64,000 nt of DNA from Ilex aquifolium (lineage: Eukaryota; Streptophyta; Magnoliopsida; Aquifoliales; Aquifoliaceae): assembly GCA_951799425.1 (NCBI GenBank), contig OX637404.1, forward strand, positions 22,440,545-22,504,544. Direction: 5' to 3'. This document shows, piece by piece, positions 1 through 64,000 of this stretch. Below the pieces are notes generated by a model. It saw nothing but the letters and a program-made list of their open reading frames with translations, was not told the DNA's origin and made no database searches. How positions within the stretch are numbered: the first letter of the stretch is position 1; each line of letters begins with the position of its first letter. The translations under genes and the position numbers were made by a program.

Positions 1-102
1 ACTAATCACTGTCAATCCAATGTTTACGAGTGATTAGGTCAACAAATTAAATTCAAATAGTATTACTCATCAAAACATAGAGCGCATATTGCAATGATCC
101 TA

Positions 103-410
103 AAGGCCTGTTTGTTTATTGGTTTTGGGGGTTATAAAGGGAGTTTAACTAAAATAGTCCAATGAATCAGTCATACCCATGTTTATTTACAGATTTGAAA
201 TTTGGGGTTCAAATCTCGGCCCGTGGTAAACAATGTCGACCACACCTATATACATGGGTTTCACCAAACTCATGGGGGGTTGGGTTTCATATTTATCAAC
301 CCAGAATAAATAGGTGAATTGATTATTTTATCCATAATAAATTATTCTATCTATCCAAAACCTATGCCAACTCCCAACCACTTCTCTCTTTAGACTTAAA
401 CAAACATAGG
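103..410. mobile_element. Possible small TIR element (MITE-like)
   Basis: Short inverted ends sharing TGTTTGTTTA (left near 109, right complement near 397-406) bracket about 300 bp with no coding potential. The flanks give no clear target-site duplication, so this is only a suggestion of a PIF/Harbinger- or hAT-like MITE. Confidence 0.25.
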
Positions 411-413
411 TAT

Positions 414-1211
414 GTATTGGATTGACCAATGGACAATTTAGTTACTTACATGATAATTTTTTGTTATAATTGTTATTAATCCGTGGGTTCCGCATATGTT
501 TATGTTATTTACCAAATAAAGGTATAAATAGGATTTGTGTACTAATCCCATGTCCAAAAAAGAGGGTTGATTTTGAAAAAGGTTTGATAAAACCAATCCA
601 ATCCCCCTTCAAAAACCATCCAAAAATGCCCCAAGTGTCTGACATTGGTTAAGCATGAGTTTGGCGGTGTATACGAGTTCTCGGACAATCTTCTCTTGCA
701 AGTTCTTACCGTTCGATATCTGGCACCATGTTGAGAATGGAAGGGGAATGAATAACCTAACATGGGTTTGCGGCCTGCCTTATGATCATTTTCATCCAAG
801 GAGTGCCTTATATGCTAGAGTAAAATTACCATTAGGCTAAGTAGGAAAGGGTCACATTGTTTGATGATAGAATGAGTCATTTGTCCACTGACCATACGGC
901 AGCGTGGTAGTATTTATGATTCCAAGTGTCTCACATCAGTCAAGTGTGTATGAGCACCAGAAACATTATTCTCTGGTAGTCGATTTTAAGCGTGAATTCT
1001 ACCCATTAGTTGATATCACTTATTATGGTTAGGAGAAAGTCACCAAAATGGTCTCATCCAGTAGCAAATGGGGTGTAATTATACCAACATGAGAACTTCT
1101 TGACAGGGTTATTGATTAAAGGACATTTTCTAATAACTTTGTAGTACCGTTCCAAAAAACAAAAAACAAATTTAGTCATTCTAATGCTCTACCATTTTCG
1201 GTGTAATTCAG
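414..1211. other. Non-coding stretch, nothing recognised
   Basis: Short open frames here (470-840) look like no known protein and lack start or splice context. I see no repeat structure or RNA gene. Confidence 0.4.
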
Positions 1212-1462
1212 TATCTCTCCAAATTTCCTGCAATGGAAGCTCAATTGATGGATGGCTACTCCCAATAATTTGTTTGTTGATAGTTCTTCCATACTTGCTG
1301 ACAATCTTAATTATTCCCAATTGACTACTGGTTCATTCTTGGGTACCTATGAGGCATATTCATAAAATTTAAAGGTTAGAGATAATTCTTTTAGAACACA
1401 TCCTTACAATTTGCCAATTTTTTTTTCCTTCTGTATGTCATTGCCAGTTATAAAGATATGAG
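1212..1462. repeat. Detached copy of the 4.5-6.0 kb tandem repeat unit
   Basis: This stretch repeats the left part of the first unit at 4545-4800 almost base for base, including CTCTCCA then ATTTCCTGCAATG and the later TTTAGAACACAT block. About 3.1 kb of other DNA (Helitron, Copia remnant) separates it from the array. It carries an extra stretch (about 1329-1348) absent from the 4.6-kb copy. Confidence 0.7.
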
Positions 1463-1509
1463 AATCATATGGTCTTTTTTTATAGATTTGTTGACCGAAT
1501 ATAATATAA

Positions 1510-2050
1510 CTAGTTATTGTCCGTGTTGAAGGTACGGAGTATTAAAAAAAAATAGTCAACAATAATTATATTTGTATTCACGCCCAAAATCAAATTACAG
1601 ACATAGAGGAGAGAGAAAGAAATTTAAGCATCGATTTTAGTGGGGGTGAGCGGTAGTAGTGGTGATGAGCGGCAGTGGTGGTGGTGGGAGACAGTGATGG
1701 TTGTGGTGGGTGGCGACGACCGTGGTGATGGTGATAGCCGTGAGTGGCAACGGTGATGGTGGTTTTTGGGTGACGATAGTGGTAGTGGCAGCTATGAGTG
1801 ACGATGGTGGTGGTAGGCGACGGTGATGGTGGTTGGCAATGGTGGTGGTGGGACGACAACGGTGGTGGTGGCGATGGTGGGTTATGATGATGGTGGTGGT
1901 GGGTGACGACAGATGTTTATGGGCGATAGTGTGATAGGTGTAAGCAAATGACGGTAGTGGTGGTAGTGGTAGGTGTGGTGGGGGTGGATGACAGTGGGTG
2001 GCGACAGTAGTTGGCAATGACAGGTGGTGGTTACCTGCGCCTAGACAAGA
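1510..2050 (-). mobile_element. Non-autonomous Helitron, CCA-repeat family
   Basis: On the minus strand the element ends in a hairpin (CCGT...ACGG) followed a few bases later by CTAG (1510-1513) with a T flank, the classic Helitron 3' end. The ~110 bp before the end align with the 3' end of the Helitron at 61510-62286. The interior (about 1640-2030) is degenerate CCA/CCG/CAT trinucleotide repeat, which gives meaningless His/Pro/Thr-rich open frames. The 5' TC end could not be fixed, so the left limit on the minus strand (near 2050) is approximate. No Rep/helicase is encoded. Confidence 0.62.
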
Positions 2051-2059
2051 ATTCTTCGT

Positions 2060-3544
2060 TTGTCAGCCTATAAAAACCATAGGGCTGTGAAGTGTCTTTA
2101 CCTATTTTTCAATTCCAAGAAGTCTAAAAAAGTTTGAGGAGATCAAGATCTAAGGAATCAAGGTAGGGGTTCTATCTCAGATTCATTCATTGATGTTTAG
2201 TGTTATATAATATATTTTTTTCATCCTTAATATGATATAACTAATTGATCTACAATGCTTGTACATTCATTTGAATCCATAATTCATTTTTTGAGCAAAA
2301 TACATGATTTGGTTCTAAGATCTATCCGTTCTTGATTTAAAATCTAGTTCTTTGACTTCTATTCTATATATGTGATAAATCTACAAAGTTTTTATATTCT
2401 TTGGTAATATATTCTTAAATTCTTGAATAAAAAAATTATTTACATACAAATAAATGTTTTACATCCAAAAATCATATGTTCTTGATTTATAACCTAACCT
2501 ACACATGTTTTACATCAAAATTTACATGTCTTGATTACAAAACCCTAATTCTTGATTACTATTAATTCAAAAATGTTATCTTGGGGATCTCTAGCATGTT
2601 TTCTTGCATTATTCTTTTTAAAAAGTTATGAAACCATGATTTTGATTGTAGTTGAATTTTATGAAAAAGTTGTGAAATTTATCTTTTGTATGAGTGGGTG
2701 TGATAAACGTAAATTGCACTCGAATCTATATTGCAGAGTGTGTAGATGTTTTTTCTTACCTCAAGGGGTTTGAAAGTTTTCTATCACTCGTAGTAGGGTT
2801 GGTGTCTTACAAGGACCAAACTACTATTCGTTCATACTGATTGAGGTTGGGGGTTAGTCTACTAGTCCTAGTAAGGATTTGTCACTGTCAATGTGTTGGT
2901 ATACATCCTTCCTAAAATTTTATGGCCCTACGACAATTGATTTGATGGTTTGTGATTGTGGTGTGGTGTGGACCAGATATGTTCGTGTTGTAGTTTCATG
3001 CTAATCTACCTGTGTACATGAGATATAATATTTGTGAATAACAGTTGCATTGGGAATGAGTTTTACTTCTGTAAACTTTACCATTTGATACCGTAAACTT
3101 AAGATCTCATAAAATGTCATTGTTTTACTTCAAAATTATATATATTATTTTTCAAACTGTGACTTACCTGTTTTCATTATTTCTAAATCTTGTTTGGGTT
3201 TGAAAAGGTTTTCTTACTAGGCTTTATTGCACACCCTATCATAATATTTTTCAGATTTTAGTGTTGAGCAGAATCCAGAGTTAGATGAGCCGATAGATTG
3301 GAATGTTGAGGGGGATCATGATGTGGATTCAGCTGTTGAAGTTTGAGAATAAATTTTAGTCTTTGAAATTTATATTTGATGGTTTACTTATGTTAAGAAT
3401 TTATTTATATTTTCTTTCGCGATTTATCTAATCAGATGTTGGATTATAAATAGTTTTATTTGTTTAATGGTACTTTAGTATGCTCTTATGATTGGATGTT
3501 TTATAGATAGTTAATATCTTCTAGGGTAGATTTTGGGACATTAC
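2060..3544. other. Non-coding, possibly LTR-derived
   Basis: About 1.5 kb of AT-rich DNA. The right end reads GGGACATTACA just before the Copia gag remnant, reminiscent of a Gypsy-type LTR terminus, but I found no matching left end, primer site or second LTR. No gene is supported. Confidence 0.25.
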
Positions 3545-4133
3545 AGATAGCTTATTCCAAAGTAGGTAACAGACTGCGATGAGAAGAGATCTCGAACAGA
3601 CCCAAAAGTCTCGGTGAGAGCCATGAGGAACAAAGTCAAACGTTGTTGATCACGATAAGTAGTAAACTTCTCATCATTTGTACATTTCCATTTAAGCTCA
3701 AATGGTGTCAACTAATCCCAAATATTGTATATCTGGGATACAAAACTATTGATTGATTGACCAGGATCTTAGCGCAAGCTGTGAAGAGTACTAAGAAGCT
3801 AATACTAATTAGCAAGATCTGTTGTCGTGTAACATTTGCGAAGGAAGTCTCAAATGGTTGCAGCGGTGTTAAAACGACCAAGCTGATGGCTAATGTTGAG
3901 GTTTTCTGAAACCAAGTTATAATTTGATGATTTTTGCTTTTCCATTCCTGAAGACGATCAACGTATTTGTCAGTAAGTTCGGTCTCACCTTTAATAGGTT
4001 CCTTGATATAACTAGTAACATAACGCCAGAATTTACAACCTTTAAGAAAATTGGTCAAAAAATGAGCCCAAACGATGTAATTGGAGCCTCCAAGAATAAT
4101 GGAAATTGGCTGAGAAACATCAGATAATGCCAT
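3545..4133 (-). pseudogene. Copia-type retrotransposon gag remnant
   Basis: The minus strand encodes the N-terminal gag region of plant Ty1/Copia elements. It starts at ATG 4133 with SQPISIILGGSNYIVWA, then WRYVT, VDRLQEWKSKNHQIITW, a frameshift near 3780, and QSINSFVSQIYNIWD, an in-frame TAG, then LTPFELKWKCTNDEKFTTY and LFLMALTETFGSVRDL. The frameshift, the stop and the abrupt end near 3545 make it dead. Protease, integrase and RT are absent. A short LTR lies upstream at 4402-4544. Confidence 0.78.
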
Positions 4134-4401
4134 AGTGGATCTGGACGGTCAGTGAACGAAAAGAAGGTCACCGGAGGTAGATTAGGAGGCGATCAGAATG
4201 TCGTCGGAGGACGACTGAAAAGTTGCCTGAGAACGACCGAAAGAGGTTACCGAAGGATTACCGAAGGATAGCCGAAAGAATTTGAAGAATGGAGAAGAGC
4301 CTCAAGAGTTCTAATCTATTGCAAAGTATCCATCTCAGGATAACCACAGAGTATATTATCCTTAATCAGAAAGATTCACGAACCTAGACTCCGATACTAT
4401 A

Positions 4402-4544
4402 TGAAAGAAGAGAATAGCAATTGTATATTGCATTGGTGTGATTTATTATTTATATGAAGAGGATTATTTATAGTATAAAAGAGTAGTGAAGTTTCCTAAT
4501 CTAATCAATGTGGGACAAACATATAAGCATTATACACATTAACA
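4402..4544 (-). repeat. Short 5' LTR of the Copia remnant
   Basis: Read on the minus strand this runs from TGTTAATGTG at 4544 to TTTCA at 4402, so it is bounded by TG...CA. Immediately inside lies TATCGGAGTCTAGG (about 4384-4398), resembling a degenerate initiator-Met tRNA primer site (TGGTATCAGAGC). At 143 bp the LTR is short. Its outer edge coincides with the start of the tandem repeat at 4545. Confidence 0.5.
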
Positions 4545-6030
4545 CTCTCCATATTTCCTGCAATGCAAGCTCAATTAATGGATGGCTACTTCCAATAATT
4601 CGTTTGTTGATAGTTCTTCCATACCTACTGACAATCTTAATTATTTCCCATTGACTACTGAGGCATATTCATAAAATTTAAAGGTTAGACATAAATCTTT
4701 TAGAACACATAATTACAATTTGCCAAAAAAAAAAATGGGTTTTTCCTTTTGTATGTCCTTGCCAGTTCTGAAGAGATGAGAATCATTCTACAACCTTAAT
4801 TTACTACTAGTTCCAACTTTATTCAGCTGTGTGTATATTTCATATAAAGAAGCTTTCAATTATGCGAGAAAACATTATCAATTACGTGGGCCTTTAAACT
4901 ATCATACAATACCAGAAATTTCTGCGAAAGATTGATGGTAATTATTGTATTTAAGAATATATGCTCCCAAGGGAAGTTCCACTAAGTTGTTCAAGTGATA
5001 CCAAATAATCTCTCTCTCTCTCTCTCTCTCGTTGAACCACAGCCTCCAGCTCTTGTAGAATTCAAAAAAAAAAAAAACATGAAATGATAGTTTTGACACA
5101 CACTGTCTCCATAGCAAGCGAATGACTATTGATTGATTCTTTGCTAATTATTAGACAATCGGATAAACTTTGAGGTTAAACATAAACCCTTTAGAACACA
5201 TCATTACTATTTGCTAATTTTTTGGCTCTTCCTTTTCTATTTTTTGCCAGTTCTACTGAACCATTCTAAAGAGACGAGGATCACTGTACAACCTTAATTT
5301 ACTAGTGGTTCCAACTTTATTCCGCTTTAATCATATATCTTCACAAAGAAGTTTTAAATTATGACAAGAAACATTACCTAATACTTTCCTTTAAACTATC
5401 ATACAATACTAAATTATTGTACCTAAGAACATGTGCTCAAATGCTTCTCAGGTGATACCAACGACTCTCTCTCTCTCTCTAAGGGTTAGACCACATACTC
5501 CATCTGTTGTAGAATTTTTTTTTTTGAACAGTTTGTACATGGGTAGAGGTGGGTGAGGTTTGAACCCGCAACCATTAGGTTTAATGGCAGAGTCGTTGGC
5601 CGTTAGGCCACCACTGAATCCTCATCTATTGTAGAATTGAAAGAACACAAAATGATATTTTTGACACATAATGTCTCCATGGGAAGCCAGTGACCATTGA
5701 TTGATTATTTGGCACTTATTCTGCATACCCATAAACTTGAAAGGTTAGGCATAAATCCATTAGAACACATCAAAACTATTTGCTAATTTTTTGGATTTCT
5801 CTTTTTCACATCTCTGCCTCAAGAGATGAGGATCACTCCTTAATTGATTAGCAGTTCCAACTTTAGTCAGCTTTAAGTATATATTATATAAAGAAGTTTG
5901 AATTATGGAAATAAAACAATACCCAATACGTGGACCTTTAAAATATCATACAATACTACATATATAATTCCAACAAAGATTGAAGTATCTTAATTGAAAA
6001 TACCCAAGTCCAAGTGGTCCAAGAAAATGG
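4545..6030. repeat. Degenerate tandem array, three ~0.45-0.56 kb units
   Basis: Units start near 4545, 5103 and 5668. Shared landmarks in order are TCTCCA, TTTAGAACACAT, a TTTGCYAA/TTTT block, CCAGTTCT, AGAYGAGRATCA, CCTTAATT, TTCCAACTTTA, ATCATACAATAC and, in the first two units, a (CT)n run (5007-5029 and 5465-5480). Unit 2 is lengthened by a SINE. No coding potential. Confidence 0.72.
5517..5622 (-). mobile_element. tRNA-derived SINE with 16-bp TSD
   Basis: On the minus strand a tRNA-like head contains an A-box-like TGGCCTAACGG and a B-box-like GGGTTCAAACCTC, followed by a short body and a poly-A tail (T run 5517-5525). Flanking repeats CATCTGTTGTAGAATT (5501-5516) and CATCTATTGTAGAATT (5623-5638) match at 15 of 16 positions. 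Other units of the tandem array show the uninterrupted site. Length is about 106 bp. Confidence 0.78.
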
Positions 6031-7191
6031 AGGAATAGAAAATTAGCAATAATTTAGACCATTGTATCGTCTGTCTTTTGGTTCCTGAGGATGCCAAAAG
6101 CTCCAGAGGGACTGAACTTTATAATATTATTTGGCTTCAATGGACTTAGCAAGTTCAGCAAACCAAAACAGCTTGACAAAGAGACAGGATAAGCATGGAA
6201 TTGATAAACAAGAAGTTGTAGAGTTGGACCATTTGCCCTGTCTGTAAGAGTTTTGTTTCTGTGTCCATTGAATTCAATCAATTTACTTATATAGGATACA
6301 TGAAGCAAATAAACAAAATCTTGTTAAACAATACAAGAACCCACTGGGGTGTTATAACAAAAATGTCTTCTATTCTGCATTTCTAATTGTACCTATCCTC
6401 TTAAATACTACCCAATCTCCTCTATTCATTCTCAACCACCAAATTTATTCCATGATATATTAGGCATCTTACGAATTTAGTTTATGCTAACATAGATTAC
6501 CCTTGAATCTTCTTTCTTGGTTCTACGACTGTCAACGTTCATATAAGATTTAAATTAGAAGCACACTTCCACATTTTGAGGCTTTCACTATTGCAGATCA
6601 AAGAAGGGTGAGATATTTGCAAACTTACTCCCTCATATGGAGAAAGTATTTTAATGACCCAGAAATCAAATGGAGCAACCTTAATTAACTTCTAAATAAT
6701 ATTCTCTTCTCTTATGGTTCATCCATACCTTAGTATCCTAAATGTTCATATTGACAAAGATGAGTTCGGCCGTTTTTTTTTTCTCCTTATTTTCCCACCT
6801 TCCTATTCTTCCTCTTCCAAGCATCCGATTGCAAGAAACTACAGTAATTTGGTATCTAAAAAACAACTAGTGGAAGAAAAAGGGAGAGAAATTAGTATCC
6901 TTAATCATGCTTTGAAATCACCACACTTGAAGTTCACTTTCCAGATGGATGTTCCTCAACAACTATACACCATTTCCAAAACAAATTGGAAACTATTAGC
7001 CAATTTGTAACCATTTTTTGAAATGAAACAAGCAGTTTACAGATATCATAATTACAGAATTCTGTTTGTTGACGATTTTTTCTGTTTTGTGTCCAATAAC
7101 TATACACCAATCCGAAAACAAGCCAAAAAAAAAAAAAAAAAACTTAGCAAATTGTCACACATGAAAGCCTCTTCTTCTATGTTTCAATCAT
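6031..7191. other. Intergenic, 3' side of the mini zinc finger gene
   Basis: Open frames at 6054-6308 (minus) and 6714-7010 (plus) resemble nothing I know and have no splice or start support. The part next to 7191 probably holds the 3' UTR of the neighbouring gene. Confidence 0.4.
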
Positions 7192-7479
7192 TCAATGCTC
7201 TACACCATTAGAGGGTGAAGAAGACTCACAAACTACCTCGGCCTCCACTTCTTTCCTGTGGAAATTCCGATGGCAGCCACACGCAGCGCATGTAAGCGCG
7301 TCGCTTGTCCCCTCCTCTCCGCTTGCCATGAACTCCCTGCATCCATCCACGGCATAGCCTCCGATATTAGCCGCATGGTTCTTTTGGCATTCTGCATAAC
7401 GCACAATATTCCTAGCGATCGATGTGCCAGAGCTTCGGCCTGATTTACCTCTTCTAACCACTACTTGATGCTTCTTCAT
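7192..7479 (-). CDS. MIF: Mini zinc finger (MIF) protein, single exon
   Basis: A 95-residue protein that is essentially one ZF-HD zinc-finger domain with no homeodomain, the definition of plant MIF proteins. A basic N-terminus ([10 protein letters not shown]) precedes the domain at about residues 26-77. Candidate zinc ligands are C31, H35, C47, C64, C67, C69, H70 and H74, within the diagnostic blocks [25 protein letters not shown] and [18 protein letters not shown]. MIFs are known to dimerise with ZF-HD homeodomain factors and block their DNA binding, affecting hormone responses and floral meristem termination. NHAANIGG looks closer to MIF1/MIF3 than MIF2, but orthology needs a tree. The ATG at 7479 matches the family start. 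No introns are needed and the length is normal. No neighbour is functionally linked. Confidence 0.95.
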
Positions 7480-8430
7480 GCTTCTGCAACCCTAATTTTC
7501 TCTATCTTTGCAGAAATCTTTCAAAAGGAGATGCTAAACTTCCCTGATCAGCTATAGATTCAACAAAAAAGGGGTTTGCTGATCAGCTAAATGATGTACA
7601 TCTAAAAGGGTGAAGAGGGTTTGAACATAAAGTCGCCTTTAGTGGGTTGGCACATAAACCTAACCCTAGCATGTAGATTTATAATAGGTAGTTTCCACTT
7701 GGAAATAAAAATATGCCATGAATGGCTTTATTATATCATTGTTGTTGGGCAAAGATTCTATGAAGTGCATGTAAGTTAAGTCCACTCTCTTACCATTCAC
7801 AGAACGCCACATCACAACAGAACAGTATGTTGACAATTTTATCCAAAATTATTGAACCGAATGTGATACATATATATAATTACCCTCAAATCAAAGTTAT
7901 CGATTAAACCAATGAGCTCAAATCCTATTTAACCAATATTTTAACAGAATGACTGAGCTTTTTTCACACTTACACATCTCATGCTCTAAGTTGTAAAGTT
8001 CTATAGTATAGGAAAAAGAGGGACAAGAAAAGATCCTTATCCTCATGAAGACCACAGAAAACCCTAGAATGGTCGTTGGAAATGATCGTCCAACTGGCTT
8101 GCAAGACTTTAGATCAAAACATTGGCCATTTGTACAAAGTTAGAACAACCCTTACATGCATGATGGGAAAGCCTAGCTTAATCGGTTGCAAAATGGATTG
8201 ATTAATTTTACTTTCTATGCTGTCTGTTATGGTACACTAGTGGTCCTACACACGGCCAACTGTGTGCATAATACTAAGGCAGTGAGATAGAAAGAGGGTG
8301 TGAAAGAAAAATAAAATAGATAAATTATGTAAGCAGTTGAATGAAGTAGATAGAGAAATATGGATGGTTAAACAGATCTAGGTTAATAAGTATTTTACTA
8401 GTGAACATTAAACTCTTCTCCTCCCCCCTT
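7480..8430. other. Upstream region of the MIF gene, no other gene
   Basis: Contains the presumed promoter and 5' leader of the minus-strand MIF gene. The leader just before the ATG is rich in AG and TTT. I see no transposon ends and cannot place a TATA box with confidence. Confidence 0.4.
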
Positions 8431-8439
8431 TTTAGGATT

Positions 8440-8800
8440 TAACTACAATACCAAATTTTTTATTTTTTATTTTTGGTACCATACCTTCATTTACCACGTT
8501 TGTGAATATTTTTATTATTGTTGTAATACCCAAAAAAAAATAGTAAAAAATAGTTACTATAACAGCATCCACGGTACAAATGTGGTAAAAACGCCTACAA
8601 AAGTGGTAAATAACCCACAAAAAGTAGTAATTTTTTTTGTACCGAAAAAAAAGTGATAAAAATAGTTATCATAAATGTAGAAAACAATACCACAACAGTG
8701 ATAAAAGCACCCACAAAAAATAATAAATTTTTTTGTTATAAAATAACCCATAAAAAATTATAAAAACACTTATTAAAATAGTAAAAATTGAAAGTAGGAT
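8440..8800. repeat. AT-rich degenerate short tandem repeat
   Basis: Repeated variants of CCACAAAAAGTGGTAAA and of GTGATAAAAATAGTTA recur every 30-60 bp. Open frames on the minus strand (8432-8751) are low-complexity Phe/Tyr-rich by-products. Confidence 0.4.
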
Positions 8801-8839
8801 ATTAAAAAAATTTCTTCGATACAGCAGTCAAGTTTCTCT

Positions 8840-11800
8840 TTTTGTAATAGTAATGAATTTTTGCGGGTGAGAATGGTTTTCCATGACCCGCAAAAAATTC
8901 AACCACCATTTTCTAATTAACAAAGATCCAATCATAACAAGGATTAATGCGCACCTTGTACCCAGGAACCAACCTCTCTCCTTTCCTGCATCAAATCAAA
9001 GATTGGAAAGAAAATTGCAACAACCCCCACCCCCGGCCGCTGGAAAAAACGTTCATTAATTTCAAGAATCATGTAGATGAGCAGTGGAGAAAATATTTTC
9101 ACCACAATGTTTTTGAAATTTAGTTGTGGAAAGACACATAAGAGCACTAGCTAGTTGGGAGGTTCCATCGTGTTTGGCAAGTGACATGATCATCAAGTAA
9201 TAATAGCAATAAACGTGCTTATGTATGAAGCAATATTCAGGTATAACACCACTAACCCAAGATTGGGTATGTGACAACAATATGAAAACAAAAAAAGAAT
9301 GCAAATAAACCACATTGATCTACATGAAAACTCAAAATTCAGGAAAAAAAAAAGCATAGAGTCATACCAAATCAACTATATATAAAGTGAGCATACAACA
9401 GACTGACACAACATTTCCAAAAAAAAAAAAAAAACAAATGACACAACAGGATGTTGCCAACACATTTGATATATATAGAGTGAGAGTTATAAAACAATAG
9501 TGAAAAAATTATGAAAGTATATCTATCTAGCGTGATCCGTGACGTGCATTATTGACTGAATGTCTAATATTATTAGGCACTACACTACCTTATAGCACTA
9601 GCTACCGCCACCACTTGTGCACTAAAGAAAAGGTCATCATGATCACTATCATATTTCGATGCTGCAATGAAGAACTTAACCATGTATCATCGTGTAAATT
9701 ATGTTGGGTTAGTAATCGATAAGTAGGGTTTACAAGACAATTGCGTTTTATATATGTTGATAGGTGCAAGGTTATTCAACTTGGTCCACAAAAAATGGGT
9801 TCACGGTTACTTGTGAAGAGCTTTAGCCGTCTGAAAATGAGCAGAAAGGGACAAACCCACGACGCAACCGCCCATCAGAAACATTGTCTCTGTTGTGAAA
9901 GAAGACTGGAAATGATAGGCACATTAGTATGGGGCCTTATAAGAGTGAAAAGGATGGGACAGAAATAGGTGTGGTGTTCAATCAAGAACATGTTTAAATT
10001 GCCCAGCAATCAATCATAGTATATTTTCAGCTCGAGCGGTCCTTCATTTTGACTAATCTTAACTACGTCTGGCGGAGTAATGTCACAACTATAAGAAAAT
10101 CACTAGTCTTGGCGAGGCATGACTTGGAGGAAGGCTATGGAAAGGAATGACTTGGTTTCGAAGGAAGACTTTCACTACACCAAAAGGCTCCGAGGAAGCC
10201 TGATGTGATAATTCACAGGTTCATTTATTTACCATTCGTACCTTAATAATCAAGCTATCACGACCTCCAGTCTGCAAGCACCCACAATCTCCAAGCTTAA
10301 GGAAACAGGGAGACAAACTTGAAAGTCACACTTGCACACGACACTTGCTTCCATGATCTGTGTTTTTCATACAAAATTTCATGATGCACTCACTGATTAT
10401 GGTGTGTCATTCGCTTCAACACAATGATCCTTAGCACCCTTCCTCGTAATACCAACATTGTACAAATGGAAATTGGACATGGTTGCGGTAGAATTAAAAA
10501 AAAAAAGGGTAATTAAAATTAATCTATAACTTTAGATTTTGATTTGATTGATTTGTAAATAGAGAACATACACTAAGTGCGGTTGCTTAGTCTAGATGGG
10601 TTTTCAACAAGATAAACAACCAAATCATGTTATGCGGGCGGATTGTTTTATTGGGTTTATAGTTAGTACTAACTAATCAAGATTTATTAAATTACCCATG
10701 TTAAATGCTCGCATACTAACTCATTTACCAATCGTATGGTGTTCAGTGTAACAAACATAACATCAAAAATCCATAATTATCAATCCTTTCGTTCTTGACC
10801 GACTAGCCACTCATAGAATTCCCCTAAACTACAAATTCAGTTGGTCCCAGTATTTGCAAAAGTCAAAAATGTCTAATTCCACAAGAATTCATATGTATTA
10901 TATCTAGAAATGAAGCAAATGTGAAAAAAAAATTAGAAACTTACTTCATATTATACTAACTAAAACATGTTTGTCTTGTCAAAATTGGATTATTCATATT
11001 TGACATTAACTCGACTCGCTTATTTTTTGTGTTAGATGTTCTTTCAATTTTTGAGTTTGTGTCAAAGAATTAGTCAATCATAACCCATTAATTCTAGCTT
11101 GGACACACGTTGTGCGAACCGAAATCCTCTAATCTAAGCATCATTATTAATTGGATTTCTCAATTGCAATATTCCCAACAAGGCTCAAATTGTTGATTTA
11201 CAAAATGCTGGCCTTAACCAACCTGCAACACCTTAAAAAACCCAACACCATGAGTGAATCCCGGAAGAACATCCTTTGAAAAAGATAATACTAAGAGGAC
11301 TAAAATAATAGAACTCAATCATTTTATTATGCCATTTATGGTTGATACTCTTAGAGGTAGTTGGAGTGATGGTACCAACTAGTTTAAGATTTTACATTTC
11401 TAGGCGTGTGTGGACAATAATTCACAAGAATAGGTTGGATGTTCTCTAGGCTTTAGTGGGGCATCCAATAAAGTATGTTGTACTTGGTACATTTACAAGT
11501 TCTATCATATTCTTATTACTCAAATCGAATTGTCACAGCGGTTAAAAACGAACTATCCGTCGTACGATTTAGGATCGAGTCTCACCAATTACATAACGAG
11601 TTCCTTATCACTTCATGTAATGAGTATGTTAGATTCATATACCGCTATACACAAAAGAAAACCTTTTTTTATCATCACAGAATTCAGTATCTTTGGTCAT
11701 TGTTTACTAAAAGTGTTCTTCTTTTCCCTAAGTATGTTATGTTTACAGTAAGTGTCATCTACTTTGCTGTCATATCAACTTGAAGGAAACATTTTAATAT

Positions 11801-13339
11801 GATTATTATATATCTAAACCAGTCACCTATAAAGCATGTCATCATCCTTATTTAAAACTAATTAGTATGCTGATAACCCATAAAGTCTCTAAATTAATGC
11901 AACAATCATTCATGCAGCCAATAACATAGTTCAACTTACATATCTCGAGTTTTCAAGTTTGAGTTTAAAAAAATATTCACCGATTGATTCTATGTATACG
12001 ATTTATAATTGATTGTCGGAATTCTGATTTATGTTTCGACAATGAATTTAAAAGACGCACGACTATCTCAAAAAAAAAATAATTCCACAATCAGAGTCAA
12101 TCATTTGTTAATGGGTGAGAAGTGCTATGCCACCTCAATATGAAGGGACTTGCTATATAGACTTTTGCACTAGTCTTCATTTACTAATAATTCTCACACA
12201 GTTTATGGAGGGACGTAAGTTTGGATGGAGCTGTGCTTTGATAAAGTTAAAGTTTGATAGAGACTTGAAGAGATGAATGATTGTCAATTTAAGATGGGAT
12301 TAGGGAAGATGAGACATTTTGTTTCTCAACAACCGTACCCAACTTGTGAGGCCTACGAACCCCAACAGTACTAGGAGAACCTATGAAAATCTTTAGCCTC
12401 CAAATCAACTTTTATATTTATTTCTTGATTGCTATTAAGATGTTGATTGATTGACTCAAAATGAAATTGGTCAATGAGGAAATCTAGAGTTGGTGGGCAA
12501 ATTGGCTAAAAAGATTTACAATCCTCCAAGATCCAAAAATGAGCATCCACGTATCTTTTCACTAGTGCAAATTATTTTTAGGTAATTTATATTAATTATT
12601 TAAAATAAATTAAAAGATTAAGTATCTGAGTTCTTTTGTGTGGAAGTTTCAAGCACTTATTCAAGAGAGAGTACCCACTAGAGAACCCAATGGCTTTGTC
12701 TTTGGTTCAATGCTAATAGCAGGAACGGCCGACATAAGATGAGGTCTAAAGCGAAAATTTATTTGAGATTTTATTAAAAAAATGTTGCGTATAATTATTT
12801 AAATTTTAAAATATATTTATTTTAAAATTATATTTTTTGCCATTTAATGTGAATGTAATTATTAGAATTTTATATTCAGGTTTTGTTGATATTTTCTCCC
12901 AATAGATAGTATAGTTAATTTATTTAAATTTGATACCTGATACAATAATAATATAAAATTTTAATAAATTTTATGTTAGTACAATTATTGAAAATAAAAA
13001 ACTTATAAATAACAAACCTCAAACTATATATCAAACATTCGAGTAGTGTCTTATAATCGAACATGGGTCTAAAATCGTTCCTATCAATTTTTAGGGACCC
13101 TAAAAAACAATGGGTTTGATTAAACTTGAATACGCAGGCTTAATGAAAGTTTTGTTGGGCATTAAAGATAAAATTATATGTACTTGAACCACTTAAAAAT
13201 GGAATCCTAAAAATTCAGAACGCGATCACTTTGAATTTTTCATCACTTCGTGTGACGATCACATAAAATATTTTGTAACCGTTTTATGCCTTTTTTTTCA
13301 AGAGAAGGGTTGCATTGTCCAATGTCTGGGCATCTAGAT
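8840..13339. other. Long gene-poor stretch
   Basis: About 4.5 kb with only short unrecognised frames (9062-9375 minus, 9741-9968 plus, 11475-11783 plus). The area around 12720-13140 has a faint resemblance to old hAT termini (CGGCC near 12727) but no TSD. No RNA gene or confident repeat is seen. Confidence 0.4.
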
Positions 13340-13927
13340 TAAGGGTGTCCATAGGTCGGGCAGGGTGAGGCTCACAAAATTTTTTTCGGGTTGAACTTGA
13401 GTAGGGTAAGCCCTTACCCGAACGAGTTATCGAGCGGGCTTCGGATAGAGGTAGGTAGGGTATCCGTAACCCAACTTACCACTCACTGAGCGGGTCTTCA
13501 GGGCGTGTATACAATTTCATTTAAAAAGTTCAACTTAATATTTTTGTAAATTATATTTTTGAATTAAGAGTCAAAATGGACAAAAAGTAAATAATGAATA
13601 ATTTTATTTATGAATAGGGGAGGAACCTAACTTTTTTTTTTAGAAGCATATATTGTCACCAAACTTTCAAAATTTCAATAGTCAACTTTTTTCCAAATAA
13701 TTGGGTGGATGGGCAAATGGGCTAAGCGGACGGGCTCTTAGGCCGAGTTTTAATGAGTTTTTGTGGATAGGCTCATGGGCCGGTTTTCAGTTTGAGGGCA
13801 AGCTCAAGCCCTTTCTTGAAGGATATGGGGCTCGAGCAGGACAACTATCAGGCCTATCGGACTTCGAACTTATTTTTTAAGTTGGATAACAAAACTCGTG
13901 GGCCAACCCGACCCATGGACATCCCTA
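13340..13927. mobile_element. hAT-type MITE, TAGGG family, 588 bp
   Basis: Left end TAAGGGTGTCCATAGGTCGG and the complement of the right end TAGGGATGTCCATGGGTCGG form imperfect terminal inverted repeats. The flanks ATCTAGAT (13332-13339) and ATCTGGAT (13928-13935) match at 7 of 8 positions, the TSD length expected for hAT. The interior is GGGC/CCCGA-rich near both ends and has no transposase. Confidence 0.72.
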
Positions 13928-14034
13928 ATCTGGATCTACCGCAATAGAGTTTCTCGGTTTTCATCATTTATGAGATGATAAGAAGCCATTAAGGATCTTT
14001 TTTTTTTTCTTTAAGCTTTTCATTTATTTAAGGG

Positions 14035-14538
14035 TGTGTTTGGTAGACTGGATGAAAAAAATACAATAATGAAAAGTAGGAGTAATACATTTTTTATCCT
14101 TCAAGGGAAGAATCCTCTATTTTCTACTTTGTATTTAGTAGGAGGGAAGGGAAGTAGAAAATATTGATTTTTTATTTTTTTCCGTTTAGTAAGATGAAAA
14201 AATGGAAGGATAGAAAAAATATAAATTATATTTTACCATTATATTTATATTTGAAATTAATGTATAAATAGTATGTAATAGATAAATATAATTTATGCAT
14301 ATATTAAACGACATATAAACAAATATAATACATTTCAACACACATAATGAATTTTTCATCCACTTTTCTTTCTAATTTTAGAGATATTGACTTTGGTGAG
14401 TCGAAAGGAAAGTTAATACATCCATTTTTTCATCCTTTTTATTTTTCTTCTTTACTAAACATGATATTTTATCTATCCCTTCAATTGTCTATCCTTCTAA
14501 CTTTCTATTATTCTAATTTTTCATCATACCAAACAAAG
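14035..14538. mobile_element. TIR element flanked by TTAAGGG repeats
   Basis: Left TGTGTTTGGTAGACTGGATG and the complement of the right end CTTTGTTTGGTATGATGAAA are inverted copies. The flanks at 14028-14034 and 14539-14545 both read TTAAGGG. No transposase is present. The superfamily is unclear: if only TTA is the TSD it would be PIF/Harbinger-like. The 14347-14553 open frame inside is not a gene. Confidence 0.5.
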
Positions 14539-14545
14539 TTAAGGG

Positions 14546-15158
14546 TACTCTAAGACATGTTTTCTAGAAAATATTTTAGAAAAAAATTGCCCATCCACAT
14601 GATTGTTTTTGAACACCTTTGTTTGGGTGTTTCATCCACGTGATTGTTTTTTTTCTTTCTTTCTTGTTAAGGATCGATGAGATTCAAACTCATTTGGATC
14701 TCTAAGCTCTAATATCCTGTTGAACACTAATAGTTCTAAAAGCTTAAGGCGATAGAGATGGATCTAACACAAATATTTATCGAATACTAGAACACTAAAT
14801 GAGCGTTTGGTTCGAGAAGAGTATGGGATGAGATTGAACAATTAATTCCATTCTAAGTCATGGTGGTGGTAATCATGTATCAACCATTTTAAGCATTAGT
14901 CTACTATATCGTGTTTAGTTCAAAATTAATATTTTTTTTTTCAGGAAGACAAAGTCTTCACAAGATAAGGAGTATCATTAGACCAAACGTCCATTGGTAG
15001 TTCAAAATTAATATAAGGTATGGATCAATTATTTTAATATTAATATTATTTTTGTACGAGGTATTACTGTTTGGTATTAAGTTTAAAAAGGCAAAAGTAC
15101 TATTCATTAATGCATAACACTGTAGCCTATAAAGATACTCTTGTCATTTTAGTTATTA
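14546..15158. other. Non-coding with weak LTR-like trace
   Basis: The minus strand near 14700-14720 has a degenerate GGTATCAGAGC-like string (GGATATTAGAGC) such as is found at retroelement primer sites. This is too little for a call. No gene is seen. Confidence 0.3.
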
Positions 15159-16712
15159 GGGCAAATTACACTGACACCCCCTGACTTTTTAGTTTATTAC
15201 ACGGACACCCCCTGACTTTTGACAAATGACACCGAACTCCCCTGACATTTAAAACTTATAACAGTCACACCCCTTATAACTAACAGACGTTAGAATGACT
15301 AACGGTCAAAGCTGATGTCATCGATATTAATTCCTAAAATACCAAAAATGCCCTCCAAATATATGTTCTTACCCCAAAAATTTATCAATCTCTCACTTAT
15401 CATTTCTCTATTTTATATTTCATATGTAAACTAAAAATTTCTCATTTAATCTAAAATTAAATGTTGAATTAACCACCCACTGCCGCCTCCACACCACGGA
15501 ACCACCACCATACTTCCCTAAAAATCACCACCACCACCTCCTCCTCCTCCTCATCTCTCTCTTATGTACAGAGCACCGCCACTAGTAACAGAGTAACTCT
15601 ATCATCGGTCCACCACCTCCAACTTCATTTTCATCTCCGCAAACACACAAAAAACACACAACCACCACAGCAAGAACTGGATTAATCCGCAGCTCAAAAA
15701 ACAACAGTTTGAAGGCATTAATCCAAAGAGACCAATACACTAGTGATCAATGGAAGCTCATACCCTCTTCATCTCAACAACAGCAACAAAAAACAAACCC
15801 AAATCTACACTGAAAGCCACCACCGACCACCATCGACATTCACCGCTGCAACAGATCACCCCACCCCCCCCCCCCACACACACAGTTTTGTCAAGAATTA
15901 ACATGTACAGAACCCTAATGGGTGATTTTGGATGGTTGAGGTGGTGGTGTTGATGGGTCTCTTTATCTCTGGTGAGATTCCAACCGATGGATGTGTTGAT
16001 GGTGGACTCCATTGTTGCAATTGGGTCTTCGGCAATGGTGCCGGTAATGGGTACTAATGACTCAATTGTTGCGATTGGGGGTCTGCTATATCGCCAAAGA
16101 GAGAGAGGGGGAAAGAGAGAGATGGGGGCTGGGTGGGGGGTGGTGTGGTTGCGTTGCTGGGTATTAGGGGCTGGGTATTGGGTGGTGTCTGTGTGTATGT
16201 ATATATGAATGTGTGTGTGTCTATATATATACACACACGTACACACAGAGATGGCTGAGGGGGAGAGAGAGAATATCGATTGGGTTTGAGAGAGAGAGGG
16301 GGAGAGAGAGAGATGGGGGGCTGGGTGGGGGGTGGGGGGTGGTGTGGTTGCATTGCTGGGTATTAGGGGCTGGGTATTGGGTGGTGTCTGTGTGTATGTA
16401 TATATGAATGTGTGTGTGTGTGTGTGTATATATATATACACACACACGTTCACACAGAGATGGCTGAGGGGGAGAGAAAGAAGACCGATTGGGTTTGAGA
16501 GAGAGAGAGAGATTGGGGTTTGGGTTTAGGTTTGTGTTAAACAGAGGGACAAAGGTTTGGGTTTGGGTTGGGTTAAACATAGGGGCAAAGTTGTCTTTTT
16601 ATTATGAGAGTTAACTCCGTCTAACTATTGGGGTCTTACTGTCATTTGTCAAAAGTCAGGGGGTGTCCGTATAATAAACCAAAAAGTCAGGGGGTGTCAG
16701 TGTAATTTACCC
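15159..16712. mobile_element. Mutator-like element, long TIRs, 9-bp TSD
   Basis: The first ~73 bp (GGGCAAATTACACTGACACC...) and the reverse complement of the last ~73 bp (GGGTAAATTACACTGACACC...) agree apart from a few mismatches. Both carry two CACCCCCTGACTTTT blocks. The flanks 15150-15158 and 16713-16721 are both TAGTTATTA, a perfect 9-bp TSD as in Mutator-like elements. The 1.55-kb interior has no transposase. It holds a CCACC-rich section (15480-15880) that could be captured host sequence, then duplicated low-complexity DNA. The His/Thr/Tyr-rich open frames on both strands are microsatellite translations. Confidence 0.88.
16090..16515. repeat. Duplicated block with GA, GT/TA and G-rich tracts
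   Basis: Two near-identical ~180-200-bp units (about 16090-16260 and 16275-16465) each contain GAGA repeats, a GGGG-rich segment with GGTGTGGTTG, GGGTATTAGGGGCTGGGTAT, a GT run running into TATATA, and CACACAGAGATGGCTGAGG. The second unit has longer GT and TA runs. The G-rich part (about 16316-16345) could form a G-quadruplex. Confidence 0.7.
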
Positions 16713-16919
16713 TAGTTATTAATACCAATTATAGCTCATGTAGTTGTTGGAACGAAAATTCCAAGAATCATTAATAGTACATATGTATCGAATACAAAAA
16801 AAAATTTCGTTAAAACCCTACAAAGCGGAACTAAGGTTTACCTTCGAGATCGCTCTGAATTGATTTCGTCTCAACACGAATACAGAATCTAACAACAAAC
16901 GTGGAAGACAGCTCGATAA

Positions 16920-17224
16920 ACCTCACAATAAAAATAGTAACATGCTCAACAAAAAAATTATAACATGCTCAATAAAAATTTAATCATTGTAATAGAGTGA
17001 CACCCCCACAACAGAATAAATACTCATATATGGTGTCACTCTATTGTAATAATTAAATTTTTAATTAAGTTTTTTATTGAGTATGTTACTGTTTGATGTT
17101 ACTATTTTTTTGTTGAGTATGTTATTGTTTGATATTACTATTTTTTTGTTGAGCGTGTTACTGTTTGATGTTACTATTTTTTTGTTGAGTGTGTTACTGT
17201 TTAACATTACTATATATATACATA

Positions 17225-17265
<41 letters not shown>

Positions 17266-17270
17266 TAGAA
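16920..17270. repeat. Foldback with 41-bp tandem repeats and microsatellites
   Basis: AATAGAGTGACACC at 16991-17004 pairs perfectly with 17032-17045, and the pairing continues outward imperfectly through AATTTAAT and the TTGAGCATGTTA-like motif. On the right arm a ~41-bp unit (GTGTTACTGTTTGATGTTAC plus T-rich spacer) repeats about four times (17070-17215). (GT)n and (GA)n runs follow at 17225-17266. Confidence 0.65.
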
Positions 17271-17299
17271 AAATAATTTTAATACTAACACAATTTTCA

Positions 17300-18265
17300 A
17301 GTTAGGAGTTGTTTATTTGAAAACATTGAAACTAATAATGATAGACAATATTTATGGTAAAGGTAATTATGGAATACATTTAAAAAAAAAAATTTGAAAT
17401 GTTTTAAAATGTATACTTATTAAAAACTATTTGATGAAAAAGAGGATTTATGGAGTATAAGTTTGAAAGTAATACTTAAAGTCAAATAAGTTCTACAAAA
17501 GATACTCAGTCAATTATTTCCAAAATTTTTGTTTGTATATAAGACTAACTGGGCCCATTTTAGACATCCTACCTTCTCCCATGTATCATTTGTTTGTGCA
17601 ATAATTTTTTATGGGCCAATTGGGCCCAGTTTTGAACAAAGTTAGGGCCCACATATCTTTGACAAAAAGCTTTTTCCTAGGTGAGAAAAAGTGTAGGACA
17701 GATATCATCTCTTTGCAGCTGTGAATTGGGTGGTGGAAGGCCCAACAACCCATCAATCAATCCAATAACAATATTCAACATCCGTTCTTTAGCGTCCGTT
17801 TTCTGGGCTGTGGGCCCATGATATGCCCGAACCACTTTTCTCCACGTTAGAAGGACCATGCACCCACCCCACAACTTGAACAACCTTAACTTCGGAAATG
17901 ACATAAAAAACTACTAAGGTTTTGGTGTTGAAAAAAGATCCCTTCCAAGCTTGATTGAAGAACTCGTATCCATCAATAAGAGTAGAATGAATGATTATTT
18001 CATTGAAAAACTACTAAGGTTTTGCTTTTATTTTTTATTAATTTTTTTACTTTTATAACTCCATCAATAAGAATAGAATGAATGATTATTTCATTGAAAA
18101 ATTTCTCCTAAAAACTCTAATAAAAGGTTTTTGTGAGTAAATGTCAAGGGATCGCCCTATTGTGTCACCAAACGCGAGGGGTGGGCGTAAATTATCTTAA
18201 AAATAAAGGGACTATTTAGTACAATATTTCATTATTTCAAGCATTTTAATTAATACAATGTTTTC
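17300..18265. other. Non-coding; one short direct repeat
   Basis: ATCAATAAGARTAGAATGAA with flanking sequence occurs twice (about 17972-18010 and 18063-18100). The open frame at 17677-17904 (minus) is not a recognised protein. Confidence 0.35.
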
Positions 18266-18590
18266 TTTTTTTTTCTTTTTTGAACACACACTAGACACAA
18301 CCTCTTAAAAGAGGAAGTGCCCAGTAAGGTATTTGAATAACACACACACCGAAAGCAATCCCGATGTGGGATTGCCCAGTCTCCCGACACCCCGGTGGAT
18401 TACCATAACCGCAGGGGCTTTGGCCCAAAGTGTGGGATTCCAGCCCAACACCGAAACGCCCGCATACATGTGCTCCAAAGGGCTTTTTAATTTTTTTTGA
18501 ACACTAGACACAACCTCTTAAAAGAGGAAGTGCCTAGTGAGGTATTTGAATAACACACACACCCAAAGCAATCCCGATGTGGGATTGCCC
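18266..18590 (-). mobile_element. Dimeric SINE-like retroposon, 14-bp TSD
   Basis: Perfect flanking repeats AATACAATGTTTTC occur at 18252-18265 and 18591-18604. Read on the minus strand, the element is a ~95-bp monomer (CCCACATCGGGATTGC ... AAGAGGTTGTGTCTAGTG) with an A-rich end, then a ~105-bp unrelated linker, then a second monomer and a terminal A-rich tail next to the TSD. The direct repeat, A tail and size fit a retroposed Pol III-type transcript, but I cannot point to convincing A and B boxes. No protein is encoded. Confidence 0.65.
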
Positions 18591-18604
18591 AATACAATGT
18601 TTTC

Positions 18605-19269
18605 AAATCAACAAATTCACTATAAGTTTTTCGATATGGGTTGGATCACCCCAAATGGGCCTTGTTCACTATATATCTAGGAAGGCTGACAGAACCATTG
18701 CATTCTAGTTGAGCCCAAGTCATGAAGTTATCCAACGAATACTGGACCGAAGATTTCCAGCCCAGATGAATATTCGGCTTGTTAATTGTCCTAAAAGCCC
18801 ACAAACGTGAAATTTTCATAATGATGCCTCATTCAACTAGTCCTTGGCAAGGCAAAAATATTGAATGTAATGGTAACACTAAGTTATTATTTTCACGTAT
18901 TATTATTATTTAACAATAAATTAAAATGAAAATAAGGGAATCTCATTTAATTTAATAACTATCTTGTAATTGTAAGAAAATAATCAATCTATATAAAAAA
19001 AATAGAATTCACCTTGTCCACTTGTAAATTTGTTAACATCACGTAACAATAGTGACTTGATATTACCATTATATCGAATATTTACTCGCCACTCTCAGAT
19101 CCATTGGAGATGATAACCTTATGCATTAGGTATAAAATGAATGATAATTACTAAATCTTTTACCCTATCTCACTTGCAATTCGAGCTTTTACTAGCTCTA
19201 TCTTACTAAAAAGTAAATATTCAATGTAATGGTTATATTACGTAATTCCTATCACGTCGTATCACCAAC
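18605..19269. other. Non-coding AT-rich spacer
   Basis: No gene is recognised. A TTACGTAA/ATCACGT-like phrase recurs near 19030-19060 and 19225-19260, possibly an older relative of the adjoining foldback element. Confidence 0.3.
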
Positions 19270-19860
19270 CAATATATCTAATATTATACGTAAAAAGTTG
19301 AATTTATCTCAATTTATAAAAATACAATAACTGTTAAGATTGATACAATCTTAATCTACCTTGATCTAATTGTAGAAAATTCATCTCAAATTTTTTTTCA
19401 GCGCTCAACAATATCATATTCTCTGCATAGCTCTCAATATCAGACAACTTAACCAATACATTCCACAATACCAAACAACCCTACTAATCCACTTCTATTT
19501 CTCTCTTCTCTCTTCTCTCTTCTCTCTCCTCTCTTCTCTACCTCTTTCTTATTTTTCTTTGTTCACTTTAATTTTAAATTAAGTAATTAAAAAATGAAGA
19601 GAGAGAAAAAAGAGATATGTATGGATTCATAAGATTGTTTGATATTGAGGAGTGTATTTATTAAGTTATTTGACATTGTGAGCCATGTAGAGAAGATAAT
19701 GTTTTTGAGCAATGAAAAAAAAAATTGAGATAAATTTTCTACCATTAGATCTAAGTAGATTAAGATTGTATCAATCTTGACCATTGTTGTGTTTTTATAA
19801 GTTGAGAATTCAACTTCCTATATGTAATATTAAATAGATATAGTTGATGATAGGTTTATA
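19270..19860. mobile_element. Foldback element with ~220-bp inverted arms
   Basis: The left arm (about 19270-19495) and the reverse complement of the right arm (about 19640-19860) align along almost their whole length. Matches include AAGATTGATACAATCTTAAT and GTAGAAAATTYATCTCAA, plus the terminal TATATCTAATATTA-like part. The centre is a TCTCTT-rich tract (19498-19555). No transposase is present and no TSD was found. A related half-copy lies at 60690-60890. Confidence 0.7.
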
Positions 19861-21034
19861 AAGTTTTGAGGACAGATAAAAAGATGGATTGATGGATTTT
19901 TTTTTTTCTAAATAATGAAGAACTATTTTAACTACGTATTTTTTGAACTCAATTATACTATATATAAATCCGAAATGAATACAATCCCTCATAAACCATT
20001 ATATCTTATTACCAGAGTGTGTCTCTTACGAAACTCGAATTTTGAATCGGAATGTATAATATAATACATGAGAGGTTTCAATAAGTTCATCCGACGATTT
20101 CAAATAGACTCATTAAACGGCCACCAACATTCTCAAAATCATACACCGTACTTTCAGGCACGGGTTAATCATAGTATATTAAAAACTTACCACTATAACT
20201 CTGCACTCCTTGTCAAAAGTTTCTTTCTTTTTTATTATATTTCAAGCCTTTGAACAGTCTGTGAAGGAGAGAGAGAATAAGCATGGTTACAATAACTTCT
20301 TCGCTGTATCTTAGCAATTCAAAAGGGAGAGTTGGCTTGTCACTTGCCAATGGTATTCATGGGAGACTTACGGTTCCTCCAATGACTTTACAGTGTGGGT
20401 TTACATAGCTGTTTATTGGGTAGTCAGGATCCAACTTGTTACAAATGGCCAAAAGTCAAAACCCTTCATATGTGCATTTAAGATCCAATTGCATTTTCCC
20501 AATGCAATTCCTGGCTGTAGATTTTCTTCCTCAATTTTTATTAATCAAGGAGAGAAGTTGAAGATGTTTAGTGCATATCGAGCATCTTGTGATCTTTTCC
20601 CTTTATTAAATCTATGGAGATTCTGTATTATCATATCGATAATTATAATTTAAGCAGATCAAGTAATGATTCATATATACATGTCAAACTATGTCCCCAG
20701 TGGGGTTGAGTGAGGATCAACCTCAAGTGATTTAGTATCAATTTTAAACTTTTGTACCTCATTTGAATCATAATTTTGACCTAATTGAATCATAGTATGG
20801 AACCGATTCGAAACTTTACAATTTTTCCTACATACGTGTGAATTTTTACGATTCTCATAGTGAAGAATTACTTAGAAATACATGATGAATAAATGGAAGT
20901 TATGAAACAGTCTTTATTTGTCTTGACTTCTCCATTATTATGATTAGCTTCTCTACTTAGGCCAAAACTTGGGCATGTTATTATGGCACAAAGTGCTACA
21001 TGAATTCATCTCAATTCTATCATGCACCCTGAGA
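19861..21034. other. Non-coding stretch
   Basis: A short frame from ATG 20283 (41 codons, MVTITSSLYL...) resembles a transit-peptide start but has no continuation I can follow. Nothing else is recognised. Confidence 0.35.
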
Positions 21035-21049
21035 AATGTTCCTATGTTT

Positions 21050-21383
21050 TTTTTTTTTTGGTTTAACAGTCAGGATGTCTGGACCAACTTATGTGCACTT
21101 CAACTAATCACCGATCTCCTCCCCGATCTGGTCAAAGGCGGACCATCCACACCAAAACTAGGGTATTAATAACGGATAAATCTCTCATACCAATTTACGT
21201 GCACTTCAACTAATCACCTCCCCTCCCTGGTCTGGTCAAAGGCAAACCATTCACGTCAAGACTAAGGTATTCATAAGGGATAAATCTCTCATGACCTAAT
21301 CCCAAAAAATTGCTAAGATTCAAATTTAGGACGTCTAAGTTTACAATTCGTCCTTATTACCACTTAAGCTACCTCTTCGGATT
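21050..21383 (-). mobile_element. tRNA-type SINE with internal duplication
   Basis: On the minus strand the head carries an A-box-like TAGCTTAAGTGG and a weaker B-box-like AATTTGAATCTTAG. The body has two copies of a ~100-bp block (CTTTGACCAGAYC ... TGATTAGTTGAAGTGCAC), and the element ends in a long A tail (T run 21047-21059). Flanks AATGTTCCTATGTTT (21035-21049) and AATGTTGTTATGTTT (21384-21398) match at 13 of 15 positions. The small open frames across it are not genes. Confidence 0.65.
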
Positions 21384-21398
21384 AATGTTGTTATGTTT

Positions 21399-22018
21399 GC
21401 CATTGTATCTCAGTCTTAACTCTTCTCTTTTCCACAAGCACCTCCTTTCTCTCCCACCCCAAACCCAACAACAAAGAGGGGAAAAAAAGAAAAGAAGAAA
21501 TGAACTCATCTGAACAATGAACATGCATTGGACTTACGAACTTCACCTACTTTATTGTGCACACCATGCAGGCACCGTCATACTCTTTTTTTGGGAAATG
21601 AGACATCGTTTCAACCTTGTATTCTTTAAACTAATATCTTAAACTTTAGATATATGAAATCACACGCTAACCCTAATGTATTAAATAGGTATTCTCAAAG
21701 GTTTACTAATCCAGCAATTAATCACTCAATTACGGCTTTTTGTGATAAATCTTTCTGACTTTTTCTTGCATGACTAGTTGAAGAAGAAAAGAATAAGAGG
21801 TTTCTTCAGCCTTGTTGCTTCCGTTAGAAGTACAGCATGCAAAATGGAAAGCTGCTTCTGCAAAACTAACCTAATCAAACAATTTGAGATCAACCTATCT
21901 CCTGGCTGACAAATGCACCAAGTATGGGGCAAGACTACGGCTGAAGAAGGTATCGTGTGAAAGTTATAATTTTTTTGGATCAAATTACAGCAAAAAAAGG
22001 TAAAGATCGATTATAAAT
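21399..22018. other. Non-coding stretch
   Basis: No gene or element ends are recognised apart from the left TSD (22011-22018) of the next element. Confidence 0.35.
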
Positions 22019-22972
22019 CAGCGGCGGATTTACGGTGGGGGCAACTGCCCCCACTGGAATTTTAAAAAAATTTGGGGTCTAGGTAATATTTTTAAAATTT
22101 TTGAATATTTTTACAAATTGCCCCCACTGAAATGTTGGGGTATTGTTCTATATATTAGGAGAACATATGGGTGTGTTTAATAAATATAACATTAGATTAG
22201 AAGAACACTTCTTGCCTCTTGGTCCCGACTTTTCATTCATCTCTTCAGACTTCCTTTCTTTCTTTGGCCCCTCATGTCGTTGCTGTTGTGAATCGGAATT
22301 CCTCTCTACAATCAAGTTTTGCTTTCTTTAGTTTACCTCTGTTCATTTTTTATGTTTTCCTTGTCTTCAGTCGTTCCTCTTTTTATTATCAATTCGATTG
22401 TTATTTAACTAGTCGATTGCGAAAATTGTTGAGAGCTTAGAAAATTCTATGAGAGCTATCGCAAGAGGTAACTCTTTCAAAAAAATTTGTATTTTTTGGC
22501 ATGGCGACAAGGGCTTCTATCCATTTGATTTTTTTTACCTATTTCATTTTTTACTTAACAGTGGATGATAGAACTGCAATTATCTATATTTGAATTGAAC
22601 AATAACGATTCAAATAGTTAATTTTTGATCTCTTCGGAATATTAGTTGCAATGTTGATTTCTTTGGATATTAGTCGGTGGTGAGGGTATAAAGGAGTTTG
22701 GTTTTGCAGAATGAACTTATCAATGATTTAATAGAGTTGTAATAGAATTAATTTTTCTAAATTACTGCTATTAAAATTTCTCCATTTATTTTGTTACTTA
22801 TGATTTTCTTGTAATTTATTTGTTAAAAACACAATGATGGGTATTGAGTTAGGGTCTAACTATTGAATTGATTTTTGAATTAGCTAGGATAAATTTTTTT
22901 TTTTTAAATATTTAAAGTTATTAAGGAATTTTATGTTGCCCCCACCGAAGAAATGGTCTGGCTCCGCCCCTG
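22019..22972. mobile_element. Non-autonomous hAT, CAGGGGCGGAGC family
   Basis: The left end CAGCGGCGGATTTA and the complement of the right end CAGGGGCGGAGCCA are inverted repeats. The flanks 22011-22018 and 22973-22980 both read TTATAAAT, a perfect 8-bp hAT TSD. Subterminal TTGCCCCCAC motifs occur in inverted orientation near both ends. The 954-bp interior encodes no transposase. Confidence 0.88.
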
Positions 22973-22980
22973 TTATAAAT

Positions 22981-23673
22981 GTTAAGATGTTTATCAAATA
23001 ACCATGTTCTATTGTAACCTAATCAAAGTGAATCATATTTGCACCTTATAGTAATTTAAGTACGGTACTAAAAAAATTACTTTTCGTTCAGTATTCTAAT
23101 CCCAGTACAAAGGATTCTAGCAAGTTGAATTCTACTTTTTTATCTCCTTTGTATAGAATGCATGCCAAGTGACTTACTTATCTGTAAGCTCGGCCATTAA
23201 TTGTCATAATTATATGCCACAGACAACAGACTAAAGGTACAGGAATTTTGAAAATTGTTTCTCTTGATAACCCATCAGAAGTAACTTACAGGAAGAAAAA
23301 AAAAACACCCCACCATGAGCAGATCCTTTCATGTTTCAGTTTTCAATTTCCAGGAAAATGGATTCTGTAACATCTAAATTCAAACCCTAATTCCATTTCT
23401 CAGAAAAAAAACCCAAATCAAATGGTTCACAAAATACAAAGACTTTGTCCTAAGAAGATGATCGGAGATTATTTCCAGTACATATGGACATTAGGATATA
23501 TACTACTAGTAATTTACACTTTGTTCCCCTATATGGTAGTGGTAAACTTTTTCAGCTCGGGCTAGAAATTTTAATTTTAGGCCTTGAACTGACGGAAGTA
23601 AAATCTACCGGTTCAAGGCCTAAAACTCAGAAACATAAAGGGAGAGAGAACCCCAAAACAGTTGAATCTCTCT
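22981..23673. other. 3' flank of the MYB gene
   Basis: Presumably includes the 3' UTR of the minus-strand MYB gene next to 23673. No independent gene. The open frame 23484-23789 overlaps the MYB last exon on the other strand and is a shadow. Confidence 0.4.
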
Positions 23674-25283
23674 TCAGAACAAGACAGCAGTTTCCCTCAA
23701 GGACATGTCCATTAGATCTTCTTGTCCTTGTGAAGCACCATCATCGAAGAGCCATTTCTCTAGTAAAGCCAAAGGCATTTGGCTGCTAGAATTTGGCTTT
23801 CTTTCATCATGGAAAAGGGTAGTTTGAGGTGTGAAAGTAGCAGTTTCATCCACAGACACGGATTTAGAAGCATCAGAATTGGCAGAATTGAAGCTAAACA
23901 GTGATTCTAAACTCCCCGGTGTCATCGCACTGAGTCCTTCACTAGGACTAGAACCTATTCCAACTGGGTTGATGAAGGAATTTTGAGTAGTTTGGCTTGT
24001 TTCGGAGCTTGTTAGAGACGATTTTGGGGAGTTTTTCATCCAGTTTTCGAGCAATCGACTTATATTTTCAGTGCTTGATGCATATGTGGTTGTTTGGATT
24101 GGTGTGATGTAAGGACAATGGGTATTAGATTTAGAGGGCTTTGATTCTGGAAAATTGCTTGATTTATCAAGTGATAAAGCCTCACTTAGAGCTTGTTTAG
24201 CCATGTGGATGTCTGTTTGAAGCCTTCTTTCCCACTGTCCCTTTGAATCTGAGTGCCCATCTTGATTGTGTTTATCATGTTCATGGCCTTGAAGCTTTTT
24301 GAGCTTCTTCTTCAAATGGGTATTCCAATAGTTCTTTATGTCGTTGTCTGTTCTCTGAGGAAGGTAGGAAGCTATGGCAGCCCATCTGCATCAAAGGTGA
24401 GATTCAGATTATTAATCACAGGATCAGAATGTATTTTGTATTATGGGTAAAATTAAGGTATCAAAGAGTTACTTTTCGACACAAGTTTTCCACCCCTCAA
24501 TCTAACAAGCTTACAACAGAATGAGTTTATTAACTTGATTTGGAATCCATGATCCATTCTTACATTTAAGACGGACCGATTGGTAACCAGATCTCAAATC
24601 AATTGTAACTAAGGTTCATTTAGTTGTATTTTTATACAATACTGAACTCGATACCAGATGTAGAAATATATAGTTAGAACTTAGATCCAACCCAGATCGG
24701 GGAACAATGGCGTTATACATGAGTTCATCTAAAGAGGAGGAATGTAGAGATTTTAGTACCTATTGCCTAGAAGTGCTTGGAGGTGGATTATCATCTTCTC
24801 CTCATGATCAGTGAAGTTGCCACGTCTGATGCCCGGCCTTAGATAATTAGTCCATCTAAGCCTGCAACTCTTGCTGCATCTAAGCAAACCTGATCAAAAA
24901 TCAACATGAGAGAGAAAGTTGTTAATACAAACCAAATCATACAAAAAGTAGATTTAACCATTTTAATTTGTCCATTGAAGAAGAAGATGCAAGAGCTGCA
25001 GAATATTAAATACACCACTTTAATGATCATAACTAACCCAAACCAACCCAAAAGCTAAAAGTAGAAAAAAAAAAGCCAAAATTAAAGAAAAGAACAATAG
25101 TGAAATGAAGAAATTAAAAATAAAGTTGATTATCAGTTTGAAGTTTTTACCAGTATTAGTAGGAACAGCTCTCCAATTCCCAGGTCCATGTTCTTGAATG
25201 TAAGATACCAAGGTGATGTCCTCTTCAGGAGTCCATGGCCCTTTCTTCACACCAATTTTATCACAGCAAGGTGGTCTACCCAT
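23674..25283 (-). CDS. R2R3-MYB factor, subgroup 1 (MYB30/60/94/96-like)
   Basis: Three exons: 25151-25283 (133 bp), 24760-24889 (130 bp) and 23674-24385 (712 bp). They join in phase at GT-AG borders to give 324 residues. R2 (about 11-61) has W17, W37 and W57; R3 (about 64-112) has F70, W89 and W108. The start [20 protein letters not shown], the motif [12 protein letters not shown] and the C-terminal LLEKWLFDD are shared with the MYB94/96/306 branch, whose members activate cuticular wax synthesis under drought and ABA; MYB60 of the same subgroup acts in guard cells. The bHLH-binding signature in R3 is not seen. A 130-bp second exon is canonical for R2R3 genes. The CT-rich leader and a TATA-like box lie upstream. 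The exact orthologue is uncertain and the gene looks intact. Confidence 0.95.
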
Positions 25284-25352
25284 ACTCCCTCCTTGACTCT
25301 TTCTCTCTTCAACCCTCTCAAATCAAGCAGTCTCTGTTTTCCAACAAAAGAG

Positions 25353-25353
<1 letters not shown>

Positions 25354-25396
<43 letters not shown>
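25354..25396. repeat. (CT)n microsatellite in the MYB 5' leader
   Basis: About twenty CT units with one TTT interruption (near 25384), 70-110 bp upstream of the MYB start. In the transcript it would read as a GA-rich leader. The frames translated as Ser/Leu repeats here are artefacts. Confidence 0.85.
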
Positions 25397-25468
25397 AGGA
25401 GCTCATGGTTTGTTCTCCTCCTTATAAGAAAAGCTGAGACATGAGTCTAATGCAAGTGGTACCCTTGT

Positions 25469-25486
25469 CTATATATAGATATATAG
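25469..25486 (-). promoter_or_regulatory. Probable TATA box of the MYB gene
   Basis: CTATATATCTATATATAG (minus strand) lies about 190 bp upstream of the MYB ATG and just beyond the CT-rich leader, a plausible core-promoter distance. Sequence only. Confidence 0.45.
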
Positions 25487-25489
25487 AGA

Positions 25490-26747
25490 AAAGAAAAGAC
25501 AGATGTGGTGTTTACGCTGACCCAAGCAGAAGTAAAAGGGGTATCCCCAAGAGTCAAAAGCGGCCAGCAACGAACATTTACTCATTTGCTTTCAAAAAGT
25601 CAGCGGTATGCTTCTTAATTCAGATGCTTTCCAGTTTCGACCTCTTCTCCGACTCACAAAACCGCGTGGCATTCAATGTGAAAGCTGTTCTTGCACTTAG
25701 AAAAAACCCTAATTCATATATGCCTCCCTCAAACACAATTTATAGCAAATTAAGATATCATTTAATTATACTTTTAAGTATTTTTTATCGTTCAATATAC
25801 TTTTAAAATATAATTTTTTTTTTTTTAAATGATTGAAGTTTTCATTCTCGTGATATTTGAATGATCATGATCTTCTATGAACAAAGCAAATTTTTTTATT
25901 CTGGTTTGGATCATAGTGAATAGGGTTTGGGAAATATTGGCACTTACCTATACAAAATTGAGGCTACATGAAAATGTTCTTTCATCTTTGAGAGCACGAC
26001 TCGAAAAACCTTAGACATGTCTAGATCTATATCGTTTATCTAACATTTAATATTAATGAAATTTTTTTATTCATTAAAAATAGAATAATATTATTTAAAT
26101 TTAATTTATTGACTTAATCACTTATTATCATCAATTTGATAATAAGTCTTATTATGAATTACATTCAGAGGAAGATTTTCGCAGCAACAAAAGAAAATAT
26201 TGCGAGGTATTTTGATATGATCAAAATTGATTGAGGTCTATTATTAATTTAATAAATAAAATGAGTAAATTTAATAAGTTTCAAATAACATTTTCAAAAA
26301 AAAATATTTGATCATCAAAAGTCGGGCCTGTATGATCATGGCCAATGAATAAGTGGGGTTATGGGAAGCGTAAGGGACTAGCTTACTTGTCATGTGTGTA
26401 CCATTATATACTAGTACTGAGAAAGTAGTCAGTGGGGACAATCTCTACCTTCTGACACCTCAGTTGTATATATCGCCATGAATGACTTGATCAACTAAGA
26501 ATTGTGTGTGTGTGTGAGAGAGAGAATGCTTCTCAAATATTTTGTTTTAGCTTCCGATGTGTTAGATTCAATGCCTGCAGAGTAAATGTACAATATGGGC
26601 ATGATCTCATTTGACTATTTTGCCTTTTTCTTTGAACAAAAGAATTTGCTAGAGTAATTAGTCAAACAAAAATTGTGCGAGAGATGTAAAGTGTGATAAT
26701 GCACAAATTAATATTGTACAAGATCAATAGTCAAGTATACGTAATGG
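25490..26747. other. MYB promoter region and spacer
   Basis: The first few hundred bases are the likely MYB upstream region. The rest is AT-rich with a short GT/GA run near 26505-26525. No gene is recognised. Confidence 0.35.
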
Positions 26748-27404
26748 TGTAATTTATGAGCAATAAATAAGATGATCAATGGTAAAAACAGTAAATAACG
26801 AATCAACACAAAGATATATAGTGGTTCAGTTCAGGTGACCTACTCCACTCTCGGGAACGGCAGCGGTGGCCGAATGTGTTTTATTGATAAATAAAAGTCA
26901 CAGGGAGAATATGTTCTGGGAGTATTACAATGCTTTGGGAGAGAGAAACTAGAGAGGTGTAGAGAGAACAAGAAGTATTGGTCTTCAAGTCTTGCCCTCT
27001 ATGTGGAGAGGGCTTACATTATATATGTAAGGTGAGGTGGTGAGGCGGTGACGTGATAGAGAGGACGCTACCACTTTGGTTAGTACAATTAAGGTAGGAT
27101 TAGATCTCCATGATGCATATCCCAATATTCTCTCCACGTGCTCCTATTCTTCGGGCTTCTTGGATCCTGAGCTGCATCGGACTGGGTCGGAGTGACGAAA
27201 TGAAGGAGAGGCAGGAGGACCCTGGGCGGCGCCACCTTGGGCGGCATCAGGGCTTGGGCGACCCCCTTGGGCTTTTGGGCGCTGGTGACTTAGTCCTTCT
27301 TGATTTGTTGGGTCTGAGTCGCTCTTTAGTTGACTTGGGCCTTTTTGATTTATTGGGTCTAGCCCAGTTAATTTTGGACTCATCAAAGTGAACGAGCCAT
27401 TACA
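26748..27404 (-). repeat. Possible solo LTR
   Basis: The segment is bounded by TGTAAT (minus-strand start near 27404) and ATTACA (near 26748), so it has TG...CA ends. An R/U5-like region (TATATCTTTGTGTTGATTCG on the minus strand) lies near 26800. It contains a patch (27120-27330) much richer in G+C than its surroundings. No 5-bp TSD is visible, so this is tentative. The open frames at 27110-27500 are not recognised proteins. Confidence 0.4.
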
Positions 27405-29960
27405 GCAAAAGAAATATCGAAAGTGCCAAGATCTTTGAAGAAGAGAAGAACAATTATAATTGTAAAAATAATTAATTACCATTATCATCTTGCATTGCAT
27501 ACTTTTTTATACATATTATATGGGTTTGACTTCGGTATTCAGAGAGCTACGATTTATTTTATTTTATTGGGGTATTTGGAATTTATCGCAAAAATCTCAA
27601 AATGTTGTAAGTAACCCCAAAATATTTTACAAAATCTCCTAAAATATTTACATATGACGGTAAAGTGTCGATTTTTTTTGGGCACAATAACATTCTCCAA
27701 ATTATATAATATACATAAAATCAAAAGTTAGAATCCCTTGTTGAACCCATCGAATCCACTATGAACACTTTAATGTTTAGGGTTGATAATTGGGAAAGAG
27801 TGAAAGACCCCTCTCCTTTTGTAGTAGATATCATTTCCACGTACGACTTCGTTTTTAGGTTAAAAAGATGTGTTTGCATGTCTTGTAGAAGACAAACTAA
27901 AACTAGTAAAAAAAGTCAGCAATTATCTTTTTTGTCGTTATAGTTGATGTGTACTGTGGTGAGCTAACGGTGGAGTGAGGTCCAGAACGTGTCCATTGTC
28001 ATCCATATTTATGAGAGAGAGAGAGAAGATGATGATGATGACGACGATGATGATGAGAGTAGATACCAAATATTTAAGAGTTCTCCTCAACGTTAATACC
28101 TCATCATTCTCCTTTTAATCCCTTTGGGAACAATGAAAACTTCATCTCGTCTTCCCACTCGAATAAGTTTTAAGTCATCCACATTCCAGGTTTAAGCAAC
28201 TAGCTATCCATAAAATAAGGAAGAAATTATATATGTTCTAACTCATACAAAAATAAGTAGCTGCATTTCATTGGGAGCAATCACTACCCAAAAAAAAAAA
28301 AAAAAATTGTATCGAGAGTTGAAGTATAAATATTTAAGTTACACTCTCTTCAACAGCTTAAATTTTTTGAGTAGATAGTTGTTTAACATGTACGTAAGAA
28401 AATACTTAAATTACACTCTCTCTCTCTAACAATTTAAACTTTTGAAATAAATGGTTGTTTAACACCTAAGAAAGTTTTAACTAGGAAATATAATGTTATC
28501 GGGATCAAATTTGAGAACATAATGCATTTTGGTCATTAGATTTAGCAATGGAATTCGTAACATTCATCAAAGTCCACTATATATCTAATGACGACTACCA
28601 TATTTTAGGTACAAGCATCACTACTTTTTCCATTGTTCCTTAAAAGTTGCAAAACAAAACAGAGGGAAAATTACATTTAAGAAGACAGTTAGATTTGCCA
28701 TCAACATCTTTATTTTGTTGCTTTGTTACTAGTATGGATGATTAATTTTTATGCGCAAGTCAAATCAACAAAGTCTTATTCTAATATTATTAGGTTCAGT
28801 TATATGAATCTTATTTTGCCACAGTATTCTATCGAGAATCATATTTTCTATTACACTATAAGTTATATCATCTCTTTTATACTATTTTATTTAAAATTAA
28901 TTTTAAACTTCCTATACCTTTTTTATTACCCTTATTAACTACTTGGCCACTCTTTCTCAATGCTGCAGTAGTAGGGTTTTTAAAAAAATATCAAAATCAC
29001 CTAAGAATTTAATTTATTCTATAGATTTTTGAATACTTAATCTATTATTTATTTAGAAATATCTTTTTTATTTTGTTAAATAGATTGATTAGATTGCTTA
29101 TAATATTATTACATACGAAAAAAATAAAATATAACATATATTTTACCGTAAAATTTAACTACAAGTGTATAATAATTTGACATATATAGGACTTCACTTC
29201 TTCATATAGATATAAAAAATTGTATGTAACTATATTACTAATAAATGAGTTCAAAAAAATTAGAAGTCCTTATAGAAGAGTCTAAAATAAGTTGAAAGTC
29301 AAATAGGAGTAATAAACAAAAATTAGATAAAAGTATATAAGTTGGTATAATTGACTATATCATAATAATTAAGATAAAATAAGAAATCAAAAGTTTTTCG
29401 TATATGTTGACATTTATAAATAGTATAGATATAGATATAGATATTCTCATTCATAATTTTATGATACTCAACCAATACATACATGGTGTACATATAGGTT
29501 AAAAAAATATAGTCAAAAGCACGTGAGTTTCATCCTTATGGAGTTTGCAGAATTATCTTATATGCAGAGAGACTATTTTTTCAAGTAGCAAATCAATAAT
29601 GTCCAAATTACAATAAAATATTCTTACCATCACATCAAGACTATTCTCAACTAGTGCAAATATATATCTGTTATGTATAGTAGAAGATGAGTTTTGGTGT
29701 AACAATGAAGTTGATTAATTATAATCTAGATGGTAAGGTTCAAGTAACAAAAACAGTTTCTGCATATGCGAATACAATAGTGCACACATATGACCCTCTA
29801 GAGTGGAGACCTTATGATAGCGAGAACCTCATGTACATGACCAATTTTTTCAATGTGTAGTAGTTGAAAACTCTCGCAGGAGATTGTGGCACAACAAAAT
29901 CTTCCAAAACCATATATGAGGTGTTCATTTTTGTCCTACATATATTGATGTCTATAGATC
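27405..29960. other. Gene-poor AT-rich spacer
   Basis: No coding or RNA gene is recognised. A GATGAT/GACGAC run sits at 28027-28055. A degenerate ~83-bp direct repeat ending in GTTGTTTAACA lies at 28323-28470. Confidence 0.4.
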
Positions 29961-30521
29961 AGGGAAAAATGGGTATTCGTTCACACCCGTCTCGTTTGAA
30001 CCGGAAATGGACCATACGTATTAGAATGTGAATATATGCAGAAATACTCGTATCAACCCGTGCGGAGATGAATTGAAACTCATCCCCACCCTGCTCTGCC
30101 CACTAAACTCGTGATATATATATATATATAATATCACAAACCCCAGCCACTTTCTCAGCCCACCATCGCCACACACACACTCTCAACTAGCAACACCGCC
30201 ACATCCCCGCACCGCCTCTCTCTTTCTCAGCCCACCACCGACTTAGATCTGATTTATTTTTCTCTCTCACACACAGAGCACACATTTGTTATACATATTA
30301 TTTTTGTGAGTTTTTGTGTTTGATCATTTTGTTATATAATGGATTTTCATCTTTGTTGCAGATCTATTTGTGCGGTTTTATAGTTTTTTTTTTTAATTTT
30401 TTTCTTAAAATCGTAAAAAATAATTATTATGGGCAGCGGGGACAGGAATCAAAATTTATCCGCGAGACAGGGACGGGGATTAAAATTTCTCCCGGCGACT
30501 GGGTCCAGTGCCATCCCTATT
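29961..30521. mobile_element. Possible hAT MITE (TAGGGATGGCA type)
   Basis: The complement of the right end begins TAGGGATGGCACTGGACCCA and runs into GGGG/CCCCGTCCC repeats, typical of a common plant hAT MITE family. The proposed left end (CAGGGAAAAATGGGTATTCG) is more diverged and no clear TSD is visible, so the left limit is a guess. Confidence 0.35.
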
Positions 30522-31392
30522 AATATATACAATGCTACTCTCTCTCTTCACCCCCATCAATTCATGATTATGGATCTTGCCCATGTAGTTCTAAGTGTGA
30601 ACAAGCTAGCCACAAGACGAAGACAGAAGCGTGAAGACTTGGAATTGGACTCTAACAAACAACACTTTTTTGACAATTTCTCACTAATTGTAGCATGATT
30701 TATTGGCCGGACACTGGATGTGGACTCACCATACTGTGACATATCATTAACCTTCGCGTCACATATTGTGGAATATTTCACACAGTAATAAATAGGGTTG
30801 AGTTTGGATTTATGTTTGAAATTAAATAAGAGTGGTCCTAATAAAATGCCAAAAACTAGCACAAACTTGTTTCTAGTGCACAAAAGCAAGCAAAGTTGCT
30901 TTCGTATACAGTGAATCCAATAAAAAAAAAGTCATTATCCAGTTTGAATTTTATCGATAAAAAATGATTAATCAAATAGGTCCACTTTTTGCGATGGACA
31001 TTAATTTTTCGGCTTCGAGTGAATTCTATTTAATTTAGGCATTGAATTTTTTTATCGATAATGATGTATCCATTGCTGAAAGTCATACATCTTACTGCGA
31101 CAATGGTGGTCATTTGTTATGCCGATATTTTTTTAGCGAGGATTAGGTGGTTGTCGATAGTCTCATCTTCTGTGAAAATTTCAATTTTTTTTGCTAAAAT
31201 TTTCTGAAACGATGTGCAAAAATACTTTTGGGGGCGAAGTAGGTCGTCGTGAAAAACTACCCATCCCTTTCATCTAGTACATACTCGGATGCTTAACAAA
31301 TTTTTTTTTATAAAACCAATTATTTTGTAAGTCATATGATGAATATATGTATATGATTGTATTTGTGGAAATTCTTTTCCGTTGGGAATATT
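30522..31392. other. Non-coding spacer before the LINE
   Basis: Frames at 30557-30889 (minus) and 30429-30698 (plus) are not recognised. No repeat structure is seen. Confidence 0.35.
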
Positions 31393-31406
31393 ATGTATGC
31401 TAATTA

Positions 31407-34400
31407 TGTATCCTTAGTTGGAACTGCCGGGGACTTGGGTATCCTCGGACAGTTCAAGATTTACGCGATTTCGTAAAGAAAGAACGGCTCGATTTTGTCT
31501 TCCTTTCGGAGACGAAATGTAATGTTATGAGAGTTGATTTTTTGAAAATGATGTTTGGTTTGTATGGAGTGGCTGTTGAGTCGCAAGGAAATTCAGGTGG
31601 TTTAGTGTTGTTGTGGCAGAAAGATATGGATGTGGTTTTGCAGAGCTATTCCCGTGGGCACATCGACGTCATGATCAATGAAAGGGGTGAATAGGGGTCG
31701 TGGAGGTTTTCGGAAATTTATGGGGAACCGGAGACATCGAAGCATAGTGATACTTGGGCATTGTTGGCCCATTTGAGAAATCGAAATGAACTGTCGTGGG
31801 TGTGTGCTGGGGACTTTAATGAAATAGTTTCACAAAATGAAATGAAGGGGAGAGGAAGAAGGGCAGAATGGCAAATGCGAGATTTCCGTCAAGCCTTGGA
31901 TAGCTGTGCAATGGTGGATTTGGGATACACGGGCTTCCCCTTTACTTGGTGTAACAATAGGAAGGAGCCTAATACTGTGTGGGAAAGACTGGATATAGTG
32001 TGTGCGAACCTGGCATGGATGACGAGATTTCCTAATTCAAGAGTTTCTCATAAATTTTCGAAGGAGTCAGATCATTACAAAATATTATTGGATAGTAATA
32101 TGGGGTTGTCAAATTATGGGAGGTGTCCTAGGAAAAGACTGTTCTGTTTTGAAGCAGCCTGGGTGAAGAAAGAGGGATGTGAGGAGACTATTGAGGAGGC
32201 TTGAAATTGTGGTGAACATCTTTCAGGGGCTCAGGGGTTCACAAGGAAAATACAAGTCTGTAGAGTGGAGTTACTTAAGTGGAAACAGATGTATATTGGG
32301 CACATTCCAGCTAAGATATAAGACCTGAAAGGTAAACTGGCAAGTTTAAAGGAAAGTGGTATAACAGAGAGTTCAAGGCAACAAGCTCAAGAGGTGGTTA
32401 AGGAGTTGAATTCTTTGTTGGATATGGAGGAGATTTATTGGCGTCAACGATCGAAGATCCATTAGTTGAAGGAAGGGGATAAGAATACAGCTTTCTTCCA
32501 TGCCAGGGCATCCCAACGGCAAAGAAGGAACACAATTATCAAACTCAGAAATAGTGAAAGGGGTTGGTGCGAGAATTCAGAGGATATGGAACAAGCTGCG
32601 GTAGGGTATTTTAAGAAACTGTTTACTTACAGTAGACCACAAACCCAAGCGCTAGAGGCCATTCTAAGCAAGGTGGATCGCAAGGTGTCAGACGGAATGA
32701 ATTCAAGGCTCTTGCAAACTTTCCGTATTGATGAGGTAACTACAGCATTAGCTCAGATGTTTCCTATCAAATCACCCGGACCTGATGGTATGCCCCCACT
32801 TTTTTTCCAAAAGTACTGGCATATTGTCGGGGTGGATGTTGTTAATTGTATCTTGAATTTTCTCAATGGTGGTCAGTTTCCAGGAAGTTTCAATCATACT
32901 AATATTGTCGTTATCCCTAAATGTGAAAATGTAGAGTCTTTACATGAGTTTCGTCCAATTAGTTTGTGTAATGTTATTTATAAAATTATTTCAAAAGTTT
33001 TAGCTAATTGTTTAAAGCATATTCTTCCATCGGTCATTTCTGATTTTCAAAGTGCTTTCCTTCCTGGGCGGTTAATCGCCGACAATGTTTTGGTTGTATT
33101 TGAAATTAATCATTGCCTGAAGTGCAAAAGCTAGGGTAAAATGGGACATGTGTCTCTAAAGCTGGATATGAGTAAAGCTTATGACAGGGTGGAATGGGTG
33201 TTTTTAAAAGAAATGATGCTCACTTTGGGCTTTGATCCTAGATGGGTTACTTTGGTAATGCAATGCATCACAACCGTCTCCTATTCCATCATGTTGAATA
33301 ATGATCAAAGGGGCTATTTTCATCCTGAGAGGGGTCTTCGCCAAGGAGATCCCTTGTCACCTTATTTGTTTCTTATTTGTGCAGAAGGTCTAACAACACT
33401 TCTTCGCAATGCAGAGATGAATGGTCTGATCACAGGGGTCTCGGTGGGGAGGGGAGGTCCACGTATTTCCCACCTTCTGTTTGCCGATGACAGTCTATTA
33501 TTCTTTAATGCATCACTAGATGAGGTTGTAGCTATGAAGTCAATTCTTGGAATTTACGAAGTTGCTGCAAGGCAAAAAATCAACTTGGAGAAGTCTGTAG
33601 TGGTCTTTAGCAGCAATACTTTGGAGGCGCAAGCAAGTCAAGTCCAGCAAACCTTGGGGATAGATCGTGTTCTCCAACATGATAAGTATTTGGGACTTCC
33701 TACTGTGGTGGGTAAATCCAAAAAAGAGGTCTTTAGTAATTTAAAGGAAAGGGTGTGGAAAAAAATGCAAGGATGGAGTGAGCAACTTTTATCTAGAGCG
33801 GGTTATGAGGTATTAATTAAGGTTGTGGTGCAATCTATTCCCACATATGCCATGGGCTGTTTCAAAATTCCGGATAACTTTTGTGAGGATTTAGAAGCAT
33901 TATCGGCTAGGTTTTGGTGGGGACAAAGACATGGGGAGAGGAAAATTCATTGGGTTAGTTGGAGTAGAATGAGTACAAGGAAGGAGAGAGGTGGAATGGG
34001 CTTCAGAGATCTCAAGGCCTTCAATTTGGCGCTGCTCATGGAGATTGAATATTGAGACTAATTCACTTATTCACCAAGTGCTTAAGGCAAGGTATTTCCC
34101 TTTGTCATCTTTTATGGAGGCAAAGCTTGGCTATAGACCATCTTACTTGGAGAAGTATTTTATGTGCAAGAAAAGTGGTCATAGCAGGTTCGAGATGGAG
34201 AATAGGTGACAGATCCAGGGTCAATATCTGGTCGGATAGGTGGATACCCACCCCTGTAAGCTTCAAACCAGTTTCTCCTAAAAGGATTCTACCCGCTATA
34301 GCAAAGGTAGGAGATCTTATTGATGAGCAAACACGGAGTTGGAATGGGCAGTTGGTGGATGAAATTTTTTTGCCTCATGAGGCGTTGGTGATTAAAAGTA

Positions 34401-35546
34401 TACCACTGAGCAGAAATTCTATGGAGGACCGATTGATTTGGCATTATAACTCAAATGGGAGGTTCTCGGTACGTAGTGCATACCACATCATCATGGACTA
34501 AAAGCTAGTGCAAGCAGCCCCAAGTAGTTCATCTCCTTCTTCCAGTGCTGGATATCCTGATTGGAAGTTTATTTGGAATCATAAAATACCAAATAAAATT
34601 AAGATCTTTGCCTGGCGGGTGTGTTCCAATGCGCTACCAACGGCAGAGAATCTACGGCGTAGGAAAGTCTCAGTACATGGGAATTATGGGGTGTGTCAAG
34701 AGGTGGAGGAGTCATTAATTCACTATTTAAGGGAATGTTCTTGGGCAAAAGATGTGTGGCGCCTCAGCACGTTGAAATCAGTTGCCCATATTTCAACTTC
34801 TAAGTCTGGGCAGTGGTTGCGTGATGCCCAGCAGATCCTTTCACCCGATAAATTCTCAATGTTCCTTATTTTCTGCTGGTTCGTATGGAGAAATAGGAAC
34901 ACTTGTATCTTTGAAAACATGGTTCAAGATCTGGCTAAAGTGAAAATGAAGGCAATGGAATACCACAAGCAGTACATGGAGGTAGTAACTCAGATCAGTT
35001 TTGATCCAATGCCAAACCCCAATATTGGGCGGTGTCTTCTGAGAGCAGGTACATGCAAGGTGAATTTCGATGCAGTTGTATTTAGAGACTTAAATGTCTT
35101 AGGAGTGGGAGTAGTAATAAGAGATGACAGAGGTTACTTTGTAGGAGCTTTGTCTAAAAGGATGGAAATAAGATGTGATGTCCGTCAAGCAGAAACTATA
35201 GCAGCGAGATTAGCAATACAATTCGCAAAGCAGCTAGAGTTGCCAGAAGTTATTTTGGAAGGGGACTCTTCAGAAGTCATACATTCTATTGGGGGTCGTG
35301 TTGTGGATCTTGATCCCTTTGGTGCCATTTTGCAGGATATTAATAGTATAGCGAGTACCTTTCGTTATTTTGAAGTGTCCGAGGTTCGTCGCAATGGAAA
35401 TAAAGTAGCTCATGAATTAGTTCGCTTTGTTTTACCATTAAATAATAGTGTTGTATGATTGGAGCAGGCACTAGACTTTGTTATACCTCTCCTTTTTTCT
35501 GATATTCCTCAATAATATAATATTATCGTTGAAACTCAAAAAAAAA
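31407..35546 (+). mobile_element. 5'-truncated plant L1 LINE, 14-bp TSD
   Basis: A 4.1-kb non-LTR retrotransposon flanked by perfect direct repeats ATGTATGCTAATTA at 31393-31406 and 35547-35560. It ends with a short poly-A tail (35538-35546). It starts within a few codons of the endonuclease domain, so the 5' UTR and ORF1 are missing, the usual result of aborted target-primed reverse transcription. The internal pol is pseudogenic (separate entry). The perfect TSD suggests insertion more recent than the many lesions alone would imply, or inheritance of lesions from a defective source copy. Confidence 0.95.
31419..35458 (+). pseudogene. LINE pol: EN, RT, zinc knuckle, RNase H
   Basis: The domains read in order. 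Endonuclease (31419-32100): WNCRGLG, SETKCN, WVCAGDFNEI, LGYTGFPFTW and SDHY. Reverse transcriptase (32760-33700): KSPGPDG, FRPISLCNV, AFLPGRLI, LDMSKAYDRVEW, RQGDPLSPYLF and the catalytic LLFADD. A zf-RVT region (34550-34760) with WAKDVW follows, then an RNase H domain (35040-35430) with FDAVV, AETIAA, EGDSSEVI and NKVAHELVR. RNase H of this sort is known in a lineage of plant L1 elements. Lesions are TAG at 31692, TGA at 32202, TAA near 32319, TAG at 32463 and 33132, a frameshift near 34050, another near 34150-34190, and TAA at 34499. It cannot make a full enzyme. Confidence 0.95.
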
Positions 35547-35560
35547 ATGTATGCTAATTA

Positions 35561-36370
35561 CGGGGTTAATTATTATACTGAAAAGTAATTTTATAATTGT
35601 TTAGACCTAAAATGTAAAATTATAAGAATGTTCGATGCATTAACACCTGGAAAAATGCGGGAAATGGTCAAGCATAGCTTTATTTGAAAGAGAAATAACT
35701 GTTTGAGAGTTACAAGTCAGATAACTGTCAATGGAGGTGAAACTATCAAAGATAATGGCTATAAAAAACAGAAAATGAGGAAGTTGAAGGACACATTCAA
35801 ACCCCCACAAGACCCACGATCATGGCATTTTTAGGGGTAGTGTTAAGTTAGTTTTAGGAATTAGTTACTGCTGTAATCAAGACTCTTAATTCAGTGTTTT
35901 TGTAACTGAAAACCCTTCAATTGAATTAATAAATGGATTCTCTTTTATTAGTTGGCGATTCTGTGTGTTTACTGTTTTAAATTTTATCTAGGAAGTCCTG
36001 AAACAAGGCAATTAAACTCATCACTAACAATCGCCTGAAAACTGTCTGTCGATTAAGTTTACTCAGTCGATAACAACAGATTTTGGAGCAACAGTAGTAT
36101 TATATTTTTAATTTTAATTGAACAAAAACACAACACGTCAAAATTTTATTTATTTAATATTTTTTTATTATTTTATCACTTTTATAATCAATGGTTGCAA
36201 CTTACAAGTCATTCAAATTAAAATTTATAACCATAAATAAACCAATAGATAATTACATTACCAAAAGCAAATTAAATTTAGCTGATGTTATGAACCAATA
36301 GATAATTTTTATTTTTATTTTTATCAGCTATTATTATAGGAAGAGAGACAACGAAATTTGAAGTCATTAG
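35561..36370. other. Spacer, faint LTR-like sequence
   Basis: The stretch 35830-35960, with a GTTTTTGTAACTGAAAACCC-like phrase and an AATAAA-like signal, resembles the R region of a retroelement LTR. No ends can be defined. No gene is seen. Confidence 0.25.
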
Positions 36371-37170
36371 ACCATTAGACCAACCACATCTCTCAATAAA
36401 CAAATACTTGAAGACTTTGAGGACTAGGATTGAATCCCACCTTCTTGTGAGTTGAGAAGGGTGAACTCACTTCCTTAACTGGTGAAGTAGCTTGTTCAAA
36501 GTGTTTTTCTCTCTGTATGTAACATCTAAACACTATACACATGAATTAAATCTCAGTCACAAAAATTAACCAGCAGCTGCTAAGGGCAGTCAAGTGCACG
36601 CAGTTTTCGTCACTATAAGGTCTTGGGATGATCAGATGTACGTAATTTTATCTTCTTAAACGAAAAGACTTTCTACAACCCGAATTCTTGATTCTGAGAT
36701 TACAATAAATTTGCTAAAACACTCTTGCTAGCTTAATTTCTAGGCGGATCACCATCAGTACTATTACCTCTCACCAAAAAGAAAAAAAAAGGGCGGGAGG
36801 GGGACAATGCATACACCAAACCCACGAAGAAATGTTGATTTCTTTTCCCTCATGAAAGCAACATAACCTCCTTTTTCCATAATTTTCGGATTTCCACTCA
36901 GACTAAACAACATGAATTTTCACCGAAAATACATTTCTGCATCATTCTCTTATTAATACGATGAACCAATAGTACGCGAAGACACGATTTTTGTTAGAGA
37001 ATATGATATCTAAAATAAATTAATAAATAGTCAAATATAAGAAATTCTGATTAGTGGAACGTTTAAAAGAGTTACCCATTCATAATTTTGAACATACAAT
37101 TCAATACACTCGAGGAGTTAGATATTTGTAAGATTGTCTAACATGTAAAAAATAATATATAATGAGTAAA

Positions 37171-37187
37171 CCCCCCCCCCCCCCCCC
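37171..37187. repeat. Poly-C homopolymer, 17 bases
   Basis: An uninterrupted run of 17 C in copy A. The matching run in copy B (43315-43334) is 20 C and preceded by extra C-rich sequence. Exact lengths may be affected by sequencing error. Confidence 0.9.
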
Positions 37188-37873
37188 GAAAACAAAAAAA
37201 AAAACAACCAATCATATGCTTTATGATCACAACTGTAGTCACCATCATCGTTTCTCATTCAGTTATAACAATATTTTAGGTGGCACACAATGGAAAGGGA
37301 CTTATCACATAAATGTCAACCAATAACAATAAGCCCACCGAGCCCAATGGGCCCTTTCACCTCCACACAAGCACAGCCCACACATTTCGCAAGATTGACA
37401 CGTGTATGGCCTTCGACGAACCACCTATCTACACATTTAAGTGGGGATGGGCACGTAGAAGAGCCAGCGTAACTGATAGAGTCACCTAGCCATGATTGGG
37501 CTTGGAGCTGAAATTGGAGCCCACCACGTAAAAAAGTTTTTTTTTAAATTTTTGTTTTAATACGGGCCGGGCCCACCAGGCCCTAATGTCTAATATGTGA
37601 TGCGAGAGCATTAAAGTGGGTTTGTGCGGTATTGTACACCGCTGCTTACATTTGTCAGTTATATTAATGTATGATCCCGAAAAATTATTTTTCTTATCAT
37701 ATTTTTTTATTAATTAAAAAATAGTACATTCAAAATTTATTATTTATTATTTTATTTTATTTATTATTTTCACGATCATGATCACAAACAAAAATAAAAA
37801 AAAGACCCACGATTAAAATTCTTTCTTTTTTTTTTTTTTCAGAAAAGTGTTTTTTTAATAGCATAAGAGATAT

Positions 37874-38041
37874 GAGCAATGCTATATATCTCAAATTTGT
37901 ATATCAAATGTGCATTCCAAATCAATGAGGATGGTTGGATCAGTGGGTCCCAATTAAAAAAATTGATGAGACTCACTCATCTATCCTCGTTCATTTAGGA
38001 TCCACATTTAGAATACAAATTTGAATTATATAGTATTTCTC
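37874..38041. mobile_element. Mutator-like MITE present only in copy A
   Basis: Left end GAGCAATGCTATATATCTCA and the complement of the right end GAGAAATACTATATAATTCA form ~30-bp TIRs, with further pairing through CAAATTTGTAT. The flanks AAGAGATAT (37865-37873) and AAAAGATAT (38042-38050) match at 8 of 9, fitting a Mutator-type 9-bp TSD. Copy B (about 43796-43806) has one uninterrupted AAGAGATAT followed directly by CTATAAGG, the empty site. Confidence 0.85.
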
Positions 38042-38434
38042 AAAAGATATCTATAAGGATTCCAGGATTACGTTTAAGCGACGTGAAGGGTTGACACGTA
38101 TCAATATCTGTAGGCCCACCTGCCGACAGATTATTGAATGTGGTGTGAGACACAGTGGTCTAAGGTGTTGACTCTATGAGATGAAGGTCTGAGGTATTTG
38201 GTGTGGGTGAGGCTATCAAAAGTCAAACCTCGGTGGGTTCTGTTCACTTGAAGCAAGGTTGTTAGTAATGTCTCTAACAACATCATTATTAGTACGGTGG
38301 CGTTTTAAAATATGATATTATCTGTTAATAGATATAATGATAATATGATATTAAAGGGTTTAAAGTTTTTTTTAATTACCTGCTTCGTAAATGAGTGTAC
38401 TCAACATGACACGATTAATAAACAAATCAGGTAT

Positions 38435-39112
38435 TATGGGTGCAATTCGGACGGGTTGAGAGATCAACCCTAGGTATATAATCTTTAATCTTAACCTGAA
38501 CTCGATCTCAACCCGAGGTATTCAACCTGAGTACTACCCAAGTTAAATTTGGGCGAGTTCGAGTTGAATTCAAGTTTTTTAATTCGGGCTAATTTTGAGT
38601 TAAAACTCGAGTTGAATTCGGGTTACAAATTACACAACTCAATCAGAACACAATATAAAAAAATTAAACCAAAATGTCCAAAAGACCATAGCCACCGCCA
38701 CCACACTACAGCCATTGCCACCACCTACCCAGTGATGTTCTTCGCTGAGAGAGGCATAGATCTGAGATAGGTCCTTTGAATCATTGTGATCTTCGGCGCA
38801 GATCTAAGAGAGATCCTTTGAGTCGTAATGGTCTTCGGCGCAGATCGAGTCGTTGTGGTCTTTGTAGACCTCATTGTTTGAGAAAGAGGCAGAGAACGAG
38901 AGAGAGGCGTATGAGATTTTGTATATATATATATTTAAATTTGTCGAGTTTGGGTTGAATCTGATAACTTGATGCCTCAATCCGGGTGTTGCCCGAATTC
39001 AATTCGGATTGGAGTTTTTAAATCCAAGCCTAATTCAAAATTTTAAAACCTAAACCCAAGCCTTATTTTTTTTGGGTTGGGCTCGGGTTGGCCTGCCTAA
39101 GTTGCACCCCTA
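38435..39112. mobile_element. hAT MITE shared by both duplicate copies
   Basis: Left end TATGGGTGCAATTCGG and the complement of the right end TAGGGGTGCAACTTAGG are TIRs. The flanks TCAGGTAT (38427-38434) and TCAAGTAT (39113-39120) match at 7 of 8. The 678-bp interior has CAACCCGA/TCGGGTT-rich arms. The same element occupies the same position in copy B, so it is older than the duplication. The frames at 38549-38958 inside are not genes. Confidence 0.82.
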
Positions 39113-40360
39113 TCAAGTATGAGTGAAGTCAATCAAAAAAATACACGACACAGCTCGTTTATATATTAATTATATACATTTATACACGACACGAACCTGA
39201 TATGACACGATTCATTAGATACAAATTAATAAACAAATGGGATATGAGTGAAATATTTTTTAACATGAACTCACTAGCACCTAACACAAACGTACTTCAC
39301 CTGACATGATTGACAGACCTATATTATATGCTCACTTTAGTTGGACAAGATCTCACTTTTTTATCGAGAAGTTTGATATTTGAATCTAATCAAATACAAA
39401 ATGTGTTTGCAATAAAAAGAAAAATTATCATCGGTATATTTCCCCCCTTCCCCCTTTAGAAAAGGGTTGCGGGAGAGCGACCAACATAGAAACTCTATCT
39501 GAACGTGACCATAATGGCTTGAATCTGCAAAGAATGCGCAAGAAAAAAGTAAATCTTCATTATAAATGTGGTATCATACCATTCTTGACATGTGATATCA
39601 TATTGTAAAAACAATATGATAGTTTTATCCTTATGCAAACTATGAGGGATATGTAGGAAATTGTATTAGAGTTATTTATGGCCCTTATACTGTCGGTAGC
39701 CCTTAACCTGCCTGATAATACCACCTCTCATGTGGTATTAGATATAATTATGTACATGGGTTTAGTGTAACTGTAATTGTCCAGTCAAGATTTAGATCTG
39801 AAAATTAGTACCAAAATTAAAATACAAAACAAATGAGGTATAAGTGAATCTCATATACTAATTTACTTTATCCCACCGCTTAATACTCTAACTATTCGAC
39901 AAACAAACACACCCTTAGTGTACATCACAAATATACAGGTGCGGGGACGATAACCATTAAACCAACCACATCGCTCAATAAATAAATACTTGAAGACATT
40001 TGAGGACTAGGATTGAATCCCACCTTCTTGTGAGTTGAGAAGGGTGAACTCACTTCCTTAACTGGTGTAGTAGCTTGTTCAAAGTGTTTTTCTCTCTGTA
40101 TGTAATCTCACTTATAACATCTAAACACTATACACATGAATTAAATCTCAGTCACAAAAATTAACCAGCAGCTGCTAAGGGCAGTCAAATGCACGCAGTT
40201 TTCACCACTACAAGGTCTTGGGATGATCAGATGTACGTAATTTTACATTCTTAAGCGAAAAGACTTTCTACAACCCGAATTTTTGATTCCGAAATTACAA
40301 TAAATCTGCTAAAACACTCTTGCTACCTTAATTTCTAGGCGGATCACCATCAGTACTATT

Positions 40361-42905
40361 CCGGAAAGTAAAGATGTATTGCATATCAAAAGAGATACAA
40401 AAGCATGGGCATCCCCATGGTATTACAAAGAATGGAAAACAAATCTGTGAGAGGTGTGAGCAAGTAGCTACACCTCAGACAGATTTGTCAAAAGAAGTTT
40501 CCATATGAAACTGATGATGAAATTGGGAAGTTACACAATACAGTTGCTTGGGAGTTGTAGTTTTCCAGAAATGGCGAGATTCAGTTGAGAGCTTTTGAAT
40601 TTCAGAGATGCAAGTTTGTCCCTTACAGTTTGCAACATGGATTTGAAGATAGTGCTTGGGTCCTTTGCCTTGTTAGCGAAAATTCTGGTGTTTCTTTCCA
40701 TCCATAGATAGTAGACAGCAGCCACAGGCGGAGGGAGGCAGGGGCCAGGGTAGGCACGTGCCCCCCCCTCAAAATTTTTTTTATTTTATTAGTGAGGTAT
40801 ATGTATTATATATTTATACATCTATATTATATGTGCCCCCCTCATTTATATTAGACTCACATTATTTACCCAAAATAATTAAAAAATTAAGCCCAATTAA
40901 AACAAAAAAAAAATTGAGCTCACTATTATCTACCCAAACTTATTAAAAAATCAAATATTTGACCTATTACAATCCACCCAAACCTATTAAAAAAATAAAA
41001 TTTTTAGCCCAACATTAAAAACAAAATTTTTGGCCCAACATTAAAAACAAACTTTTGGCCCATCTATCATTAAAAAACAAAACTTTTGGCCCACTTGACT
41101 AAAACTTATCTTATCTTTCTTTTTTTTTTTTTTTCTCTTTGTCTCACTCACTCCTCCTAGCTGCCCACTGTCCAGCCACAAGAAAAAGAGAAGAAACCGA
41201 GAGAAGCTCAGTTCCTTAAGTTCCTTGAGTTTTTTTGTCTTTCTTTGCACCGACCTATAAAATTATTTTATACATTATATTTACCCCCTAAATTTTTGAA
41301 AATTTTAATAATGGTTCTAATCTTTTTTTTTTTTTTTAATAAATTAGTGGACCACTAACCCTCTAAAATAAATATGTTAGTTTTGGATTGAGTCAATGTT
41401 CTATTTGTATATTGACGAAAATACAATATTTCTCTTTATCTAATACAATATTCGTTACTTTTTAAGAATAATTTTTAGTTTTCATTTACCATTTTTTTAG
41501 TAATAATAGTTTATAATTTAATAAAATACGATTGTATACAAAAAATAAAAAGTTGTAACCCAAAAATATTTCAAACTATATTGAATAGGAAATTTCTCTA
41601 TAAGATTGATAATGATCTCAACTAAATTTTGTAACTAAATAAAGAATAATTTTACTACGTACTTGTGATTGTGCGCATTGATAGAAAATTAGTGAAAAAT
41701 TAATTTACATTTAATTCATATACAAAATTTTAGAGATTTTAAAAAAATTTATATTTTATTGAAATATATAATTAGGTTAAAATGTACTAAAAAAATTATT
41801 TTGTGTCTTTTTGTTAAGATTTTGTTTCGGCTAAATAAAAATTGAATTTATTATTTCATAATAATTTAGTGTTGATTCTTATTTTTTTTTCATTCTTGAA
41901 CTGAATTTTTTAGTATTAATTTCAACTAAATATTTTTTTATACCAGTTATATTTTGCCTCCATTATAAATATTCATGGCTCCGCCCCTGGCAATATACAT
42001 TTTTTTTTTGGAATTTTTTATGTTAAATGGATTTCATATATCAAATATAATATAATAAATATAAATATGTTATATAGTGTGATTGGTTAGACAGAAAAAA
42101 ATTATAGTGCATAATTAAAGTGTCCACCCTGAACAAAATTTCTGGCTCCGCCCCTGACAGCAGCTGAGAGACACAACTTTTGAAGGACTATGAATAATAT
42201 CTTCCCTTTCCAGTGAAGTGCAGCCCATGAGACAAAATTAGTCCAAGGCATGCATTGCCAAGAAAAGTTGAAGTGTTGGTTGAGTAAGTTCCAGACTCTC
42301 TTAGAGTATTGGCACTCAAAGAACAGGTGAAAGTGAGACTCAATATCTTCACCACATAACACACACTCCAGGTCTTGGTGAGGGGCATAAGCATGAATTT
42401 TGTCCTTTGTTTTGAGCCTCTGCTTGACTGCAATCCAAAGGATGAAACTTAGTCTAGGAACAAATTGACTATACCAGACAAGTCCATGCCGAGGAACCAC
42501 CTCAGCCTTTGTTCTAAGATGTTCCCATGCAGATTTTGAAGAAAAAGAACCATTGGAGGTGAGGGACCACTTGACTTTGTCAAAAGCATTCTGGTTTGGC
42601 AAATAAAGGGGCATGGAGTTTGAAATTTCCAAAGTTCCCCCTGATGGATGTGGTGGCCATTTTCATTGATTGTTATGAATGATGGTGCTGACTTTTGTCG
42701 CCCTTGAGGTGTTTGTAGACTGGAGGATACTCTGGTCATATCTCTGAAGCAAAGGCCCCAGTGGATGCCAATTGTCAAGCCAAAGAAATGTGTCATTTCC
42801 ATTCCCAATTTTGTGGAGGAGGAAAGGTCCGAAGGCTTCCCTCATCTTAAGCAAATTGAGCCAATTCCATGAGCAACATTGAAGAGGGGGGGTGCTATAC
42901 CAAAA
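40361..42905 (-). mobile_element. LINE fragment, split by a hAT insertion
   Basis: The minus strand encodes the C-terminal part of a plant L1 pol. It reads CCSWNWLNLLKMREAFGPF, DTFLWLDNWHPLGPL, a zf-RVT region (about 42300-42480) with WYSQFVPRLSFILW, CVLCGEDIESHFHLFFEC and VWNLL, then LQKLCLSAA. After the hAT element (40733-42156) it resumes as VYYLWMERNTRIFANK and stops at 40531. A premature stop follows HNNQ near 42661. The 3' UTR runs to about 40361 with no evident poly-A, and no TSD is seen. Copy A has 36 bp (36766-36801) in its place, so the integration involved a deletion. It is a different subfamily from the LINE at 31407 because no RNase H follows. Confidence 0.85.
40733..42156. mobile_element. 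Non-autonomous hAT inside the LINE fragment
   Basis: Left end CACAGGCGGAGGGAGGC and the complement of the right end CAGGGGCGGAGCCAGAA are TIRs of the same family as the elements at 22019 and 51071. Both flanks (40725-40732 and 42157-42164) read ACAGCAGC, a perfect 8-bp TSD. Removing the element and one TSD restores a continuous LINE reading frame. The 1.42-kb interior is AT-rich with repeated TTTGGCCCAACATTAAAAAC phrases and no transposase. Confidence 0.9.
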
Positions 42906-43314
42906 GGACAATGCATACACCAAACCCACGAAGTGCATACACCAAACCTACGAAGAAATGTTGATTTCTTTTCCCTCATGAAAGCAACATAACCTCTTTT
43001 TTCCATTAATTTTCGGATTCTACTCAGATTAAACAATATAAATTTCCACAGAAAATGCATTTCTGCATCATTCTCTTATTAATACGATGAACCAATAGTA
43101 CACGAAGACACAATTTTTGTTAGAGAATAGGATATCTCAAATAAATTAATAAATAGTCAAATACAAGAAATTTTGATTAGTAGAACGTTTAAAAGAGTTA
43201 CACATTCATAATTTCGAACATACAATTCAATACACTCGGGGGAGTTAAATATTCGTAAGATTGTCTAATGTGTAAAAAATAATATATAATGAGTAAAAAC
43301 CCCGAGAACCCCAA

Positions 43315-43334
43315 CCCCCCCCCCCCCCCCCCCC
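43315..43334. repeat. Poly-C homopolymer, 20 bases
   Basis: The copy-B counterpart of the 17-base C run at 37171, three bases longer and with an extra C-rich lead-in (ACCCCGAGAACCCCAA). Confidence 0.9.
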
Positions 43335-44450
43335 GGAAAACAAAAAAAAACAACCAATCATCTGCTTTATGATCACAACTGTAGTCACCATCATCGTTTC
43401 TCATTCAGTTATAACTATATTTTAGGTGGCACACAATGGAAAGGGACGTATCACATAAATGTCAACCAATAACAATAAGCCCATAGAGCCCAATGGGCCC
43501 TTTTCACCTCCACACAAGCACAGCCCACACATTTCGCAAGATTGACACGTGTATGGCCTTCGACGAACCACCTATCGACACATTTAAGTGGGGATGGACA
43601 CGTAGAAGAGCCAGCGTAACTGATAGAGTCACCTAGCCATGATTGGGCTTGGAGCTGAAATTGGAGCCCACCACGTAAAAAAGTTTTTTTTTTAAATTTT
43701 GTTCTAATACGGGCCGGGCCCACCAGGCCCTAATGTCAAATATGTGATGGAAGAGCATTAAAGTGGGCTTTTCAGAAAAGTTCTTTTTTAATAGCATAAG
43801 AGATATCTATAAGGATTCCAGGATCACGTTTAAGCCACGTGAAGAGTTGACACGTATCAATATCTGTAGGCCCACCTGCCGACAGATTATTGAATATGGT
43901 GTGAGACACAGGGGTCTAAGGTGTTGACTCCTTGAGATGAAGGTCTGAGGTATTTGGTGTGGGTGAGGCTATCGAAAGTCAAACCTCGGTGGGTTCTGTT
44001 CACTTGAAGTAAGGATGTTAGTAATGTCCCTAACAACATCATTATTAGTACGGTGGCGTTTTAAAATATTATATTATCTGTTAATACAATATAATGATAA
44101 TATAATATTAGAGGGTTTAAATTTTTTTTAATTACCCACTTGTAAATGAGTGTACTCAATATGACACGATTAATAAACAAATCAGGTATTATGGGTGCAA
44201 TTTGGACGGGTTGAGAGATCAATCCTAGTTCAACTCTAGTTATATAATATTCAACCCTAATCTGAATTCAATCTCAACCCGAGTACTGCCCAAATTGAAT
44301 TTGGGCGAGTTCGGGTTGAATTTAAGTTTCTTAATTCGAACTAATTTTGAGTTAAAATTCAAGTTGAATTCGGATTACAAATTACATAACTCAATCAGAA
44401 CACAATATAAAGAAATTAAACCAAAATGTCCAAAAGACCATAGCCACCGC

Positions 44451-45090
44451 TAGGGGTGCAACTTGGGTTGGGCAACCCGATTTTAACCCGAGCCTAACCC
44501 GAAAAAATTAGGGTTTAGGTTAGGGTTTTTAATACTTGGGTTGGGCTTGGGTCAAAAAACCTCAACCCGAATTCAATTTAGGCCGGGCTTAAGTCGAGGT
44601 ATCGACAACCCGATTTCAACCCGAACCCGACAAATTAAAAAATAATTTTATATATATAAAGCATTAGCATTTTTTTTCATTTTTACTCCATCGTCCTCTC
44701 TTTTTAGTTACTTGCTACTCTGTTACGCGTGATTAGTGGTGATAGTGTGATGTTTTAAGTTTAATGTTTTTATGGGTCTAATTTCTATGTTTTCTGGGAT
44801 TGTGCTTTGAGATCACTAGTTTTTTGGTATGAAAGCAGATGATCAATAATCGTGCACTGTTATGAATGAAATATATGGATTGTTTTATGAATTTGTAATT
44901 ATTTCTCCCCTCTCTCTGTCTCTCTTGCAGTGAACCCGAATTCAACCCGAGTCCGTCCGAATTAAACTCAGGCAGTGCTCGGGTTGAGTTCCTCAACTCA
45001 ACCCGAGGTAGGATTAGAGTTAGCGTTGAAGATTATATACCTAGGATTGGGCTAGGGTTGACTGTCTAACCCGCTCGAGTTACACCCCTA
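44451..45090. mobile_element. hAT MITE nested in a hAT MITE
   Basis: Left end TAGGGGTGCAACTTGGG and the complement of the right end TAGGGGTGTAACTCGAG are TIRs. The flanks GCCACCGC (44443-44450) and GCCATCGC (45091-45098) match at 7 of 8. Copy A has the uninterrupted site at about 38688-38695. The 640-bp interior has CAACCCGA-rich ends and no transposase. Confidence 0.88.
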
Positions 45091-46009
45091 GCCATCGCCA
45101 CCACACCACAGCCACTGCCACCACCTGCCCAGTGATGTTCTTCACTGAGAGAGGCACAGATCTGAGAAAGGTCCTCTGAATGATCTTCAGCGCAGATCTA
45201 AGAGAGATCCTTTGAGTCGTAGTGGTCTTCGGCGCAGATCGAGTCATTGTAGTCTTTGCAGACCTCATTATTTGAGAGAGAGGCAGAGCACAAGAGAGAG
45301 GCGTATGAGATTTTGTATATATGTATGTATATATATATATATATATTTAAATTTGTTGAGTTTGGGTTGAATCTGATAATTTGATGCCTCAATCCGGGTG
45401 TTGCCCGAATTCAATTCGGATTGGAGTTTTTGAATCTAAGCCTAACTCAAAATTTTAAGGGTGATTTAGAAGCCGGTACAATTTTTTAGATTTATTTAGG
45501 CAAAAGTAAAACACAAATACTTATTTGGGGTAAAGTGCATATTTTTAAAAAATGACACTATTGCCATTCGGTTAAGTGCAGATGGGTTGAAACTATTTGA
45601 ATTCCTACCGAAAATTTTGGCTACAATCAAGTAATGAGAGTTAAAAAATAGGAGCTAAAAAATAGGAGCTTTAATTATCTAATCCCTTCTTCTTCGGCAA
45701 AAGGGATTCTATGGCCATGGGAATGTCATATCCGTTTTTTTTTTTGGCTAAAATCAAGTGGGAGGTAAAATAGGGGGTTTAATTATCAAAACCCATCTTC
45801 TTCAACAGAATGATTCAAAATAAAACCATATGGGAATGCCATATCCGTTTTTTTTTCAGTCATTGATTATTTAGTTATTTTTTTCATAAACCTGTGTAAG
45901 TTGATTCAAAAATAAAACCAAATCGTAAAACCCTAATTTTGTGAAAATATATTAAGAATTTGCAGATCTATTATAGCATATGTATATGAAAAAAAAACAA
46001 TTTGGAACA

Positions 46010-46440
46010 TGATTTTTTTGATTAAAAATAGTTACGTAACTGTTTTAAATAATTATTTGGGATTCAAATATAGACTATTTATATTCAAAATTTAATGGTT
46101 TACCTGTTTTGCGTAACTATTCTTCTGATTTTAAGGATTCAATTCTTATAAGTCTATTATTGGCAACTTTATGGTTCATATTTTTTTGATTAAAAATAGT
46201 TACGTAACTGTTTTAAATAACTATTTGAGATTCAAAATATAGACAGTTCATATTCAAAATTTAATGGGTTTAACTATTTTGTGTAACTATTCTTCTGATT
46301 TAAAGGATTCAATTCTTATAAGTCTGTTATTGACAATTTTATGGTTCATGATTTTTTTGATTAAAAATAGTTACGTAACTGTTTTAAGTAACTATTTTGG
46401 ATTCAAATATAGACAGTTCATATTCAAAATTGTGGTTTAT
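46010..46440. repeat. ~170-bp tandem repeat, about 2.5 copies
   Basis: Units begin at about 46011, 46180 and 46350, each with TTTTTTGATTAAAAATAGTT then ACGTAACTGTTTTAA and TCATATTCAAAATT. They lie within the Mutator-like element. Confidence 0.8.
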
Positions 46441-46824
46441 GGAAACTCTTGTACTATCTACTATGTTGTAACTTTATGGTGTAACTGTTTTTGATAATTA
46501 TTAACAGTATGAGTTAATTGGAATTTTCATGATGATTTCATGCAGCAAGTTGAAGTGCAACGGGACATCCCATCCGATGAAGACATCTCTCCATTCCTGA
46601 TTAAGACATTAATAAAAAAATGAATGACATTGTATCAATTCAAAAGGAAAAGAAAAACAGTTACACAAAACAGAATAAAAAAACATTAATACAAATGACT
46701 GAATTAATTAATCACATACTCGGAGAAAAACATAAACACAAAATAATTACAATATACAGGATCTACCAAAAATAGACATTGGCTGAAAACTTGCATTCAA
46801 GAACAATTATACTAAAATGCAACT

Positions 46825-47330
46825 CTGATTTTTTCAACACAGTTACACAACAGTTACTATTTATACGAAAAATAGTTTACATCCATTAAAAAACAGTTAC
46901 ACCCATTAAAAACCAAAACAGTCTTTTTTTTTAACACAGTTACACAACAGTTACTATCTATACGAAAAATAGTTACACCCATTAAAAAACAGTTACACCC
47001 ATTAAAAACCAAAGCAGTCTTTTTTTTTTTTCAACATAGTTACACAACAGTTACTGTCTATACGAAAAATAGTTACACCCATTAAAAACCAAAACAATTT
47101 TTTTCCTCCTTCATCCCAACAACGAACAACATAAAACAAAAAATAATAAACCCAAAAACAGTTTTTTTTTATCCCATTCATTCCAACAACGACTAAACAT
47201 ACACAAAATCGAACATATGAATTTTCCAAAAAAAAATGACAGAATTGTAGAAGAAATATAATTATTTTGTCTATACTAAAAATAGTTACACCCATAAAAA
47301 ATACTGAAAATAGTTACACCCATTTAAGAT
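46825..47330. repeat. Array of GTTACACCCATTAAAAA repeats
   Basis: A ~95-115-bp unit combining CAGTTACACAACAGTTACT, TATACGAAAAATAGTT and one or two ACACCCATTAAAAA segments recurs about four times with decay to the right, within the Mutator-like element. Confidence 0.75.
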
Positions 47331-48819
47331 CAAAACAGTTTGTTTTTTCCCTCTATTTCAATAAGAAACGAACATAAAACAAAAATCAAATATAGAAAAT
47401 TCCCAAAAAATGAAGAAATATAATTATGTACAACTCACTTTCAATCCGATGACGATGATTGGTATTTGCATTTTCTTTTTCAAAGAAAACCACCACCGAA
47501 AAAATAAATTGCCGTTGAAGAAGACTTATCAGTTGAACACGTTGAAGAAGACTTATCAGTTGAACACATACGTTTGATTTAAAATAATAAAGATAACAAA
47601 TATGTAAAGATTACATATTTGTTTCTTAAAATAACTGTCAATAGATGCATAAATCTCTCACAAAACTACTCATTCAAAAATCAAAAATCAAAAAAGATAA
47701 CAAATATGTAATCTTTACATATTCGTTTCCTAAAATAACTGTCAATCATAGCTGCATAAAATAAGGAAGAATGTTTAAGTAAAAAGGATTTTAATTCTTT
47801 TGAATTTTGTACCTAAACATAAAATGTTTTATAAAAATTGTACTTAATAAAATAAACTACTTCCCCATACACTTTTGCTTAAATAAGTATTGAAAATTGT
47901 ACCCACACCTAAAAAACTCAAATTTTAAAACCCCAACCCAAGCCTTATTTTTTTGGGTTGGGCTCGAGTTGGCCCGCCCAAATTGCACCTCTATCAAGTA
48001 TGAGTGAAGTCAATCAAAAAAATACACGACACAATTCGTTTATATATTGATTATATACATTTATATATGACACGAACCCGATATGACACAATTCATTAGA
48101 TACAAATTAATAAACGAATGAAATATGAGTGAAATATTTTTTAACATGAACTCACTAGCACCTGACACAAACGTACTTCACCTGACATGATTGACAGACC
48201 TATATTATGTGCTCACTTTAGTTGGACAAGATCTCACTTTTTTATCGAGAAGTTTGATATTTGAATCTAATCAGATACAAAATGTGTTTGCAATAAAAAG
48301 AAAAATTATCATCGGTATATTTCCCCCCTTCCCCCTTTAGAAAAGGGTTGCGGGAGAGCGACCAACATAGAAACTCTATCTAAACGTGACCATAATGGCT
48401 TGAATCTGCAAAGAATGCGCAAGAAAAAACTAAATCTTCATTATAAAGCTGGTATCATACCATTCTTGACATGTGATATCATATTGTAAAAACAATATGA
48501 TAGTTTTATCCTTATGCAAAATATGAGGGATATGTAGGAAAGGGTATTAGAGTTATTTACAGCCCTTATATTGTCGGTAGCCTAACCTGCCTGATAATAT
48601 TACCTCTCAGGTGGTATTAGATATAATCATGTACATGGATTTAAGATAACTGTAATTGTCGAGTCAGGATTTAGATCCGAAAATTAGTACCAAAATTAAA
48701 ATACAAAACAAATGAGGTATAAGTGAATCTCATATACTAATTTACTTTATTCCACCGCGTAATACTCTAACTATTCGACAAACAAACACACCCTTGGTGT
48801 ACATCACAAATATACAGGG

Positions 48820-51062
48820 GTATAGTTATAGGACTATGTTTGTCCATTTGTGGGGTATTGAGCGTGGTTACCAAAGTCACATCTTTGTGGGTCTTATTCA
48901 CTTTCTAAGGCATGGTAGTTAATCATGTCTCTAACAAGACCATTACTACATACGTGGTCACTAGCACTACTCTAAATGTGTTGCACCTTAAAGATATGAT
49001 TTTTATTGCTCTTAACTGGTGCAAGTCTTAAATCATTACGGGTTCAATCAAATAATAAAAATCTCCTCTCCCTCAACTTATTGGGAGGTCAGAAATTACG
49101 TATTAGTTTGAATAACTGAAGTCTTATCTTGTAATTGAGAAGTTAGACGTTTAAACCCGTCACATGTAAAATATGCATTACGAAAAAAGATTAGCACTAA
49201 CAACATCTAAGATCTTGAATTCAACCTGCACTAAATCACTTCCAACACCCTCCATTCAGTAAATAGTATTTCTTTTTGTGTGTCGGGTAGCGCACATTAA
49301 GATTTGTCGAGTGATTGTCCAAAAAAGGTATAAAACCATGCTTTCATATTAATTTTGATTGATAAACACTAAGGCTCTTCTCCAAAATTTCAACTCAATT
49401 GATGTAACATTCACCATTCCATCAGCTTCGGAGTTCAAATCTGTCATGAACACGTATTTACTAGTTTTGGGATAACCATTGAGATAGAAGTATCAAAAAT
49501 TTGAGTAGATTAAATGCTCCTCATAATAAATTGATTGCAACCAATATGAATTAGACTAATCAGCTTCTTTTGCTATCATCTCCAATATTCTTTGTCCATT
49601 TCCTGTACTGTTCTTTTCAACTTCAGTCAAATTACTCATGGCTACCTCTAATTTTTCAAAAACTGCCATCATTTATCAACCTAACACCGGCGGACAGGCA
49701 ACAGGCAACAGGCAACAGGCATAAGATTTACACTCTTCCCCTATCTCACCCCACAACCCGCTCACCCTGCACCACCAACGCCGGTAATATGTCTATTATT
49801 TCTAGAGAGAGGATGAGAGAGGAAGACAAGATTAAAAGAGAAGAGAAAGTAGGAAGCCCAAGAGAGAGAATTGTGAGAGAAGATTACAGATAAGAGAAGA
49901 GAAAGCTGGAAACTGTAAGAGAGAGTGGTTAAAAACAAGAATGGCATGTAATATTAAAATTTAAAAAAAGAAAACCAAAACAAAATGGTTGAAAGTTTGG
50001 AGACCATTCAGACACTACTGCATGGGCAACACTGTAATAGGATTTAAGATTCAACCTCATCCACTCACAGAAGTTTGCTTATCAGAAAGAAATAGTAACA
50101 CTAAACAGTTTAGAATTCTCATTAGGACAAGGCCAATCCAGATAATATTGCATTGAGCTTCATCATGATTTGTACTGTAAGGATGCAGAGACATGCCATA
50201 GGCAATCTATATGCCCTCTGGTGCAATTTCTCTAAGTTATTAGGAGAATTATGCATACTTAAGCAGCTCAAAGTTTCAATCATTTTTCACAAATTTCTTC
50301 AGCCAGCACCACATGCTAAAACTTAAGATGTGCCCTTACACATACCAGTGCCAACTATCGCTGCCTGTTTTTGTAACGTAAATTAGCCCATAGTCTATAT
50401 CATCAGACCTTATATCATTTTGGCATTCCTTCACTCCCGAATTGACTACCAAGCCTGCACCCCAACCAATGTTATTCGGCTAAGTCCAGAAAGTCCTGTA
50501 AACAGCTTAAGTGGTAGGCTAATTTTGTGGCCTACAGACAAAGCAATAAGGGTTGATTATATTACCCCCACAAAGGAAAAACAGATTTCATTTTTATTAA
50601 ATCTCTACTGCATTATGAAAGAGCTAAGCTCTTTAAAAGCTAACAGTTCCTTGATTTTCACAGAGAAAGTTCCATTTCCGGATAGACACTGATGGCAAAT
50701 GGCACTTCCAACAATCTTCAACTGGTTAATTTGGCATAAAACCCAATTTGTCTGTCATCTAACAGTAAACCCACTTACCACTGAAAACATTCAAATGAAA
50801 TAAGCTTCCAAAACTTAAAAGTGTAGAGATAAGGAGATGTAGAGATAAGAGGGGAGATTATTGTTCCTGACATCCTTTATCAGGAAAACTAATCAACTCA
50901 GAGAGATTTCTTCCTCTTCTTCAAAGAGAAGGCAATCTCTTCATTTTGTTAAACAAAATATTCGGAAAGAAATATATCATCAATTTTGATAAGTTTATAG
51001 ATAACCAGTTATAATGTGTTTACCCTATTTACCTCTCGCTCAGAATCATGCCATGACTTTGA
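48820..51062. other. Spacer, no gene recognised
   Basis: Open frames at 49570-49893 and 50420-50692 do not resemble known proteins. A short CAGGCAA tandem repeat lies at about 49695-49720. No element ends are seen. Confidence 0.4.
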
Positions 51063-51070
51063 CTCGGTTG

Positions 51071-51740
51071 CAAGGGCGGAGCCAGAATTCTATCTGAGAG
51101 GGGGCAAGAATATGAATGAAAAATTAATTAATTGAGATAACAAAAATTTGGATATTAATTAATAAGGAGTAAATTGGGTATTATATTTATAAAAGTAAAA
51201 CACATTAAAATTGTATGAAATTTCAAGAATCGACTATTATTGTTCAGTTTCATGACATAAAATTCTCAATAGTTTTCTTTTAATGTAGTTGAGAAATTGA
51301 TCTTTTGGAATAACTTAAATTGATCTTTCGGGTTAGTACATTTTATTAGTTGCATTAATTTGTGTGATACTAATTTTTGAGCCAACAATCTATAAAAAAA
51401 AATTGATAGACAACTATACAACTGTTTTTAAAGAATAAGAGGAAGGATATTAAATAATAAAGGTGTCTTCGGTTAATATATGAGTTAGGGTGTTTTACAT
51501 TTGATTTATTATTTAGTCTAAAAATAAAATATTTATTTCAGTAAATTAGAGGTCAATGTACCACTAACTTACCGAAAAGAAAATAGACCAAGGCCATCAT
51601 GCAAATTTTCAAAGACTTAAAAGGGGGCAATGTAATCAACTAAATATAATTTATTTTTCTGATACAGTAAATATGTAGTATTTCTTCAAAATTGAGTGGG
51701 GGCAACTGCCCCCACAATGACCCAAGTACCTCCGCCCCTG
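51071..51740. mobile_element. Non-autonomous hAT, CAGGGGCGGAGC family
   Basis: Left end CAAGGGCGGAGCCAGAA and the complement of the right end CAGGGGCGGAGGTACTT are TIRs. The flanks CTCGGTTG (51063-51070) and CTCGATTC (51741-51748) match at 6 of 8. A subterminal TTGCCCCCAC motif like that of the 22019 element occurs near the right end. It is 670 bp with no coding potential. Confidence 0.78.
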
Positions 51741-51748
51741 CTCGATTC

Positions 51749-52167
51749 AAATTATATATAAGCTCTCCATGGCTTCATGCAAAGTATACGAGTATATTTT
51801 TGGGTTAGGGAGGTCTAAAACTGCTTCATGTCTTAAATTTTAAAGAAACACTTGCTAATAATTATAAGCATAAAGATTACGTGCTCAACAAATAAAATTA
51901 TTTTATTATATACTAATTGGAACTTGATCCAAAACAGGGACGAGACTGGGGAGGGGGGGAGTGACGTATGGGTGAGTCTAATTCTCCGAACGAAGTAGGA
52001 TATTATTGTACATACTTCAATGAATAAACTCTGTGATTCCATGGAACTTCATTGGCAAGTGAAACATACTAGGGTTAAAAAACAAATATGTGTTCACCAT
52101 TGCATACCGGAAAGAACTGTTTACCTCTGCCTTGACCACTTTCTGCTCCCCATAAGTCTTTTTACCA
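51749..52167. other. 3' flank of the hydrolase gene
   Basis: Likely contains the 3' UTR of the minus-strand hydrolase gene near 52167. Nothing else is recognised. Confidence 0.4.
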
Positions 52168-55100
52168 TCAACTCACATTTTCTTGCAAGAACTTGCAAAG
52201 CTCTTCAGCAACTAGATTGGGATACTCTTCCTGTGGAAGGAGAGCACCTGGCACCTCAACAAATTTACTCACTCCTTTGGCTTCCTTGAGAGCCTCCATC
52301 TCTGCTTTTGACCTCTTCGGAGAGCCAGCAGTCGACATAACTAGAACCGGTATTCTTCCCTCTAACCCAGCAAAGAGTTCAAGGAATTCTTCTCGAGACT
52401 TCACTGGGTCAAGAAGACCTGTCAAGAAAGCAGCAGGCACATAACGGGCACCTTTTCGTTTTGTCAGTGCACATCTGCTGTCAATAATATCTGGAGTCAC
52501 ATTTTCAGGATCTGCATAAACGTGAGATTTGTATTGGGATTGGATTGCCTTCTCATTGCTGACAAGTACATTGTACATCATCCAACCGACAGCAGGGGCC
52601 CTTAAGGTTCCCCTAAGCAGCCCATACCTGTAGATTTTCGCAAGAAACAAAGGTGAGACTAGGTTGACCAAGCACATCAATCATGAAAAAGATGGTGTTC
52701 AGAAAATTTGTTCGAACATATAAGAAGTCCAATCAAAAGGTTGACCACCACAGAGCAGAAATGATTACAATGCCAAACTGAAGCCCTTTCACTCAATGGC
52801 TAAACAAAAAGATCTCATAGATTAGGCGTAACACATTGGACCATTTAGCAACACACAGCTGAACATTACCGTCTGAGGGACTAATAAGAAGAGAATCACC
52901 TATAGTAAACTCTGGTCTTAGAATTGTATTACAGAAAGCAATGCAGCAGGGAATAGAAATACTTACATAGTGCAAGACCCTCATATTTGGTTATACCTGG
53001 GCATGGCCAGGGTATTCTAGAAATCTAGCCCACATGCGCCAGATTCTCCTGGCCCAGTCCTTACCCATGGTCCTTTTTATATTTTTAAAATTTGAAAAAC
53101 TTATTTTCTTTGATTTTTCATTAAAATTGTGATGGGCCAATTTTTTCCAGGCGGGTCACGCATCCATGTCCACCCCTAGTTTGGTATTACAAGAGGATTG
53201 AAAGCGAGCATATACTATAGTAATGGACACCTGTAAATAAACCTTGAGTCCGAATACAAGCATATAGAATTTAGGAACTACCTTGTTTCCATGTTGGAAT
53301 CTCGACCAAACACAATAGGAAGGGGACCAGCCCAGGTGGGTGCAACAGCAGCAATGGCGGTCGGCTTCACCAAACCCTTTGTTGCAGCACGAACTGCTAT
53401 TGTGGCAGCATGTCCTCCTCCAAAAATGACTAATTCATTTTCTGTTTAGGAGCAAAAGATGTTAGCTAGATATATTGCCAGATGATAGTTCATATGAACA
53501 AACAAAATTTTCTTTGAAGCTCCAGTACAGCTTTTATGGAACTTCTAGAAATATGATCCTATTAGGAAGGTTATTAGTATAAAATTTCCCTGTTTACCCA
53601 ACAGAGTAACTGTTTAAACTTGAGTAAAATATATATGATACAGATAGGCAAAAAAAAGTAAACCAAGAAAGAAAGAATTCAAACTCCCATAAAAGAGTGT
53701 GTGAATATAGGATTTGACAGACTCATAAATCCAGAAATCAGAAGGAACCAATGTTGCAAACAGATGAGCTCCAACTCAGATGATCAACACAATGGAGTCC
53801 AGAGAAAAAGCATTGACAGCAGAGTAATTCATGCAATACACCTTGAAGGAGAGGAAAAGAGATAATAAAGATACATTATGTTTGTCCAGGAATTCAGGGC
53901 AACACATTGGTGTATAAGTTAAAAAACTTAAAAAGCTAGCCTCTACACTTGAATTACAATGCTAGGATAAGATTGTTTTTCCATAAACCTCACCAAAGCA
54001 TCTGAAACTAAACACAGATGATGGAGATTGATGATAATCGGGTGCTAAAGAAATTCCTACTCCTAACTCTATTATACCTCAGTAGAAAAAGCAGTCAAGC
54101 AATTTAAAAGATTGAAACAAAGAAAAAAAACTTTCAAACTGGACAGAGACATATCTTACTATACTATAAAACAAACAAATTAGATGGGAGAGACTCTCTC
54201 AAGCCTTCCTCCTTTTCTTTTTTTCTAGAATTTTGAATTTTTTAATTAACTTCCTCAAATCAATTTCTAACATGTGTACACTTTTAAAATCATCCACTAA
54301 CACATTTCTCCACATAACTGACACTCGGTTACCTAATCCCTCTCCAACTCTGTTTCCCATCTCCATTGTCTCACTCTCTAACCCGTTTCTATCTCTCTCG
54401 CCTGATTCTATCTGTCTCACTCTCTCCTCTTTTACTCCTGCCTCCTCTTTCTCTCCACCCAGTATTCTTGGGGTTTCCCTCCCTCACTCACCAGCACTAT
54501 TTTTCAATTAATTTTGCAAAATGTCTCCAATTCACCGATAATTTTCTTGAAATCTGAACAGATTTCATTTTTTCGGTAAGTAACATAGTTTCATGTTTTG
54601 CGTTTTGATTGGGTTACATATTCTTGAAGACTAGATAATTCCTTATCAATTTAATAATGCCCAGGCAAGTCATGTGGATTGTAAACTTCTGATTTAACAA
54701 GGTATACTGAGGTGAATGTCTATGTTCTGCCTCTTGCCCAACAAGGCAACAAGATTTCACAAATGCGTGTCCTTTGCCCATTCATGATCCCATACTAAAT
54801 CTGTTTCCGTAAACCTGCTGCCATAACTGGTGGCATTGTCTAAGTACCCCTTGCAATATTTTTCAATGGTTATAGACCTTGCAGTTTACTTCCAATGCTT
54901 TGGGTATAACAAGTCACTGAAACAATCTCTCTGCTAGCAGGGGTAAGGCTGCGTACATCTAACCCTTCTCAGACCCCGCAATGGTGGTAGCCTCGCGCAC
55001 GGGGTACACCCGCTTTGGGTATAACAAGTGCTCTTTACATTTTCAATTTTAAGTTCTACTTGTGTAATCCAGTTTTTAGAATTTTGAGGTGTTCCACATG

Positions 55101-58100
55101 TCTTGATAAAACATGATAAATTTGTTTTCTTAATGTCTCTTATTTTAATAGCCGTCCATCGCACGGGGGCCACACTACCAATTTAAAACACTAATCATTC
55201 GTAAACCAACATCTACAATACCTGAAAGACTGCAACATAGTATAGCCTACAATGTGATATGCAGTACATGACCTTTAACTTCCTTGAAGCAGCAAAAGAA
55301 TCATGGTTCACGATAAATTAGACTATCTCAAAAAAATGTCAGCATGGTCTCAAAAAATTAGTTGACAATCTCAAAAGAGTACACTAAGAAATTCAACACC
55401 CTTACTGCATATATTTGACTACAAAATGGCTATAGAAGCGATCACTGTGATCAACTATGTGGTAGCAAGCAACTGAGTCATTGCATATTTTACAAAACAT
55501 TCTCCTCCATATTTGCCAGATGTTTGTCGAATTTCTCATAGACCATAATTCTACATAACTACACTATTCCTTTCACAATAGATATCAAAAATATCATGCG
55601 CACTTAGATTTTAAAGCAAACATCTACTGTCATTTAAAAATCACGCAATTTTATTAACTATTTTTCTTTAATTTTGGTTTCTGATTATCCCATAAACACT
55701 CTTAGACATCACAAATCGATTTACTAGAATTTAGATCCAGTAGATTTTCTTCATCTCATTGTTCCCTTACATATTACATTGGCTCAACTCATAATAATTA
55801 GATTCCCTATCTCCTTTAATGGGCGTAGTCTATGAATTACGGATACTTTTCAAGGGGTAAAGTATCGGTATCAGATACGTATCGGATCGGATATACGTCC
55901 AATACATCGAGATATGTATATGATAAGGCTAGGAAGCATCCTATAATTAAGAAGAAATAAAATTTGAATTTCAAATACGTCGGGGATACGGGATGGGATA
56001 TAGCAGGGTATTATGTATATTTTTTAAAATAACCGGGGCACCGGAAGGTCCGAAATAAATAATTTTGGGCCCTTATTTGTAAAAAAAGAAAAAAGAAAAA
56101 ACTCTAAGTCAATTGACAGAGTCCCCCCACTTACTCAACAAACATCAATCTTTCTCTCACCTCCAGCGGCCTCTCTCGTGACTTCGACGCGTCTCTCCTC
56201 CCTGCTGGTACTTTGAAGTGCAGCTTTGATGAGTTACGACTCTCTCCAATCTCCTCTCTACTGTCTAGTGTCCAGGTATCAATCGGTGCCTATATCATCT
56301 CTTTTTCTTTGTATATTGTTTCTCTACATCTTTCTTTCGTCTTTCTACCAATGATTAGCACTCATCTTTTGCAATTAAGGTTTGCAAAACAAACTTTGGG
56401 GTTTTGAATTAGGGTTTGTAATTAGGGTCTTTTTGCACTTTACAATTACAACAGTGTTTCTTCTGGGTTTTTTTTTTTTTGTTATATATTAGGAACTAAT
56501 CAAAATATTGTAAAGAAACTTAGAAAGATTTTCGAGTGTAGCATGGTTGGAAATTGGACCTTTTGTTGTTTCTTTGAGAACCTCCACCTATTGCCTTGCA
56601 ATCTGATTATCTGAGGGCCTGAGGTACTCTTCTATTTGACTTGATGTTGGATTATTTTGTGTATGGTGTTTAATTTTTGGGTGTAGTTTGGTGATGGTGT
56701 TAACTGTTGATTGTTGAATTATTTTCTAGATGGTGATGGGTGTTGAATTTTCAGCTTGGTGTTGAGTATTGACTATTGAATTATTTTTTATATGGTGTTG
56801 CATGTTGTAAATTAACATTGGTTTTATTATTTTTTATATGGTGTTGAATGAGTACGAGTACGAAAAGTATGAGCTCAACTTGTGGAAGTGAAAGTGACAC
56901 TCCCACTAATTAAGATGATAATGCTCCTCTTTGAAGTTATGTTACTAAAGCAGAAAAAATGGGGATGGAGGTGGAAATCTAAATTCCAATGCAATTTCTG
57001 TCAAAATGAGTACTGGGATCATATTTTCGTGTTAAGGTACATTTATAGAAAATTATGGTCATGGAATTAGAGTGTGCCCTAAAGTGACTTCCCAACATCT
57101 TGTTGAGATGCAAATGGTAGTTGAAGAAGAAGATGATAGGATTAAAATAACTATGCCCCAGCAAGTTCCTTTGCCACCTTCCCCTTTCCAGCCCCTGCAA
57201 CTAGGAGTATGGGGATACCAGAAATTGGAACACTTAGAATGGAATGTTTTGAACCAAGAAAAAAAAAGGCAACTGGAACTAGTAATTTGGAGAAGCATTT
57301 AACTTGAATGCTCGGGAAGAATTGCACTCCCACATTAAATGAATGTTTTATTCAAGTGGCTTGCCTTTTTACTTAGCTAGGAACTCATATTAAGTGAGTT
57401 CTTATACATTTGTTGTCACTAATTTAATTACTGGTTATGTACCACCTGGTTACAATGCATTGAGGACCACGTTACTTTAAAAGGAAAGGGCGCATGTAGA
57501 AAGGTTGTTGGAACCAACTAAACTGTCATGGAAAAAAAAGGGTGAGCATTGTTACAAATGGGTGGACTGATTCACAAAGAAGACCTCTTATCAATTTCAT
57601 GCCTGCATCAGAATTTGGGACAATGCTCTTGAAAGTTATCAACTGTGAGGGTGAGGTCAAAGATAAGTTTTTATTGAGAACATAATTAGTCAAGTAATTA
57701 AAGAAGTTGAACCTCAAAATGTGGTTCAAATAATTACTAATAATACTCCTATTTGTTCTTCTACTAGATTAATCATTCAAAATGAGTTCAAACATATCCA
57801 AAAGACGCCCTGTGTTTTTCACACATTGAATCTTTCCGTTAAGAATATTTGTGCTACAAAAAATCTTGAGAGGAATGCAATTACTTTATGAGGGATGCCA
57901 CTGAATTACAGAAGTTGTTGGAGATTTAGTAACTATCAAAAGTTTCATCTTGAACATGAATCATTCTTCGAGGTTGTTTATCTTCAATGAGTTTGTGTCT
58001 TTAAAGTTGCTTGTTGTTGCAAACTCGTTTTGCATCTACTATTGTAATGCTTAAACGATTTAAACTCATCAAACGTGGTCTTCCAGCAATGGTGATTAGT

Positions 58101-60357
58101 GAGAAATGGTCTTCTTACAAAGAAGATGATGTTGTGAAAATGACATTTGTGAAAAAAAACTTCTTGAGTGACATTGGTGGGATAAGTTATGTAATATACT
58201 TTCTTTCACATTGTCAATTTATGAGATGTTGAGGATTTGTGATACAGACATACCATGTCTTCATTTAGTTTATGAAATATGGGGCACAATGATTGAAAAG
58301 GTGAAGACAACTATATATAGGCATGAAGGGAAGCAAGAAAATGCAAGGTCAATTTTTTATGATGTGGTACATCAGGTTCTAGTGGAGAGATGGGCTAAAA
58401 GTAACACACCTCTTCATTGTCTTGCACATTGCTTCAATCCAAGGAGACAACTTTCTTATTAGTTTTTACTCTTAAAGTACCTTTTTTTTTTATCGAGTTA
58501 TATCATTTAGTTTAAATAATATAATTAGTTTTGATATCTTCTAATTTTGCAATATAAGTATTATAGTGCAAAGTGACTAGATGAAAATTCCAATCGTGTT
58601 CCTCCTCGCAAGGATGAAGAGATTTCATCTATGAGAAGTAAATGCTTCCAAAGCTACTTTCTGAATCCACAAGAGAGAATGATGGTTAATACTGCGTATC
58701 CTAAGTTCTCTGATTGTTTGGATCAATTTGGAGACCACAGATCAATTTGGAGACCAGATCAATTTGGAGACCACGACTCAGGAGTAAATAGAGGATTAAT
58801 GGAACCTCTCATGTGGTGGTTTTCTCATAGGTCTCCTACACCAATGCTTCAATCTTTAGCATTGAAATTACTTGGCCAACCTTATTTCTCATCGTGCCGT
58901 GAAAGAAATTGAAGTATTTTACTTACTTCCATGAAAATGAACAAAATCATATCACTTCATGCTCAAGATTTGGTTTTGTACATAACAATCTTCGTCTCTT
59001 ATCAAGGAGAAGTAAACAATATATGGAAGGAGCTACGAAGTTATGGGGCATTGGTGGAGATGGATTTGATTCATTGGAGGGTTCTACGTTGCTTGAAGTT
59101 GCAACTCTTTCACTTTGATGAGCCAAAGATGGAAGCTATACTATTCCAAGATGGAGGGGATGGAAATGAAGACAATATTGGGGAAAAATCTTAGTAACAA
59201 GAAGAGACTGTTTTTTGTTTCTTGACTTGAAATAGAATGGTTTCTTTCGTTTATGCATGGACATGATATCTTTTTTTATTTTGGAGTATGCAACCATTTT
59301 GGATATTATGCAATATGAATGTGTAGAAAGTATGATTTATGAATGATTGAATGGTTAGTTATTATTATATATCTTGTGATTCACATTATAAATTATAATT
59401 ATTGCATTAAATATAATAATAAAATTTTTAAAAAAATATAATTTTATGAACGTATTCTAGCCGTACATGTATCTTTTTTTTAGGTTTTTTCGTATCGTCG
59501 TATCCCTATCCCGTATCCGTGTTTCATTGGTCGTAGTTCTCATGCTCATCAAACGGTTCGTCAATTAAGAGACTCTCATGTACTATATTCTCCATCAATT
59601 CTTGACCACAGCCGTCAATTAGTACATCCCTTTGGAAGGTTTTGAATTGAGGAAATTAGGGAATCCACGAAGGATCCAAATCACAACAAGACTGGTGTAA
59701 TTTCCACAAGATTTCCTTGGCAAAATATGGAAAGCACAATACAAAACTGAACCGACATTCTAGAACTACTATTATACCCACCTGAGCAGCTTACTGGACT
59801 ATCGGGTGCATTCACCAAATCAACCAGGAATTTTTCCATTACATCGGCATTGTAATCCAGCTTCGGCCTATCAGAGTAACCCAAACCAGGCCAATCAATT
59901 ATAGTAGCTCTCCAATTAACTTTACCATCTCGTTTAACAATATATTTAGCAACTAATCTCCATTCTTCCACAGTGCTAACATCAGAAATTGTTGGTACCA
60001 TAAGAATATTTTTAGCAGGCTCCGTGCTTTCCTTTTCATGTTCTTCATAGTAGATATCAATCAAATTATCTTTGAATTTCCACTGCCAATTATTAGTCTG
60101 AAAGAAAAAAGATGAAAAAAAGATCATTACAAAACCAATTAGCACCCAAGTTTCAATTTTGAATTTATATTCACCTTAGATGAGGTCTTCGATTTGTCGG
60201 CGACTGACGCAGTTGAGTAGTCCAAGGAAGTCGAAGCCTTAACGGTTAGGGACTTTGGAAATGATGCGGTTTGAAATAGAGAGGCTCGGTAGGATTTGAA
60301 GGAAAGTGCGAGTGATGAAGAAGATGAAGAGAAATGAAGAATTGCGGAGGCGGCCAT
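52168..60357 (-). CDS. Plastid-type alpha/beta-hydrolase-fold protein
   Basis: Four exons, 60175-60357, 59782-60097, 53282-53441 and 52168-52627, join in phase at GT-AG borders to give 372 residues. Residues 1 to ~45 are Ser/Ala-rich and nearly free of acidic residues, like a chloroplast transit peptide. The fold is indicated by WQWKFKDNLIDIYYEE, DWPGLGYSDRP, NELVIFGGGHAATIAVRAA, APTWAGPLPIVFGR and VPGALLPQEEYP. The nucleophile elbow, normally GxSxG, reads GGGHA (174-178), and no histidine is seen in the usual C-terminal place, so a Ser-Asp-His triad seems absent; a non-hydrolytic or unusual role is inferred. The protein matches a plant family I know only as a generic alpha/beta-hydrolase. 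Intron 2 (53442-59781) is 6.3 kb and transposon-filled. Intron 1 is 77 bp and intron 3 is 654 bp. Confidence 0.92.
52995..53179. mobile_element. Small hAT-like MITE in intron 3
   Basis: The complement of the right end, CTAGGGGTGGACATGGATGC, is typical of TAGGGGTG hAT MITEs. The left end (ACCTGGGCATGGCCAGG) is a diverged inverted copy. The flanks TTTGGTTA (about 52986) and TTTGGTAT (53180) match at 6 of 8. It lies between exons 3 and 4 of the hydrolase gene. Confidence 0.5.
54915..55011 (+). mobile_element. 5'-truncated Au-type SINE, 18-bp TSD
   Basis: GGGTAAGGCTGCGTACAT followed by CAGACCCCGC and GCCTCGCGCAC is the conserved 3' half of the plant Au SINE family. The tRNA-like head is missing. 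Perfect flanking repeats GCTTTGGGTATAACAAGT occur at 54897-54914 and 55012-55029. It sits in intron 2 of the hydrolase gene, antisense to it. Confidence 0.88.
55830..59529 (+). mobile_element. Full-ended, decayed hAT transposon in intron 2
   Basis: Left end CTATGAATTACGGATAC and the complement of the right end CAATGAAACACGGATAC match at 14 of 17. The flanks GGCGTAGT (55822-55829) and GTCGTAGT (59530-59537) match at 7 of 8. Subterminal GTATCSG/CGGATAC motifs cluster at both ends. The plus strand holds transposase remnants: a BED finger (about 56985-57110, CNFCQNE, VCPKVTSQHLVEMQM), the DUF659-type region (about 57530-57690, TNGWTDSQRRPLINFMPASE), a middle region (57890-58450) and the hAT dimerisation domain (58890-59190, VHNNLRLLSR, GGDGFD). 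Frames are broken many times. Length is 3.7 kb. Confidence 0.92.
58721..58774 (+). repeat. Triplicated 17-19-bp unit within hAT transposase
   Basis: GATCAATTTGGAGACCA occurs three times in a row. Related transposases would be expected to have it once, so it is probably local slippage after the element lost function. Confidence 0.85.
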
Positions 60358-60689
60358 GGAAGGAGAAAGGATGGAGTGAGATTTAGGGTTTCAGAACACC
60401 GGAGAGAGAGAGAGAGATGAATTTCTATTGATTGTGTAGGGAGTAGGGACTGTATTCAGCATGGTTGTGGGAGTAGTTGAAAATGTCTGGGGCAGAGAAT
60501 TTTGACCGTTCGCAGTTGGATTTCTTGGGAAAAATATCAAAGGGAATTGTAGGGACAAAACGGTCAGACCACGAACAACACACTTTGTAAAATTAAAATT
60601 TAATTACTAATGTTATAATATTTATATTTTAAATAATAATTTTTTTTAATTATGCAGTTTAAAATAAAAATGAACAGAAAAAAAATAAA
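60358..60689. promoter_or_regulatory. Presumed promoter/5' leader of the hydrolase gene
   Basis: Upstream of the ATG at 60357. A GA/CT run (60402-60418) lies in the leader. No TATA box can be placed with confidence and the rest is AT-rich. Confidence 0.35.
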
Positions 60690-60890
60690 ATAGAGATAAA
60701 GGAGAGAGGAGTGTATTAATTGAGTTGATTTTTTTTAGTGAAAAAAATATATTAAAATGAATTTTGTACCACAAAATCAAAGTAAAAAAAAATTAGATTA
60801 ATTTTACCTATTGTTGTATTTTTATAAATAGATAATGAAAATTCAACATTTTAACTGTAATATTATATAAATTATGAGATAGATACATAT
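60690..60890. repeat. Half-copy of the 19.3-kb foldback family
   Basis: GAGTGTATTAATTGAGTT, TTGTTGTATTTTTATAAAT, AAATTCAAC and TGTAATATTA occur in the same order as in the right arm of the foldback at 19270-19860, with divergence and no matching second arm. Confidence 0.45.
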
Positions 60891-61037
60891 TTTGTATATA
60901 TCACGAGTCTCACTTATAGTCACTTGCCTCGCAATGTTGCATAAGATTTCCCGTCACTTTGATATTTAACTTAAACCTTTCGCAATGCGCACCTTCTTCA
61001 ATCTAACACTTTGTGCGTAGTATTTGACATCATAAAA

Positions 61038-61509
61038 TCTATATAATAAAGTAGCTTACAATTCCAATCTCAAAAGATAAATAAAATGACTTTTGCTATT
61101 CACGGTTGAAATCGCTTTAAATTTTATTTTAAAATTAATCTAACAACTAATATTAACACCCTAAATTTAATAGAAAAAATAGGGTCCTAAAAGTGTGTTT
61201 GGAGTGATTTTTTAAAAGCACTTCTATAAATTATTTCTCATAAATACTTTAAAAAAAATAATAGTGTTTGAAATCGCCCCACCACTACTTCTACCCCCAC
61301 CACCACCACCATCGCCACCGCCACCACCTTCGTCGTCGCCGCCACCACCACCACCATCGTTGCCGCCCTCGCCGTCATCACCGCCACCACAGTCATTGAC
61401 ACCCACTACAACCATCACTGTCTCTTACCACCACCACCTCTCACCCACATTACAAACCGATGCTATCATTTTTTATTACACTGTGTCTTCAGGCATAGGC
61501 AATAACTAG
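61038..61509 (+). mobile_element. Non-autonomous Helitron, first of a tandem pair
   Basis: Starts TCTATATAATAAAGTAGC after an A and ends with a hairpin (CTGTGTC-TTCA-GGCATAG) then CAATAACTAG. The interior has CCACCACC/CCGCCACC repeats (61275-61400) giving a spurious Pro/Ser-rich frame. It is followed immediately by a second copy, so the CTAG of one abuts the TC of the next. No Rep/helicase is present. Confidence 0.85.
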
Positions 61510-62286
61510 TCTATAGAATAAAGTAGCTTACAATTTAAATTTCAAAAGATAAACAAAATAACTTTTGTTTTTCGCGATTCAGATCGCTTTAAATTTTACT
61601 TTAAAATTAATCTAACGGTTAATATTAAACCCTAAATTTAATAAGAAAAATAGGCTTTTAAAGGTGTGTTTGGAGTGACTTTTTAAAAGTACTTCTAAAA
61701 ATTATTTCTCATAAGTACTTTAAAAAAAAAAATAGTGTTTGAAACCACTTCACCACTACCTCTACCACCACCACTGCCACCGCCGCCGCCGCCACCACCG
61801 TCGTCATCGCCACTGCCATCACCATTGTCACCACCGCCGCCGCCACCGCCGCCGCTACCGCCACCACCACTGCCATCGTCGCTACCACCACCACCGTCAT
61901 CGCCGCCACAACCTCCACCACCACCACCGCTGCCGCCACTACTGCCACCGCCGCCACCATCGCCGTCATCGCTGCCACTACCACCACGACCATCACTACC
62001 ACCACGACCATCACCACCACCATCGCCGCCGCCGCCACTACCACCGCCACCCCCACCACTGCCGCCGTCGCAGCCACCACCACCATCGCCACCACCACGG
62101 TCATTGCCACCCACCACAACTATCACCGTCTCCTACCACCATCACCTCTCATCCCCACTACAACCGATGTTTAAATTCATTTACCTCTCATCTATGTTTG
62201 TGATTTGATTTTAAATATGAATACAAATATGTTTATTGTTTACTATTTTTTATTACTCTGTGCCTTCAGGCACAGACAATAACTAG
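61510..62286 (+). mobile_element. Non-autonomous Helitron, second of a tandem pair
   Basis: Starts TCTATAGAATAAAGTAGC and ends with an 8-bp-stem hairpin (TCTGTGCC-TTCA-GGCACAGA) then CAATAACTAG, followed by T. The first ~200 bp align with the preceding Helitron. The CCN-repeat core (61740-62130) is about three times longer than in its partner. The Pro-, Gly-, His- or Val-rich frames on both strands are translations of this repeat, not genes. Confidence 0.88.
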
Positions 62287-62829
62287 TAAAATTATATTAG
62301 ACATGATGCATGTTAGTATTACAAATCAAATACCGATATCATGGTATTAGTGTCCCTATCCGAGTATCTCCATTTGCATCATAAGTTACACAATGACTTG
62401 AAGGCAGAATGGCTACAAAAGAAAGGGTCATTGTTGACTGTTGTCAAAATTACAGTTGCTTCTTTTCTTGAGGTAAGATTAGGGATGTAGGTAAGAAAGT
62501 TACAGTTTTCTGAGCTGATAAACTCCATATTTTGGAGTAATTTTGAAGTATAAGCACTTATACATATCAGGAAAAATGGGAGAAAATCATGAATCAAAAG
62601 CTAAAGAATTTGCCAAGCAACCAATCTTACTAACTGTTGGACCTCTTGTTTAATCTCCCAGAGAAGCAATCTACAATCCCCCTTTTCTAGTTTTCTTTTT
62701 CTTCTTTTTTCATCCGCAACACTCGTTCTCCCTAGATTGTTCATTATGCAACGACGGGTCAGTTCTCAATACATTGAAGTAATACTATTGTAGTTACTAA
62801 ATCAAACATGAATGGCTAGTCATCTATGA
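62287..62829. other. Spacer, no gene recognised
   Basis: The frame 62379-62597 (minus) is not recognised. The right part may be the remaining 3' side of the decayed PPR copy. Confidence 0.35.
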
Positions 62830-63436
62830 GCTCTGCATGAAGAACCAAACATCCTTTAAAGAGTGAACTTGATCTCTTAACTCTCACCACAATCTCCATT
62901 CCATCAACATTAGAAACCAGCTTCACCGAAATCTGATAGCAGTTGCAACGCCCTTGAAGTGTTTCACTATTATTGTTAACCTTGCCTCACGAGTCATGAT
63001 CTTTCCATTCCAAAGCAACAACATGCTTCTGACTTTGCATATCAAGCAACACATCACCAACCAGTGGAATGTGACCTCCTTTGACTTTAAGTTCGATCAT
63101 AATCTTCCTAAGCTTCTCACAAGCATCGTCTGTAATTTTACCTTTTCTCTTTCATTTCCCACTTTCACCCTCCCCACGCCACAAAACTGTATGTGAACTT
63201 TCACTAATCCACCAACTAGGGTTTTCCTGCATCTTCTGATTCATCTTTAATCTTCTCACAAGAGCGAAGTCCGTCCATTTCCCTGAAATGGCATCACATT
63301 TATGATTTAACAACAAAATGAAGTCATTAGAATTTTCGGGATCCACCTCGTGATGTGACCATTCCTTTCCTTGGTCTAGCAGTTCAGCATTTTTTATGAA
63401 TAATGCAAGATTCAAGAAGAGTTTGATTTCACTCAT
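62830..63436 (-). pseudogene. Decayed PPR-DYW C-terminus
   Basis: The minus strand reads, in order, an E-motif-like part (EVDPENSNDFILLLNHK, GKWTDFALVRRLKMNQKM, PSWWISESSHTVLW), an E+-like part near 63000-63130 (KLRKIMIELKVKGGHIPL, VLLDMQSQKH) that ends at a stop, and a DYW-domain piece near 62850-62950 (SVKLVSNVDGMEIVVRVKR) in another frame. The zinc/deaminase-like HxE and CxxC motifs and the terminal DYW are lost. The nucleotides at 62880-62950 are visibly related to the intact DYW end at 63925-63990. Confidence 0.75.
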
Positions 63437-63863
63437 ACTAGTTTAATGACCAGCCTTTGTTCTACTATTTTTCCCATTGGTTTGATTGACTGAAAGCTTT
63501 CTAGCATGCTCCTTATGCTCTGGTGGTTCAGTCGCTTTGTCGAAAAGAGCTTTCCTACAGACTTGGCTTTCTCCGGAGCATATTGGTTTGCGGCGCTAAA
63601 TAGGACAGTTTGGCCTCCAGAAATGACGCAAAGGGAAAAAAAATCCATGGACCAATTTGGTATTGCTTTTGCAGCCCACACAAAACAGCGTTTTACCCCT
63701 AGATGTCCAGGCTCAAGTGCTGACAAAGGGTCACAGGTCAAAATGAAAGCTATAGGTGTTGTCTCGTTGACATGGTTCTCAATGTGCTTCTGCAGGGACC
63801 ATCAACCGGAGGCAGTTCCAGAGGGGCTGCAGAAACCATGTCAGCTACTCAGTTAGTCATCAA
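63437..63863. other. Region between decayed and intact DYW ends
   Basis: Overlapping frames on both strands (63433-63741 minus, 63506-63856 plus) resemble no protein I can name. Part is presumably the 3' UTR of the PPR gene. Confidence 0.3.
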
Positions 63864-64000
63864 TCACCAGTAATCTTTACTCAAACAAGAGCCATAGTTG
63901 AAAGAGTGAAATCGACTTCTGTCTCTCACTACAATCTCCAATACACAAACCTTAGAGATCAGCTTCATCACGGTATGACAGTCCTTGCACACCCTCAAAT
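63864..64000 (-). CDS. PPR protein, DYW class, C-terminal end (partial)
   Basis: The last 44 codons of a pentatricopeptide-repeat protein of the PLS-DYW class; the rest lies beyond the right edge. The sequence reads [16 protein letters not shown], then [17 protein letters not shown] and the terminal tripeptide DYW followed by TGA at 63864-63866. CxxCH and the HxF(x)nGxC segment are the conserved C-terminal part of the DYW deaminase domain. Such proteins are sent to plastids or mitochondria, where they bind specific transcripts and convert C to U. Usual CSCxDYW is here CLSKDYW, so one zinc-ligand cysteine seems replaced. Which organelle or target is involved cannot be told from this piece. Confidence 0.88.

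What the first reader, a model, noticed from the sequence alone, without database searches (positions are those of the whole stretch)
36371..48819. Tandem duplication with readable insertion order
A ~3.57-kb unit is repeated head to tail (36371-39939 and 39953-48819) and the copies serve as filled and empty sites for each other. The hAT MITE at 38435 is in both copies and so predates the duplication. Only copy A has the MITE at 37874. Only copy B has the LINE+hAT composite, a nested hAT MITE and a 2.46-kb Mutator-like element. The length arithmetic closes to within tens of bases.
Basis: seen in the sequence. Interest (0 to 1): 0.82.

Follow-up and report, generated by a model that had tools for sequence, protein, structure and literature searches.

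The report
Tandem duplication dated by jumping genes
A 3.6-kb stretch of plant DNA, probably holly, was copied head to tail some millions of years ago, and the mobile elements that later landed in one copy or the other can be put in order; it is a clean but ordinary piece of plant genome history.

Summary
Copy A (36371-39939) and copy B (39953-48819) lie head to tail, 13 bp apart. They are about 95% identical outside the shared MITE. The left 1001 bp matches only A and B at length in the 800-Mb assembly. Target-site duplications confirm four of the five named insertions; the LINE junctions are not clean.

One correction: the lengths miss by 171 bp until a further A-only 214-bp segment is counted. 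A colinear region on C20 shares its first 44 bp, so it was most likely deleted from B. C20 also has the empty site of the A-only MITE.

C20 looks like a whole-genome-duplication partner (MYB pair Ks 0.32; published Ilex peak about 0.3). Scaling by that event puts the duplication at roughly 7-10 Ma (inference). LINE and MULE came later, the shared hAT MITE earlier.

The junction fits end joining or template switching, not homologous recombination (inference). The unit lies 11 kb upstream of a MYB gene, but no excess conservation was found. Real, well resolved, ordinary in kind.

The parts
36371..39939 (+). Copy A of the duplicated unit (3569 bp)
39940..39952 (.). 13-bp filler at the A/B junction; no piece of 8 bp or more recurs in 35-50.5 kb
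39953..48819 (+). Copy B of the unit (8867 bp, swollen by insertions)
38435..39112 (.). hAT-type MITE present before the duplication (copy A), TSD TCAGGTAT/TCAAGTAT
44190..47993 (.). Same hAT MITE in copy B, interrupted by a nested hAT and a MULE; same TSD pair
37874..38041 (.). A-only Mutator-type MITE, 168 bp, TSD AAGAGATAT/AAAAGATAT; empty site in B and in C20
37621..37834 (.). A-only 214-bp segment; its first 44 bp align to C20, so most likely deleted from B
40359..42886 (-). 5'-truncated LINE fragment (zf-RVT domain), B only, interrupted by a hAT element
40723..42156 (.). Non-autonomous hAT element inside the LINE, TSD ACAGCAGC (8/8)
44451..45090 (.). hAT MITE nested in the older hAT MITE, B only, TSD GCCACCGC/GCCATCGC (7/8)
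45459..47919 (.). Non-autonomous Mutator-like element, B only, 9-bp TSD AAATTTTAA exact
36766..36800 (.). About 35 bp present in A and missing from B at the LINE site
42928..42949 (.). 22-bp tandem repeat in B beside the LINE
37190..37664 (.). Sequence shared with the colinear C20 region
38082..38245 (.). Sequence shared with the colinear C20 region
23677..25283 (-). R2R3-MYB gene, 324 aa in three exons (MYB60-like, subgroup 1, by recall); the duplication lies on its upstream side

Best explanation
A block of about 3.2-3.4 kb between genes, already carrying a hAT MITE, was duplicated in tandem on scaffold C14 by non-homologous repair (end joining or replication template switching), which left a 13-bp filler. 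Shown: the two copies, the lack of other near-full copies in the assembly, the lack of visible homology at the breakpoints, and the target-site duplications. Inferred: the repair route, and an age of roughly 7-10 million years (K 0.047 scaled by the MYB pair Ks 0.32 and a published 49-71 Ma Ilex whole-genome duplication). Afterwards copy A gained a Mutator-type MITE. Copy B most likely lost 214 bp, and gained a 5'-truncated LINE, a hAT element inside that LINE, a second hAT MITE inside the old one, and a 2.46-kb non-autonomous Mutator-like element. I found no sign that the unit has a function of its own; it works as a passive record of insertions.
For: Alignment and boundaries. A and B are the only near-full matches of three query stretches of the unit. 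TSDs and TIRs of shared and private elements. The old MITE's shared mismatched TSD and distant relatives. LINE: nearest K 0.030 among 13 aligned copies; MULE: nearest K 0.027 among 7 over its first 1001 bp, and 0.028 among 4 over full length; A/B value 0.047, or 0.083 inside the shared MITE. MULE copies elsewhere with the same 9 bp on both sides: L011, L015, L016. The hAT in the LINE has the same ends in family copies elsewhere. Colinear C20 stretch with the empty MITE site and the start of the 214-bp segment. MYB pair Ks 0.32-0.33; Ilex peak about 0.3 and WGD 48.75-70.62 Ma (passages).
Against: No read-level test of the tandem arrangement. The LINE site has no clear TSD (candidate GTACTATTACC/GTGCTATACC by eye, weak), and its flanks differ by about 35 bp. 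The A-only MITE differs at 16 of 168 sites from the consensus of 17 relatives, more than expected for an insertion after the duplication at the shared-MITE rate (Poisson P 0.0024); but only 1 of its differences is absent from all 17. The hAT inside the LINE is at best 94% like a full-length relative, although it must be younger than the LINE (97%), so distance to relatives is only an upper bound on age; for the nested hAT MITE (93%) that bound is barely below the A/B value. The deletion rests on 44 bp of C20 similarity. C20 also has a weak second match to B 43795-43879 (11767-11847 of the stretch, E 1.35e-5).
Confidence: 0.88

Rival explanations
1. The two copies are the two haplotypes of one locus, wrongly placed in tandem by the assembler.
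For: The probable source assembly is one haplotype, not fully phased, and curation removed 7 haplotypic duplications (PMC11109700, passages), so such errors occurred. Presence/absence of elements is also what heterozygous alleles look like.
Against: No N in the window; a 13-bp filler rather than an overlap at the junction; 4.7% divergence is high for alleles and the unit is small for a false duplication (both recall).
Confidence: 0.08
2. The duplication is real but arose by unequal exchange between two different alleles, so some A/B differences, such as the A-only MITE, were there from the start.
For: The A-only MITE is further from its family consensus than the duplication age predicts.
Against: Only 1 of its differences is private. 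LINE and MULE are too close to relatives to predate the duplication. No homology seen at the breakpoints.
Confidence: 0.1
3. The duplication doubled a distal regulatory block of the MYB gene.
For: The unit starts 11 kb upstream of the MYB start codon. It holds sequence shared with C20. 37190-37620 shows 4 transitions and 9 transversions between A and B against 73 and 25 in the rest outside the MITE (P 0.003, chosen after seeing the data).
Against: Similarity to C20 is at the neutral level: best 40-column windows hold 32-34 matches, null median 35 for 70% identity over 700 columns. A/B differences in the shared blocks, 19 of 580, are not significantly fewer than 92 of 1878 elsewhere outside the MITE (P 0.11). 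In Arabidopsis 1.3 kb upstream was sufficient for MYB60 reporter expression in stomata (PMC3248575, passages).
Confidence: 0.06

Closest known systems
Small tandem segmental duplications with filler DNA at the junction (recalled)
   Same: Head-to-tail copies, short filler, no visible homology at the breakpoints
   Different: Nothing in kind; the later insertions make the chronology unusually legible
Nested transposable-element stratigraphy in plant intergenic DNA (recalled)
   Same: Order read from nesting and empty sites
   Different: Here the sister copy and a whole-genome-duplication partner serve as empty sites
Ilex whole-genome duplication (PMC9441949, PMC11709435; passages)
   Same: MYB pair Ks 0.32 fits the reported peak near 0.3; colinear blocks on C20
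   Different: Only one gene pair was measured here

Membership tests
Tandem segmental duplication | Two head-to-tail copies of non-repetitive DNA at one locus | tested here: met
Tandem segmental duplication | Single reads span both copies | not testable with these tools
   no reads held
hAT (shared, nested and in-LINE elements) | 8-bp target-site duplication and short TIRs | tested here: met
   TSD 7/8, 7/8 and 8/8
hAT (shared, nested and in-LINE elements) | hAT transposase | tested here: not met
   in-LINE element: longest stop-free stretch 73 aa; no ORF of 110 aa in the shared or nested MITE. They are filed as non-autonomous hAT-type elements, for which this is expected
Mutator-like (45459-47919 and 37874-38041) | 9-bp TSD and TIRs | tested here: met
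   (9/9 and 8/9); copies elsewhere
Mutator-like (45459-47919 and 37874-38041) | Mutator transposase | tested here: not met
   longest stop-free stretch 103 aa in the 2.46-kb element; filed as non-autonomous
Plant LINE (40359-42886) | Reverse-transcriptase-associated domain | tested here: met
   zf-RVT, E 7.7e-23
Plant LINE (40359-42886) | 3' tail and TSD | tested here: inconclusive
   8 of 11 copies viewed end at CCGGAA without a long poly(A); TSD here only a weak candidate
Whole-genome-duplication partner (C20) | Colinear sequence and Ks at the Ilex peak | tested here: met
   one gene pair plus further blocks

The most novel reading that the evidence does not exclude
The duplicated block contains a long-unmethylated regulatory tract (37190-37620 and its counterpart in B), and its doubling upstream of the MYB gene changed that gene's expression in this lineage.
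Probability: 0.05. Interest if true: 0.55.

Novelty: new member of a known kind. Interest (0 to 1): 0.28.

Why it matters
It is a compact worked example in which two copies of equal age calibrate each other. DNA inside the old MITE changed faster than its neighbours of the same age (51 of 657 against 111 of 2458 sites, P 0.0015), and mostly by transitions (46:5 against 77:34, P 0.005), as expected if transposon DNA is methylated (inference). It also gives a locally scaled date against which several element families of this genome can be placed.

Tried and rejected
Regulatory-block reading: the blocks shared with C20 looked like conserved non-coding sequence but are no better than neutral expectation. 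Gene conversion between copies: the longest identical run outside the MITE (108 columns) was reached in 1056 of 2000 shuffles. Rfam: 0 matches in 35400-49600 at gathering scores. Templated filler: best recurring piece 7 bp. Older third copy: 48859-48948 matches 38204-38291 at 72.5%; no counterpart above shuffles in the 2.3 kb of C20 tested; left open. Paper search for prior cases, at least 5 of 6 terms: 0 papers; this does not show that none exist. Paper search on assembly size and scaffold count, at least 3 of 4 terms: 0 papers.

Full report
Source. The window is G000:C14:22440545-22504544 of an 800,232,872-base assembly in 103 contigs. The size and the presence of contigs up to at least C20 of chromosome length fit Ilex aquifolium (800.0 Mb, 104 scaffolds, 20 chromosomes, HiFi 36-fold, one haplotype not fully phased; PMC11109700, abstract start and passages).

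Duplication. Self-comparison gives A 36371-39939 and B 39953-48819. The global alignment shows blocks of 82-97% identity, apart from short chance blocks inside the LINE, separated by one-sided gaps. I dropped columns 36766-36800 before counting. K2P is 0.054 overall, 0.047 without the shared MITE and 0.083 within it. Three query stretches, 36371-37371, 38045-38430 and 39130-39939, have only A and B as near-full matches in the genome. Parts of the unit are older repeats, with copies of 72-86% identity elsewhere (about 38300-38430, 39130-39337, 39641-39915).

Junction. The 13-bp filler has no match of 8 bp or more within 35-50.5 kb, and the printed breakpoints show no homology by eye. End joining or template switching is the best-supported route; this is inferred.

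Insertions. Shared hAT MITE: 678 bp in A; both copies keep the same mismatched TSD. A-only Mutator-type MITE: 168 bp, of a large family (1808 first-look candidates, 40 scored). Of 17 aligned family rows, 10 have exact 9-bp flanking repeats; L063 and L075 appear to be one copy read twice, and L067 and L076 are A/T runs. B-only MULE: 2461 bp; seven relatives lie at K 0.027-0.034 over the first 1001 bp, four at 0.028-0.040 over full length. L011, L015 and L016 show the same 9 bp on both sides; L010 matches over the 7 bp before the locus ends; L013 and L014 lie in T runs; L012 was not readable at its 3' end. B-only nested hAT MITE: best other match 93% (40 scored of 1837 candidates). LINE fragment: of 14 copies compared, 5 are about 97% identical and 9 about 90-93%; similarity ends at 42886 at the latest. 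The hAT in the LINE: best full-length match 94%.

Order. hAT MITE, then duplication, then the private insertions. The hAT in the LINE follows the LINE because it is nested. Among LINE, MULE and nested MITE the order is not resolved: distances to relatives are only upper bounds on age, as the hAT in the LINE shows. For the A-only MITE the distance (0.104 to consensus) taken at face value would point to an insertion older than the duplication; the empty sites in B and C20, and the single private difference, speak against that but do not fully settle it.

Missed event. The A-only 214 bp (37621-37834) found no other copy in the genome search. Its first 44 bp lie in a stretch that aligns to C20 (37533-37664), where B stops. 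The simplest reading is a deletion in B.

C20. C20:20508001-20534500 is colinear: the MYB gene (23394-25748), 30596-30761, three blocks of the unit, and blocks from 49472 to 53417. In this 26.5-kb stretch the unit blocks match once each, apart from a weak second match to B 43795-43879 (E 1.35e-5). It has the empty site of the A-only MITE (AAGAGACATCTAT). MYB Ks is 0.323 (NG86) or 0.330 (YN00) over 309 codons, with 252 residues identical. Published Ilex values: Ks peak about 0.3 (PMC9441949) and WGD 48.75-70.62 Ma over two phylogenies (PMC11709435), passages read. Scaling by hand gives about 7-10 Ma for the duplication, assuming that intergenic DNA and synonymous sites change at one rate; sampling error widens this.

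Genes nearby. The MYB protein has two Myb domains (Pfam); its placement near MYB60 is recalled, not tested. The gene on the other side (open stretches at 52168-52680 and 59681-60175, minus strand) is probably an alpha/beta hydrolase by recall; Pfam support is below the cut-off (E 0.01 for one piece, none for the other). The 170-aa piece has one match in the genome.

Function. The only ORFs of 110 aa or more inside the unit are LINE remains, and Rfam gave no match. The regulatory reading was tested and is not supported, although 37190-37620 shows an odd lack of transitions. The verdict is an ordinary, well-resolved duplication.

Noticed in passing
48859-48948: A diverged match (72.5%, E 5e-9) to unit positions 38204-38291 lies 40 bp beyond copy B, perhaps a much older partial copy.
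   Followed up: partly
37190-37620: A/B differences are 4 transitions and 9 transversions against 73 and 25 in the rest outside the MITE; C-to-T or G-to-A at 4 of 370 C/G sites (both copies counted) against 73 of 1377. Chosen after seeing the data.
   Followed up: partly
31695-35458: A larger LINE-like stretch with reverse transcriptase, zf-RVT and RVT_3 (RNase-H-like) domains in several frames.
   Followed up: no
40359-40420 and L030-L041: 8 of 11 LINE copies viewed end at CCGGAA without a long poly(A) tail, unusual for plant LINEs by recall.
   Followed up: partly
53270-53417: 148 bp are 87% identical to C20, the highest of the long blocks in the colinear stretch; probably an exon.
   Followed up: no
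61031-62288: Simple-repeat-rich sequence with a related array near 1498-1880 and on C20.
   Followed up: no
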